From Glossina fuscipes (lineage: Eukaryota > Arthropoda > Insecta > Diptera > Glossinidae): 64,000 bases of DNA. Every line of letters begins with the position of its first letter. Within the stretch, counting starts at the first letter, position 1. Made by a program: the position numbers and the translations under genes. The notes below the pieces were generated by a model that was not told where the DNA came from, ran no database searches, and saw nothing but the letters and a program-made list of their open reading frames with translations. The DNA lies in assembly GCF_014805625.2 (NCBI RefSeq), contig NW_023998651.1, forward strand, positions 268,260-332,259. The letters are read 5' to 3'. Shown piece after piece: positions 1 to 64,000 of this stretch.

Positions 1-612
1 TTAAAGTTGGGGTTTTTGTTGCAATGTATGTTTTCGTCTTGAATGCAGAATGCAATAGGTTCTGCTAGGGTTTCGGGTCTCACTGATCTAATGCTTGAAG
101 CCAAAGGGATCGAGATAAATATGTTAATGGACGTTCCCGCAAATAATTTTTTCCTGGTTTTTTATGAAGTGGTGGTTTATTTCATTAATTAATATATATA
201 TGGTAATTGCAGACTAGATTTCGATGATTAAACCATAAAACGACTCGACTATTCGATTATTTTGGTTTAGATTCGATAAGTCTCTTAATAAGGAAGTTTT
301 GTTTCTTCTATCCGAATAATGTAAAATTAAATTTGCTTTTACATAGTCCCATATCACTTGTGTGCCGTATAGTGGGTAAGCCAAACGAAGCCTGCCTTCT
401 TTATGTTTTATACCTACTACTTTGTTGCGAATAGGCCTGAGTAGGATCCTAGCATCACTTGTTCTGTCGACGTCCGTTAAGTATCCCAAGATTTCTTCGA
501 CATTGTCCAAAAATTTATAGAGGAATTTTGGGTCAAATTTAGAGAGGTCTTGTATGACGTCCGGTATTCTTAGCGAATCGAATATTCGACTTTCTGTGGT
601 CATTTCCAACAT
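1..612 (-). pseudogene. Ty3/gypsy (errantivirus-like) gag fragment
   Basis: A 132-residue open stretch (612 down to 214) begins MLEMTTESRIFDSLRIPDVI and has the order seen in gypsy-type Gag: a helical core with FLYKFLDNVEEIL near residues 31-43, a VRNKVVG-like turn (PIRNKVVG near 60-67), YPLYGTQVIWDYVKANL near 79-95, and HYSDRRNKTSLLRDL near 98-112. After a stop at 214-216 the same Gag continues in another frame to the window edge, where the reverse strand reads IRSVRPETLAEPIAFCI, a typical errantivirus Gag C-terminal segment. So this is one capsid gene, broken by at least one stop or frameshift and cut by the window edge. Gag would form the particle core of the retroelement. No nucleocapsid zinc knuckle is visible in what remains. 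The family assignment rests on pattern recognition only. Confidence 0.6.
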
Positions 613-1920
613 TTAATATTAGTGTGGTGTATCCACTCTATCGAGAGAGGCGGGGGGGACAAAACTTTCTGAGATAAGCTAGTGTGAAAGAATGTAAATT
701 GTGTTTTCTATTTTTTTATAAAATAGCACACATGAACGAAAAGATAGTAGCTTTAAAATTTTTCATGTTTTCTACGCACCTAAAAAACAAACAAAGTTTC
801 CAACAAAATTTTTCAAACATGATTGAGATTTAATTATTTTAAACGAAAAAATTTCGGTGTCTTATTAGACAATTTAATGATATAAAAGTCTTAATATTGT
901 ATATAATCATATTTTTTTAAATGGATATATATAGTTTAGATATTACTTAATATTAACCGTCGTATCAGGACGATGGTACTTATTGTTTCCATGTTTTTAG
1001 AATTTTATTAATCAATATTGCCGTTGAGCCAAGTAATAGAACTGCTGGTAAAGTAGTAGTTCCGTTGAGGACGTCGATTGATTTTTTTTTACAAATTAGT
1101 TAAAGGATTTAGCGGCAAAATATTTTATTATTTGTCTTCTGCGATGCGTTATTACTATACTTTCACATCAGCGTACTTTTCTGCAAGCTAAAGTTTATAA
1201 AAATATTTTATATAAATTTGATTTCCAAAAAAATCGTTTAGTTTACCTAATAATAATAATTTACTATTTTGACTAAACCAATGTCGTTCTAGATTGAAAA
1301 GCCGTCAACCTTATTTTTGTTTAATATGGATTTTTATTTATTCATTTTTATTTTACTTCCTTGTTTTATTAGTACTGTTCAACTTTACCTTTAAAATCAC
1401 ATCAACGCTGGGTTTTATTTATTTGTGTAAATTTACCAGTTTGAGAATGGAGTTTTACGCAGATGAAATTTTTTGCTGTTCGATTTATAGTTAATTTTTA
1501 TACACGAATCTTAGTCTTTTGTTAATAATTCATTTGGAGATTATTATGTATCCTTTCTTTTTTATTACATTTAAATGTAATTCATTTTTGATTATTTTCG
1601 ATTTTCACAGTTATTTTATGGACTAAGTTCGTCTGAATAATTTGCATTTAGTTACACTATATTTTTCTTATTTGCGGAACCGATAGTAAGTTGATCAACC
1701 GTCAACTTTTTTACGAAGCCAGTATTAGGTTGATAAGCCGCCTACCGTTTTCCGATTAAGCTAGTTACGTTACCTCGTAATCCTGTTCTTTAAAAAAAAC
1801 TCCAAAGTAGCTTCTCGGTTGTTTTGTTCACAAAATCACTTTATTAAATCTGCTTTTTTTCAGTTGACAATAATATTTATAACTTCGAATTGTGTTTTGC
1901 AAGTTCTAAAATGTACTTAC
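613..1920. other. No gene recognised
   Basis: AT-rich sequence with no coding stretch I can support; the only long ORF (1,294-1,494 +) is hydrophobic low-complexity AT-rich translation. The part next to the gag relic, including a run of G at 649-658, may be leader or LTR sequence of that element. Confidence 0.5.
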
Positions 1921-3228
1921 TAAACTAAAGGCTTTTAAGGCTTTTTCTAGTGGCTCTCGCACAGATGTGATATACACTGCTTTAAGCAAAGCGTTTGATA
2001 TGGTTAACCATAACTTACTTATCTTTAAACTCCAAGCCTCTGGCTTCCCTTTCTATTTAGTGAAATGGATAAGCTCTTATCTGCATGACAGATCCTTCAT
2101 GGTTTTGTTCAAGTTTATCACCTCGGATGAATTCCCCGTTATATCTGGTGGAAGCCATTTAGGTCCCATTTTATTTAATTTAAACATTAACGATCTTCCA
2201 TCGGTGGTTAATTCCAGCTAGATCTTAATATATGCGGATGATGTGAAACTGTTTCCTCCTTCTCTGTTGAATCGAAATCACATCAGCTTCAAAGTCACTT
2301 GGATAAATTTGTTGCAAGATGCTCTGTGAAACTTCTGAAACTAAATCTGAGTTAATGTAAAAAGCTTTCTTTCTCAAGAAGAAAGTCATTCATTACTCAG
2401 TATTTCATAGATTCGCATAAGTTGGAGGAGGTCGATTCGATTACAGATTTAGGCGTTTTATTTGACCATAGGTTACGTTTCAACTTGTATATTGAGTTCT
2501 CGATAAGTAAAACTAGGTCCGCGCTTGGTTTTATAAAAAGCTGGTCCAAAGAGCTTGATGATCCCTACGATGATTACGAAAAGGCTGTACATGTGTTTGG
2601 TTAGACCCATACGCGAGTATGCCTCTGTTGTGTGGTCTCCTTCATATAGATGCTATGTAGATTCAATTGAATCTGTTCAAAAGCAATTCTTGCTGTTTGC
2701 CCTTAGAAATTTGGGTTGGGATCCGATTGCCTCTCTTCCTTCCTACGAAAATAGGTTGCTTCTGCTGTCCTTTCTGTCTCTTGAGAAACGTAGGTTTGTT
2801 CTTGGCGTTTCCTTTGTAATCAAAGTAATAAATGGTGCTATTGACACGCCTTCATTACTTGGTGAAATAAGCTTTAATGTCCCTAACCGCTTCTCTAGGC
2901 ACTTTATGTTGGTTAAGCTTAGTCAGTGTAAATATAATTGTGAGCTGTTTAATCCGCTCAGAGTCGTTTGCAAGCACCTAAATGACGTTTATCACTCGTT
3001 ATCGGACTCTTTAAACTCCATTCAAGCAACGTTGCTTAATAAGCGCGATTTACCTATGTGTTACTTAAACTAGCTTTTATCCTTAAAAGTCTTTCGAAAA
3101 TCAATTATCGGTTGCCAGGCTTATGCGATGGTTTAGGGGTTCATTTGTAATTTGGTTCTGTACCGGATGTAAGTGTGGCCCCAGTTAGTTGAGTTTCATG
3201 TAGAATTAAAATAAATAAATAAATAAAT
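1921..3228 (+). mobile_element. 5'-truncated non-LTR retrotransposon (CR1/jockey-like LINE), family A
   Basis: The 3' half of a LINE ORF2 reverse transcriptase. Frame pieces run in order: SKAFDMVNHNLLIFKLQASG (RT motif with SKAFD) from about 1,984; SGGSHLGPILFNL with the following NDLPSV; then after a stop at 2,219-2,221 the catalytic YADDVKLF box in the same frame; then LEEVDSITDLGVLFDHRL from 2,422; then the C-terminal domain at 2,555-3,073 containing VRPIREYASVVWSPSY. At least one in-frame stop and two frameshifts make it dead. The 3' end is a short UTR ending in an (aaat)n tail at about 3,205-3,228, the classic LINE tail. The 5' end is a truncation, usual for target-primed reverse transcription. 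A second 3' end of the same family lies at 30,652-30,898. The CR1 versus jockey choice is uncertain. Confidence 0.75.
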
Positions 3229-3454
3229 TACTATTTTGATTTGTTCAGTAGAATGATCTGTATCTGTTGGCGATAAGGCCAACATTTTCAATAGAGTGAT
3301 GGGCTCTAATTTATTACATTTTTGCGCTTTACCCATAATAGCGATAGTATAGAAAAAAGGAATTATTATTATTATTATAATTCATTCAACGAGAGAAATA
3401 AATTCTAAGACTAAAGTCTTAAAGCAATAAAATCAAATTTACAATTTTTTGCTT

Positions 3455-3640
3455 TGGTTCAGCAGATTGTAAGCAAAAAATGTTGTTACGGATTTATTTT
3501 TCAATTTAAAGTTGTTTTCTTTTATAAATGCAATTCAAAGGACTAATATTGATTGGCAGATTTGAAGGAGGGTTTCTCGCACCTATTTTGCATACATATA
3601 GCAGAAAGACTCGTATTTCGAAAATAAAGTTTAGCTAACG
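3455..3640. repeat. Dispersed repeat, copy 1
   Basis: Shares a chain of blocks with 35,690-35,925 in the same orientation and order: ttggttcagc, tttataaatgca, a cagatttga block, ttttgcatacata and cgaaaat. Identity is patchy, so the copies are old. No coding content. The surrounding 3,229-4,915 holds no recognisable gene and contains a (ta)-rich microsatellite near 4,086-4,124. Confidence 0.5.
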
Positions 3641-4915
3641 CCATACATAATTAGTACCCGGTTGACGTGCACAACCAAATAGTTTGTCGCTGTTTAATTG
3701 GAAATCAAGGATAAATCTTAATAAGGTCGATAAAAATAAAAGGAAAGTATGCATGGTTTAACAGTGGTTGCATAATCACCATGCATATGCAAGCAAACAC
3801 AACAAAAAAAAAGACAGTATATTAACAAGCAAGTTTGATGTATTGTACGGACTACTTTAAAGGTGAGTGGTTCTCGCCTTAGTTTACATTCTTGACTATG
3901 GTGCAGGATTCCCCGTATCATTTAAAGAAAATCGGGTGATATTCGCGCCGAGTATATTAGTGAAGTGCGCATTTTGCGTAAACGAAAAATCCGCTCCAAT
4001 ACAATTTGTACAATTTAGCTTTTAGAGAAAACGAAGGTTATCGTCATAATCAGATATCTGCACCAATAGCTGAAGATAATAGATATATTGTAGATATATA
4101 TATAGATATGTATATATATATACGTATAATTCTCTCTTGCTCTTCCTTGAACTCTCTCGCTCTTCTTTGAACTTTTGTGGCGACAGGAATAGCGGACTAA
4201 CTTTTGGTGGCAGACGTCAGTCAATGTCTTCAAATTGGCTTCTTGAGTTCGATGAATGGTGATAGAAGTTAATATTAGCTACATTGTTAGCGGTGCGAAT
4301 GTCGTAAATTGCCTCTCTTATTAAGCCATGGACTTAATCCCACTGTTTATTGTTTTAATATGACCTTTTACTGGTTTATTGTCGCAATGTACGAGGAAAT
4401 TTCGTTTGCATATCACGAGATCGCAATTGATAAAAAGCTTGTCCACGAGATGAAATTTTCTATTCTAATTGGGTTGCATAATATAATAGGTAGTAGTAAT
4501 AATGCTTTTAGTGACATTGCAATTTTAAGATTGGAAATTAACAGTAAAGTTTTTATTTTTTTGGACTTCCAAAAAAAGTAAGATACTTGTACTAGTATCT
4601 GTTAAAGGAAAAATTACTTAGGTCATGGCTATATGGTGTTTATTGGCTAACTTTCTTCCTTATTTCCTACTATATATTAACCTTCTTATGCCTTACTTAT
4701 AATTATCGTGGTCAGAGGTTTACCATTGGAGCAATCGCAAAAATTCTATTCCATCATTTGATCAAATATGGTAACAAGGTTAGTATTGTGGAAACTCCTG
4801 TGTTCAGGTATTTCGTTATTTGTTGCGATCCTTTCTATTTACCAGGAATTTTTTCTAGCAGAAGCAATCGAGACAGTTATACACAATTTTACAGTGTATA
4901 TCTATGTTAAGATAT

Positions 4916-5604
4916 TGTTATGAAATTCGCTTTTATAAGATACAGTCCGTATCACTGGATCGCGGATATTTTGTACAAGAGAAATACACTTCAAAGTTCT
5001 TTTATTTACAATTATATTTCTTTTAATGTAGGATTATTTACAAATTATTTTTGGCAATGACTGCTTAACGCAAATATTCTTTTTCTACTCTGCTGTCTTT
5101 CACAAATATTCTGTAGTGTGATCGCATACCGTCGTATGCATCCACTTTGAAGTGCGACAGAATTATGCTGAATTTGCATAAATTTGCATAATTAATAATA
5201 AAAAGTAAAACAAAAATTTTGTCGCACTTCAACTGGCTGGGATAGACTTGGCGTTCTGCAGTCGAGCAGATTAGGGACAAAACCGCAGTAGCGCACTGCG
5301 ATACAAATCAAATCGAATCTAACATTCACACTTTTGATCCTACTTTATTGCAATTTTATTTATATACATTTTTGCCATTATATTACTAGCACCTAATTTT
5401 ATGACATGATTTTTGATTCGTTAACCTGCTTTTGTTGGTGACCGTTTTTATCGGCGTGCAGCTGCATGATGCGCCTGCGAATATGCACTTTGCTCTTAAC
5501 TGTCTGCTTTTCCGCCAATCGCTTTCATCGGTCTGCAGCTGCATGACGCCTCGCGAATGTACATTTGGTTGTAGAAAATGACTAGATTTGGGATTTCCGT
5601 AACA
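4916..5604 (-). repeat. 3' LTR of the gypsy element (with about 240-bp extra segment)
   Basis: Matches the LTR at 10,527-10,976 over its whole length except for an extra block at about 5,111-5,350. Contains internal duplicated units around ctgcagctgcatgacg / ctgcagctgcatgatg followed by gcgaatatgcactttgc or gcgaatgtacatttgg. Terminal TGTTA...TAACA. Confidence 0.9.
5111..5350. repeat. Extra segment in one LTR, with internal inverted repeat
   Basis: Present only in the left LTR; in the right LTR the flanks cacaaatattct and atttatatac are joined directly. It holds an inverted pair, ttgaagtgcgaca at about 5,147 and tgtcgcacttcaa at about 5,220, enclosing an AT-rich loop. It could be a small MITE-like insertion, or ancestral LTR sequence lost from the other copy. 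Confidence 0.55.
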
Positions 5605-7059
5605 CTACCATCCACTTAATCTTGTTCGTCTCGAACAAGGTCGTTTCGATATGCGGTGAGTCGGTGAGGGGTACCACTTTGAATCTAGTTCTGCCTCCGG
5701 AATGTTTTCTTATCCGGTAGACCACGTCATTTATCCTTGTGATGATTTTCTACGGACCTTCCCAGTTACATCGCAGTTTTGTTGACATATCTTTTTTACG
5801 TAAAGAATTCTACAATAGCACTAAATGCCCTTCCTTAAATCCGTCAGCGTTAGCCTTCAGATCGTATCTTGCTTTCATCCTGTCACTTACGATTTGCGTT
5901 CTATTTCGAACTTGTCGGTGCATGTTATCCAATATCACTCTCAATCTAGCAACATATTCGGTCTCGGTCCTTTGGACATTAGGCGGTGTCCCGAATTTTA
6001 AGTCTGCTGGTAGCTTTAGGTTTGACCCGAACAAAATATGCGCCAGGGGTAGAGCAGTGCTGTTGTGCACTGCCGACCTGTATGCCTTTAAAAAGATTGG
6101 TATGTGTTCATCCCAGTACTGCTGATTGTCGTCGATCACTTTTCGCAGATGTTCTTGGAGTGTTCGGCCATTCTGTCAGACTGAGGATGCAACGGAGTCG
6201 TTCTAGTTTTATTAATGTCAAATATTTGGCAAACCTCTTGAAAGATCGAAGATTCAAAATTCCTACCTTGGTTTGAATGAAGTTTGATGGGGGTTCCAAA
6301 CCGCGTAACCCAATTATTGACGAATACTTTGGCTACTGTCTTTCCTTCTTGGTTAGCTATGGGGTATACTTCTGACCATTTATGGAGATGATCAATGACT
6401 ACCAGTACATATTTATTTCCTGCATTGCTGGCTAGAAATGGTTCAGCAATATCCATTGCGATTCTTTCGAACGGTGCACCTACGTTATACTGCTGCAAGC
6501 GCCCTCGTGGCTTAATTTTCGGGCCTTTCGATTTTCTGCACTGATTGCAGTTGCGAATCCATGCAGCTACGGAATCCTTGATGCCTACCCAATAGAAATT
6601 TTTCTTGATCTTCTCTACAGTTTTTGTGATACCAAGATGCCCTCCGCTTGGTTCATTGTGGTATTCCCTTATAATTTCACAAGTTTTCGCTTGTGGGACA
6701 ACTAGTAATTTCCTAGCCCATGAAGCATCCTCACTATGCCATATGCGCCACAAGCAACCATTTTCAACGGTGAGGCTTTGCCACTGAGCCCAATACGCCT
6801 TCGTAATCGGACTTTCTCTTGAAATCGCTTCCCAGGTAGGACGCTCATTCTTTTCTAAAGCCTTTAATATTGCGTTTAAATCTTTGTCAGCCATTTGAGC
6901 ACTGCGCATGTCTCCCCTCGAAGAGCTACCGTTGGGCTCCACGATAGTTCGGCAGATGACGACACCTCCTTTATGCTTGTTTTTTACGCAGTGTTTGCAG
7001 TGCGGGTCGCATGGTCGTCTGGACATAGCATCGCATTGCCTTGCGATTTGCCGCTCCAC
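5605..7059 (-). pseudogene. pol: Gypsy integrase (pol C-terminal part)
   Basis: Integrase inserts retroelement cDNA into the host chromosome. Reading leftwards from 7,059: an HHCC-type zinc domain (HNEPSGGHLG, then CNQCRKSKG), then the catalytic core with first Asp in ERIAMDIAEPF, and the region of the second Asp reading LHSNQGRNFES, where the expected Asp is Asn (codon complement of 6,271-6,273). The third motif lies in PQSDRMAEHSKN. After a frame change near 6,136 the core continues (YWDEHIPIFLKAYRSAVHNS, 5,810-6,139), and the C-terminal domain then runs in other frames to the LTR edge, ending near FETNKIKW. The lost catalytic Asp and the frameshifts show it is inactive. Order after RNase H is normal for Ty3/gypsy. 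Confidence 0.88.
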
Positions 7060-8400
7060 TGTGAAATCGAGAATTGGTAGTTTTGCAGTTTTTCAATCCA
7101 CCTGGCTAGCTGTCCTTCTAGTTCTTTGAAGTTAGGTAACTATCGCAGAGCAGCATGATCTGTCCTTAGGTAAAATTGTTGCTCATGCAGATATTTGTGG
7201 AAGTGCTTGACAGATTGCGTTATTGCCAGCAGTTCTCGTCGCGTGACACAGTAATTCCTCTCGACTTTAGATAGGAGCTTGCTGTAATATGCTACGACCT
7301 TTTCGTTACCGTCAATTTGCTAGGAGAGCACACTGCCCAAACCTTCTGCGCTTGCATTGGTATCCAGTATAAATTTTTCTCCTGGTACAGGAAAAGCTAT
7401 AATGGGTGCTGCGCATAACAACTCTTTTAACTGCGTGAACGTGTGCTCTTGGAATTCACCCCATGTAAAGGGTTGATTTTTCTTCGTAAGGTCATGCAGT
7501 CCACTAGCAACCGTAGCGAACCTGGGGACGAATCTGCGGTAGTATATACATAATCCTAGGAAACTGCAAACTTCATGCAAATTTTTTTGGTCGTGGCCAA
7601 CCTTTAACTGCTAGGATTTTCTCTTCATCCGTATGAATTCCAGTCGTGGACAACTTGTGCCCAAAATATGTCACTTCCTTCCCAAAGAACATACATTTTG
7701 CGACACTCAATTTTAAACCTGCTGTCGGTAATCGGTGAAAAACATTTGCCAGATTTTTTAGGTGTTCCTTGAAATGTTTACCCATCACACTGATGTTATC
7801 CAAATACACCAGGCATGTCTTCCAGTGCAGCCCCTTTAGCACGCAGTCCATTAGGCGCTCAAATCTGGCAGGCGCATTGCATAATCCGAACGGCATTACT
7901 GTCAACTGATATAAGCCGTCGCCAGCGGAAAATGCGATCTATTCCTTGTTATGTTTGGCGACCTCAACCTGCTAGAACCCACAAGTCAAATCTAAGGTTG
8001 AGAACCATTGCGAACCTGACAAGGTGTGTAAGGTGTCGTCGATCCTAGGCAAAGGGTAGCTATTTTTCTTGGTGACTTTGTTCAACTTCCTAAAATCCAC
8101 ACAAAATCTGGTAGACCCATCTTTTTTTTTTAACAAGAACTACTGGCGAACACCAAGGGTTAATCGATGGTTCGATAGCTTTTCGCTTTTGCATATCTTT
8201 GATCAAGTCCGCTACTTCTCCCCTTTTTGTCAGTGGAATTCTTCTAGACTGTTGCCGAATCATATCAGCTCCTGCAGTGTTGATTACATGTTTCACAGCA
8301 TTAGTACGGCCATCCGAATTTCTAATGGATCAATTTTCCAGCATAAACTTTTTGGCATATTTCTTCATGCTGCTCATCCAGATTGCTAGCCCATTTTTTT
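7060..8400 (-). pseudogene. pol: Gypsy reverse transcriptase and RNase H
   Basis: Copies the element RNA into DNA inside particles. Visible pieces from right to left: QQSRRIPLTKRGEVADLI and [19 protein letters not shown] (RT N-terminal block, to 8,090); [19 protein letters not shown] and the first catalytic region in other frames (about 7,900-8,080); then 7,573-7,905 with VMPFGLCNAPARFERLMD and the active site reading LVYLDNISVMG. The box should be YxDD; here the second Asp is Asn (complement of 7,795-7,797). Next is the connection with FLGLCIYYRRFVPRF (7,320-7,580) and RNase H signatures LDTNASAEGLGSVLS, RRELLAITQSVKHFHKYLH and FYLRTDHAAL. Several frameshifts and stops. Clearly Ty3/gypsy by order and motifs. 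Confidence 0.88.
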
Positions 8401-8536
8401 ATTAGAATTTTAGCCTCTGGGGATACCTTTGAGCATGTTTTTGGAATTTCGGCTTGATGATTTACTACATATTCGGCTTTTCGGCATTGCGCTATAATGT
8501 CCTCCTTGTGAATTTTTGCTGTAACGCTGGTTGGGT

Positions 8537-9076
8537 TTAATAGCCGTACTGGTGTTTAATTGTTGACCGGTGAGATAACCGCTTTTCCAATGATGATGTT
8601 GTCTTTCGTACATTGTTTATTCGGCTCGACAACCCATATCTTAGCTGTTGGGTAGCTGCGGCCCACCCTATTGCTTCGGAGTTTGGAGGGATCTTCTGTT
8701 GTTGATGTACTGCAACTTGTAACACTTCGGCTTGTCTGTCGTATCCCACAGTCAACGGCAAAGTCACATTACCGTATTGTAACACTTGCCTTTTCATATC
8801 CAGTATGAAGCCGTGTTTTGCCATAAAATCCATCCTCAATATTACTTCGTACATTATATCTGCCACCAGATATTCATGCTTCATGGAAACATCGCTAATC
8901 AAAATGCTCCCCATAATTTTACCTTTAATAGTAGCTTCCTCGCCTGTTGCCTCTCGAAACCATGCTCCAACTAACGGGTCGAATTTTTCTTTGACTATTG
9001 TACTGTTGATAATTGAATGAGAAGCACCAGTGTCCAGCTTGATGATGTAGTTACAGCCCTGGATCTTGCTATCCAT
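8537..9076 (-). pseudogene. pol: Gypsy aspartic protease region
   Basis: Retroviral-type aspartic protease that would cleave the Gag-Pol precursor. The active-site motif KLDTGASHSII is intact at about residues 14-24, and the later hydrophobic-Gly-x-Asp block reads VILRMDFMAKHG, where the usual Gly before the Asp region is Arg. It follows gag directly and is followed by the RT N-terminal linker, which continues in a different frame from about 8,613 (leaving YSKNSQGGHYS-type text in the shadow frame). The open frame itself is long (179 aa), so this is the best preserved part of pol. Confidence 0.8.
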
Positions 9077-9222
9077 CGTGAGGCTGCTATTACTTCTCTT
9101 TGATTGAGTAATAACGACCCTAGGGCTACTAAATTTCTGAGTCAGCCGTTGTCCCGCTGTGCTGATTCGTTTTAGTTTAACGCCTGTTCGTTGGATATAT
9201 CGCTGGCACCTTCACTGATAAT

Positions 9223-10522
9223 TCACCTAGGTGATGTGGAGTGTATTCTTTTGTGCTTTGATCGGCATTCCCGTGCAAAATGACCAAGCTTTTGGCAGGC
9301 ATAATACTTGCGTGTTTTTGAAGCCGGTATTTGCTTATTTCCGCGCAGGACTAGTCGAAGCGCAGCGCACACCACATCCAGATTATCGCTCTCGCTGGTA
9401 ACTTCCCTGTGTCTCACCTTCATGCTTGACGTCCATAGCAAACTAGCTGCTTCTTGTATAAGCGCGAAGCCAAACGTTTCCGTAAACATCGTTTTAGATG
9501 ACGTCCATATAGTTTTTTTAAGCTACGCGCCACGAAGTCCTCTAACAAAGGCGTCGATTTTCAATCGTTCCAGCACTTCGTTGGGCACACCGATATAAGC
9601 GAGATTGGCCAGGCGATCGATTTCGGTAGCGTAATCCTGGATCCTTTCGTTCAGCTTCTGGCAGCGCGAAGACAACTCTAGATGGCTTACTTCCTTCACA
9701 TGTTTCCTACCATATTCCCTTTCCAATGCATCCATAATTGCCACGAATTGCGTCCTTTTTCCTTCCGGGATTATCTGGATAATTTCCGCTGTTGCTCCTC
9801 GTAAGGAGGTTATTAAGGCGACTGCTTTCTCGTTATCATCCCACATATTTTTTGCTGCAACAACACGAAATTGTAGCTTGAATGCGTTGCAGTTAGTGGT
9901 GCCGTCAAATAGGGATGTTTTTACTTTGATAGAGCTGGCGGTTATGTCGTTAGTTTGTAGCTTAGCCACTTCTTTTTTTTAAGGGTTTTATTTCCTTTTT
10001 GAAAGCATCTGCATTCTCTTACTGCGCATTTATTCTGGCATCCAATTGCTCATGTGTTTCGTCTATATGTGTTCGCAGGATGTGTTGATTTTCCTGTATT
10101 TTCTCGTCAACTTTTGATTCTATCTGTTCCGTTTGTTGCTGCATTTGTTGTTGCATTTGTTGCGTTTGTTGTTGCATTTATTCCGTTTGTTGTTGCGCTT
10201 GTTGTTGCATTTGCTGTAAAAACTGCATATAGTTTGATATACTTGCACAGTCTTCGCCTTTTTCTTCGCTCTGTTTTGCAGCTGCATTTTCTGTTCGTCC
10301 CAAGTTGTCGATTTGTTCCCTTCTCTCGCTATTATATTCGAATTCAAGTATCGACGGGTCCTGTCCGTCCTTCTCTAGCTGTTCGACCAGTCTTTGTTTT
10401 AATTTAGCTTTGGTACCGGTTGTACGAAAGTTCCTTTTTCCCAGTTCCTGTTTGAGCTGATCCACTTTTACTTCTTCTAATTTCACCATTTCCTTTGGTT
10501 TCCACGATCTCACTTCTGACAC
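9223..10522 (-). pseudogene. gag: Gypsy gag with N-terminal SAP domain and zinc knuckle
   Basis: Structural protein of the retroelement. The start codon at 10,522 lies five bases inside the LTR edge. Residues about 15-50 match a SAP DNA-binding helix pair (VDQLKQELGKRNFRTTG then TKAKLKQRL). A Gln-rich run (QQMQQQAQQQ) ends at a stop at 10,178. In another frame 9,523-9,969 holds the capsid core (SLFDGTTNCNAFKLQF ... EYGRKHVKEVSHLELS), then an in-frame stop, then 9,223-9,489 with the knuckle YYACQKLGHFAREC, in which the first Cys of CxxCx4Hx4C is Tyr. The SAP domain on a Gag is uncommon but known in some insect gypsy elements (recollection, not checked). Confidence 0.85.
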
Positions 10523-10524
10523 CA
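10507..10524 (-). promoter_or_regulatory. Primer-binding site of the gypsy element
   Basis: Two bases inside the 5' LTR on the minus strand the sequence reads TGGTGTCAGAAGTGAGAT, a TGG-initial 18-mer in the standard PBS position. It looks like a complement of a tRNA 3' end, plausibly tRNA-Leu; the tRNA identity is from memory and not verified. Confidence 0.7.
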
Positions 10525-10526
10525 GT

Positions 10527-10976
10527 TGTTATGGATTTCGTTTTTGTAAAATACAGTCCGTATCACTGGATCGCGGATATTTTCTACAAGAGAAATACAT
10601 TTCAAAGTTATTTTATTTACAATTATATTTCTTTTAATGTAGGATTATTTACAAATTGTTTTCGGCAATACTCTCGACTGCATAACGCAAATGTTCTTTT
10701 TCTACTCTGCTGTCTTTCACAAATATTCTATTTATATACATTTTTGCCATCATATTATTAGCATCTAATTTTATGACATGATTTTTAATTCGTTAACCTG
10801 CTTGTGTTTGTAACAGTTTTCATCGGCCTGCAGCTGGATGACGCGCCTGCGAATATGCACTTTGCTTTTACCTGTCTGCTTTTCCGCTAATCGCTTTCAT
10901 CGGTCTGCAGCTGCATGACGCCTCGCGAATGTACATTTGGTAGTAGAAAACGACTAGATTTGGGATTTCCATAACA
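10527..10976 (-). repeat. 5' LTR of the gypsy element
   Basis: 450-bp LTR, TGTTA...TAACA, with flanking atat duplication on its outer side. Promoter of the element should lie here on the minus strand. Carries the same duplicated ctgcagctg-atgacg units as the other LTR. Confidence 0.9.
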
Positions 10977-11259
10977 ATATATAATAAAATGTTAAATATA
11001 TTTGCTGATATACGCCCATTACTGTTTGCCTAGTCTTGTACCTCTACTGTTTGCGTTCTCGCGAATCCAAAACTTCGAATAATAAGAATCCGCGATACCA
11101 TCTAAAGGAAGGTTAAAAATGTTTTGATTGGTTGCTATTATTGTGGCGTGGTTTTTATCCTGTTATTTCTGTGTTGGCCTAAGATGGGTTTTGAAATATT
11201 TATGTCTAGTTCGTATGGTTTCTATATGTTCGCCATCTAATTTTCTTGCATTTATTTTC

Positions 11260-13060
11260 CTGGATTTCCTACGATTCTTTGCTGCTAAGATTTCTTTTAT
11301 ATAGTTTGTGCCTTCGAAATTGCTTTATTTGCCTCGGAGACTTTGGTAAAAGAAATTTAAGCACACATCCGATTTTGGAAGGTTTTGGTTTCACTCCTTC
11401 TCGCGTAACTATAAGTCCCAGCAATTTCGTCTCTGTGTTTGGGAATTCTTATTTATCTAATTGTATTTTAGAGTTTCTTTTTTATTTTTAAATATTAACT
11501 TTATCGATTATTTGTGCTCTTGTAGCGAAGCAGAAAATATAATAACATTGTTTATGTATACAAGGCGTATTTGATTTATATAATCATTCTGTATTTATTA
11601 ATCTTTCGAATATTACATGTGTAGTTTTTAAACCGAAAGTCGTGATTCGTTACCCCTCCTTCTACCTTAAGGGCAGTTTTATGTATGTTATTTCCACCGA
11701 CTTTGATTGGATTGATCCATTTTGTTAAGTGCTACCTCGCTCAATTTCTTTATGCAATTACAAGTGTTTGCATTTTCTTTACAATCGCGGCAATCCAGGT
11801 GGAAGCGGAGTATGACGATTAGGTTTGTCGCATTATTCCATTATTCAGCATTCGTTTTACCTGCTCCTGAACTTCTTGTTTATAGATATATGGTTGCCTA
11901 TATGATTTAATAAAGTTAGGAACGTCATCCTTCGTTCTTATCTTATGTTTGATTACGTTTGCGAGCATTAGCCGTACAGTTTTTGGATAGAATAAATCGT
12001 GATAATTTTTTATCACTTTTAATATTTATGATCTCACTTCTAAGTTTATATGCGATATGCGGATTTGTTCAACAATTGGTTTCGCCTGCCGGAAGTCTTC
12101 GTCCGATACGGGGTTTTCCGGATATTGACCATAGTTGCGTCCGCTCCTTCAGCATAAATGTTGTGGATGTTAAACACATTTCCAAGGAGGGTTGTGTCGC
12201 TCTTGTGATCGCAGTTGTAGGGAGTTTTTGATGTATAATGATTCCTAGATTTGTAAGGTTTTTATTCCTCTTATTTCTCAAAGAGCAGTTTTTGCCACAA
12301 ATGTATGTGATTCCTGTTTTTCAGGTTTGGCATGGCGTTTTCCGTCATTTCATAGGAGTACGCGCTTCTTATTAATAATTAATTGATTATTTTCTATAGC
12401 CTACGATGCCACCATATTTTTTGAGGACTTCATTCCGTAGTATCTATGCCGTCATAATAACGGTGAAATTTGAAAATTCTGTAAGATCCACTTGTTCATT
12501 AAAATTTCCTAACTCGGAAAATAATGGTATCCTATAGATGGTTGCTGTTCTGATGTTATTTTCAAGAGTTTTGAAAATCGAAGGCTGTGATTTAATTCTC
12601 ACTTTCCTGTTACATAATCCGGCATTTACAATGGACTGTGTTGGTTCCGTGTCTACCACAAATTTCAGTTTATCCTTAATGATTATATGGAGTAGCTGCC
12701 CCCTGAGGCCATTGTACGAAAATTTTCTATCGTATTGAGCATTTGTGTGAATTGGGCTTGGCTACTTCTGATTGATTGGTTCTTATTAACTATGTTTACA
12801 TCCATTGATTCAGGACCTAAAAGTTGCTGTATTTCATATCTGGAATCTTATCGTGAATTATTATTTGGTTGAATGCAATTGCGTTAGTTTGCGTGGAAGT
12901 TTTTAGGGTTACTTTCCATATTAGTGGAGTTGTAAGAATTCTGGTTGAAAATCCTTGGGTTATTGTAATTGCTTACTCTTATAGGAATGTTATTGTGAGG
13001 ACTCTGACATGGTTGAAATTATTACTTATTCTAGGAGGATTCTATTGGTATAATATATAT
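11260..13060 (-). pseudogene. Second decayed Ty3/gypsy element: gag tail, protease, RT pieces
   Basis: From right to left on the minus strand: an Asn-rich Gag tail (about 12,750-13,060, other frames); the protease region at about 12,444-12,690 with KFVVDTEPTQS, where the catalytic DTG has become DTE, followed by CNRKVRIKSQPSIFKTLENN; an RT N-terminal block at 11,819-12,016 with KHKIRTKDDVPNFIKSYRQP and VKRMLNNGIM; its continuation SSYSASTW just left of that; and, after a gap in recognisable coding, the RT end/connection block LGLIVTREGVKPKPSKIG at about 11,310-11,410. Most of RT is missing or unreadable. No LTRs were found. Distinct in sequence from the intact-structure element beside it. Confidence 0.65.
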
Positions 13061-13949
13061 ATAATTATATATAATAAGTTAGCGTATATTTATTAAAAGT
13101 TTTCGTTAAATCAAGAAAATTAAATCCAGTATTTCAAATTTATATTAGCAAGTTCAAGTGTGTGTTTTTGAATTATTGAAAAAACTCTTCGTAGAATAAA
13201 GGAGATTAAATTCAGTATTTTGGATTTGGAAAAGTTTGTCAAAATTTGCTTCGAAATTTTTATTAATTCAAGAAAAACATCGCGAGCACTCATGAAACCT
13301 AATTTGCGCAAAGTGTGAATGGTTTCTCTCAGAAAATTCCCAGGATTAATAGTATGTTTTCGTTTTATCTATAACATGAAAAGTCTATACCACCAATCTC
13401 TTTTATCGTAACAAGGCGATCCTTGCACGCTTATAACATAGTGATTCTCATTATCTTTTACCCTGCATGTTAATAACTTATTCATAACTTATATATATAT
13501 ATATATGAATATATTATATATATGATGAATATATATATGTATACATATATATAGATGTGTATGCACATACATATATTAGGCTTTGCGAGATATAAATATA
13601 TTTTTTGTTTGTGTAACTGCATGTATTCGTTTAAAAAGATACGATCAAATTTTACTTATAATAAACTTTTTATTACATAATGTATGTCCACATCTTTTGG
13701 AATTTTTGCTTCTCCGTAATGGTATATATTCTTTTTATATTGTATATATGACTACATACTTCTTTTACATTACTTAATTTTGCGTTTTGTAAATGTCTGT
13801 AGTGGAACTTGTTTCCTTGTGTCCTTTTCGTGTAATTGTATAAATATGTATGGTACAAAAATTTTCCATTAATATAATTAAAATTTTTGTTTTAGCATTA
13901 AAAAGCTTTCCAAGGTTTTTTTAGTACATTTTGAACAAAAATTTTCTTC
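13061..13949. other. No gene recognised; TA-rich microsatellite
   Basis: AT-rich; a (ta)n-rich tract with gtata interruptions at about 13,488-13,575. No supported gene. Confidence 0.5.
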
Positions 13950-14745
13950 ATCGAAAATCAATTATAATCAAGTACATATTCACCATTATCATCTAATGAT
14001 TTTTTGCCATTCAATCGGTGTCAATATTCTTTGGTTTATCGTCGAAAAACTTGACCAAGTGATTTTCAACGGCGCATCAGTTGGTCAACTTTTAACTATC
14101 TTGTTTTGCAGAGACCGAAACGAAGGTCTGAGCTATACGATGCGTCAAAGCCAAGTCATAAAAGATATTTATGGCCGCGCATTGTCGTGATGGAACACAG
14201 CCCCCTTCTGTTGGCAAATTCTGGTCGTTCTTTTTAGATTTCTTCTTTCAAACAGTTCAGTTGTGCACAGCACAGGGCCAAATTGATGGTTTTGCCAGGT
14301 TGCAGCAGCTCATAATCAGCAACCCAGTCCTACCAAACACTTGACATGCCCTTGTTTGTCAGCAATGCAGACTTTGAAGTGTTTTGCGGGGGGTCATCAG
14401 CCTTTGACCATAGTTGCTTGTGTTGGATATTCTCGTATTTCAACCATTTTTTATCGTCTGTAATACTTCGTTTCGAAAATGGTTCGATCTCGTTGCGTTT
14501 CAGTACCATTTCACGCATGGTAATTTAGTTAATCAAATATCTTTGCGTTTATTCGTGTGGCACCTGAACATTGAGCTTATTTTTGTAGCTTGCTCTTTTC
14601 AACGAACTCCAAGCTATCGAGTTGTTGATGTTTAGTGCTTCCACTATTTCCTCACAGCCTGTGCGCCCGTCTTGCTCCACCAGGATTTAGAATTTAGTAG
14701 GCTTTTTCTGTGACTCAGAATCAGGTCAGCATTGATCTCAATGTT
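13950..14745 (-). pseudogene. mariner transposase relic
   Basis: DDD-type transposase of the Tc1/mariner superfamily. Right to left on the minus strand: VEQDGRTGCEEIVEALNI (about 14,690-14,635), then at 14,330-14,518 MREMVLKRNEIEPFSKRSIT, DDKKWLKY and KQLWSKADDPPQ, the standard mariner catalytic-core block; then ELLQPGKTINLALCC with the following EEI...RPEF in another frame (about 14,300-14,220); and at about 14,075-13,965 ENHLVKFFDDKPKNI and DDNGEYVLD, the mariner C-terminus. Stops and frameshifts throughout. The expected first-Asp motif TGDEKW reads as a TDDKKW-like degenerate. I did not find terminal inverted repeats. It is a different lineage from the small mariner at 57,834. Confidence 0.7.
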
Positions 14746-16117
14746 TATGTACGTTAAGATATTAAGACAACTCTGTATAGATATATGTTAAATATATGAA
14801 TATGTGTAGTTAAATATTTTTAGTTAAGTATATGTGTTTAGATATGTTTAATTAGAATGGTACGCGTGAATATAGTACGTGGAGTTACGTTCACGTAACA
14901 GTTAGTCTGTGTCGTTTTCAACAAACTCTGCAAACAAACAAACATTCGACCCAATTGATGCCAGCTTGTATTATCCTTTATTGCTGTTTTTTTGCATTGT
15001 TGTTGAATATTGTTGGATTTACCTCCAACAGCTGAATTTTAGCGCCAACAAAATTGCTTGCATTGTCGCGATATAGATTCTGACAATGTGCGCGTGTGCC
15101 GATAAAATGTTTTAGTCATCCTAAGAAAGCTTCACATGTGTGTTCACGGTCACTAACCACATGCAATGTAACTGTGTGAGAAAAGGAAATGATAAATTTT
15201 CTGAAAGGTTGGCAAAATAGTTTGCCAAATAAATAGAAAGCTGGACTAGGCTTGTCAAAATGGAGGTAAATCTGAACTTTTAACACATGTCATTGTAAGC
15301 TAGCTAAATCTGTAGTAATGGGAGAAAATTCAGGTTTTTCGGACACAACGCCGACAGTTATAAATAAAAGACTACCTGTGCCTTTAATACTCTAAAAAAG
15401 AAAAAGATTGACAGACAAAGTTTAGCTAACAAAGCCGATCTGTATCCTGGACTTCGATAAGATATGTTTTATCTAAGGAGAACCGCGGAACTCTAACTCT
15501 GGTTGTCTCATAAATAAAGGACTTACGCTAAGTTATTAATGCTTGATTACTTAAAATATGATGAATGTACAACGATGACAATACTGCTGACGCTGAATCG
15601 TTGCCTCATGACTAAAATGATGGCGACTCCAAGGAGTTATTGACTTTATTCTGCTAATTGCTGCTGTTGGTAATGGCGATGACGATGTTGATTGCAACGA
15701 CGCCGTTTTTGTTCTAATACTTAGCATGGCCTTGTAAGAGTTGTTATACCAATTTGCCTTCGCGAAGGGAGTTTAAAGTTGAATCGATGTGGTTGTTATG
15801 GCGGCTGACACTGATGATTATATTAGTGCTGTGGTACAGAGTGCTTGTGTTGGTATTTCTATTTTATTTATTTTGCAGTCAACTATACGTACGTGTAGGT
15901 ACAACAAGGGAATATTTTTTTTTTTCGAGCCTTAAAAAACAAGTGCCTAGCCAAGTTTCGTATTATTTTCAATAATTTATTTGTGCGTGTTTGCAAATTA
16001 TCGTTGTGGGTTACAGCACTGCTGTCCCATAGTGTAGATAAGATAGGTAGATAAAAGAATCTTGTTTATATTCTTTACTTTAAAATTTCTGGTTATTAAT
16101 GGATATAGCATTTCATT
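14746..16117. other. No gene recognised
   Basis: Mixed AT-rich sequence. The ORF at 15,754-15,975 (+) has no recognisable features and is likely chance. Confidence 0.45.
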
Positions 16118-16780
16118 TCAATGTTCAATCGGTTTTTGATATGTTAAAGATAATTGGAGAACATTAACTTTTTGTCCAATACAACTTCTAAGTTCTTGGT
16201 GAGAGAAAGGAATATCATTATCTTGAATTAAAAAATTAGGTGAATTATATTTAAGAGGCGGAATCACGCGTTTTTTAAGCAACAATTTGCTAATATTCCA
16301 AAATGTGTTGCTATCTTTGTCTAAAGCGCTTACTTTACGACCCGATAATTGGTTTCTTTGGAACTTGAAAATTTCACTTCTAGGCACGCGTAGTTAAGAG
16401 TGCTTATATAGTCAACCTGTTAACGGTGACGACTCCATTGTCTTCTATAAAAACTTCCGATTCTAAAAAACCTCCGAGCATGGTTAAAAAGTCCAAGCAA
16501 ATTAATCTAGTTAAACTTTTGGAGCGCTGATAGTTGAACAGTGTTTGTTACGGCCGTAGTAAGTACATTGGAGCAGTTATCTACAGCCTCTATTGCGAAT
16601 ACAGAGTTAGCAGCCGTTTGTTGACTCTTGAAGGTATTAGTAAGTGAACGTCGATAACTTTTCCAGTTAGCTTAATTGTAATCCATCCTAAAATTTTCCT
16701 CTATGAATTTTTGGGAGCTCGAGAAAAATTTGACTGGCAAATAAACGGAATGGAACTCATTTAAAGCTTACCTAATCGGA
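16118..16780 (-). pseudogene. Jockey-like LINE ORF2 fragment (endonuclease-RT linker)
   Basis: On the minus strand, the stretch from about 16,690 reads pieces DYN-ANWKSYRRSLTNTFKS (with a stop), then 16,387-16,118 reads KDSNTFWNISKLLLKKR, VIPPLKYNSPN and later IGQKVNVLQLS. This matches the linker between the endonuclease and the RT of jockey-type LINEs, where DYxxANWxxYR and NxFWxxSK-type motifs recur. Upstream, LPVKF near 16,745 may be the endonuclease end. RT proper is absent. Stops are frequent. Family assigned by pattern memory only. Confidence 0.5.
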
Positions 16781-19109
16781 AGTAGGCATCAGTAAATTAA
16801 TCAAGATTATATCCAAGAAAGAAGGCATAAATCTTCGAGGAGATGGAATATTGGATTGGATTGCTGATACGTAATAAAGTTACCGGAGAAAATGCCGTGA
16901 TTTTATGCAAAATGTTACACCAAGAAGTTTCTAATACTTGGCAGCGCAAACGGCACGTTTAGACTTTATATGATAAGAGCGTTCACTATGTCTGAAGATA
17001 TGGCAGTTTCAATATTGAACTGATTTACCTTCTATCCCCGCATGCAATCTCAGCGAATAACAGTGTGGAACAAACACCGTAGTATATTCAAGCTTACTGT
17101 ACTGTACTGTACCGTTCAAAGTAGACGATAAAATGGTCTCTACATGGCGGCAATCTTTTTGATGTTATTGCACTTAAAGTCAAACGCTTTTACTTAATCA
17201 GTTGTAGCTCTCGACACTACAGAGGACAACTTATTATTTTTAGAGAGTATTGCAATGTTCTTTCCTAAACACATTTATTGGAGGAATTTACTCCTTTTTT
17301 CGAAGAATATAGTCAGTGTCAATTTCCTCAGTATCATCATCATTTGCTTGCAACGGAAGTTAATATTTTTTTTTTCAGTAGATAGAGTTTGCCCTTTAGA
17401 GCTTTGGAAAGCATGGTGTATTCGAAAACCCACGAACTTTTACGCTTCAAGTTCTGGGGTTGTTATCAGTTATATCTGTAACACACAATGCAATACATGC
17501 AACGCAAAAAAGAAAGTTTTCTGATTGGAATATACTAAGGTCGTCAAAGGGCAACCTTGGTGGAAGTCCGAAACAGGTGACCTCCTCGTCGCCCGAGTCG
17601 AGGGACTCATTATTTTCGTCCGGTGTTTTGTCTTTCTTCTGAACAGGGCAGCCAAACGACCAACCAGCCGTTACGCGAAAGCTCTGTTTGTCTCTGTCAG
17701 CCCTAGTTAAGAGAACGTGTTTATGGGTAAATAAGCTCAAGAAGTAAAATAAAATAACGAGCGAAACTTCTCAAGAAAATTCAATTTTTTTGTGGAAGGG
17801 ATGTCTGAAGTCCGGTGAATTAGCTCCGACACCAGAACAGCTGCAGATACCTGCCTCACTGTTTATGCAGGTAGTTTTAGTGACGGTTCTATAGACCGTT
17901 TCTTACTGCGTGTTCGGGATGAGTGAATGACTGAACTAATGGAAGTTAATTGAATCCCCCTATTAAAAGCAGATATTTATTATTTAGCATAATTGTAGTG
18001 AGCCAGGATTGCTATAGTTACATTTAACTAGGTCCTTAGGTTTGATTAAATTATTGCTATTTTTACATTAAAGTGGGTTATTGATGAACCTTCAAATAAA
18101 TATGCATTACCGTTGTACGTTGTATGTAATGCTTGCATTAAAATAACTCGATTATGGCACATCGAAAATTATTTCGATTTCCATTAAACAGGCATGCACT
18201 GATTATATATCTTTCAGTTAGTTAGCTTCTATTTGGAAGACGTGCCTTGAAAGCCGTTTGATTGTGAGTTATATACTGTTCTCGTCAGTCGAAGTTTATT
18301 TCGGAAAAATAATGGAGAAACAAGCGGAAAATTTAACGTTTGTTTGCTTACAAACAATAGCAAAGTAATCCAAACGCAAATAAAAGCAAAATTATGTGAA
18401 ATTTTTGCTAAAATGAAATAATTTCATGTTTTCATTTCTTGGGGCAATTTTGATTTGTGAACTTGGCTTTTGAATTTTAATATACACCTTTTTATTTTAT
18501 GCAATATATTTACAAATTAACATATAAATTTACCTATAAAGAATATATAAGTTTTTAAAATGAATTGCGAATCAATCCTTGTTTTTTATTATATATACAA
18601 AACTCAACCACTTCAATAAATATAAAGAATATCTCAATCATCGTTCGTTGTAAAACAATGGATCACAAGAACATGAAAAGCATAGAAAAAAGTTACTTGC
18701 ACCAATTTTCGTGAAATGTCTTTAAAAACCCTTTTTTACACGCGAAGCTTTTTCAAAACCTAATCGTAGCAATACATGTATATTAACTTATGTTGTTCAC
18801 AAATATATAAAAATATTTACTTGCACATTTTCGTGTAACGTAAGAGAGTTTGAACCGTCCCGTGGAGCTCTTCTACGTTTTACAAAATTCCTTTTCCGCC
18901 AATGTCAATGTTTCCTTAACGTCAAATAACGTAACAACAAATATAATTTTACAATTTGTGTTGTAATGTAGTACTTACACTGCCAGTATATATTGACTTC
19001 ATACTTCATGGCGGGCTTGTTGCGATGTAAAATATCTTTTGCTTATGCATTAGATCACAGCCTATTTTTGTTTTACATTTTTCACCTTTTCACCTTTTTC
19101 ACCTCTCTT
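16781..19109. other. No gene recognised; overlapping unexplained ORFs at 17,447-17,740
   Basis: At 17,447-17,740 four overlapping ORFs lie open on both strands (97 aa on the minus strand, with DKTPDENNESLDSGDEE, acidic). This is a short island of less AT-rich sequence. I do not recognise any product, and with no splice evidence I do not call a gene. The rest is AT-rich with no supported feature. Confidence 0.4.
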
Positions 19110-20000
19110 ACTTCTTTGAAAGACTCTAATGTATTTCGTCTCTTCGATATCCTTTAACATTTGCTAAGTTCTTTTGAAGGTTAAGACCTTGCTCTTTTTG
19201 CTGAGTCACAAGATTGTACAAGTTTGCAATTGCAGCCACGGACTCACGTAGCATCGGTAGTGATTGAAAGAGAGAGAACTCCAAACATATCACAAATTAC
19301 AGCAAAGAGCCATTTGTTTTGCTGATTCATTGGTGTCTATACAGACTTTCATGGAATTTGGGTGAATTTGCAACTAGTTATGTTTCGATTGTTGAGTAAG
19401 TTGACTTCGAAAGAGTTGACGTCCAAATCCTCCTTGAACTTGGATTGGATCTTTTTACAAACGTATACATCGTCTTTCGTTAGGGTGAAATTTTCCGTAT
19501 CAATAGTAATAAAAGGGATGTATTCATCTCTGTGCGCATTGATCTCTAGGTATGAATTATCTGGTGTGGTGGTGATTAATGTTTCCTTTTTCACTTTTGA
19601 AACTGAAACTTCCTTGAATACGTCAAAGGACTCTTAATTAACTAGAGGTCATTTAATTTCGAATATGACCTCGGTTTTGGTGGCAGCTTTCTTGATATTC
19701 GTTAGTTTTTATAATACATTTAAGTTTCCGTCTTCGATTGGAAGTGCTTGCAGTGTTGGATGATAAGTCTTAATTAGAGAGACTTCATCTTTCAACTGTT
19801 AAGATGGTAGGGAAAGTAGACTAATTCTTCTATTATGAGCATCAGTGAGCACATTTATAATTGCAGCCTCGGCTCTTTGAAAATTAATTGCTGTCAGTGT
19901 CAATTGAGTTGATAAGAGTCCAACTAATTGTGAATTGCTAATATCTTGAGATTCCCTATTTATCGCATTCTTGTTCGGACCAATCATCCCTATTATCTAT
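19110..20000 (-). pseudogene. env: Retroviral-type envelope relic (insect errantivirus/BEL env-like)
   Basis: Minus strand. 19,799-19,987 carries QLVGLLSTQLTLTAINFQRA then IINVLTDAHNRRISLL, the pattern of the helical region of insect Env/F-like fusion proteins. A bridging stretch follows in other frames (HPTLQALPIEDGNLNVL). 19,349-19,594 carries NSYLEINAHRDEYIPFITID, DDVYVCKKIQ and LLNNRNITSCKFTQIP, the C-terminal ectodomain pattern. Weak continuation is seen below 19,349. An envelope gene would mediate entry of enveloped particles. Here it is broken in several frames. Signal peptide, cleavage site and membrane anchor are not recognisable. It lies downstream of a BEL-type integrase in the same orientation, so the two may be one element, but unrecognised sequence of about 2 kb separates them. 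Confidence 0.5.
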
Positions 20001-20040
20001 TATCTTTAAGCTCTGCTGCGTATTGATCTCGTCCTGTTTG

Positions 20041-20090
20041 ATGATAGTGATAGGTGAATAGGTGATAGGTGATAGGTGATAGTGATAGAC
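20041..20090. repeat. Short tandem repeat (gataggt)n
   Basis: About five imperfect copies of gtgatag/gataggt. Confidence 0.8.
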
Positions 20091-22096
20091 GCTTCACCAT
20101 TTATTCAGCATAATCTGAATTCAGACCCCTTAATCATACTCGAGTAACACTCCCGATTATGTTGAACGGCGATCTTTCAATTTATTTGCTTGTAAATCGT
20201 TCCTCTTCTTGGAGTAATGCGTTTCTCAGTTGACTAGAATTATTGGTCAAAGTGTTGTACATTCAATGGTGTGGACTTGCTGCACACAATTGCTGCAAGA
20301 CTTCTACACCTGAAGAAAGCGCGTTTAAGTCTGATGCAAACGGCGTGCGATCATAACATACTATCAATTTCCACTCAGCAGTCTTGCTGTTCCGACGCCT
20401 CCGAAATATAAACCTGGACCATCCGGAAAATTATTAATTATCAAGTTTTTGCATATAGCAAAAGTAATGAGAAGTAATGTTATTAGCGCGGTAAGTAGTA
20501 TAATATTGAATGACGACTTCGTTCCTTTTGTCGCCCTTATATCTTATAGATCGTAAATCGGTTGGATTTTTTACCAGGGAATCTTCTTCTCATCTTCGGT
20601 GAACAACCAATTACCTCTCTTATTAGTAAATGGCCTGATGCTAGTGCTGATAAATCGATGGGATCATTAGACACAAAAGTTAAAGATCGAGTATTCCAAA
20701 TTGCTCCTATTTGAAGAATTACGGTCTCTAATTAGTAACGTCAGTGTATATAGACGTAGAAGGTTTTTATGACTGTGCCAATTTTCTTTGGAAAAGAGCA
20801 ATAAACTATTAAATGGCGAAACACCGCTAACTTATTTTTCTTTTTATAATTCCTTAGTATAATAACTAAAGCAAGAGACAGAAATTGTAAAAAACGCACA
20901 ATGTCCATTCGGATAACATTAAGGATGGTTTTATCTTATTCAATTGCTCGCACCTTTCTACAATTCATGCTTGGCTATTGACATACTTAGACACGAAGCA
21001 ACAGGTGAAGGCAAACCTTAGCTTCAGCCGAGAGCGAAAGAGAGCAATATGAAAAAGAGTTGAACCGACAAAGCAAGCAAACGAAAAGAAGCCTGCTTCT
21101 AAGCATCAGAGAATGCTGAGCAAAATTTAAAAAAAGAATTCGTTTTCAACTTTTTGGGAAACACTTTCTAACAAAAATGTGATTGCCTAAACGTGATTAG
21201 TAAAAATATTTTTCTAACAACAAAGTGTATCATGAGAAATCTTTAAAATCCTAACCTATTAAAACCGTAAATCACTGTTTAATTATAAATAAAAAAATTA
21301 GTTTGATGAAACTTTTATAAACAAATAATAATAACAGTAACCTATGTTAACAAGAAATTGAGCACACAAATTTTTATTGTCTACAGAAAAATGTCTAAAC
21401 CTATCTTGTTTTCGCGAATTTTACTCAGTGCAGTACGGTTTAGAAAAGCAATCAAAATAAAAACAAGTCAATTTTTAAACTTTTTATTGTAACACACCTA
21501 GTACTAGTTGCTTATATATATAATATATCGAAAATTAAGTAAGTAATAAGAAATATTTTTACAGTTAATGAAAAAAAAATCGATAGAATTAATAAAAGCA
21601 TTATTACAAGAATGTGAGTGTTTTAAAGACTTACAAAAACTGTGGGAATTAAAAATTTCATTTGTTCGTAATGAAGACGATTTTGCACCAAGTTCTGATT
21701 TTGTACGAAAAAGAAAAGGAAGGAGTTGCAATATGTAAAGAAGGTCTTTTCTTGGATTTTTGTTTGAACACCATATTGGAACTTAGGCACGTGGAACACG
21801 AACATCAGGAGTGTGTATCCCGGTCATAAAGTTAAGTGATAAATATTTTTATTACGATTAATACCAAACAAAAAGGAAATGAAATTGGAAGTTGTGTGTT
21901 GGAAAGGGATGATTGTAATAGGATAAGATGATTGTATTCGGCAGGAGGACGAAACATGCCTTAACGGACGAACACAAATACTCAATGGACAGATACAATC
22001 CTTTTTCTTTTACTTTTATATATGTAAGTTTCTTTTTTTGTAATAACGTAATAAGGTATCCGGAGTCAAAAATATCCTCCTCCCAAATGACACCTA
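20091..22096. other. No gene recognised
   Basis: AT-rich sequence between the env relic and the integrase relic. The ORFs at 21,504-21,805 look like chance translation. May be decayed element sequence. Confidence 0.4.
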
Positions 22097-23030
22097 TTAC
22101 AAACTCGTCTTCTTTTTAGTGAGACTTAGGTCACGCTTCGAAGCAGATGTTGTTTTGCGGAGTTTACCGCTGCCTCCCATAATCCTTGAAAGTGAGAAGA
22201 TCTTTATGGAATAAAGTAGAATTATATTCTTTTTGAACTGAAGTGGATGACAATGGAATAACAGCAGATTCTTGTGCATCTTTACAATAAATTGAATCAT
22301 TGAGCGCCTAGCACCAACGAAATTTGTCGTATTATTGCAGCATATGTTCTGACAACGTTCCCTTCTTCCGGTAAACCCCTTCAGGGCTCCAATAAAAGCG
22401 TCAGCGATAAATCGCTTGCCAACTCGAAATACACAGCCTTCATTGCAAAACAAGAAAATATGGCAAGGTATGCCTTCGTTGGTCGCTTTCATTACATAGT
22501 CGTCAATGATCAACATTGATAAAAGATCTCAATGGAGTGACGCTTGGAAGATTCCCAAAATTTGTTCATATCCTTGGAGATGAGCCTTATTGCATCGTAC
22601 ACAGTTTTAGGCAAGATTCCTTCCTGGCAACTTATTCCTTACTGGCCAGAACCTGTGTCGCATGATTGTTAATGAAGCTTGTAGACCACACGCTTGTTCT
22701 CTTCGTGGGTTGATTTGAATAGCATTTTTATTAGTAAGTCATTGTGAGCAAGTTACACTGAGTTCTTGGCATAGAACGATGGTGACATTTTCTTTAAACG
22801 TTCTCCTACAAGAATAATGCTCTTTTAATCCATGAAAGAAGATAAACTGCTGATTGAATTTTGATTACGAATATCTTGATGATGTTTTAATTTCTTTAGT
22901 TCAATTTGGAAATCAGCGTTCTGTAATGCCCATATTGTACTTATAAGTGCCGCATCAAGCTTCTTAGGACTTAGAACCTTGAGATCTCGTCTGAGATACT
23001 TTTTTACTCTTGAGTTTTAAACAAAATTAT
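22097..23030 (-). pseudogene. pol: BEL/Pao integrase relic
   Basis: Minus strand. From about 23,000: NADFQIELKKLKHH, then LQASLTIMRHRFWPVRNK (the zinc-domain region where BEL integrases carry xLRxxFWxxxG), then CVRCNKAHLQGYEQILG; from 22,516 the catalytic core with KRFIADAFIGALKGFTGRR and CCNNTTNFVGARR. In BEL/Pao integrases the latter reads SDNGTNF, so the second catalytic Asp is lost. Frames change several times. It would have inserted the cDNA. On the minus strand it lies downstream of the gag relic at 23,430-24,440, with the assembly gap between them. Confidence 0.65.
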
Positions 23031-23106
23031 AAACATAAGACAATATCCGTTGAAACCTTTGTAACGGCCGCGAACAAACCTTGGGTAGGGTGTCTGTCGG
23101 TCTGTG

Positions 23107-23116
23107 NNNNNNNNNN
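23107..23116. other. Assembly gap (10 N)
   Basis: Ten N. Sequence on its two sides may not be contiguous in the genome, which matters for reading the BEL relics as one element. A T-rich tract with some A follows at about 23,127-23,182. Confidence 1.
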
Positions 23117-23429
23117 TTCGTTCATTTAGTTTGTTTTTTTATTATTTCATTTTTTTTATTTTTATTTATTTTTTTTTTTTCTCTTTGTCTAAAGAAAAAT
23201 TTTTAAATCCTCGGCGGCGAGGAAAAAGAAAAAGAGTTTCATGACACCTTTTGAACGAGCGTCTATTGCGCTCTTCCTAAAACTTCCTGAACGACATGTT
23301 TTGGAACTGTGATCACTCTTGAAGCAATTTACGCATAACTTTGGGCGCTGCACCTACTGTAATCGATGTAATACCGATAGTTGCAGAAATTTGTAACATT
23401 AATTCAACTAATAATATCCATTCTTACAC

Positions 23430-24440
23430 ATTTTGAGGTATCTGAAACAGCTACCGACGAAAGTGCTTTATTTATTAATTTCACCTTTTGGCCAGCAACT
23501 TCCAGTGATTGCAACTGAAGCTCCTAATATAACAAATATTAGGCATTTGGGTAAAGATTGTATAATACGAAGATATAAAGTTCGACCTAATTTCTTGATC
23601 ATCTGTTGCAAAAGTAGATCATCTCAAGAAGAGGTATCAATGCCCAGGTATTGTAGACCAATTCTTGTTGTATCATGCAAGAATTTAATCGCTGCCATAG
23701 ACGATGTTCCTGTTGGTGGACGCAGGATTTTCGCCACTAATATAACCACCATCATTCTTTTGTTATTGTACTGTTTGTTAAATGGTGACCAAGTTGTAGT
23801 GTGACTTTCTTAAGCTGGAAGTAAATGGATGATGAGATTTCTTACCTCTTTTTGGTTGAATGTAAGACACCACATTTTTTGAGCGACTTGGAGAGGTTGC
23901 TTATCCACCATCTCTGAAAACAATTCATAAAATTGAACCCACGCTTCGTGGAAGCGCTAAATTTTCATTTTTGAATGTCGTAGTCATTGCATTCTCCATT
24001 AATGGTTGAACAGTATTTGTGGTTCTCGGTCATTTGTCTACCATCATTTATAGTTTTCCGAGGTAAGGTTGGACCGAATCCTCCAAACTTTCGGATTGAT
24101 TTTGATTGCGATGTAACTATAAGAGTTCTTCTAAACGATACCAAGCTTCATCATAAAGGACTTGAATATGCGTCCATAACGTTTCATTTTTAATGGTATA
24201 AAATTGCTATGATTCATCTTCCCCTACAGATGTCAAACCATTGAGGATTTTTTTAAGATCTGTCTCTGTGGCACATATCGGCCGAACCAGCTGTTCGTCA
24301 CCTAAATCGTTTTCTATAATTCTTACTCTCTGCGCGAGTGACGGTTTGGCTGGAAATGAATCGGTGTTAACTCTCAGTTTTTCATGCATGTTCTTCAATT
24401 GCTGCATTGTAGCTCCGACGACTTTGTGCAAATCTTGAGG
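23430..24440 (-). pseudogene. gag: BEL/Pao gag relic
   Basis: Minus strand, several frames. Upstream part at 24,431-24,207: KPSLAQRVRIIENDLGDEQ and TETDLKKILNGL. Then TLWTHIQVLYDEAWYRLEEL, ENLALPR, and QFYELFSEMVDKQPLQVAQK at about 23,940-23,880, followed by RNLIIHLLPA and AAIKFLHDTTRIGLQYLGID further left. The succession of a hydrophobic WxxFxxxF-type block, a short helix and an Ala-Ile-rich block resembles the DUF1759-type Gag of BEL/Pao elements. No zinc knuckle is visible before the gap. The call rests on overall pattern. Confidence 0.45.
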
Positions 24441-26984
24441 AATATACGTGGGATTCTTTAATGGCGTTTGGTCATACGGTGTCCTTCGTTTTATTAAAAG
24501 GCTGTCGTAGAAAAGTTCGTTCGTCGGTTTTCCTTTGGTAGAAATCTAAGGTCGTTCGATCAAACGGTGCTTTTTTAATATTTGCGATTGCCTTTGTTGG
24601 TTTATAAGTCTTTGGAGACTGGCCATGATTGTTAATGTGCTGAATTACGGAAAGCCGATTAAGTTTGACGACATCTATCAAGGATGATTGTGAAATTCGT
24701 CGTATTTAAATTTAAGATCCAACTGAATGTTGTGGAACCAAAAAGATTGCGATTGAAACGCCGACAAACTGGTGTGTCCAGGATTTTTCGTAAGAATTCG
24801 CCAAACTGTACGTTAGAAATCATTAGAATAGTGTGATCCGTCAAGACGATGAAATCAGCCGACGCTACTATCTGAAGTGTTCAATCGAGGGTTCACCAAA
24901 AAAATGTTTAGTTGTGAATATAGTGTTAATCAATTCAAACATAAATTTGGAATGATACTAATTTTCAAACTTTTCCTATCTTTGCTTTCAAACACTTGAA
25001 ACTTGAAGGAAACGCGAAAGTAAACAAAACAATTTACACGACAGTTTTCAATCAGTTGGCAGCAACGTCAGAAATTTTTAGGTACTTTTAGAATAATTAA
25101 ATATTTTTTCCTATAGAAAATAAGTAAATTACGCTTAAATTAACAAAAAATGTTATGCATAGACTTCTTTTATTTAGTGATATAAACTTATACGATGTTA
25201 ATAACATGTTGACAAATCGATAGAGTTACTTAAGTCAGAGACAATTGCTGACTGATGCAATGTAATCCATTGTTATCTTTGTGTGCACATTTTGCGTTTA
25301 AGTGAAATTAAAGATTAGGTATTGCAGCATATTACTCATTTACTAATGTTCTTAATATTGCATACACTAAAATTTATACAGACGATGTTCTTAAAAATAA
25401 AAAAAAAAAAAAAAAAAAAATAGGATGTGTACTTTATCTGATTTTTTCTTCTTGTTTGTCTTTTTAATATTTGAATAAATATTTTCCTTTACTTTTAATG
25501 ACCTAACATAATGTATCTGTATGTCCTCTGAGTCTGTCAAAATATTGATAACGGATTTTAACATTTTTGTGGTCAATCTCTAGTGTCACTTAAAAAGGAT
25601 TGGAGGCTGTAAAGACTTACGATGCGCTAGGTATCTGAGGAAATATAGAAGTGTGTTAAATTTTATGCCACAAACACTTCATAGGCGGCTACACTTAAAA
25701 GAAATGGACGTACTTTACCCATATACGAATAGAGAGCCGAACGAAACCTAGCTTACCGAACGGGTATATCCTTGCGCTACATGTGGTCTGTTTCGACCCA
25801 TGATGTCTATGGGAAGCCCCGAAGTTGGGCCCGAGGACTCCGCAGCTACATACCTCTCATAAAAAAAATAAAAACTGTAGTACATATTTTTTTTTTTTTT
25901 AAACTAAACGATTTTAAATTATATTATATGCCAAAGAACGAAAATCTATTCAAGAGAACAAAAGAATCGTTTGTGACTATAGGATACATCAACACAAGCA
26001 TACTCCGAAAAAACTAAACACACAAAATAAAGTAGCATTAGTACAGGTAAACGACGTACGCGAGTTAGATTCAACGTCCCAATAAGCTTCGGCAAAGTTA
26101 TTCAACCCATCCGTTGGTTTATCATTATTTGAACTACATACTTACAACGTTGCATTAAAAGGCCTTTCTTCACAGTTACATTAACAGTGTCGGCTGTCTC
26201 CCGAACCCATAAGCCAGCATCGTCCGCACTGTATACTTTCCTTCCCGTAAAACTGTGTTTTAAACGTCGCATCCTATGTGGGTGTCATTTTATAGTTTTC
26301 GACACTATGGGGTGCCTTTCATAAAGCTGAATTTTCATGATTAACATTTTTTTTTCTGTCTTCTTCAATATCGAGTACCCTAACGCAACGTAAAAAAATT
26401 AAAAAAATGTCTCAACAAATTTTTACTCTCTAAAAATTAGTTTCTTCTTTCTCTTAGAATTTTTTTCTTGCTGAATAATCAATTTTAAACTTCTGCTTGA
26501 TTTGCGAAGTAAACAACAACGCGCAAAATAAATAAATTCTCACAGTACAACGGCAACTCTGTACAAGCGCTGTGGTCGTATTTTTCTCTTTGTGCAAAAA
26601 AATTTTGCAATTTCTTTTTTATTCCTTTATACGTTTTTAAAAGTGTCCAAATTTATGAAAATATATTGAACTTTTTGTGTGTTTATTGCTAAAACTGATC
26701 ATCGCGGATACCGTACGTGTTTCCATTAAAACCAAAAAAAAAAAAATTGAAAACATTTGACATTATCCTCAGTACTTTCCCAAACCTTTTCAAGTGAGTG
26801 GTTATTTCACAAATAAGTAAATAATAGACAACCATAAGGCATAATGGCACCGGAGCTGCCAGATAAAAACTCAAATAAATTTCATCTATTAGCTGACACA
26901 TCCCCCAAAGAAAAATAATTAAAAATTCCGACTTTCCGGTGTTGCCAATTAGTGACATCACTCCTATCGCAAAAAATATATTGT
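24441..26984. other. No gene recognised
   Basis: Contains minus-strand ORFs 24,472-24,681 and 24,659-24,844 of unknown identity (possibly further decayed element sequence), an A-run at about 25,398-25,420, and a 90-aa hydrophobic minus-strand ORF at 26,689-26,961 with two possible membrane segments (FLIIFLWGMCQLIDEIYLSF and PVPLCLMVVYYLLICEI). No homology recognised; could be an exon fragment or chance. Confidence 0.35.
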
Positions 26985-27806
26985 TATTTCTTCAACCGAT
27001 GATAGAATAACAATTTCCCAAATTTGCCCTTATGCTATAAAAAAAGCTTTAGATAGTATTACAACATACATAGACTCCATCTCGATTCTACGCGATGGGA
27101 ATTTACTGGTCCTCGCTGGGAACCTGCGCGCAACCAAAGAGCTCATAAAGTCCAAATCTATACTTAAATCAGTTATAGGCGTAATTTATGCCCCTTGCTT
27201 AAAGCATGTGCCGGAAGATGAAATTGTTCGCGAAATGGGCAATCAAGGAGTGACTGAAGTATTTAAATTAACGAAACTGAATGATGACGGAAAAACACGC
27301 TCTCCTACTGGAAGGATTATTTTAACTTTTGATAGCTATCGATTACCGCGAACAATTCATGTGGCGTGGTATAAATGTAAAGTAGAACTATACAATCCAA
27401 ATCCTATGAGGTGTAAAAATTGCCATCGCCTGGGTCATACGGCAAAAAGATGCACTAGTGCTGCATCTTGTGCTAACTGTGGTCTTCCTCCACATGCTGA
27501 AAGCTGTGCCCGTAGTTTCTGCATAAATTACAATGATCAACACTCAGCTTTAGAAAAAAATGCCCACGTTTTGTACAGATGCGTGAAATACTAAAAATAA
27601 AAACAGAAAATTACTGTAGCATGAGCGAAGCGCGACGCACATACCGGGAAAGAAATCCATCTGTAGCCCAAGGAATTGGCAAAAGTAATACCTACGCCGC
27701 TGCTGCCTCGCAAAACAAGCCTAGTAAGCCTTTAGCTCCAACTCCTTTCAATGAAAAAACTGTTCTACCATCAACCAAAAATTACATTGCCAAACCAGTT
27801 ACATAG
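26985..27806 (+). pseudogene. LINE ORF1 (nucleic-acid-binding Gag-like protein)
   Basis: Coats the LINE RNA. The open text starts before the first ATG: DSITTYIDSISILRDGNL and IKSKSILKSVIGVIYAPCLK precede the ATG at 27,208 in the same frame, so the ORF is 5' truncated. Then an RRM-like region TGRIILTFDSYRLPRTIHV leads into zinc knuckles CKNCHRLGHTAKRC (CxxCx4Hx4C) and CANCGLPPHAESC, and a degenerate third (CINYNDQHSALEKN). The frame breaks near 27,590 and the tail continues in a shifted frame at 27,579-27,806 (SEARRTYRERNPSVAQGIG, then YAAAASQ), the usual low-complexity linker of this ORF1 type. Confidence 0.75.
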
Positions 27807-28139
27807 CCCGCCAAGGTAATATTTAAAAAAATCAAAACAACAGCAAATATTGAAAAAATTAAAACGACAACACATATGCCAAAATCTAATAAACTATATC
27901 CCCCAGAAATCACCAGTTCTCAACTCTCCTCAACAAATTACAAGCTGTAATGAATTTAATCTTTCATCCCTCAATCAACCTTCAATTTGAAATTATTCAC
28001 GTGTGCCCACTCGTTGAACTTCAAATTTACACAAACACCTAAGTACAGATGATTCTGCTGGTAAGAACAAATTATTCACGCGAAATTCTTATAGTGACAT
28101 TTTCGACGGAGACGCTGACATGTCAACTTAACCTACTTT

Positions 28140-30041
28140 TCACTCCATGCCACTACAATTAAATAAAGTTTTTAAAATTCTACAATGGCACATTAACGGA
28201 CTTCTTAATAATTTTGATGAATTCCGTACACTCGTAAGTGATTTCAATCCAACCTTTATAGCGCTTCAAGAGACCCATTGTAGCAGTTCTTTTAATCCTA
28301 TTCCACCCAAATAATATAGTGGATACTTCACGAATGCTGATCAAAATTTATATTCCAAACAAAGAACTGGTGTTTTTATAAAATCAAGTATACCTCACGC
28401 ACAAATTCAAGCTCAAATATACAACCCGTAGCGATACAAATAATGCTAAACATAAAATTTACAGTGCTTTCGCTCTATATTCCACCTTTGCAATCGTTTT
28501 CTCAGCAAGAACTCTACAATTATTCTCGGTAGGTATTGGAAAAGATTATGGCATCTAGATTATCTTAGTTTCTTGATTCCAAGAACCTAATAGCAAAGCA
28601 GGAAGTTGATTTCAAGCGGAGTAGAGGGTGCATCGACGCTCTGTTACATATTGATTATTTTACATGCAAAGCAATTTCCGAACGAAATGATGTAACAATT
28701 CTCTCAATTGATTTCGAAAAAGCAGTTGACAGAGTTGGTCTTCATGTTATTTTAAAACCCTTGAAATCATGGAATGTTGGACCCAAATTTTTCAACTACA
28801 TCATATCGCATCGCCGTTTTTTAGTTAGAATTAACAATCATCTGTCTGATTCCTTTCCGCTAATGAATGGCATTCCACAAGGATCTCCTCTTTCTGTCAC
28901 GCTTTTTCAGATCGCTTTCAACGAAATTAGGAAAATCCGTTGCCGTGTACCAAGAGTGGAACATTGTCTCTACGTAGACGACGTATACATTTTTAAAAAA
29001 GAAAAAGATAGCACGAAGGCAATCAACATCCTCGAATCTATTGGACGACAGATCTCCAAATGGGCAGACTCGTCAGGCGCTAAAATTTCTATGCAAAAAT
29101 CAAAAAACATACACATTTGTCGAATGCAGATATGTGATGCCGAAATTTACTGATGCATATTAATGTCTCACCAGCACTAAACGTGCAGACGCTCCATTTT
29201 CTCGGGCTCATGTTTTCCAACAAATATCGTTGGAAAACACACAGTCTTCTGTTAAAAAATTCTATTTTAGCAAGGTGGATTTCATATAGTACGTTGCTTG
29301 CTTAGCTTACCAAAATGCTTGTTTTAGCAAGATCAACTATAGTTTGATAATTTATGGCAATAACTGCAAACTTAATATCAACATCCTTAAACCAGTCCAT
29401 CTTAGAGCAAGTTGCTATGTTTTTCGGATGACGCCCATCAACAGTACTATAATTGAAACTGATCTCCCAGCTGAAGAACATAGACTTCATGAGTTAAAAG
29501 CTAGAATCGCCTCCAAGCTTCTTAATCCAAACATATCTATTCGCGGTGATGACGTGAGAAAGATTATTATTGCGAAGAAAATTCCATCTGCAATTGACAA
29601 TTTTTTGTACATCGTAAAGGAATTCAACATTCCCTTAAAAATTTGGATCTTCAAAGATACATTGGAAGAAAAGTTAAAGAGAAAATTGCAGAAGGAAATT
29701 TACAATACCATCATCAACACTACTGTTGCATTAACCCTTAATTAACTCCACCTCTATATCCAACAAATGTTGAGAAAACCAAAATCCAAACATTCTCGAG
29801 AATTCGCGTTGGTCATACAATTGCAACTCACCAATAGATCTTGAAGATGTCTTCCTCCCCAAGGTGCAGTTGTGGGCAAACTTTCACTATAAAGCACATT
29901 CTCTGCGACTGCCTCAACTTTTCCTTGGCTAGAAGTATTGCATTTGGAACGATTAACCCTTTGGACATTCTAAAATCAGCTTCAGAACAGAATATCAATT
30001 CAATATATTACTTTATTAATACTACTGAGCTCATTACCTAA
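28140..30041 (+). pseudogene. LINE ORF2 (endonuclease and reverse transcriptase), internally deleted
   Basis: An APE-type endonuclease start is seen at about 28,165-28,290 (ILQWHINGLLNNFDEFRTL, then FIALQETH with the catalytic Glu). Most of the endonuclease and RT N-terminus is missing or scrambled. RT resumes near 28,700: ILSIDFEKAVDRVGLHVI, FPLMNGIPQGSPLSVTLFQ and the catalytic HCLYVDDVYIFKK (YVDD intact), ending at 29,153. C-terminal text follows in other frames (29,344-29,745, with LPAEEHRLHELKARIASKLL), then the zinc-type CSCGQTFTIKHILCDC at about 29,865-29,912, typical of the end of jockey/I ORF2. At least four frame breaks. Confidence 0.75.
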
Positions 30042-30239
30042 TGAACATTTATTTAAATTAGAACCGATAGCCTGTGCTGATAGTGCTTAATGTCTGTTTT
30101 TTTCAGTCTAAGAATTTATTTCATTAGTCTAAAATTATAATAATAATAATACTGTTTAGTTATGATGTTAGTTAGAGCGCTGAGTATGGGAATTAATAAA
30201 AAATCAACTGAATTAACTGAAGGCTTTGCTTAGCTATAC

Positions 30240-30520
30240 ACTGTGAGGAAATAAATACGTCAAGTAGATAGATAAGCAAAACAGAATGTCTGATTTGTTC
30301 GCTACCTAAAGATCACCCAGCGCAGTGCGTGTAGCGAGACAACGCAGTCTCTATATATGCACGGTGCACTATTTAATAATAAAGGGCGCTAAACAACAAC
30401 CAACTTCTTATTTTCTCTGTTAAAAAAATAGTTTGCAACGAACCATGGCGAAAAAATTTCGCCCACGCTGAAAATTACGTCGCCCCACGTTATAAATGAC
30501 GTGTCCAAAATAATTAATTT
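30240..30520 (+). other. Possible LTR or promoter-like block
   Basis: Less AT-rich island with tctctatatatgcacggtgc (TATA-like) near 30,349-30,368, an aataaag signal near 30,376, and a G/C-rich tail (ggcgaaaaaatttcgcccac). This is the order expected in a solo LTR, but no partner copy or target duplication was found. Confidence 0.25.
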
Positions 30521-30651
30521 CTTTACGGTTCGCATTTTCCATCGAATACATTCAATTGTCCTTTTACACTATTTTTTCAACACAAAATTTAATTTAACAC
30601 GAGTTAAAAAAGAAAATTATCTTTTTTATTCTTCTAACTCCTTACAAACAT

Positions 30652-30898
30652 GCAGGCACTTTACCTTGATTAAGCTTAGTCAATGTAAATATAATTATGA
30701 GCTGTTTAACCCGCTCAGAGTTGTTTGCAAGATTACAGGTTGCCAAGCTTATACATGTTTGCGATGGCGTAGAGGTTCATTCGCAATTTGGTTCTGTACC
30801 GGTTGTGGGTGTGGCTCTATGCTAGTTGTGTACATGCTTTTTTCTTTTTTTTCTTTCTTATTCCTTCTTAAATGGAATAAATAAATAAATAAATAAAT
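30652..30898 (+). mobile_element. 3' end of LINE family A, second copy
   Basis: Starts at aggcacttta and follows the family A copy at 2,898-3,228: taagcttagtca-tgtaaatataatt-tgagctgttta and gtttgcaag, then skips about 160 bases and resumes at ggttgcca-gcttat, ggttctgtaccgg, ending in an (aaat)n tail at about 30,880-30,898. So it is a 5'-truncated, internally deleted copy. The ORF drawn across it is not functional. Confidence 0.85.
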
Positions 30899-31139
30899 GA
30901 ACTCTAACAAGAATTTTTTAATATTATTTACCGTACTTTTTAATTGTTCGTTTAGGTCTATAACCAATCCACTATTTTTTCATTCAGCTAATATCTGTAT
31001 ACACGAATTTTTTGGCAACGTATCAATCGCGTAAAAGGGAATTAGATGTACATCAATTTTTAAAATTATTTAACACTTTTCGAACCGTTGCATGTACTCA
31101 TAGGGTACTGTAAATATGTCATCCGAGAAAACTGCGACG

Positions 31140-31640
31140 TTTTCTTAACCAGTTAAAAGAGCGTGCGTAAATCTTGGAAACATTGCAGGCGCTGGGGGCA
31201 ATCTATATACTAATCTGATATATTGAATATGAATATCGTGATAAATTTACTAAATTCCGCGTCTAGTTCAATTTGCTGGTATACCATGTTTAAATCTACT
31301 TTGATAAACTCTGCAACGTTGTGCAATTTTGCAAACATTTCTCTGTAACCGTCACTTGAAAATGCTCGTATGTGCTTATACTGCCTTTCTTTTGTAGGGC
31401 TACAAATGAAAAAATGAACTCCTTTCAAAGCATTTAATTCAGTTATTTGTCAATTTCTGATCCTACTTGACAGTGACCTTGATCTACAAAACTTTGGAAT
31501 TGCTCCCTCTTTTAATCTAAGCGATAATCTACCGTTATTAAATAGGTCTAAATTGTTGCCACACACTTTTAGGTGTTTCTTAACTAGCTTTCCCTTAACT
31601 GAAACTGGTAATTTTAATGAATGCAGGTAAAAATAGCTGA
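31140..31640 (-). pseudogene. Ty3/gypsy reverse transcriptase fragment
   Basis: Minus strand. About 31,560-31,445 reads RLSLRLKEGAIPKFCRSRSL, the RT N-terminal run-in; 31,428-31,210 reads AFSSDGYREMFAKLHNVAEF then IKVDLNMVYQQIEL, which is the gypsy RT motif with the first catalytic Asp (xKVDLxxAYxQIxL). Flanking RT parts are absent. A Cys-containing ORF just to the right (31,655-31,861) might be a degraded knuckle region of the same element, but I could not show it. 31,862-32,589 holds two minus-strand ORFs (31,948-32,145 and 32,170-32,367) that I do not recognise. Confidence 0.6.
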
Positions 31641-32589
31641 AAATGGTTAATTGCTTAGTTCCGTCTAATCAAAAGTAAGGTTGAACATAAAATCTGAATA
31701 TCGCAGATTTTCAATAAACTTTTGTCTAACAAACATAGGCACTGTTTTTTATGACACATTGCAAAACGCTTCGAATAGCATTTCTGAATAGTAACCCAAT
31801 TTGTAAAGAAATGTAAAGCATGCACTTTGAACGCACCATTATTCTCGACTGTACTGATCATAGCATTATGTAATTTTATTCGTGGACAAGTAAAAAATAA
31901 TTAAGCTAAAATTAAGTATGAATAAAGCAAATGAAATAAAGAAAGATTCATTCTTGATCTGAGCAATACACGGCGCGTTTCAATCGCAAAACGTACGTTA
32001 GGGACTTCTCTAGCCGATTAATTTGGCAAGATAAAGGGGAGTGAAAACCTCGTGCATTGAAGCCGAGCGGCACAGGTAAATTTATTATGCCACCGAAAAC
32101 CTCTACAGGAGGAGCATCTTGTTCAGTATTATATCTAAAATACACCCATTATTACAATATTACACTTGGCTACTTAAATCGGTAAAATATAGTATTATAA
32201 ATATATTCGAGCATGGAACAATTTTCCGAACCTGCGTCAAGTTTCATAAATAAAGAATAATCTTCTATAACATCTTTTATATTAATGGAGTTGTCTATTC
32301 CATTAGTCATTGAAAAACGATGCAACTTACTAATTGCAAAGCAATAAATTATCCCCTTTGTGCACATTCTTTTCTAGGCTTACAGTTCTCGCCTTTGTGG
32401 TTTGAATATTCACACATTGTTCGTTTCTGCTTTTGTTGTTGTGCTACGCTGCTGCTCTGCTACTGCTCTGTTGCGTTCCGCTGGTGCTGCGATGCCTAGT
32501 TTTAATAACACCACTTTGTTTTAGTGTATTGCGCATAAGGAAAACGTTCGAAGTATTATTTTTTAAGGTTTCGTTTCGCCAGGCGATTT

Positions 32590-33070
32590 TGATATAGCAG
32601 CTAAGTTAGTTTTTGTATCCATCATCGAAAGATGGGGGGTATATCCATTTCCTCAAAACGAAGGAAGCTTCAGAGACCCCACAAAGTTAATCAGCATCAA
32701 ATTCTAAATCGATTTAAGCATGTTTATTTGTCCGTCTGTATAATGTCTGTTGTACACATTCGCCTGGGCCTGAAAATGCAGCTATTGACTTCAAATTTTG
32801 CGGAAACATTGGAAGTTGTTGTACACAAGTCCGTATTGAAAGTGGTCCGAATCGGTCGAAAAGCACGCCCTCACAACTAAAACAGAAATTGGTTTTTTGC
32901 TCATTGCCCATAAACTCTAGCATATAAATGCCCAAAAATATGATCGCATATTCTATGGGCGCTGCTGTAGCATTTGTGCACAAAAATTGAAAAATTTGAC
33001 AACGCCTACCCAATATCAGAGTATATCAAAATTTAATTAATTTTTCTGGCGCTGAAGCAAGCTTCGAAAA
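32590..33070 (+). repeat. Fly-type dispersed intergenic repeat
   Basis: Contains ccatcatcgaaagatgggg followed by gggtatatccattt, a gaccccacaaagttaatcag block and tttgtccgtctgtataatgt. I recall closely similar strings (a GGGTATAT..., CCATAAAGTATAT..., GTCCGTCTGTCTGT series) scattered through fly genomes. It is non-coding. If the match is real it supports a dipteran host. 33,071-33,989 shows nothing supportable. Confidence 0.4.
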
Positions 33071-33989
33071 CCCTATAAGGTATATAAATTCTTGGTCACT
33101 TGGATTCTTGGACATGAGATGGATCCTTATGGTCAGCTGTCGAGGTTTGTGCAAAAAATTGTCGCGATTCCTCCAGCATCCCATGTAACTGTTGGAAAGT
33201 TGGGTAGTCCAATTTCTATATCCGGATCCCTGATAAGCTTGTTTCTTAAAGATGGTTAGGTCGGACAGACAAAAACATTACACTTGGCTTCATCAATTAT
33301 GTTTTGCATTATCTTCACGTACGTTAAAAGAAGAGAGATAATCCGAAAAATTTCCCTGCCCAGTTAAAACTTACATTAGGAAAAAATTTATTTTCCGTGT
33401 TTTTTCCCCATCAGTTAAGATCCAACTTTCTTTTAAATCGTTTCTCCGTCGTCGTTGCCACTGTCCTAACATATTCTTCGGACATCTCCTTTTATTTCGT
33501 TAATGTTAATATCACATTCTTCTTTCAATGTACGACCTGTAAAAAACATTCTATAGTAGTTTTCCTATCAGCCGTGTGTTTTTTATGCTTCAGTGGGCAA
33601 TCCCTCAATAGCAGCGTTAGTGTGTAACCGCTTGATAAGACTGAATTGAAGCTTAACACAAGTAGTAACTGTCTTTTCCATGGAAAACGTATCGAGTTTA
33701 AGGAGGATGTTGCACTTGTCACGAAATAAATGCAACCAGACAATAGTAATTACTTGAATGATATATAAATATTGAGGCCCTTTTCCTTTCATATTCCGAT
33801 ATGTAGACTGACTTTCCTTTTTTATCACCATGTGTGCTTGTAGAAATTATACCAAATGGTCTTAGTCGCTGGTCTTTTCACTGACTTTGCAAACATATAT
33901 TTCCCGATTGTGCGCGCACAGGCGGGATCGCGTATCAGTATGAGGCAAATTTTCTTTGTGATCACCTTGCATGTAAAATACCTTAGATC

Positions 33990-35235
33990 GCTACTTATCT
34001 CCCCACTTTACTGGAGAATATAAGAAATTGTCGAGCACATGATATACAAAACCATCTAGTCAGCAAAGAATTTCCTCCCCGTGATAAAAATGCTCTTGTG
34101 GCCGCCGCTGCGCCATCGCTATTTTGTACATTGTGCAACTTTCAAGAGCACTAGATTGCTAATTGTTCTCGTTTTGGAAGTTTAAACCCATCGCCATGCT
34201 ATAACAAGGCCTAAAGATTGAAATTATGCGTCAACTGCTCAAGACAAGGGCGTACAATAAAAAATTGCAAATCTGCTCACACCCGGCATTGCCCAGCGAA
34301 ACATCATTCATTATTGCACTGCGATAACGTTGTCGCCAACTCCGTTCAAGCTTCGTCTATGTTTACTGGGCAGCCTCTTACTTCTACAATTTCGCAATCA
34401 ACACTTATTTCGTCATTGTCGACTACCATTCCATCTCAACTCCAAAAATGTTCATTATCTTCAAATATATCATTAGCCACAGTAGCAATCTTAGCTTAAA
34501 ATCTTTATGGCTCATTCGTATCTTGGACGCCATTTTAAATGGGGCATTTCAATTAAATCTCATCACTACACGCTTATCAAGTCAATTCCAATTAAGAACA
34601 AAGAGATCATCTGTTACCATTTGTGAGGTGGTGCGTCGATTGCACGTTCCACACTGATCGTGTGAGCTGTAACAAGTTATCGGCCTAATATCAACTCTAA
34701 TGTAAGCAACTGCAAAATAATGAGGAATGTGTGGTTAGCAAACTCCTTATTTAACAGGCCAGGCCGTATGGACAATTTGATTGGCGATGGTCTATTCTTC
34801 GATTTGAAGTGTGTTAGTCAAATTCGCCTTCCCAGAAAGTTACCTACTTTGAAAAAACCCTGCTAGAATAGGCGACCTCTGGTGGGGGATGCTTTGCTAC
34901 CATTCATTGTCTTTAGCAACAAGCGTCAAACCTATTGAACATGAAGAAGATTGTTTGGATGCGCTAGTTAAATTCTTCTGGGAAGTTCCAAATAGCTTTA
35001 ATGAGACTCATCCCGCGATGAATGAAGCTATTATTTGCGACCAACACTTTCAACAAACAACAGCTCGTCTTAAAGTTGGTGCATATTCTGCAAGCCTACG
35101 AAAGGTTAAAAAAATTATGTGTTTCGGAATTCCACCACTTATCGCTGGTCACATCCCCACTAAAGGTCAAGATGTATTATCTGTCAAACAAGATAGCACA
35201 ACAAAAAACTTGAGGGTCGTTTTCAGCGACTAAGT
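33990..35235 (+). pseudogene. BEL/Pao gag C-terminus, protease and pol start
   Basis: Plus strand. Frame pieces: FCTLCNFQEH with IANCSRFGSL (first knuckle, stop inside) at about 34,115-34,170; then LKLCVNCSRQGRTIKNCKS with a CPAKHHSLLH block (34,218-34,320), the double-knuckle pattern of BEL Gag; then the protease region LNLITTRLSSQFQLRTKRSS (34,530-34,620) where the catalytic DSG-type motif is degraded; then RMDNLIGDGLFFDLKCVSQI (about 34,768-34,827); then 34,889-35,233 with ALVKFFWEVPNS and DQHFQQTTARLKVGAYSASL, the BEL pol N-terminal segment that precedes RT. Then the homology stops. A separate element from the minus-strand BEL pieces at 22-24 kb. Confidence 0.65.
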
Positions 35236-35689
35236 AAAAACTTCATCAGGTTTTTCATTAAATGACATACATAATTTCTTTCGTGTTTCCTTGAAAAGAA
35301 CAACAAAAAGTTACTTAACTAATTAACCTAATTAGAGCCACGCCTTTGTGTTTCTTATATCATTTCTGATACAACTAGAGAAAAGGCGCACTGTAAAATT
35401 CTTTATTACTTGGTTATTTAATAACAACATTTTACTTAACTTTTTTGTCTGCCTTGTTTAGTAAAATGAATTCAGCTTGTTGGCATTAAGAAAAGAATAA
35501 CAAATTCTTATTATTCCTTGCTCTTTTGAGTTTTATCAATAATAGCGATTGCATATGACGATGCATGGAAGGATTGCTGATATACAGATGATTGCATACC
35601 TTGGCGAATTAGGTGTAATAATTAGACAATTGGAGTAAGAAGTAACAAAAAAGAAGGAGAAGAATGAGACTTACCTTAAGCGAATTTAA

Positions 35690-35925
35690 ACTTTTTTTTT
35701 TGGTTCAGCTGTTTGTAGGTAAGCAAATTTGTTTGAAATATATTTTATTTTAAATTTACAACTATTTTACTTTATAAATGCAGCTCTAAACGATCAATAC
35801 TAACTAAGAACAACCAATGCTAACGCAAAGCGTAAGAAATTTTGTTTACGTTTGAATTGCCAGATTTGAGAGAAAATTCCTCTTTTGCATACATAAAGCA
35901 AAAAACGACGGAACTCGAAAATGAA
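35690..35925. repeat. Dispersed repeat, copy 2
   Basis: Second copy of the block chain at 3,455-3,640 (ttggttcagc, tttataaatgcag, cagatttgag, ttttgcatacata, ctcgaaaatga). The copy here has extra sequence in the middle. The wider 35,236-37,199 region has no gene I can support. Confidence 0.5.
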
Positions 35926-37249
35926 ACCTCGTTACATCGCACACATCATCTATAACAAAATCAGCGCGACAAAATATTTCGAAGAAGGGCAGTGAATTAT
36001 ACACCGTAATGCGTTATTCGTACTTTCAGGATTAAAATTCAAGTTTGCCTACTTGAAATGGAACTCTGAGGGGGCTGACACAGTGAGGCATTTTCGTGTA
36101 AAAACTTGCAAGTGGTAAATACAATGAGCAATCGTGCTACCACATAGCTTCACAGGAAAATGTAAACAAAAATATAGTTTATAGTGGTAGTTCAAACAGC
36201 ATCTAACCCGATTAGTGCTTGACAATGTTTTTTTTAAAGTTATCAAATTAGTCTAGATTTTTGTTATAAAAAAAAGAATATTTTTGAAAAGGGAGAGCAT
36301 TATTTATCTATTTGTGGATGTGAGACGTAAAACAATATTTTTGGTTGTTTTTTTAAATTGGAAAAATAAGACAAAATGTAAAAGTCAAATTGAAAAAAAT
36401 GGACTTTAAAATTGAGACATATATTCTAGAAAATAATTGTTTTTTTCCACGGAAACATTAAAAAAAATGTATATAATATTGAAAATAATTCCAAATCAAC
36501 AAGAAATAAATTTGGAAACCCGATTTTTAAATGTGAAATAAAAAAAATTGAGGAATATTTTCTAATGAATAAAGGATTAAAATGAAGAAAAAACTTATCC
36601 GAGTCACATTACGAAACATTTTTGGGAAAACAATGAAAGCGATCCAAACCATTCTAATCAAGAGAAAGTCAGAAGAAAAGCAATTAATATAATAATATAA
36701 AATACAGCAACATTTGACAACATCAAATGATTAAGTTTTGGTTGCTCACATACTATATAAAAGGAAAAGACAAGGAAGAGAAAGGAACCAACTAAAGAAA
36801 AGGAAAAGAAACCCTTCGTAGTAGTCACTAGTTAAAAATTATTTTTACGAATTATATTTGTTTTTAATTGCTTACATAATTTTTCTTTTTAAATATTTCA
36901 GTACAATTTATTGTCAGCGAATGCATACTGTAAGCCTTCAATTTTTTTTTATTTCCTCCTCGTAACAAAATGGAAACCTAGAATAATTAATAATTTTACC
37001 AAACAAAATTTTTGAACTGTATTGTTCATAAGTTAGCTTTAAATTTGTTTTTTCTCTTCTTCTTTTTTTGAATAAAAATAATTTATATACATTATATACA
37101 TTTATTTAAAAAAAAAAGGAAATATGGGTTTTAATTAATTACTCTAATAGTTTCCCTTGATGCCCCTAGGCAGCAGATTGGGTAGGGTGTAAGGGAATGT
37201 CAGCCCGCTTGAGGATGTAATCTACCAGAGTTATCGTAGGTTCTCATTG

Positions 37250-38730
37250 ATTATCTCCTGAAACGCCTTCTAATCACAATCCTCCCTGCTAAATAAGAGA
37301 AATATATCATCAGCAAATATATAGCGCTCACAAAAAGTACTACGCGTAAGTAGGTCATTAACATATAACATGAAAAACAATGGCGCCAATACTGAACCTT
37401 CGGGTACTCCGGCATATACGCGACAAGTAGTCGAATAAGTGCGATTAATGTCAACAAATTGAGTTCTCCCAGTTAAATACGAGTACACTAGCTCACATCC
37501 CGGTTTCGAAAATCCCAACTGCCCAGCAAGCTTAATAATAAATCCCAAGTGATTAATGTTGTTAAATGCCTTCGAAAGATCCAAAGCTATAAGCGTTTTC
37601 ATGTGAGAACAATTCACATCACCCTTAATAGTATCCGTTAACTTTATTAATAAGCTCGTGGTGCTGTGCCCCCGACGAAACGCACACTGGGACGGTGAAA
37701 TAGGTCCCTGCGCAGCAGTAAGAATCTGATCCTTTAGAATATGTTCAAAAACATATCAACCAAAATGTTGATAAAATATTTTCTTCTTTCCTTCCGTAAA
37801 GTTTTTTTAACTATATTCCGATAACGGCAATAAACACGCCAATCATTTAAAGATCGAGTAGCTTGGAAAGTGGAGTATAGATAGTTCCTAAGGATTATGG
37901 CCTACTTCACAGTACTACACGTCTTCCACTTATCAATGTCATAGGGGATAACTTTTCTGACAACGGAAACACAAGAGTATATTGATTTAAAAACGAACAC
38001 GAAAGTTCCGACTGAACTTCAACAGTCATAACATTAAGAAAGCTGGTTGAGTCAAACTCACCTAAACAAGCAGAGATCCCACCCCAATAAACATGTTTAA
38101 AGTCTCTGTATTCAATCACGGAAGAGACGTATCTACACTTCATCCTAAAGCTTGCATAGTCCTAAAGCTTGCATAGATCCTAAAGCTTGCATGATAAGAT
38201 ATGTATGGGCATTGCACGTAATTAGAATAGTTAAGCAATGTATCATCACTAAGCAGCCAATAGCCAAGTAGACATGTAGATTGGTGCGCTAAATCTTAGT
38301 AAGTAGGTTTTATATTGTGTGATATAGGAAGCTTACACCTCGAACAAACAGATCTGATAACATTAGATTTAGTTACATCAATGAGATAGCATTTAAAATC
38401 ACCAACTATCATAATAAACGAGTACTTCGTTAAAAGCTTTAAATGACAATTTACAAAGCCTCTAATGCTATCACTCGGAAAATAGACGACTCCAAAAAGA
38501 ACGCTTACTGCTCCAACATCTACTTTAAGTAATAGCGACTCAAACTCACCATGTTTAAACCCTTCAAAAATTATCTTGAAACTAATACCATGGATTATAT
38601 AGATACCTACATCTCCTCCTCGAACTAAAAGTCTATAATTTCTAATAACGTTATACCCAGGAATAAGCACAGATCGACAAGTGACGTGGGGTTTTAACCA
38701 TGTTTCAAAGATGGTAAACCTAGATCAAAT
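37250..38730 (-). pseudogene. LINE ORF2: endonuclease and reverse transcriptase
   Basis: Endonuclease: ETWLKPHVT (catalytic Glu region, about 38,690), LIPGYNVIRNYRLLVRGGD with VGIYI, LLLKVDVGAVSVLFGVVYFP and FIMIVGDFK (38,670-38,296). Linker: EYRDFKHVYWGGISACLGEF. RT: QCAFRRGHSTTSLLIKLTDT (about 37,690), then 37,617-37,270 with LDLSKAFNNINHLGFIIKL, YAGVPEGSVLAPLFFMLYVN and the catalytic RYIFADDIFLLFSRE (FADD). Stops and frameshifts separate all blocks. The PQG signature reads PEG. The RT thumb and C-terminus are absent. Confidence 0.75.
38143..38192. repeat. Three tandem copies of a 17-18-bp unit
   Basis: tcctaaagcttgcatag at 38,143 and 38,160, then tcctaaagcttgcat at 38,178. It lies inside LINE family C between the endonuclease and the RT linker and looks like a local slippage expansion. 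Confidence 0.85.
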
Positions 38731-39102
38731 TTGTCCATAACCGGAGCCTTAAGTTCATCAAATTTCACAGAGTGAAAAGAAGGTTTAATACTCTGACAAT
38801 TTTTACGCGCTATCCTCATATGTTCAGTCAATTCTCGATTCAAAGACACATGAGCTAGCGCACGCAACGGGACCGAAATTAGGGTTAGTCAACTGATCCA
38901 CAATCAAAGCTAAGTAAGAAGACGGGGAACAAACTGCAAAATATAACAACATCTACATTAAAAAAAGAATTCAATTGCAGTAATTGTTATTAATAAAAAG
39001 TATACTGTAGAACACTACCTTACTAGCCCACAATATGGCAATCACGCTAAATAATTCCATCAAATACTCAGTTGGCAGTTCTGCAAATTACACGCAAAAA
39101 CA

Positions 39103-39720
39103 TTATTCAGCTTTTGTTATAATTGTTATTCCTAAGATTTCCTTACAGCCTTGAAGATCCAATTTGGCACCGTTACCACCAGATAGTACCAGAATCGCAT
39201 AAGGTATCAAGGCGTCAACAATCCTGAAACGCACAATTGTACCCTCCCTACGAAGATTAGCACAAGTCTTATTCAACTCCCCAGCTGCTGGGCGCTGATG
39301 ACCGTTGAGATAGACGCGCTGCCGCAAAATCTCTTGTGTAAACTTAGGATCATCTACACAATCCACAGCATAGAGCGCGCGTACCTTAATGTTCTTAAAG
39401 TACTTCCCAATCGCGTTAAATTTAATTAAATTATTTTCATATAACCAACACAGCTAATGCCGTGCAGTGCAATAGTCGCTGAGTAATACTTCGCTATCTT
39501 AATCGCTGTTCCAGGCATGTCATTTATATCCTCGGGCAAGCTACTGATAATTAAGTTTGACCTGTTTACCAGTCTATAAAACGCATTAATTTTTGCATTT
39601 ATGACAACCAATTTTGAGTTTAAATCCTCCTAAATTTGACTAAGCCTTTGTTGACAGGACTTCATCCTGACTTTAATCAAATCAATATTCAACTTAAACT
39701 CCTATTTAAAAGCAATTATG
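39103..39720 (-). pseudogene. LINE ORF1 relic (coiled coil plus RNA-binding domain)
   Basis: Minus strand: a helical start LNIDLIKVRMKSCQQRLSQI, a stop, then LNSKLVVINAKINAFYRLVN and RSNLIISSLPEDINDMPGTA (39,611-39,426), then after a break FTQEILRQRVYLNGHQRPAA and GELNKTCANLRREG (39,366-39,103). The RSNLIIxxLP and RVYLNxHQxPxxxxL pattern is the insect LINE ORF1 RRM-CTD type. Would bind LINE RNA. Upstream of the ORF2 in the correct order. Confidence 0.6.
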
Positions 39721-40969
39721 GCCACACTCAATGATTCTTTCATTGGAAGTTGCAGTTTCACAGAGAGTTCTTCAAGAAGAATTCTTCCAAATTCCCCAAG
39801 GACGCCACAGAATTCAGAACAAAATATGCAAGACAGGCATACTATCCCAAATTTTTACAATCTCAATATTACAAAACCATATTATATTGAAGATTAAAAC
39901 AGAGTCCAAATCGGGATTAACGTTTATTTTAGCTAGCGGAGAGAACATAGGTTTTTATATGGTAGACTGCCGAAGTTGGGTCCAAGCACGTTTCTAATCT
40001 ACTTTCCTCTAGTTTCATTTTATATTTGTATTTTAATAATGAGTTTTTTCTTTCATAATTTTCAAAATCATTTAAAGAAGGTTTCTTTTTCTTATTTTAT
40101 AGAATAGTAATAAAGTGGCAATCACACGTATATAGATTTTGAATCGTTTTCTTCTTGTCTTTTCGTAGTAGAAAACATGTTTTAAAATTTATTTAAAGTT
40201 TGCTGAACACTTACCACGAGTCATAAAATATTTGTTATAAAATATACGTTGATTTGCATTCATAAATCTTTTGGTTTTACTTGTCCTTTCTTGTCTTCTC
40301 CTTTTACTTGTCTTCGTTTTTGTAGTTTTGTCGAAATATTTTTGCAATCCACTTAATTTTTATGAACAGCTTTCGACAATTCTGTCCTTGTTGTCCCAAT
40401 ATTTGGTTTAATGAGTAATCTCCGTTCTAGCAACAAAAAAATTGGATGCAAATACTGTTTTTCGTTGGCTGACCACACATTACACACAAACACAATTGTT
40501 TTTTTTTTTTTCTTAAAGAAGTTTTTGTCAACATTGCCTTTTTTTGTAAACATTTCTGTTGACATGAGGCTCACTAACTGAGCAAGTATGTAAGAATATA
40601 AAATGGAACTGGGTTAAATACACAACCGAATCTAATATGTATTCTTTCTATTAAGTAAAACCTGTTTTTAATACTAAATTAAATGTTATTAGAACAATCA
40701 TTATTAAAATTTTTCAGTTTTTTTTTTTCTAAATCTATTAATATTAATAAATCTTTTTATAATATACTGACACTTTTCGCTATGTTCATTAACTTCGCAC
40801 AACTTGCTTCTCTGTTCACTTTTTATAACCAGCTCCGTGAAATTGTTCTCCTTCTTCCTTCTTTCCTTTTTACTTGTGCTTGCAAGCATGCTAATCTTTC
40901 AGGCCTACCAACTTATTTTGTTTCTCGTATAATCACTAAAGTTCATCCTTTAATTTAACAACCCTACAT
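39721..40969. other. No gene recognised
   Basis: AT-rich. ORFs at 39,731-39,997 (+) and 40,683-40,958 (+) have no recognisable features. Confidence 0.4.
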
Positions 40970-41520
40970 GCAACAATGCTACAGGATTGCGTTTGTAACA
41001 AATGTTACAAATCTTAAAACAATATTAGAAAGATTACGGACTTACGACTTAAATTTAAAATAGTTGCAACTTTTCAATTTCACAAACATAGAAAAGGAAT
41101 TGTTGGCAATTCACTTTGAAATAACCTATTTGGACCATATCTATTTGATAGAAAATTCACAGGACTAACCGACCACACACCAATTGTATCACTACTTTTC
41201 TAGAAAAATCCCACCTCAAAATCAATCAGCATACGGATGGAACTATTTTACTACGACTTTAATATAATAAACAAAAAGGATTTAAACGATACCAACCCAT
41301 AGGGACTAAGTATAAAGTCGGACATACTGGAAGAAATTATCACCACATCCAGAAAAGACCAGAAATGAATAAAGAAGACTTTTATAATAACACGAAGTAA
41401 ATCGGCAAAAGAAAACTTAAATGAAGGGCAGTTAAGTATATGGGAATGTACGAGAATAAATTATACAAAAAATCAGAATTTAAATTTGAAAACGGTATTA
41501 AAGATTGTAACGCGTTTTTC
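40970..41520 (+). pseudogene. pol: Gypsy RT end and RNase H
   Basis: TNLKTILERLRTYDLNLK (RT thumb side), a stop, then NIEKELLAIHFEI (RNase H entry), LFGPYLFDRKFTGLTDHTPI (RNase H core, cf. the TDHxP motif), then YYDFNIINKKDLNDTNP with the expected ADALSR site lost, and a tail with TRSKSAKENLNEGQLSIWE. The RT catalytic domain is missing upstream. Several stops. 41,521-42,699 holds nothing recognisable. Confidence 0.55.
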
Positions 41521-42699
41521 TTTTAGACCTGGAGTTGTTTTTTGTGAAACCTGGCTATCTCAGTTACGTTACAAAAACAAAAAAGAATTTAACCTACTAC
41601 AAGTAATGTTAAAGGGATTTCAAATATTATGATTATGGTCAGTCTATACTGTTACTCTGTCCGTCAGTCTAGATTCTTGTAGCTGTTGGTCCGTTAAGTC
41701 ATTGTCTATGGTTACATCCACACACACACACTTACTTACCTCATCTTCGCGACACCTTCTCTTCATCTAATTAATATGTGGCATAATGAACGTAATTTTT
41801 ACTTTTTTTTTTTATTGTTACTTCTTATGTCTAGTGGAATTTGTAAACAATAGTTCATAACTATGTTTTTATGTTCAATAGAGTATTCGTATTAATTTTT
41901 CGGTTCATTTTTTTTTTGCAAATATATTTTGTTAAAGTTTTCTTTTGTTTTGTTTAACTAATTTTTCTTCTTTTCTTACTTCGCGTGATGTTCTCTTTCC
42001 TTCCTTTCCTCGCATAGCGTTTACTTTGCGTGGTTATTGTACTTCTATTCCTTCTTTTTAACTAATCCTATTACATTGACTTTTCATTTAATCCGTTTAT
42101 TGAAATTCGTCTTAATTGTTATAGTAAAGCGAAGATTTGGGATCAGACTTTCGTTAAATTAATGTAGATTATGTAATAATTTTTTGCGACTGTTTCTTAG
42201 TAACCCAATTAAGCGGTTAAGTAGGCTTTTCATTTACTTACCTCAAATATGAAAAAATGAACTTTAATTTCCTCTACAGTTTCTAGATATATTTTTTTTT
42301 TTTTTGGTATAAATATATGCTTCGCGATTTTTTTTCATTTTTTAAATTATTGCCGAAGCACTCGAGTCTTACTAACCGACTATCTAGTTCTTTTTACTTC
42401 ACTATTATGTTAAAGACTGAATCTTCGCTCCCAATTGCGGACTCTTGATCTGCCTCGCCCGTATTCTCTCTTGTCTCGGTAATTAAAAAATAAGCATGCC
42501 ATTTGCGTATGCAAAACACATCCTTATGCTATACAAACGGGGTTTGGACTTCTCTTTTCATATTTTTGTCTTTAAATAACGTCACTTTGTGAGCGGAGAG
42601 TTATGAAGAGAAATCTTGGTTAACAAAATTCCATTATTATATGTAACACTACTCTTTTTGTAAAGAGTACAAAATAAGCTCACTGTCAGAAACCTCTAG

Positions 42700-44085
42700 C
42701 ACGTATATACGCGGACGCTACAAGATGTAATCGAAAATATTAACGAATTAAACTTCGAACCCGTAGGATACTATGAATGTCCAGACCATTTCGCTCTTGA
42801 AAAACTTGACGTCAAAACTTAATAAATTCTATTATAAAGACGCGCTGAATGTAGATGAAGGAATACGTAAAAAATTATCCAAAGCAATATTAAAGAAAGA
42901 ACTAAAAGAATATCACACAGGCCTACAAGCAACAGACTTCGGAGTAAGAAAAACATTCCAAAAATTAAGTCAAAAATATATCAAGCGAAAAATATTTAAT
43001 TTGATAAAGAGTTGTATAAAACGGTGTCACAACAGTGTCACATTTGACAAACATATAAACAAACCAAACACATAAAAGAACTCATTACAGTAATAGACAC
43101 AGCATCCATATCTTTTGAAACATTATGCATAGAGACATTAGCACCGATAAAACCTTCTAATATTAAAAATATAGTGTGAGTTAACAAAATATAAAACCTC
43201 GCAATCCGCTGAGTTGCCGATTAGGCAAGAGTCTCGACTAGCAACTCAATGGTCGTGGGTTCAAATCTCAAATGCGGTAGAATTTTTAACAAAAGCGGAA
43301 AGCCTTAGATGCTAGTGCTTTCAGACTTAATCTTAGAATTTATTCTCTGGCTAAATTTATACTAATAATAATACCAATAATAATAAAACCACACATCTTA
43401 TCGAGAATAAAAGCATAAGATCGATCGTTAAAATTTTAATAGAAAAATTGATACTTAAACATGGTTAGGTTAATGTATTAAAATCCAGCAGAGGGAGAGA
43501 ATTTGATAATCAAATAATGAAAGAAATATGTCAGTTACTCGAAAAAAAAGTTCTTCACCACTTGTCACCCTAAAATATTAGGCACCGTTGAAAGAAACCA
43601 TAGAAACCTTCGCGAACACTTTTTCGCCGTCACAATATACAATGAATGGAATAAATACTGTACGTTTTCATAAAAAACTACCCTCCATATAAAAACACAA
43701 AACCTTCCCTTTGAGTTACTATTTAAAAGATTTGAAGGAAACTAAATGAGACAATATTGAAACCAAAATCAACTTATAACTTAAACAATTATGCCAACGA
43801 ACTAAAATCCATATTAAAATAGTCTATAGAAGAAGCTAGGATGTTTGTAAACAAAGCAAAAGAAGCGAGAAAACTAATTCATTACGTCAATCAAAATAGG
43901 CGATCTAATATTGATAAAGAGTTTTAACACAAAAAGATTATGATAAGCCATATGAAGAACCATACGAAGTAATAAATATTATGGAAACCAAGATAATTAT
44001 AAAAATTGAAGACAGAATAAAACTATCCAAAAACTATCCTGAAAATCCAGCTAAAAATATTGCACCCAATGTAATATATACATAA
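42700..44085 (+). pseudogene. pol: Gypsy integrase, split by a SINE
   Basis: 42,773-43,075 reads LKEYHTGLQATDFGVRKTFQ and IFNLIKSCIKRCHNS, the HHCC zinc domain with one Cys-x2-Cys degraded to CIKRC. The core follows in another frame (ELITVIDTASISFETLCIE, about 43,078-43,135). After the SINE, from about 43,560, the core resumes with ERNHRNLREHFFAVTIYNEW then NLPFELLFKRFE; the third catalytic Glu falls in the ERNH block. The C-terminal part runs to about 44,085 with many stops. Confidence 0.55.
43199..43382 (+). mobile_element. tRNA-derived SINE with 8-bp target duplications
   Basis: A 184-bp insert flanked by direct repeats ataaaacc at 43,191-43,198 and 43,383-43,390. It starts tcgcaatccgctgag and has Pol III box A-like ttgccgattagg at about 43,214-43,225, box B-like ggttcaaatct at about 43,258-43,268, a T-stem-like tggg/ctca pair around the T loop, and a tail of aataataataccaataat repeats. 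It interrupts the gypsy integrase, proving it is an insertion. The parent tRNA is not identified. Confidence 0.8.
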
Positions 44086-44492
44086 ATTTTTTAAAATTTA
44101 TACTACACATGCGTTATAAGTAGAATCATATACATTTATTTACAATATGTACAAACTGTATATAAATGAAAAAATTCGTATATATAAAACAGATATATAT
44201 ATTCCAAGCAATTATAAACTACAGTCAACAATTCTTTATATATACTACCAAATTTATTGTAATTAGAATCCAGTACAAAATTGTTGACTTCAACGATTAT
44301 TAATGTTGGTCACAAAGTAAGGTATAGGTAAGCCTGGGAAAACAAAGAGCAGTCTTGATAGATGAGTGCAAGGAAGCGTCTTTCGTCCTTACTGATATTA
44401 ATTCCGCCCGCATAAGTGTCCACCCGTAGGCCTAAAAACACATCATACTGTAAGAAGCCAAACTTCCTTACCCGCTCCGAATGTTAAAAGAA

Positions 44493-45053
44493 TGGGTTCT
44501 ATATGTTCTTTCAGTGTTACTGTGCAATTTTTGCGAGATAAGACGGAAGATATAGATTTTGTCGGTAATAGTGGATTTTGGGATGCGCTACATTGAAAAA
44601 ACTTTTTGCTTGATGTGCCATTCTTTTTTTGTGGGATGAGTCACGCGTTTTTTTGAGTTGTGGGATGAGACAAGGTGTGATTCATCCCACCCAAAGGGCT
44701 GAATCACGCCTTTTTTGGTGTTTGCGCCCACCCGAAGACGTCCGAATGTGACCCGAATGACATTCGTGAGAGTTTTTTTTAACCCGGTGGTCTGAGATGT
44801 ATGTTCGTGTTGGGGTTTTCGAGAGTATTGTTGTGCCGTTGTTGCAAACCTATGTTGGAAATGAAGTATACCCTACCCTGGTATGTAGTTAATTGTGCTG
44901 AGATTTGTGCATTTCGATACAATTTTTGTACTGTGAGAATTTTTTATGATTGTTACTTGTGCTTTGATTTACTGACCTATCTTAACGCTATTAATGGATG
45001 ATCTATATTGTTTTTTAATCGCAAAAAAGACCTAGAACTTGTATAAATATCTT
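44493..45053 (+). repeat. Left terminal inverted repeat of the Polinton
   Basis: Complementary to 60,678-61,295. Clear anchors: gacggaagatatagattttg, tttgtgggatgagtcacgcg, ctaccctggtatgtagttaa and gacctagaacttgtataaat. Inner limit about 45,053; the outer limit fades at about 44,493. An ORF at 44,801-45,001 lies wholly in the repeat and is not a gene. Confidence 0.92.
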
Positions 45054-45059
45054 ACTATT

Positions 45060-45680
45060 GTAAGGTAAAAATAAACAAGAAAACCACAAAAAAATTGAAT
45101 TACTTAAAAAATTTTTTTTTTTTTGTTTTTTAAATAAGGTGATATTTTTAGGAACTTTGAGGTTTTTAGAGGAATGTATGAGGTAAAAAAATTGAATTAA
45201 TTAAAAACTATTCTATTTTTGAAATCTTTAGAAGTTTTCAGAAGTTGAGAACTTTTGATGTTTTCAGAAGAATATGTTATATATTAGGTATGGAAACCAC
45301 AAAAAATAAAATTAATTAAGAACTACTTTATTTTTAGGAACTTTCGACGTTTTTCTGAAGAAATGTGTGAGATATGGAAACCACAAAAAAATAATATTTT
45401 TTTTTTGTTTTTGGAATGTGATGAGAAAGTGTTATCTATAGAAAGTTTGGGTTTTTCCGAAGAAATGTGTAAGATATGGAAACCACAAAAAAAAAATATT
45501 TTTTTGGAATGTGATGAGAAAGTGTTATCTATAGAAAGTTTGGGTTTTTCCGAAGAAATGTGTAAGACATGGAAACCACAAAAAAAAAATATTTTTTTGG
45601 AATGTGATGAGAAAGTGTTATCTATAGAAAGTTTGGGTTTTTCTGAAGAAATGTGTTATAAATGTATAACAGATTTATAG
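45060..45680 (+). repeat. Subterminal tandem repeat with in-frame 31-aa units
   Basis: Three full units plus a partial at 45,363 (102 bp), 45,465 (93 bp), 45,558 (93 bp) and 45,651 (partial). All are multiples of three and stay open as MCxxWKPQKKNIF then LECDEKVLSIESLGFSEE repeated. More degenerate copies (gaaaccacaaaaaa ... ttttcagaag) extend left to about 45,060, linking to the TIR, which also holds aaccacaaa motifs. Whether this is a 105-aa protein or a coding-looking satellite is undecided; the frame may stay open simply because the units are near-identical. Confidence 0.8.
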
Positions 45681-45784
45681 AATACATAGATTTTAGGGTA
45701 TTAAAGGCGTCCAGCATTTAGAAGTATATAACATTCTAAAGTATATCATCAACAGTATTTGAATATATTTATCAAAAAAATAAT

Positions 45785-46123
45785 ATGGATATGGTGAAGG
45801 TATTAAATAATATTGGCGAGAGTCCAGCGTATGAGAAGAAAATTATGTCGCTGAAGGACTTTCCAAAGGACAATCGTTTAAGGATATTATCAGCCTAGAG
45901 GAAGCAAACAAGATATGGTAAAAAGATCATGTTACACCTTGAAGATCACGTCTTGTTCCTACCCGATAAATTCAACGCGATAGACGATGAGATGTTAAAG
46001 GATCTTTCATCAGGACAAATTGATGTTGGGAAAGAGATAATTAACAACGAAAAATATTATAATTTTAATTTTAAACGAGTAGAGCAACAAGTATATATAT
46101 ATATAATATGTTTAAGTGTTTAG
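45785..46123 (+). pseudogene. Small Polinton protein, possible ssDNA-binding/OB-fold type
   Basis: First ORF inside the left end. Reads MDMVKVLNNIGESPAYEKKI, SLKDFPKDNRLRILSA, an amber stop at 45,896-45,898, then RKQTRYGKKIMLHLEDHVLF with LPDKFNAIDDEMLKDL in the same frame, ending at 46,123 in a (ta)n-derived tail. The pattern of a short basic strand, K/R-T-K/R-Y-G, hydrophobic strand and FLPxxF resembles small conserved proteins that I recall from insect Maverick-like loci. A beta-barrel nucleic-acid-binding role is an inference. The ORF prefers to start at the ATG at 45,785, not the internal ATG at 45,929. It precedes polB directly, which would suit a replication accessory protein. Confidence 0.5.
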
Positions 46124-46343
46124 CAATTCAAAAAAAAAAAAACTAAAAATAAAAAAAAATTAACCGCTTGTTTTGTAATTTTTCTCTCATCTATTTTGTG
46201 GTTGAAGTTTTTTTTATCTCACTCCCTCTCCACCCTTCTTCTATAATTTAGGTAGTATAAATAAGTAGATTTTTGGATAATATACATCATTATTATGCTG
46301 AAATTTGAAAGCGTCAAGTGTTACAAATATTTAATAAAGAAAA

Positions 46344-48295
46344 ATGATAAATTTTACGTGCGATTTTCGCGGTAGAATATATAAGCAAAAGTGCTCCTTA
46401 TATCGTCACTTAAGGATGCATCATCAATTCAATTGTTTAACGTGTGAAGTGAAATTTTAATCTTTAAAGGATTTCATTAAACGTCAGCATTCGGCTAATG
46501 ATATTCGGAGAAAGGAAGAAAAAGATGTATATTGTGATAAATGTGAAATACTTGTAATGAAAGAAATGTGGCCTTATCATTTACGCACAAACTTCCACAA
46601 GGACAATTGGAATAAATGGGTGGATATGAGTGTAACGTGCGTTGAGTCCACATTTCACAATCGCATTGAAACGTACAAGTGGAAGAATAGAAACAAGGAC
46701 AAATAAATTCCGGAAGACTTTCTCACTACCATCGAGAACAATGTTAGGACATTACGAAATACTATGCAAAAGCATATAAATATTAAATTTCATTGCACAC
46801 TATGCTGTAAGTATAGCTTAATGAAGGAAGATTGTGAAGAGGAAATTTCACATCTTGAAATTAATATTAACAAATATCAACCTATAAAAGGATCGTCTTA
46901 TATACGTTTACCAAACAACACAAATAGAAATGGAATTATTGACAGGTTCGAGGTATAAGGGGTGGCATTGTTCAATGCTCCAAAAGATATTCTTTAGCTA
47001 ACAATAAATATGTAAGCGATTATGATCCTACTCAAGAATCAAATTATCTAATTCATTTAGATGTAAATAATTTGTACGGTTATGCTATGTCGCAATGTCT
47101 ACCCCATAAAAATTTTGAATGGATGACAAATTTGGAAAATTTTAATTTACATGAGGTGACAGATGACTCAGATATAGGGTATAGATTGGAAGTAGATTTA
47201 GAGTATCCATCTTCGTTACATGACTATCATAACGATCTACCGTTTTGTGCTGAAAATAAAAAAAATGCGCACATGAAATGTATCATATTAGTAACGGACT
47301 TAAACGATAAAACGCATTACGTTATACATTATCGCAAACTTCAACAATACATTCGACATGGTGTTGTTTTGAAGAAAATACACAAAATTCTTAAATTCAA
47401 TCAATCGGATTGGTTAAAAAAATACATTGATTTGAATAATTATCATAGAACGTTAGCTAAAAACTCTTTTGAGCAGAATTTCTTCAAATTATTGAACAAT
47501 GCTGTCTACGGCAAGACTATGGAAAATGTAGATAAAAGAAAAGTCATAAAAATAGTTTGCGAATGGGAGAATAGCGGTAAAAGGTTGGGTGCGAGAAGTC
47601 TTATAGCTAAACCGAATTTTCATAGTTCACTCAAAATTTCAGATGACATGATTATAATTCAAATGAATAAAGTACGAGTTGAGTACAATAAACCACTTTA
47701 CATTGATTTTACCGTGTTAGAATTATCCAAATAGAAAATGTATAATTTCCATTATGATTATATGAAGACTAAATATAAGGGAAATATTAATCTAAATTAT
47801 ATGGACACTGATTCGTTTATTTACGATATTAGAAGAAATTACTTATATGATGACATTCGAGATGATATCAACTATCATTTTGATACGTCCGTATATCCTA
47901 AACAAAATATATTCGATTTCCCCTTAATGAATAACACAGTGTTAGGAATGATGAAAGATAAATGCAATGAAAAATTAATGAAGGAATTCATTGGTTTACG
48001 CCCAAAAATGTATTCCTTTAAAATGGATGAAAATGGAGGAGAAAGTAAGAAAATTAAGGGTGTAAAACATTGTGTTACAGCTAAGCTAACCGTTGTTGAT
48101 TTTAGAAACTGTCTATTTGAAAAACAGTTGTATTATGATTCTATGTATGTTTTCGGATCAAAGATACACCAATTGTATACACAACATATTAATAAACTAG
48201 TTTTAAGCTACTTAGATGATAAAAGATTTGTAAGAGAGAATGGTATTAATACCTATGAATGGAAACATTATAAAATAAAGGGTAATGATAATTAA
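46344..48295 (+). pseudogene. polB: Protein-primed DNA polymerase B (pPolB), exonuclease region deleted
   Basis: Replicates the element from terminal proteins. N-terminal part (46,344-46,958): a C2H2-like finger whose second Cys is Arg (TCDFRGRIYKQKCSLYRHLR, then H), a YCDKCEILVMKEMW finger, and INKYQPIKGSSYIRLPNN. Stops at 46,458-46,460 and 46,704-46,706. At about 46,941-46,950 the text jumps in frame from NGIID to RGIRGGIVQCSKRYSLANNK, so the 3'-5' exonuclease region is missing. Then palm motif A (YLIHLDVNNLYGYAMSQ), motif B (LLNNAVYGKTMEN), an amber stop at 47,732-47,734 in frame, and motif C (NYMDTDSFIYDI). The natural C-terminus HYKIKGNDN ends at 48,295 and overlaps the protease 3' end by 50 bp. 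Palm residues are intact, but the gene is dead. Confidence 0.93.
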
Positions 48296-48743
48296 AAAAA
48301 CAAAACATATTTTTCTTATTTATTGATTTTATATATTTATATTTATTGAAATAGAATAATAAGCATAAAGGGCCACAATTAAAAGTGTTAAATTTTTGTT
48401 TTCGCTTATAATTGTATTGGATGGGTGATTTTAAGTAGTTAATCATTTCAATTGGTGGTTGTAGATTTCGAAAACTATCAAAATATTCTTTATAATTGTA
48501 TTTTTTATAGTAGGCTACCCAATGTGTTCCAGAACCCTTTGAATTATCTAGATTAACAATACCACATTCTTGTGCTAATAGTTTTAGGTAAAGAATTACG
48601 CATAAAAACACGTCTGAAATGTTTAAGTTGTTTACCGTACTTAATTAAATCGATATCCGTTAACGGTCGATTGGGTAGGTTGTTTAAAAGTTTTTTGGGG
48701 CTGGTCTGTAATAAAGTGCATATCCCTTTCTATAGGGTTTATG
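48246..48743 (-). pseudogene. Adenovirus-type cysteine protease (adenain-like)
   Basis: Cleaves capsid precursors in virus-like assembly. The 121-aa frame at 48,611-48,246 carries ECGIVNLDNSKGSGTHWVAY with the catalytic His in THW, the acidic residue in EYFDSFRNLQPP, and the catalytic Cys block FNTFNCGPLCLLFYF. Upstream the N-terminal half is in another frame (LLNNLPNRPLTDIDLIKYGK, then FRRVFMRNSLPK, about 48,710-48,575), with the frameshift near 48,570. It converges with polB and sits behind the hydrophobic peptide gene. All catalytic residues are visible, so decay is by frameshift only. Confidence 0.88.
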
Positions 48744-48968
48744 TTATAAACCTCTCCCCATAGTAATTGATTCCATATATCTGTTATGACGAGTAGACTC
48801 CGCTAATTGTTCTCTTCCATTTTTTATATCATTTACTGCTTTAACTATAGCTGATCCACCTGTAGCCAAACTTCCAAGTGCTTTTAAGACCGGAACTAAA
48901 AGAAGGAGTCCACCAAGTTTTGGCATTGGGATAACTCTCGGTGTATCAGCATTATCCTTGTTACTCAC
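48744..48968 (-). CDS. Small hydrophobic virion-type peptide (pVI/pX-like, tentative)
   Basis: 74 aa, open. A hydrophobic, Gly/Ala-rich stretch MPKLGGLLLLVPVLKALGSL then ATGGSAIVKAVNDI, followed by NGREQLAESTRHNRYMESIT and GRGL. Similar peptides (hydrophobic helix, AIVKAVND, HNxxMExI, GxGL) sit beside the protease in many Polinton/adintovirus genomes in my recollection, and are compared to adenovirus membrane-lytic or core peptides. The stop at 48,744-48,746 may be premature, because the same frame continues with HKPYRKGYALYYRPAPKN. It starts 3 bp after the stop of the PLA2-basic gene, so the three minus-strand genes are packed like an operon or overlapping transcript. Confidence 0.55.
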   Translation of the reverse strand: MSNKDNADTPRVIPMPKLGGLLLLVPVLKALGSLATGGSAIVKAVNDIKNGREQLAESTRHNRYMESITMGRGL

Positions 48969-48971
48969 CCT

Positions 48972-49506
48972 TCATTTTGAATGTATTGCATTCTGAGTTA
49001 TTGTTCCAGCATCCGTGATATTATTCGGTTTTGCTTTTTTCAAGATATTTAAAGTCTTTTTAACAGCGGTTAAAACTAGCTTTTTTCCGCCGCATGTTCC
49101 TCTTTTTCTTCCTCTTCTATTTTTTCCCGCCTTTTTTCTCTTAATTTTTCTTACTTTTTTCGTCTTTTTCTTTCTGCTAGACTTACTAGCACTCATACCG
49201 AGACCAAATTTCACTTTTGCCTTCATTGCATTCGTTGCGAACCAAGCGTTAATATGTTATCAACTTGATGTCTCTTATTAATGTCTTCTGATTGTGAATA
49301 TGCAATATCATGCTCTCTACAAGCTGCATCCAACGGGTTTATTCCTTCTTCTCCTCGCGCTAGACGTGTTGCTAGTTTCGTTCCTGGACCACAAAATTTA
49401 TAGCCCGGTAAATGTATTTCAATAGGTAAATTATTAGGTTATTTACGAAACCTCGTCCAATTTTAGACTGATTGTATATGTCTCTTTTATTATAGTTTAT
49501 AACCAT
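48972..49506 (-). pseudogene. Phospholipase A2 domain fused to a basic, core-protein-like tail
   Basis: From the ATG at 49,506: YNKRDIYNQSKIGRGFVNN, then a frameshift, then the PLA2 core LPGYKFCGPGTKLATRLARG and INPLDAACREHDIAYSQSED. The calcium loop (KFCGPG) and the catalytic His-Asp (REHD) are both present, as in parvovirus VP1-unique PLA2. After a second break near 49,240 the C-terminal part (49,226-48,972) is very basic: MKAKVKFGLGMSASKSSRKK, then KKVRKIKRKKAGKNRRGRKR, ending NAIHSK. I read these as one gene because AWFATNAMKAK flows across the start of the second ORF in its own frame. Would serve in membrane breach during entry and DNA binding; that role is inferred. It diverges from the ATPase across a 105-bp gap. 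Confidence 0.75.
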
Positions 49507-49611
49507 TTTTTTATCGTTCTATATACAATAGGATCAGCATCAAAAATCAAAATGATATATATGTGTATACATAAATGGTATTTGTATAGAACAGCAAATT
49601 AGTTTATCATT
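49507..49611. promoter_or_regulatory. Divergent promoter region with inverted motif
   Basis: 105 bp between divergent ATGs (49,506 - and 49,612 +). It holds gttctatatacaa at 49,516-49,528 and the inverted ttgtatagaac at 49,582-49,592, one near each gene, with TA-rich sequence between. Suggests a shared bidirectional promoter; inferred only. Confidence 0.4.
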
Positions 49612-50237
49612 ATGCGTTTAGTTAAACAATCGAAATAAATCGTTGTTAGGAATGCTGACGATGTTTGTTTACAGAAAGGAAAGACTAAAATTGTACATAG
49701 TGCTCTATTACCGAAATCGATACGAGCCTTATTTATGGGACCATCAAATTGTGGCAAGACAAATGTTATGATTAGCCTAATAGAAAGTCCTAATGGTCTC
49801 AGTTTTGAAAACATCTACACATATTCAAAATCTTTATATCAATCAAAATATCGTTATCTGCAGACACTGATTGATCCGGTAAAGGGTATAAACTTATTTA
49901 CATTCTCAGAAAATGAAAAAGTTATAAGCCTATCTAAGGCAAAACCACATTCTATAATGATATTCGATGATGTGATATGCGATAAACAAAATACTATAAG
50001 GAATTGCTTTTGCATGGGTGGACAAAACACATTGATTGCTTTTATTTATGTCAAACATATACGAGAATTCCTAAACATTTAATATGTGAGAATGCAAATA
50101 TGATAATAATATTTAAACAGTGCTGGAAAGATAAATATGGTTTTGTTGTTGTGAGCAAGGATGATCCAATTGATAAGGAACGATATCGGAAAGGTTTCGA
50201 TAATTTCATACAGTTCAGTAAGTCAGATGTGATATAA
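49612..50237 (+). pseudogene. Packaging ATPase (FtsK/HerA-type)
   Basis: Pumps the genome into capsids. In frame from ATG 49,612 with a stop at 49,636-49,638 (codon 9): then VHSALLPKSIRALFMGPSNC runs into Walker A (MGPSNCGKTNVM). Walker B is in HSIMIFDDVICDKQNT. A frameshift near 50,030 moves to the frame of DCFYLCQTYTRIPKHLICEN, the conserved sensor/arginine region with MIIIFKQ following, and the C-terminus KGFDNFIQFSKSDVI ends at 50,237. Both Walker motifs are intact. Length about 208 aa, normal for this family. Start at 49,612 is chosen because the preceding intergenic region is shared with the divergent gene. Confidence 0.9.
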
Positions 50238-50356
50238 AGCAGACCATTATCAGATATAAAGCTGGTCATTATCGGATATAGAGCAGATCACTATCAGATA
50301 TAAAGCTGATCATTATCGGATACAGAGCAGATCACTACCGGATATAGAGCAGATTA
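50231..50356 (+). repeat. 22-bp tandem repeat, 5.7 copies
   Basis: Units gatataaagctggtcattatcg and near variants at 50,231, 50,253, 50,275, 50,297, 50,319 and 50,341 (partial). Begins inside the ATPase stop region and ends just before the next ATG. Two alternating subtypes: aaagctg/gtcatt and agagcagatcact. Confidence 0.9.
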
Positions 50357-50362
50357 CAAAAA

Positions 50363-51983
50363 ATGAGTAACAAATTGTTAAAAGATATTATGAAGACACG
50401 AGAAGTGTTGAAAGCGAAGCTGAGAAATATTAAATTAAATCAAATAGAGAAGGTTAACTTATTGGAAGACACATTTCAGCCTATAACTAAACCTTTGAAA
50501 CGGATAATTAAAAAACTTGATAATAAAAATTCTACATCGCTGATATCATCATGTACGAATGGTTCAATAGAAAATCACAACAATAACAATAGTGGTAATG
50601 AAGATGATGATGACGGCGACGATGATCATGTAAATAATTTTGATTATAATAATGTTGGGGTTGAGACAGATAATGACGTTGCGATGGGTAATAATGGTGT
50701 TGAGATGCCTACATATAATTCATTATCAAATTACAGGTAGAAATCAAACGCAGGAAAAAGAAGAAAAACTAAAACAAATTTATTGAAGTGTGGAAAGAGT
50801 AGAACGAGTGCAAAAACTAAAAAGAATTTATTAAAGTATGGAAAGAGTGGAAGAGCTGGTAAGAGAATATTTCGTAACACCCCTCTAACCGCGTCAACAA
50901 ATGTGGTTCATATTAATAGAAGATCCTCCATATGTTGACTACGTGGGTAATCAGGAAGAAGAACGAGAAGCTGATTTTCCTAATGCAGAAGAAGAAAAAG
51001 AACATATGAATACTGATGAAACGTCTTTGGAATCAAAACACTATTAAATAACAACAACAACGACATCAACAGCAATAAGAAAAGGTTCAGAATTAAAAAG
51101 TGTTTAAAGCGGAACATTGATAAAAAAGGACTTAAAATAGAGAAGGGTTTAAAGACTTTGAAACATTTAAAAAGAGAGAAGAAAAAAATTTACTTCAAAG
51201 AAGGAAAGCTATAACGACAACAACACCAGTTACAATTGAACAAAAAAAGATTTTAAAACGAAAGAATTCTACGCCACTAGATGGTTTTGATGATAATAAT
51301 GCGAAACGGTTGAACACATCACACATATCTTTCAATCAAAAACGAAAGAGTAAATCACAATTGAATACTGATAAAAAAGGAAATAAAAATATGAATAATA
51401 GCAACGATGCTAACGTTAATTCAAATAAATCCTCACTCTATAGTGTTATACGATCACTTATTAATAATGAAAGGTTAGATAAAATTTATGGTTTTAATGT
51501 AGATGTAAGGGGAAATTGGCGATATGGAAATAATAAATTAAAATTTAATAGAGATAACACTATCAATATAGGAAATATTAAATGGGCTATGACGCCAGGT
51601 ATGTTTTAGCTCATGTTTCACTCAAAGTCTCAACATTATACAAAAAGAGATTTGATAAAATATAAAGATATTCTAATATATACAAATGTATACAAACCTC
51701 ATTATCAACCAGGAGCGCAAATTAAAGGTACAAAGCATTTAAATATCAACGTGTAATAGGACCATTATTTAATAAGAAATCAAATCTTCTAACGAAAGGT
51801 AATGGACTATCATTAAAATCATTAGACACTCGTAAACATATCTATACCTATTGGGACGATCCTAACGAGCTAGCTGATAGATTACGCTTACTTCTTTCTT
51901 CCGAAAGTGCTGGGCACAATAATCACAAAAACGAAATAATTTCAATTGTTGAGGAATTGCGAGAGGCCAACATAATTAAATGA
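50363..51983 (+). pseudogene. Conserved Polinton protein of unknown function
   Basis: N-terminal 125 aa (50,363-50,740): coiled-coil-like LLKDIMKTREVLKAKLRNIK, then an Asn/Asp-rich tract with EDDDDGDDDH. A basic middle (about 50,740-51,310) is broken. 51,310-51,609 reads SLYSVIRSLINNERLDKIYG, NVDVRGNWRYGNNKLKFN and KWAMTPGMF, then an in-frame stop at 51,607-51,609; it continues LMFHSKSQHYTKRDLIKYKD and, after a frameshift near 51,735, YQRVIGPLFNKKSNLL, YTYWDDPNELADRLRLLLSS and IISIVEELREANIIK. I recall the YWDDPNELxDRLRLL motif from many arthropod uncharacterised proteins linked to Mavericks. The stop overlaps the ORF start at 51,980. Probably virion-associated; no function assigned. Confidence 0.6.
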
Positions 51984-52003
51984 TAATACTAATAATAATA
52001 ATA

Positions 52004-52828
52004 ATGAGTTCTATAAATAAATTTGGAGAAGGTTTAATTAATCATCATTATCAGTATAACAATTCAAAGTTAAAGACAAATTTTGTAAACAGGTTTGGCA
52101 TTAGTATAGATAGTAATAGCATAGATTTTCATAAGAAAAGACTTTGTAATTTAATTGCACCTACAGACCCCAAAGATGCTGTAACAAAAGCATATCTGCT
52201 AAGAAAAAATGATGTGTTAACAGATAGTGTAAACAATCTAACAACTACATATACTTCAAAAATGAATCGCATTGAGGACGATATGAGACAATTTCAAAAC
52301 TCACATAATTCACAAATGAATAGTATGAAAAAACAAATAGATGAATTATATACGACAATCAAAAATGATATTAATAGCGAAGCTAAACAAGTTGAGATAA
52401 CTCTTAAGAATCAACTAATTAATGCAAATAAAATCTATATGAATAAGATCGAGGAACGATTCAATAAAATTGAAGAATATATTTTCAAATGGATTGGAGT
52501 GGAACAACTGCAAGAAAAATATGATAAGCAATTGAATAGTATGAGAGGTGATTTAACAAAATTACAAACTACCCTAAGAAGCAACGTTGAAGAAGATGTT
52601 AAATTAATTGAACAGACTGTTAAAGCGTATTTGAATAATGAGAATAAGCAATTTATTACTAAGACTGAAGAATGATTTCAAATAATCGAGCACTATCTTT
52701 TCAAATCGATTGGTTTAAAGGAGCGAGAACAACAAGGCAAGGATATAAAAATAGGAAGATCAACTAAGAGAAGTAATATATATATATATAACAACAACAA
52801 GACTAGCAAACAAACACAATTGGATTAA
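52004..52828 (+). pseudogene. Long coiled-coil, fibre-like protein
   Basis: The frame is open from before 52,004, but the ATG giving MSSINKFGEG is the more natural start. Near residues 45-65: DFHKKRLCNLIAPTDPKDAV with TKAYL, a motif shape (...DAVTKxYL) known from phage tail-fibre and spike proteins, then a long heptad-rich coil (MNRIEDDMRQFQNSHNSQMN ... FNKIEEYIFKWIGVEQLQEK). A stop at 52,673-52,675 appears premature: the same frame continues with FQIIEHYLFKSIGLKEREQQ, a repeat of the FNKIEEYIFKWIG block, to 52,828. Likely a trimeric attachment or scaffold protein; inference. Confidence 0.6.
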
Positions 52829-52844
52829 AGCGCATAGAGTTTGC

Positions 52845-53780
52845 ATGATGGATCTAAACAAAGATAAAAGAGATATAGTTAATGAGCTACATAAACAAGC
52901 ACGTAAACATTTCAAAAGAAGACGAGTTGTCATGAAAGGAATTGATAATTTATGGCAAGCCGATTTGATTGAAATGATAAGCTATGCAGTACAAAATAAC
53001 GGCTATCGTTATCTTTTAACAGTAATACATACGTTTTCGAAGAAGGCTCGGACTATGGCAGTGAAAAACAAAACTGCTCAAAACGTAACGAACGCTATGA
53101 AGCAAATTTTCGAGAAAAGTCATCGTAAACCGAAAAATTTACAAACTGACGATGGTAAAGAGTTTTTCAATAGTCAATTTCATCAATTGATGCAAAACTA
53201 TCATATTAATCACTATTCAACATATAGCGTTCTGAAGGCGTCCATAATTGAACGATTCAATAGAACATTAAAAGGAATGATGTGGAAAGAGTTTAGTTTT
53301 TAAGGAACCTATAAATGGATTCATATATATAAGGACCTTATCGATAAATACAATAACACGTTTCATAGAACCATAAAAATGACGCCAAATCAAGTGAATT
53401 CTTAAAATGAGATATCTATGCTGGATACCGTGCACAACAATTTAAAAATATTCAAAAGACCAAAGTTCAAAATAAACGATTATGTACGAATGAGTATATA
53501 AAAACATCAATTTGAGAAGGGCTACACACCCAACTGGACTACGGAGATCTTTAGAGTGAAAACTATAAAAAATACCAATCCAAATACATACCTGTTAGAA
53601 GACTACCAGGGGCGTGAAGTTAAAGGTGGATTTTACGAATATGAACTAATGAAAACTGAATTTCCCCAAACGTATTTAGTTGAAAAAGTTATAAGGAGAA
53701 GGGGAAATATGGTCTATGTTAAATGGTTAGGATTTTCATCGGAACACAGCTCTTGGATTAATATGGACAATATATCTTAA
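52845..53780 (+). pseudogene. Polinton integrase with chromodomain
   Basis: Retroviral-type DDE integrase that would insert the element. DIVNELHKQARKHFKRRR precedes the core; first Asp in NLWQADLIEM, second in LQTDDGKEFFNSQ, third Glu in SIIERFNRTLKGMM. So DDE is intact. Stops at 53,301-53,303, 53,403-53,405 and 53,499-53,501 are all in the same reading frame, so the gene is one frame with three nonsense codons. The C-terminal chromodomain reads YLVEKVIRRRGNMVYVKWLG then SSEHSSWI, with the aromatic cage residues Y, W and W present; these bind methylated histone tails in chromo-integrases. Typical length about 310 aa. Confidence 0.93.
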
Positions 53781-53848
53781 TAATAATAATAATAATAAAA
53801 GCTATCAGAGACATTCATAGATAATTTATTCACTCATCAGACGTTAAA

Positions 53849-54544
53849 ATGTCAATAACACTAACCTTAAACGGGAACTCCTCGTTACTTATTGCAAACT
53901 ATTTTCCCCCAATTGAACTTCATGAAAATTATGTTTGCGGACTAATAAGTTTCGATACCTATCATTCAATTCCAAATGTCGATCGGGAAAACAATTTATT
54001 TCATATTGGCAACCATCAAATCACAATTCCTATTGGTTCATATGAGTTTTCTGATATAGTCGATTTAATTACAAGTAAATATCATGATATGAATGATAAA
54101 GGGGGCATACTCAATATTCAAGCAAATTATAATACGTTGCAAACACACATAAAGAGTAAAATAGATCCAATTTATTTCGATAAGAAGCGCTCGATTGGAT
54201 CATTATTGGGATTTAGTAAGAGAAAATTACAGCAGGGTATAGAACACTATTCAGATAAAACAATCGATATAACGATTATTAATACCATAATGATTGAATG
54301 TAATATTGTAAGTGGATCTTATATAAACAATATATCAGCGCATACTCTTCATCAGTTCTCACTTACTGGTAGTCCAGGTTATAAAATTGTAGAGATACCG
54401 GCTAATGTAATATATTTACCTATAAATACAAGAACGATAAATTTTATTGTTTTGAAAGTTGTCGATCAATCTGGCAATTTAATAAATTTTCGTGGAGAAA
54501 AAATTTCAATAAGATTGCATTTAAAACCATCATCACACACATAA
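53849..54544 (+). CDS. Minor capsid protein (penton-like, single jelly roll)
   Basis: 231 aa, complete and unbroken. Starts MSITLTLNGNSSLLIANYFP, contains ENYVCGLISFDTYHSIPNVD, ITIPIGSYEFSDIVDLI, SKIDPIYFDKKRSIGSLLGF, DITIINTIMIECNIVSGSYI and ends with VDQSGNLINFRGEKISIRLH. Position directly after the integrase and before the major capsid, size, and the (hydrophobic strand, IxxECNIVxGSYxN, LHxF, PxxYLP) pattern fit the minor capsid protein of Polintons. Would form capsid vertices. It is the best preserved core gene, surprising beside its broken neighbours. Recognised by context and pattern. Confidence 0.8.
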   Translation: MSITLTLNGNSSLLIANYFPPIELHENYVCGLISFDTYHSIPNVDRENNLFHIGNHQITIPIGSYEFSDIVDLITSKYHDMNDKGGILNIQANYNTLQTHIKSKIDPIYFDKKRSIGSLLGFSKRKLQQGIEHYSDKTIDITIINTIMIECNIVSGSYINNISAHTLHQFSLTGSPGYKIVEIPANVIYLPINTRTINFIVLKVVDQSGNLINFRGEKISIRLHLKPSSHT

Positions 54545-54546
54545 GG

Positions 54547-54801
54547 ATGATAATATTCAACAAAAAAGACGTATTCAATGATTCAACGTTCACTTCAACG
54601 CCATCATCAATAGAATACACAACGAAGAAATTATCATCGTCATCATCATCATCATAATCGACGTCGCCGCCGAGCAGAGATAATAAGAGTAATAAAAAGA
54701 TAAAAAAATACAAACGAATAAACCCAAGCAGCAAAACTACTAATACCCTAAGTAGAATTAATCAGGAATTTTTAAATAGTCTGGGATTTCAATTAAAATA
54801 G
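54547..54801 (+). pseudogene. Small conserved protein between capsid genes
   Basis: 85 codons, starting 2 bp after the minor capsid stop and ending 13 bp before the major capsid ATG. MIIFNKKDVFNDSTFTSTPS then a poly-Ser run from a (tca)n microsatellite, in which one codon is taa (54,655-54,657). The basic tail KKIKKYKRINPSSKTTN ends with LSRINQEFLNSLGFQLK, a compact C-terminus that I recall in Polinton genomes at this position. Function unknown, possibly capsid-internal. Confidence 0.5.
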
Positions 54802-54814
54802 ACAGGAAAAAAAA

Positions 54815-55918
54815 ATGAGTAATATAATTGATATATTACAAAAACCACAATTTGATAATTCGATTATATAAAAAGAATATCACAGTTACACATCGTATTT
54901 ACAATCATTTAAAAATAATGATGAAATTCGTATATCAATTCAAATTCAAGATTTGTATGTCTTACCAAGCGAAAGCTTTCCATACATTGAAGGAACTGCA
55001 TCAGAGGAAGATGGCACAATTTCTAATAGTATAAAACTGTTAAACAATTGTATGGCGCATCTATTTGATGAAATTCGATATGAGCTTAACGGTATAGAAA
55101 TTGATCATACACGTCATTTGGGCATTACAACGGAAATAAAAAATTTCACATCATTGAATAAACGTGAGAGTGAGAGCCTACTGAATGCAGGATGGCCGCC
55201 ATTTAATAACGATGAACTCACTATTGTGAGCGGTTATTTCAACTTTTGTATACCACTGAAGATGCTACTTGGATTTGCGGAAGATTTCAATAAAATCATA
55301 GTTAATTCTAAACATGAACTGATTTTACTACGATCTAAGATGCCACATGTTCAACTCGCTGACGCTTACATTTTGGAGGTGTTTAAAAAAATCAATTCTC
55401 GCCAACCCTTAAATATATGCTTCACAACTTGGGATATGTATTATTATTATACTTCCACAGAGTGCCGCCGTTTTATGGAACGTTAAATTAGCCAGTGAAA
55501 ACGAACGACCGCGGTTTCTACTTAAAGCATTGCGAAACGCCGAAAACAAATTTACTCATTGCAATTTAACGAATGTAAAAGTACATCTAAATTCTGATTC
55601 ATATCCATAGGATGATTTGAATCTTAGATTCAGTCGAAATAAAGTCGCTCTACTCTATGACATGTATCCAAGATTTCAACAAAGTAATTATTATTACACG
55701 ATCCATATCCGCTATTGAAACGTAATGAGTTTCTCACGCTTGCACCCATAGTTGTTCTGGACGTAACACATCAAAATGAATCGGTTAAAACCGGACCAAT
55801 CGATGTCCGCATTGGATTGAAATCTTCAAGTAACACACCAGCTAATACAGCGGCATACTGTTTAATTATACACGATAAAATATTTGACTATGTACCCCTT
55901 ACAGATGAAGTAAGTTAA
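54815..55918 (+). pseudogene. Major capsid protein (hexon-like, double-jelly-roll family)
   Basis: ATG 54,815. A stop at 54,869-54,871, then the main frame: NNDEIRISIQIQDLYVLPSE, SFPYIEGTASEEDG, LLNNCMAHLFDEIRYELNGI with EIDHTRHLGI, GYFNFCIPLKMLLGFAEDFN, then INSRQPLNICFTTWDMYYYY. A frameshift near 55,470 moves to LWNVKLASENERPRFLLKAL and THCNLTNVKVHLNSDSYP, with a stop at 55,608-55,610, then LYDMYPRFQQSN; a further shift near 55,690 gives FLTLAPIVVLDVTHQNES and TGPIDVRIGLKS, with NTPANTAAYCLIIHDKIFDY. The IxIQxQDLYxLPSESFxYIEG and LIHDxI blocks are typical of insect Polinton capsid proteins in my recollection. Total about 368 codons, near the length expected for this type. Clearly not functional. 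Confidence 0.82.
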
Positions 55919-55979
55919 ATATTGTAAATTGTAATAAAATAGCAATAAAACATATATATATATATATACGAATTTTTTT

Positions 55980-56774
55980 ATGAAACAAGAAAACGTTCTT
56001 CTTCTCTCCATATATATTAATATATATCATTTACATGTTGATCATTATTTAAACACAACAGCGCGCGTTTGTAAACAAACAAGACAGGGGGATATTATAA
56101 TTAAAATAAATATATATATTTTGCTTCTTCTATTGAAAATAGTGATTGGTAATTCTATACCGTTCACTTTTACTACTCCTCAAGCAGATTCGAATTCAAA
56201 AACTGTAGAGTTCAATTTAACCCTACCCAACGGTGATGTTCTGAGAATTAATATATCATTTGTTATGATGAAAGTAAGCTAAGCACTGGAAACTAAAGAC
56301 AATTATTGTCTATTAAAAAATCAACGTGATGCTACAATGTAAGCAACTAGTACAACTATTTCACCACCTGTTGAAACAACAACAACGCAACAAGAAAAAG
56401 AACAAAAAAAAACAACAGAACAAACATTATTAAAATATTTTTCAGTGGATGACGATAGCGTCATTTCGTAGATCGTTAATCAATTCCGAAATGGATATAG
56501 GTGGTATACTGGAAGCTGAGAATCCATTTTACAGATATTTCAATCTCAAATATGAAAATGTTGATGTACCTATTCGTTGCACTTATAAAAGTATCTATGA
56601 GCAAAGAGAACTAAAATAAATTGCTTCGAATATCGTGAATTTGAAAAAGAGAGAATATTAAGTGATGGTGAAATTGAGAAGTTTCGCACACCAGACTTAT
56701 CGCGGAGGCTACAGGACGTTCGAATAGTTGATCTAAAAGATTATACACAAACGTATAAAATGAATATTACGTAA
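55980..56774 (+). pseudogene. Thr-rich putative secreted protein, paralogue A
   Basis: N-terminal hydrophobic segment INIYILLLLLKIVIGNSIPF suggests a signal peptide. Then NSKTVEFNLTLPNGDVLRIN, a Cys-containing region, in-frame stops, and a Thr-rich linker (ATSTTISPPVETTTTQQ). In a shifted frame follows the conserved domain MDIGGILEAENPFYRYFNLK then YENVDVPIRCTYKS, then another shift and RLQDVRIVDLKDYTQTYKMN at the end. The domain and C-terminus match gene B next door, so the two arose by duplication. No family recognised. Virion surface or host-interaction role is a guess. Confidence 0.5.
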
Positions 56775-56823
56775 GGATGAAATAGTTAGTTTCCAAGAAA
56801 ACTTTAAAAGAGAATAAACCAAT

Positions 56824-57526
56824 ATGAAAATTAACGGATCAACGGTATACGCGTTTTTAATTTTTATTCATATTCATAATGCACAACTTCATTACCCTCT
56901 TTCCCATTCTAAACGACTTTACGATAACGGAATTGCGGTGATACAAGTAAATATTTAAATTTTCGAATAAGACGATACAACACGTGCAATGATACATTTA
57001 TCACTTCAGTTGCTAACCAAATTATCGGAAGATAAAATTTCAACAACAACAACAATATCACCAGGAATATCAACCTTACAAACAGATAATAATAGACCAG
57101 CAAGACATGTTGCTTATAAACTATTTACAATAAATGATGTAATTGAAGCTATTAAAAGCGTTTTAATAGAAAAAAACATTGGAGGTATTATTGAAAGCGC
57201 ATTAGTATTCCTTGGTCATTTCAATTTAAAATATGAAAATTGTGAAATTAGAGTCAAATGTAGCTATTATAGTAATTACGTATGATGGTGGTGGTGGTGG
57301 TGATGGTGGTGGTGGTGGTGATGGTGATGGTGGAAATCAAAGAGAAAATTCAAACATTAATGAAAGAGAAAATCAATATGAAGCTAGTCCACTCATCGGT
57401 CGACCCGAAAATGATGTATATGTTAGAACTATTGATATCAACGATTATTTACAAACATTTCATATGAGTATACAGGAAGACGCATCACGTCACAGGAAAA
57501 AATATAATGATAAAAAAAATATATAG
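56824..57526 (+). pseudogene. Thr-rich putative secreted protein, paralogue B
   Basis: MKINGSTVYAFLIFIHIHNA reads like a signal peptide. Two in-frame stops follow within 60 bp, then MIHLSLQLLTKLSEDKISTT with a Thr run, FTINDVIEAIKSVLIEKNI, and the conserved block GGIIESALVFLGHFNLKYEN with CEIRVKCSYY. A frameshift at 57,240-57,290 leads into a Gly/Asp run encoded by a (ggt)n microsatellite and the C-terminus ENDVYVRTIDINDYLQTFHM. Shares FNLKYEN, R/K-C-x-Y and VRxxDxxDYxQTxxM with paralogue A. Overlaps the next ORF start by 20 bp. Confidence 0.5.
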
Positions 57527-57827
57527 ATTTTTAAGGACATTCTCAAATATTGTTTCCGATGAAGATAGAAAGAAACTCATCAGTATTCAAGCACATCTGG
57601 AAGATTTAAACAATCACAGGATAATTCAAAACAAATATGGTGAACATTACGAGGACTGCGTTTGGTCAGATGAGAATGCTATATGTGGAGCAGATACATG
57701 TAACTGTACATACTATAAGAGAAAAAAAATTGAAGTAGAAAAAGAAACAAATAAAATTATGGAATTCTATTATAACATAATATATAATCTAATTGAATGT
57801 AAACATTATACTTTTTTAGAAAAATAA
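57507..57827 (+). CDS. Small Cys-containing protein, unknown
   Basis: 106 aa, unbroken. IYRFLRTFSNIVSDEDRKKL, then IQAHLEDLNNHRIIQNKYGE and a Cys cluster HYEDCVWSDENAICGADTCN then CTYYKRK, ending in a helix EVEKETNKIMEFYYNIIYNL. The four clustered Cys could form a disulfide-bonded or zinc-binding knot. Not recognised. It overlaps paralogue B by 20 bp and ends 4 bp before a mariner target site. Being open in a decayed element it could be real but is short enough for chance. Confidence 0.4.
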   Translation: MIKKIYRFLRTFSNIVSDEDRKKLISIQAHLEDLNNHRIIQNKYGEHYEDCVWSDENAICGADTCNCTYYKRKKIEVEKETNKIMEFYYNIIYNLIECKHYTFLEK

Positions 57828-57833
57828 TTAATA

Positions 57834-58312
57834 TTAGTTTGGGGAAAAAGAAATCCATTATTTTTATATAAACTTCAGGACTTTATTTAACATGCTTCGG
57901 ATTGTCCGATTTGGATCAAATATGCACCGTTTTGTTATATGATTTGTTGCCATTTTAAAGGTAACTTCAAAATGCCTCTATCATAGAAGTCCTGGTCTCT
58001 ATTTGCAAAAAACTCGAGTAGTCGATTTTCACAATCCTCCCTAGATTCCAATTTTTTATCATTAAAGAAATTTTGCAATGCAAGAAAACTGTAAAATGTA
58101 CCGAATTTTCTCTTTGTTCACTTCCATTTTTAACACGCTTTAACTCACAACTGAATGCACTAAACAAAAAACATCAAAAGAATTTTTTTTACTGCGAAAT
58201 GTACAGTATGTAAATGTACAGTATCGGAAATTGTTTGATCGATACTTTATGAGAAATCTATCAGTGCAGCCATCTACCGAAAAAATAATGGATTTCTTCT
58301 TCCCCAAACTAA
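57834..58312 (-). mobile_element. Internally deleted mariner (479 bp) nested in the Polinton
   Basis: TIRs ttagtttggggaaaaagaaa (57,834, continuing tccattattttt) and its inverse at 58,280-58,312, with one mismatch in 32, flanked by TA target duplications at 57,832-57,833 and 58,313-58,314. On the minus strand a transposase start MEVNKEKIRYILQF (ATG at 58,127) jumps to the C-terminal end FANRDQDFYDRGILKLPLKW then YLIQIGQSEAC, ending at 57,887. The catalytic core is gone. ORFs on this stretch are frameshifted shadows. Non-autonomous; would need a transposase in trans. Confidence 0.95.
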
Positions 58313-58429
58313 TATAAGAAAGAAAATCTCTATTTTTTCTCTCATCATCATCATCATCATTAAACAAAAAAAGGGGGAGAACTATAAAAACGGTGCGTTT
58401 AGCTATGTAGAGAACATTACCTTGTAACA

Positions 58430-58948
58430 ATGTATCAAGATAAAATAATTATTATCGATGTGCAAGGTTTCTATAGTGCAAACAAATTTATTCCAAAAGA
58501 AGTTTGCATCTCCAGCTACGACTCACAAATTAAAAATTTCATAATTCAACCTCCATTCAAATATTTAAAGTTAATGGCGAAGAATAGGACTACAAACAAC
58601 TGGTTGTATAATCATATTCATGACTTACGATGGGATGATGGTGATTCAACGTTAAATGTTAAAGAATATCTAAAACCGTCTATCAAAAACACACAAAATC
58701 CCACTGTATATGTTAAAGGACTTGAAAAGTTGAAATGGGTGAAGACGCTAATTGGAGAGGAAATTTGCATACCTAATTTAGATGACTTTAACTGTTCGAA
58801 TATAGATACTTTATATAAAACAGATACAAATACAAATTTATGTAATTATCATTGTTGTAAATATAGATGCGCTCTGAAATATGTTATATTATTACGAAAT
58901 TATGTTAAGTTCAATTTAAAAAATAAAGAGAATATTGAGAATGTTTGA
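58430..58948 (+). CDS. Unknown cargo protein with RNase H/DEDD-like start
   Basis: 172 aa, fully open. Begins MYQDKIIIIDVQGFYSANKF, a beta strand ending D-x-Q as in the first exonuclease (DxE) motif of DEDD proteins, then VCISSYDSQIKNFIIQPPFK, NWLYNHIHDLRWDDGDS, TVYVKGLEKLKWVKTLIGEE (second strand plus helix) and a Cys/His cluster LCNYHCCKYRCALKYVIL. I recall unnamed insect proteins with the same IDVQGF...KEVCI, WLYNHIHDLxWDDG and VYVKGLEKxKW layout, often near mobile elements. Exonuclease activity is not claimed: the acidic set is incomplete by eye. A TATA-like tataaaaa lies at 58,383. Intact beside broken core genes. Confidence 0.6.
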   Translation: MYQDKIIIIDVQGFYSANKFIPKEVCISSYDSQIKNFIIQPPFKYLKLMAKNRTTNNWLYNHIHDLRWDDGDSTLNVKEYLKPSIKNTQNPTVYVKGLEKLKWVKTLIGEEICIPNLDDFNCSNIDTLYKTDTNTNLCNYHCCKYRCALKYVILLRNYVKFNLKNKENIENV

Positions 58949-59063
58949 AAAGAAAAAACTGGTTTTTTAAATAAAAAAAAAAGTAGATAAAGAGTATAAT
59001 AACACTAAGATAATAGCATAGTCATCAGTTGTTTTTATAAATTCATCTGTTTATTATCCCTCG

Positions 59064-59429
59064 TAATAAAAAAAGGTGGTTTCATCAAGAGTTTTCGAAA
59101 ATCTATTGAAAGCGTACGATTGTTGTATTGATAAGGGTCACAGGACTTTCCTCCTAAAAATGATTGATGAATTAAGGATATATAACAATTTATCCTGTTC
59201 GCCACTTATATCATCATCAATATACGGTATACATAGACATGATTCATGAATAAATTGCATAAAAACTAAAAATACCTGCGCCTGCAAACTATTTTACGAG
59301 CGATATAAATTAGCGCAGAAACTTTTTAATTTGTATAACCGCATTTTTTCAAACCACAAAAATTCAGCAGCTTATCTTCACAAAACTTGTAAAGAAAATG
59401 GTATAAATACCGTGCTCAAAGAAATCTAG
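59064..59429 (+). pseudogene. Unrecognised Cys-rich cargo relic
   Basis: Two open stretches in different frames, no ATG: VVSSRVFENLLKAYDCCIDK with GHRTFLLKMIDELR (59,064-59,252), then CIKTKNTCACKLFYERYKLA with QKLFNLYNRIFSNHKN (59,260-59,429). The composition (helical, Lys/Leu-rich, clustered Cys) reads like protein rather than random AT-rich DNA. Not recognised. Confidence 0.35.
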
Positions 59430-59491
59430 CATTACAAGAAGTTTTGAAAGCTACACTAATTTAAATAAAAACAATTAATATAAGAACAAAA

Positions 59492-59852
59492 ATGAATTTC
59501 AATACCTCAAATTTTACCCTATCAATTGTATTCTTCGAAACTCGCAACAGTTATGAAATAAGCAATGGCGAAAGCGAGTTGCTGCAGCAAGTTTTTTTAC
59601 TACACTGGGACACAAACATCGTCCATCAAATGCAGAAATGCTTAGACGAGCAGGTTGCTGAATACTTGGAGACTGATCTCATGGCTAACTGGGATTTACT
59701 CCCAGATTTTAAATTCATTTTTAAGCTCTAGGGAGTTAAGTATTAATATGTATTCTATGCAATATGAAATTTATTTAAAAATAAAGAATAGAAAGCGCCT
59801 CTATGGATTCGTAGAGGTGTGGAGAAATAAAATCCCTATTTATAAAATATAG
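59492..59852 (+). pseudogene. Unrecognised cargo ORF with frameshift
   Basis: 79-aa open frame MNFNTSNFTLSIVFFETRNS, then LLQQVFLLHWDTNIVHQMQK and CLDEQVAEYLETDLMANWDL, ending at 59,731. A second frame overlapping it continues SSRELSINMYSMQYEIYLKI and RLYGFVEVWRNKIPIYK to 59,852, plausibly the true C-terminus after a frameshift near 59,710. Unknown. 59,853-60,677 holds repeats only. Confidence 0.35.
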
Positions 59853-60030
59853 GAAAAATTAACAACAAAACAAATGTGTTTTAATTTTTTCCTTTTTCTA
59901 TCAAGTTTCAGGACTTTATTGAATATTGGAATAATAATATATAATTTTTATTCAGAAAATTAACAACAAAAAAATGTCTTTTAATTTTTTCTTTTTTTTA
60001 TCACATTTCAGGCTTTTTTAAAAATATAAT
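59851..60030 (+). repeat. About 100-bp tandem duplication near right end
   Basis: Unit starts aggaaaaattaacaacaaaac ... ttttaattttttc ... atca-gtttcagg at 59,851 and recurs at about 59,952, with diverged tails (gactttattgaatattgg, then similar text again near 60,090). Confidence 0.65.
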
Positions 60031-60120
60031 ACAACTAGAAAGAATGTTTGAATAGTTTCTTTTTTTGCGTTAATACGGAAAGTAAAGTTTATTGAATTGG
60101 AATAATAAACTGATTTATAA

Positions 60121-60424
60121 GCGGCATTTGTTAAGATAGGTCAGTAAATCAATTAGAAAACAGAAGCACAAGTAAAAACCACAAAAAATTCTAAAAATTC
60201 ATTTTATATATTCATATTATTAATACTTGATTGGTTTTGGAGTACATATGCTGTGAGTACTAAGTTTAGAACTTGGTTGGTTTTCAATTCATACAATTAG
60301 CTTCCTATACTGTAGGGTATATATTAAGTTTAGAACTTCGTTTGCATTGTGTTAGTTAAATTGATCTATAAGCGGCATCTATTAAGATGCCTCAACCAAA
60401 AAGGGCGGTATCTGTTAAGATGCG
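60121..60424 (+). repeat. Subterminal motif gcggcat-tnttaagat, three copies
   Basis: gcggcatttgttaagatagg (60,121), gcggcatctattaagatgcc (60,372), gcggtatctgttaagatgcg (60,405). The first is followed by tcagtaaatc and agcacaagtaaaaaccac, matching sequence inside the right TIR. Confidence 0.75.
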
Positions 60425-60677
60425 TAAACGAAAAGGGGATTTTACTACTCCCGTTATGGCTACCGGAAACGGCACTACGCTGAGCGTTTAGAAATGAGAC
60501 GTAGCTTCTCATTACGAAATATTTAAAAGAAAATCGATTCATCCTACGGATAATCTTGGAAAAATAAAAAAGTATATGACCAAAGGAAACTTTATTAAAT
60601 GTTATATATTGAAATAAACGTAAAATAAATGAGAATTATATTTTACAAAGAAAAAAATGATATGATTAATAACATCC

Positions 60678-61295
60678 AAGAATATTTTTATACAAGTTCT
60701 AGGTCCTTTTTGCGGTTAAAAAACAATATAGATCATCCATTAATAGTGTTAAGATAGGTCCGTAAATCAAAGCACAAGTAAAAACCACAAAGAATTCTCA
60801 CAGTACAAAAATTGTATCGAAATGCACAAGTAAAAACCGCAAAAAATTCTCATAGTACAAAAATTGTCTCGAAATGCACAAAACTCAGCACAATTAACTA
60901 CATACCAGGGTAGGGTATGCTTTGTTTCCAACATACGTTTGCAACAACAACACAACAACACCCTCGAAAACCCTAACACGAACATCCATCTCGGACCCCC
61001 GGGTTCAAAAAAACTCTCACGAATGCCATTTGGGTCACATTCGGACGTCTGCGGGTGGGCGCAAACACCAAAAAAGGCGTGATTCAGCCATTCGGGTGGA
61101 ATGCACCACACTCTTTTTCACCCCAAAACCCAAAAAAACGCGTGACTCATCCCACAAAAAAAGAATGGCACATCAAACAAAAATTTTTTTCAATGTAGCG
61201 CATCCTAAAAGTCACTATTACCGACAAAATCTATACCTTCCGTCTCTTTCTCGCAAAAATTTGCGCAGTGACGTTGAAGGAATATATAATACCTA
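60678..61295 (-). repeat. Right terminal inverted repeat of the Polinton
   Basis: Inverse of 44,493-45,053. Longer than the left copy because of an internal 52-bp duplication (60,772-60,875). The ORFs drawn here (60,767-61,329) are repeat translation, not genes. Confidence 0.92.
60772..60875 (+). repeat. 52-bp tandem duplication inside the right TIR
   Basis: Copies 60,772-60,823 and 60,824-60,875, gcacaagtaaaaacc-caaa-aattctca, with a few differences. The left TIR has one copy. Confidence 0.9.
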
Positions 61296-62296
61296 CTTAA
61301 AAAAATTGTTATTTATTATATGTAAGTAAAAATTAACTAACTTATTTATAACTCTAGTTACGCTCATTAAACCCTAAATTCTTATACTAAAAAGTCTAGT
61401 CCTTTTATTTTGATGCAAAATTGTAATTCAACGCTGCATGATTTCGTTTATAGCTTTATATATAAGTACGAATATAGCTTTCAGTAAGTTACTCTCCCAA
61501 GTAGACATTAGCATGTAAGTGGTAGAGTAAGTAAATACACCTCGTGGTGAAAGCTCTAGATATCAATGCGTTGGTGTGGCAACCAAGAGCTATAAAAGCA
61601 GCGTGCAAACAACGATCTTTCTTTTAGTTGTGCAGCAGCAGTTGAACGAACAGCTAAGTCAAACTAGTAGTAGTTTGTCGTCCCACGCGGATCATATTTC
61701 CTCAGTAAAGAAGAAAACAAGGCTGCCCAATAAATACGTGTTGGTTTTTTCTTTCACCGCGAAGTAACGCAACAAATAAGGCCATCTTGTACTCTTCTTG
61801 AATTCCGCAAATATATAGTTGATCTAACACAAAAATACGAAGTTTCCGTTAATTTAACGAATAAATTTCTTGGAAAGGACCGCTGGACAGCCCTGAACGA
61901 AACTCCAGCTGTAAACAACCCCTGTTACAACACGATTTGTGGTCTCGAATGTGCTCTATTTGCGGTTGTTGTCATGTTTGTATATTAATAGCTAGCACAT
62001 TGAATCGTTCTCCTTATGTAAAGATTAACGGCTTCTATACATGTTCGATCATACGATTTGATACCTAAGATAGCCTTAACAATAAGATATACATGAGGGT
62101 GTCATTATAACACATATCTAAGTAAGTGTTGAGATTGTAACATAGGGGTAGGCAAAATATCTATGCAACAGGGCAATGATGGTGATCGCGACTACGGACG
62201 AGTGTGTCACAATACGCTAATTCTTTCAGTTTTCTTACAGCAGCCAGAGGTAAGGAATATATTTATTTGATATTACCGACAGGGATTTTTTTTGAC
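61296..62296 (+). other. Flank of the Polinton; possible promoter or LTR
   Basis: A TATA-like tataaaag at 61,591-61,598 sits upstream of agttgtgcagcagcagttg and an aataaatac block at about 61,730; another related block (cttggaaagga) recurs at about 62,831. This may be a decayed LTR pair, but no defined ends or coding homology were found. No gene supported. Confidence 0.3.
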
Positions 62297-62488
62297 TTTA
62301 CGGATAGGGGATGGCAGGCTCAGCTTATTCTCCTTTCCTGAACAAGTGATAGGACTACTAAACATTACTTATTGGGGATAACAAGTTTAGCTTAATCGTC
62401 ATCCATGAATAACCGATAGGACTGCGAAACTTTACGGATAGGGGATGGCAGGCTCAGTTTAGTCGCCATCCCTGAATAACGGATGGAA
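62297..62488 (+). repeat. 67-bp tandem repeat, about three copies
   Basis: Units start at 62,297, 62,364 and 62,431. The first and third share tttacggataggggatggca exactly; the second is more diverged (ttattggggataacaagttt). Each ends in a gataggact...aaac-type block or a variant. Confidence 0.85.
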
Positions 62489-64000
62489 CACTCTCTTCAA
62501 AGACGTTGAATTGGTTAGGGACAATAAAAACAAATATAATGAAGGTAGGGACGGACGAGTGGCCCTATAGGCCTGAGGTTGGCTGCTGTAACACTGGATG
62601 CGTGTTTTTTTTTTTGCAGAATCTCTCGCTACAGACAAGATGCGGAAAACACTTTTAAACAAGAGTCGGGTCGCGAATCACCACGCTGGTCTTTTTGGCC
62701 CTTCTATAAAAATCGCTTATAGCTTACGATATAATCTTATTGTAAATACCCTAAGTATTTAAACTCTTCGTAAGCAATAAATATATAAATTAACGAAAAC
62801 CCGAAGGTCCAAGAGTTTTTTTATAAATTTTCTTGGAAAGGAATTTCCTGGGTAACCTTGAGTATACCTCGAAAAGAAGACTCGCTACTAGAAGAACAAG
62901 AAAAAGAGGAGAAAAAGGGAAAAAGTGAGTTGGACGGGTTGGATGTGTGATAGTGAACGCGTTGTTAAAATCAAGTAATTAAAAGTATTAAGATTTCATT
63001 TACCAAAATTTTTTGCGCGATCTTATTTTACTTTGTAATTAAACTAACAAAACATTTCTTTGTATTTCACTCTATATTTGTTTAATACGGTAAAACCTGC
63101 ACTTTTTGAACTTTGCAAAGTTTTGTGCGCGATAAGAACTTCAATCATAAGACATTGGACGATGGTAATAAGACACAGACGAAAATGAAAAAAGTTCTCC
63201 TAAAATATGCTTGAATTGTCCTTTTTTCGGTTTTGTTGGTCAAACTGATGACTCGAGAAAAAGAAAAAGAAGAATGATTGGAAAATGTGCAAAGTTTTTA
63301 AACGGTGATGTGCAACGCTACAGATTATTCAATAAATTATATAAATACGTAGACGTGCTAATAAGTTTTTGTGATGCCAACAGATAGATGGCGAAAAATT
63401 AAAAATATAACAAATATATACATTGAGAGTCTAGAATTGAAACTTGAAGTTGAAGGATATTTTAATTTATCAAAACTTACGGAAATGATTCTAAAAACAA
63501 TGATAATGCAATTCTACATTGAAACCATTCAATTAAATTTGTATAAGATGCCGATTTTTTAACCTTCCAAAGAAATCAAATATAGATCCAATAAAGTAAT
63601 AATTCAAATAAGAACTATTATTAATTTTTTTACTTCCGATAAATATTTGGAATTTTCTCTATTAATTAATATAAATATTCCTTTTCCATAAACATCTAAA
63701 TCAAAACTCTCTGTGAATAATCTCATCCACAAACAATATCATCAATCAAGATAATTTAATGTAAGCATTTTTACAGCGGATATCACTTACAGCAGAATAC
63801 GTCGAATAAGCGCCGCATTGCCCAACAATAAAATTAATGTTTTCCTGTAAGAATTTATATTTAATACTAACAAAAGTTGTGTGAAAATTTAAACTAGAGA
63901 ATTAATATATATTAGCATATAGGCAACAGTAAAATTTCAATAAAGTACCTTTCTCTAAAGAACGTCAAGATAAGTAAGCCTTGGCTACAATGGCATGCTT
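62489..64000. other. No gene recognised
   Basis: AT-rich. The ORFs at 62,459-62,662 (-) and 63,371-63,562 (+) have no features I recognise. Confidence 0.45.

What the first reader, a model, noticed from the sequence alone, without database searches (positions are those of the whole stretch)
44493..61295. Nearly complete, decaying Polinton with both inverted repeats and an uncharacterised cargo block
Both TIRs, all hallmark Polinton genes and six extra right-end ORFs lie in one 16.8-kb unit. Capsid, protease and ATPase genes show it descends from a virus-like element. The right third, after the major capsid gene, is filled with genes I cannot assign, making it the most likely place for new biology.
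Basis: partly seen in the sequence, partly recalled or inferred. Interest (0 to 1): 0.9.

Follow-up and report, generated by a model that had tools for sequence, protein, structure and literature searches.

The report
Tsetse Polinton carrying a Maelstrom mimic
This stretch, likely of tsetse-fly DNA, holds a decaying virus-like Polinton between inverted repeats, and one of its extra genes is predicted to make a protein shaped like Maelstrom, a guardian of animal germ cells, which would likely help such elements escape silencing.

Summary
A 16.8-kb unit (44490-61296) has terminal inverted repeats of 559 and 613 bp, 90% identical on ungapped columns, and the 6-bp direct repeat TTAAAA at both ends. 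Inside are a chromodomain integrase and a double-jelly-roll capsid gene (both by Pfam), and pieces recognised only by motif as protein-primed polymerase, protease and packaging ATPase. Polymerase, ATPase, integrase and capsid genes are broken. The host is likely a tsetse fly (98% protein match to Glossina palpalis gambiensis). It is an ordinary decayed Polinton/adintovirus-type provirus. The 'unknown' right third is partly resolved: a tandemly duplicated gene, several small genes, and one intact 172-aa ORF (58430-58948) from a family without a convincing Pfam entry, found in Glossina, a beetle, ants and a spider. Its predicted fold (pLDDT 86) is a DnaQ-type exonuclease with at least two catalytic acids replaced and a conserved E-C-H-C set, the zinc site described for Maelstrom. 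Viral structural matches include adintovirus and ichnovirus proteins. I propose a dead, RNA-binding protein that likely counters piRNA silencing. Pfam's MAEL model and profile comparison did not confirm descent from Maelstrom. Other genomic copies could not be searched: that tool did not complete.

The parts
44484..44489 (.). target-site duplication TTAAAA, left
61297..61302 (.). target-site duplication TTAAAA, right
44490..45053 (+). left terminal inverted repeat (aligned part 44495-45053)
60681..61296 (-). right terminal inverted repeat (aligned part 60681-61293), with a 52-bp internal tandem duplication at 60772-60881
45408..45656 (.). subterminal tandem repeat, 93-bp unit, 2.7 copies, 98% matches
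46461..48295 (+). pieces of a family-B DNA polymerase, protein-primed type by recalled motifs (D..NLYG, NNAVYGK, YMDTDS, in order); broken by in-frame stops and a frame change
   Evidence: sequence; no library match
48246..48644 (-). adenain/Ulp1-like cysteine protease piece (GTHWVA ... NCGP)
   Evidence: weak, E 0.43
48972..49256 (-). 94-aa very basic ORF, adenovirus core-protein-like by composition (recalled)
   Evidence: no Pfam match
49639..50237 (+). packaging ATPase pieces (P-loop GPSNCGKTN, IMIFDDV), in two frames
   Evidence: (ATPase_2 0.0027, below cut-off)
50348..51983 (+). three ORF pieces, unassigned
51980..52675 (+). 231-aa coiled-coil ORF with a DAVTKAYL motif; weak phage tail-fibre profile matches
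   Evidence: 2.8e-4
52755..53303 (+). rve integrase core
   Evidence: Pfam PF00665, 5.1e-15
53502..53780 (+). ORF with chromodomain, the likely C-terminal part of the integrase, separated from the core by stops
   Evidence: Pfam PF00385, 9.2e-6
53825..54544 (+). 239-aa open ORF, putative minor capsid/penton protein (recalled resemblance)
   Evidence: no Pfam match
54872..55915 (+). major capsid protein, double jelly roll; first 204 aa open, the likely rest (read by eye) in several further pieces
   Evidence: Pfam PF21738, 7.3e-46 for the 204-aa piece
56343..56771 (+). cargo gene X, copy A (pieces)
56971..57526 (+). cargo gene X, copy B (pieces); three collinear matches to copy A, best 49% over 37 aa, E 2e-11
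57468..57827 (+). 119-aa cargo ORF, unassigned, cysteine-rich middle
58430..58948 (+). intact 172-aa cargo ORF, Maelstrom-like pseudo-exonuclease (E24, C138, H141, C147)
59070..59426 (+). next cargo gene, two pieces in one frame separated by a stop; its residues also lie behind the Maelstrom-like ORF in P0001, P0004 and P0008
59465..59731 (+). 88-aa cargo ORF, unassigned

Best explanation
A decayed 16.8-kb Polinton (Maverick/adintovirus type), likely in a tsetse-fly chromosome, lies between inverted repeats 90% identical on ungapped columns, and its right-end block carries an intact ORF predicted to fold as a Maelstrom-like exonuclease domain that is likely zinc-bound and catalytically dead, would bind RNA and likely blunts the host's piRNA silencing. 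Shown: repeats, TTAAAA duplication, integrase core and chromodomain, capsid gene, broken frames, and the conserved E-C-H-C residues. Inferred from established Polinton biology: the integrase inserted a linear genome at a 6-bp staggered site, a protein-primed polymerase copied it from its ends, and protease, ATPase and jelly-roll proteins would have packed it. Predicted: the DnaQ-type fold. Inferred: at least two of the four metal-holding acids are replaced, in line with animal Maelstrom, which keeps only the first and binds single-stranded RNA without cutting it. Speculative: in the germline, where piRNAs silence such elements, the protein would compete with Maelstrom for RNA or partners.
Against: None of 36 family members listed Pfam's MAEL model at E<=10, though HMMER's filters drop weak matches. 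Profile-profile comparison with Maelstrom is not significant (Prob 1.1% and 0.9%, P 0.047 and 0.063; the second aligns 27 columns only); with four E. coli DEDDh enzymes it is 0.4%, P 0.15. Structural Z does not separate Maelstrom from ordinary exonucleases. Arenaviral exonucleases share the E-C-H-C site (PMC7968707), so the site need not mean Maelstrom descent. Residue counts leave out 11 of 45 relatives as truncated or ill-aligned, among them Glossina copies that lack parts of the motif (P0002, P0005, P0007). Three spider-type members (P0039, P0041, P0042) have Glu at the second position and lack the His. E99, invariant, might still act as an acid. No expression, RNA-binding or silencing data. 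Polymerase, protease and ATPase are not confirmed by any library.
Confidence: 0.72

Rival explanations
1. The cargo ORF is an ordinary virus-borne DEDD-type exonuclease relative that likely processes the element's own DNA or RNA with an unusual active site; the E-C-H-C residues are a structural zinc site unrelated to Maelstrom.
Against: The column taken for the last acid holds Asp in 0 of 35 and the second position Glu in only 3 of 35; E. coli DEDDh enzymes lack the CxxH...C set (0 of 4).
Confidence: 0.25
2. The cargo protein is an immune-suppression factor acting on innate sensing or RNA interference in somatic cells rather than on piRNAs, as its ichnovirus structural relatives suggest.
For: Structural matches to Apophua and Glypta ichnovirus ORFs, viruses whose genes are delivered to suppress hosts (recalled); arenaviral E-C-H-C exonuclease domains are linked to suppressed innate signalling (PMC7968707 passages).
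Against: I found no function for those ichnovirus ORFs; an integrated element most needs to escape germline silencing (inference).
Confidence: 0.25
3. The cargo genes are neutral hitchhikers or captured host genes with no role for the element.
For: This copy is decayed and other genes are broken.
Against: The ORF family keeps invariant residues down to 26% identity to the window's ORF across insects and spiders, and its neighbour recurs in other Glossina proteins.
Confidence: 0.1

Closest known systems
Polinton/Maverick elements; Adintoviridae (Mayetiola alpha-adintovirus, Drosophila-associated adintoviruses 1-3)
   Same: Integrase with chromodomain, double-jelly-roll capsid, insect association; similar size (13.3-14.6 kb in PMC8363768; definition in PMC11071296; passages)
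Maelstrom MAEL domain (PF13017)
   Same: DnaQ-type fold with catalytic acids lost, first Asp kept, Glu on strand 2 plus CxxH...C
   Different: No sequence-level match; 172 aa alone, no HMG box; of the two middle histidines of the EHHCHC signature (PMC2628886) only one has a candidate (H64)
Ichnovirus ORFs AsIV-cont00151-ORF1 and GfV-D6-ORF1; Drosophila-associated adintovirus 2 uncharacterised protein A0A7D4ZHK6
   Same: Same predicted fold over 122-165 aligned columns, 22-27% identity
   Different: Named only as ORFs or uncharacterised in that library; function unknown to me
Arenaviral nucleoprotein exonuclease domain
   Different: The arenaviral domain keeps the catalytic acids and is active (PMC4408791 note in proof)

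Membership tests
Polinton/Maverick (adintovirus-type) | long terminal inverted repeats | tested here: met
Polinton/Maverick (adintovirus-type) | 6-bp target-site duplication (recalled feature) | tested here: met
   TTAAAA on both sides; chance 1.8% with +-3 freedom
Polinton/Maverick (adintovirus-type) | rve integrase with C-terminal chromodomain | tested here: met
   in two ORFs separated by stops
[quoted passage not shown]
   PF21738 7.3e-46
Polinton/Maverick (adintovirus-type) | protein-primed family-B polymerase | tested here: inconclusive
   motifs in order, no profile match
Polinton/Maverick (adintovirus-type) | cysteine protease and packaging ATPase | tested here: inconclusive
   motifs; weak matches
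Polinton/Maverick (adintovirus-type) | OTU-like domain at the polymerase N terminus (adintoviruses) | not tested
   definition from PMC11071296
Polinton/Maverick (adintovirus-type) | other copies with the same repeats in the genome | not tested
   The genome search gave no answer in 18 tries
Maelstrom MAEL domain | DnaQ/RNase H-type fold | tested here: met
   predicted model only
Maelstrom MAEL domain | E-C-H-C tetrad in the right order and spacing | tested here: met
   zinc itself not testable
Maelstrom MAEL domain | full EHHCHC signature | tested here: inconclusive
   E, C, H, C and one middle-His candidate (H64, 34 of 35); the second middle His not identified
Maelstrom MAEL domain | sequence match to PF13017 | tested here: not met
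   0 of 36 at E<=10, with HMMER's filters on
Maelstrom MAEL domain | profile-profile similarity | tested here: inconclusive
   P 0.047 and 0.063 with Maelstrom profiles of 2 and 5 sequences
Maelstrom MAEL domain | role in the piRNA pathway | not testable with these tools
   -

The most novel reading that the evidence does not exclude
Arthropod Polintons/adintoviruses carry a Maelstrom mimic: a dead, zinc-bound exonuclease that jams piRNA silencing in the germline and is shared with ichnoviruses; as far as my searches show, it would be the first counter-silencing gene described from a Polinton.
Probability: 0.22. Interest if true: 0.85.

Novelty: new variant of a known kind. Interest (0 to 1): 0.55.

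Why it matters
Animals silence mobile elements with piRNAs, and how giant virus-like elements survive this is open. A small, unnamed gene family spread over insects and spiders, with the predicted fold and zinc residues of a piRNA factor, gives a directly testable candidate. It also bears on a tsetse puzzle: 305 'bracovirus' homologues were reported in Glossina morsitans (PMC7331153, first third of the text and passages seen), and that study's wasp references cite a paper on a Maverick captured by a bracovirus. A tick study (PMC10675110, section read) found that one bracovirus-like EVE groups with an adintovirus-type MELD virus, though its authors finally call such elements retroviral genes. 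Some tsetse 'bracovirus' genes may be Polinton genes (inference, untested).

Tried and rejected
Separate unrelated insertions: judged unlikely, because the genes lie within one pair of repeats and cargo order recurs in other Glossina proteins. Transposon-only element without virion genes: rejected by the capsid match. Maelstrom membership proper: not claimed, since PF13017 was not matched and profile comparison was not significant. IMG/VR scans with the capsid, cargo, polymerase and integrase pieces and with the cargo family alignment found no relative (5 of 8 scans). PDB sequence searches with the cargo ORF and with its profile gave nothing relevant. PHROGs and NCBIfam gave no polymerase, protease or ATPase match for the pieces given. 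Single weak Pfam matches in the cargo family (zf-MYST 7e-4 in one member, others weaker) are taken as chance. A chemokine-like match of the 59070 ORF (E 0.03) is below cut-off and taken as chance. The inverted pair at 57831-58315 shows no target duplication. The first structure job, on a 5-row alignment, was poor (pLDDT 57) and was replaced by the 35-row one. The last protein search, for Maelstrom relatives, gave only 3 proteins, so the Maelstrom profile stayed thin.

Literature: searches for Polinton+Glossina, Polinton/Diptera/capsid/cargo, Maverick/Polinton/insect/endogenous/RNase H, adintovirus+Polinton, Maelstrom domain/virus/piRNA/Polinton, ichnovirus+Maelstrom (0 papers), Maelstrom+Maverick, ichnovirus+adintovirus, Glossina+Maverick showed, in the listings and the passages I opened, no report of a Maelstrom-like Polinton gene; the library is open-access only, and the Starrett adintovirus paper is not held.

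Full report
What is there. The window holds one unit of 16,807 bases, 44490-61296. Its ends are inverted repeats: two ungapped blocks of 425 and 149 nt at 90% and 93%, or one gapped alignment of 505 identical columns of 613 with 54 gap columns, which is 90% of ungapped columns. Most gaps sit at a 52-bp tandem duplication in the right repeat. TTAAAA abuts both outer ends; random position pairs with +-3 freedom give a 6-bp match in 356 of 20,000 trials. The ORF content is far above chance: eight ORFs of at least 150 aa, all on the + strand, against 12 in 200 shuffles together.

Host. The best protein relative of the 58403 ORF is an uncharacterised protein of Glossina palpalis gambiensis, 98% identical over 95% of the query; other relatives come from the same fly and G. 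fuscipes. Four differences from P0001 in 172 residues leave open whether it is the same locus in another assembly or another copy.

Core genes. The integrase core (PF00665, 5.1e-15), a chromodomain (PF00385, 9.2e-6) and the double-jelly-roll capsid (PF21738, 7.3e-46) are supported by Pfam. Polymerase motifs occur in order in pieces between 46461 and 48295; a protease-like piece on the - strand, a P-loop ATPase in two frames and a 239-aa putative penton are named from motifs and position that I recall, not from a library. A 94-aa, very basic - strand ORF beside the protease looks like an adenovirus-type core protein. Polymerase, ATPase, integrase and capsid genes are interrupted; among the longest ORFs that stay open are the coiled-coil ORF, the penton-like ORF and the cargo ORF at 58430.

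Cargo block. Between the capsid gene and the right repeat I find a gene present twice in tandem (56343-56771 and 56971-57526; three collinear protein matches, best 49% over 37 aa, E 2e-11), a 119-aa ORF, the 172-aa ORF, a gene in two pieces at 59070-59426, and an 88-aa ORF. In P0001, P0004 and P0008, 3 of the 9 proteins, residues of the 59070 gene follow the 172-aa ORF, so the block likely belongs to the element family.

Active or dead? In animal Maelstrom only the first acid of the DEDD set remains, and zinc is held by a Glu of strand 2, C-x-x-H and a later Cys; the Bombyx protein binds single-stranded RNA and was inactive as a nuclease, while an amoebal relative with both sets cuts RNA (PMC4408791, abstract and passages). 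Here the first Asp stands in 34 of 35, the second position is Gln in 31 and Glu in 3, and the column that I take for the last acid, four after C147 as R306 follows C302 in Bombyx, never holds Asp; the third acid I could not place, and the invariant E99 is a candidate. Glu24 stands in 35, Cys138 in 34, His141 in 30, Cys147 in 34. The Asp-to-Glu spacing is 14-15 in 31 of 34 measured, 15 in Bombyx. Spodoptera Maelstrom reads IDVNYYCKWDNKYLIGE where this ORF reads IDVQGFYSANKFIPKE. The C-x-x-H...C set occurs in 32 of 35, in 8.8% of shuffled members, and in 0 of 4 E. coli DEDDh enzymes.

Against it. Sequence methods do not establish descent from Maelstrom: PF13017 is listed for 0 of 36, and profile-profile comparison gives P 0.047 and 0.063, with very small Maelstrom profiles (2 and 5 sequences). 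The E-C-H-C site also occurs in arenaviral exonucleases (PMC7968707, passages). I therefore call the protein Maelstrom-like in fold and residues, not a Maelstrom.

How it would work. From Polinton biology (recalled): integrase-made insertion with a 6-bp stagger, protein-primed copying from the repeats, packaging by the ATPase into a jelly-roll capsid. The cargo protein would bind RNA without cutting and likely interfere with piRNA silencing; this last step is inference only.

What could not be done. The genome search gave no answer in 18 tries, so copies, their flanks and selection on the ORF remain untested.

Noticed in passing
6136-9978 (-): Gypsy-type LTR retrotransposon pieces: integrase (PF17921 1.5e-19, rve 1.2e-9), and by eye a protease-like and a gag-like ORF.
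   Followed up: partly
26956-29745 (+) and 37270-37755 (-): Non-LTR retrotransposon remains: zinc-knuckle-like ORF (weak, 0.11) and reverse transcriptase (PF00078 1.5e-23); by eye a second reverse-transcriptase piece on the other strand.
   Followed up: partly
57831-58315: 35-nt inverted repeats, 97%, 415 nt apart, between two cargo genes; perhaps a nested small transposon or a hairpin, no target duplication seen.
   Followed up: partly
51980-52675: Coiled-coil ORF with DAVTKAYL motif and weak phage tail-fibre matches (2.8e-4): possible fibre-like protein in a Polinton.
   Followed up: no
50231-50354: Tandem array of a 22-bp unit, 5.6 copies, just before the 50348 ORF.
   Followed up: no
57283-57333: TGG trinucleotide array inside cargo gene X copy B, giving a glycine run.
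   Followed up: no
whole element: Reported tsetse 'bracovirus' homologues (PMC7331153) may be Polinton genes.
   Followed up: no
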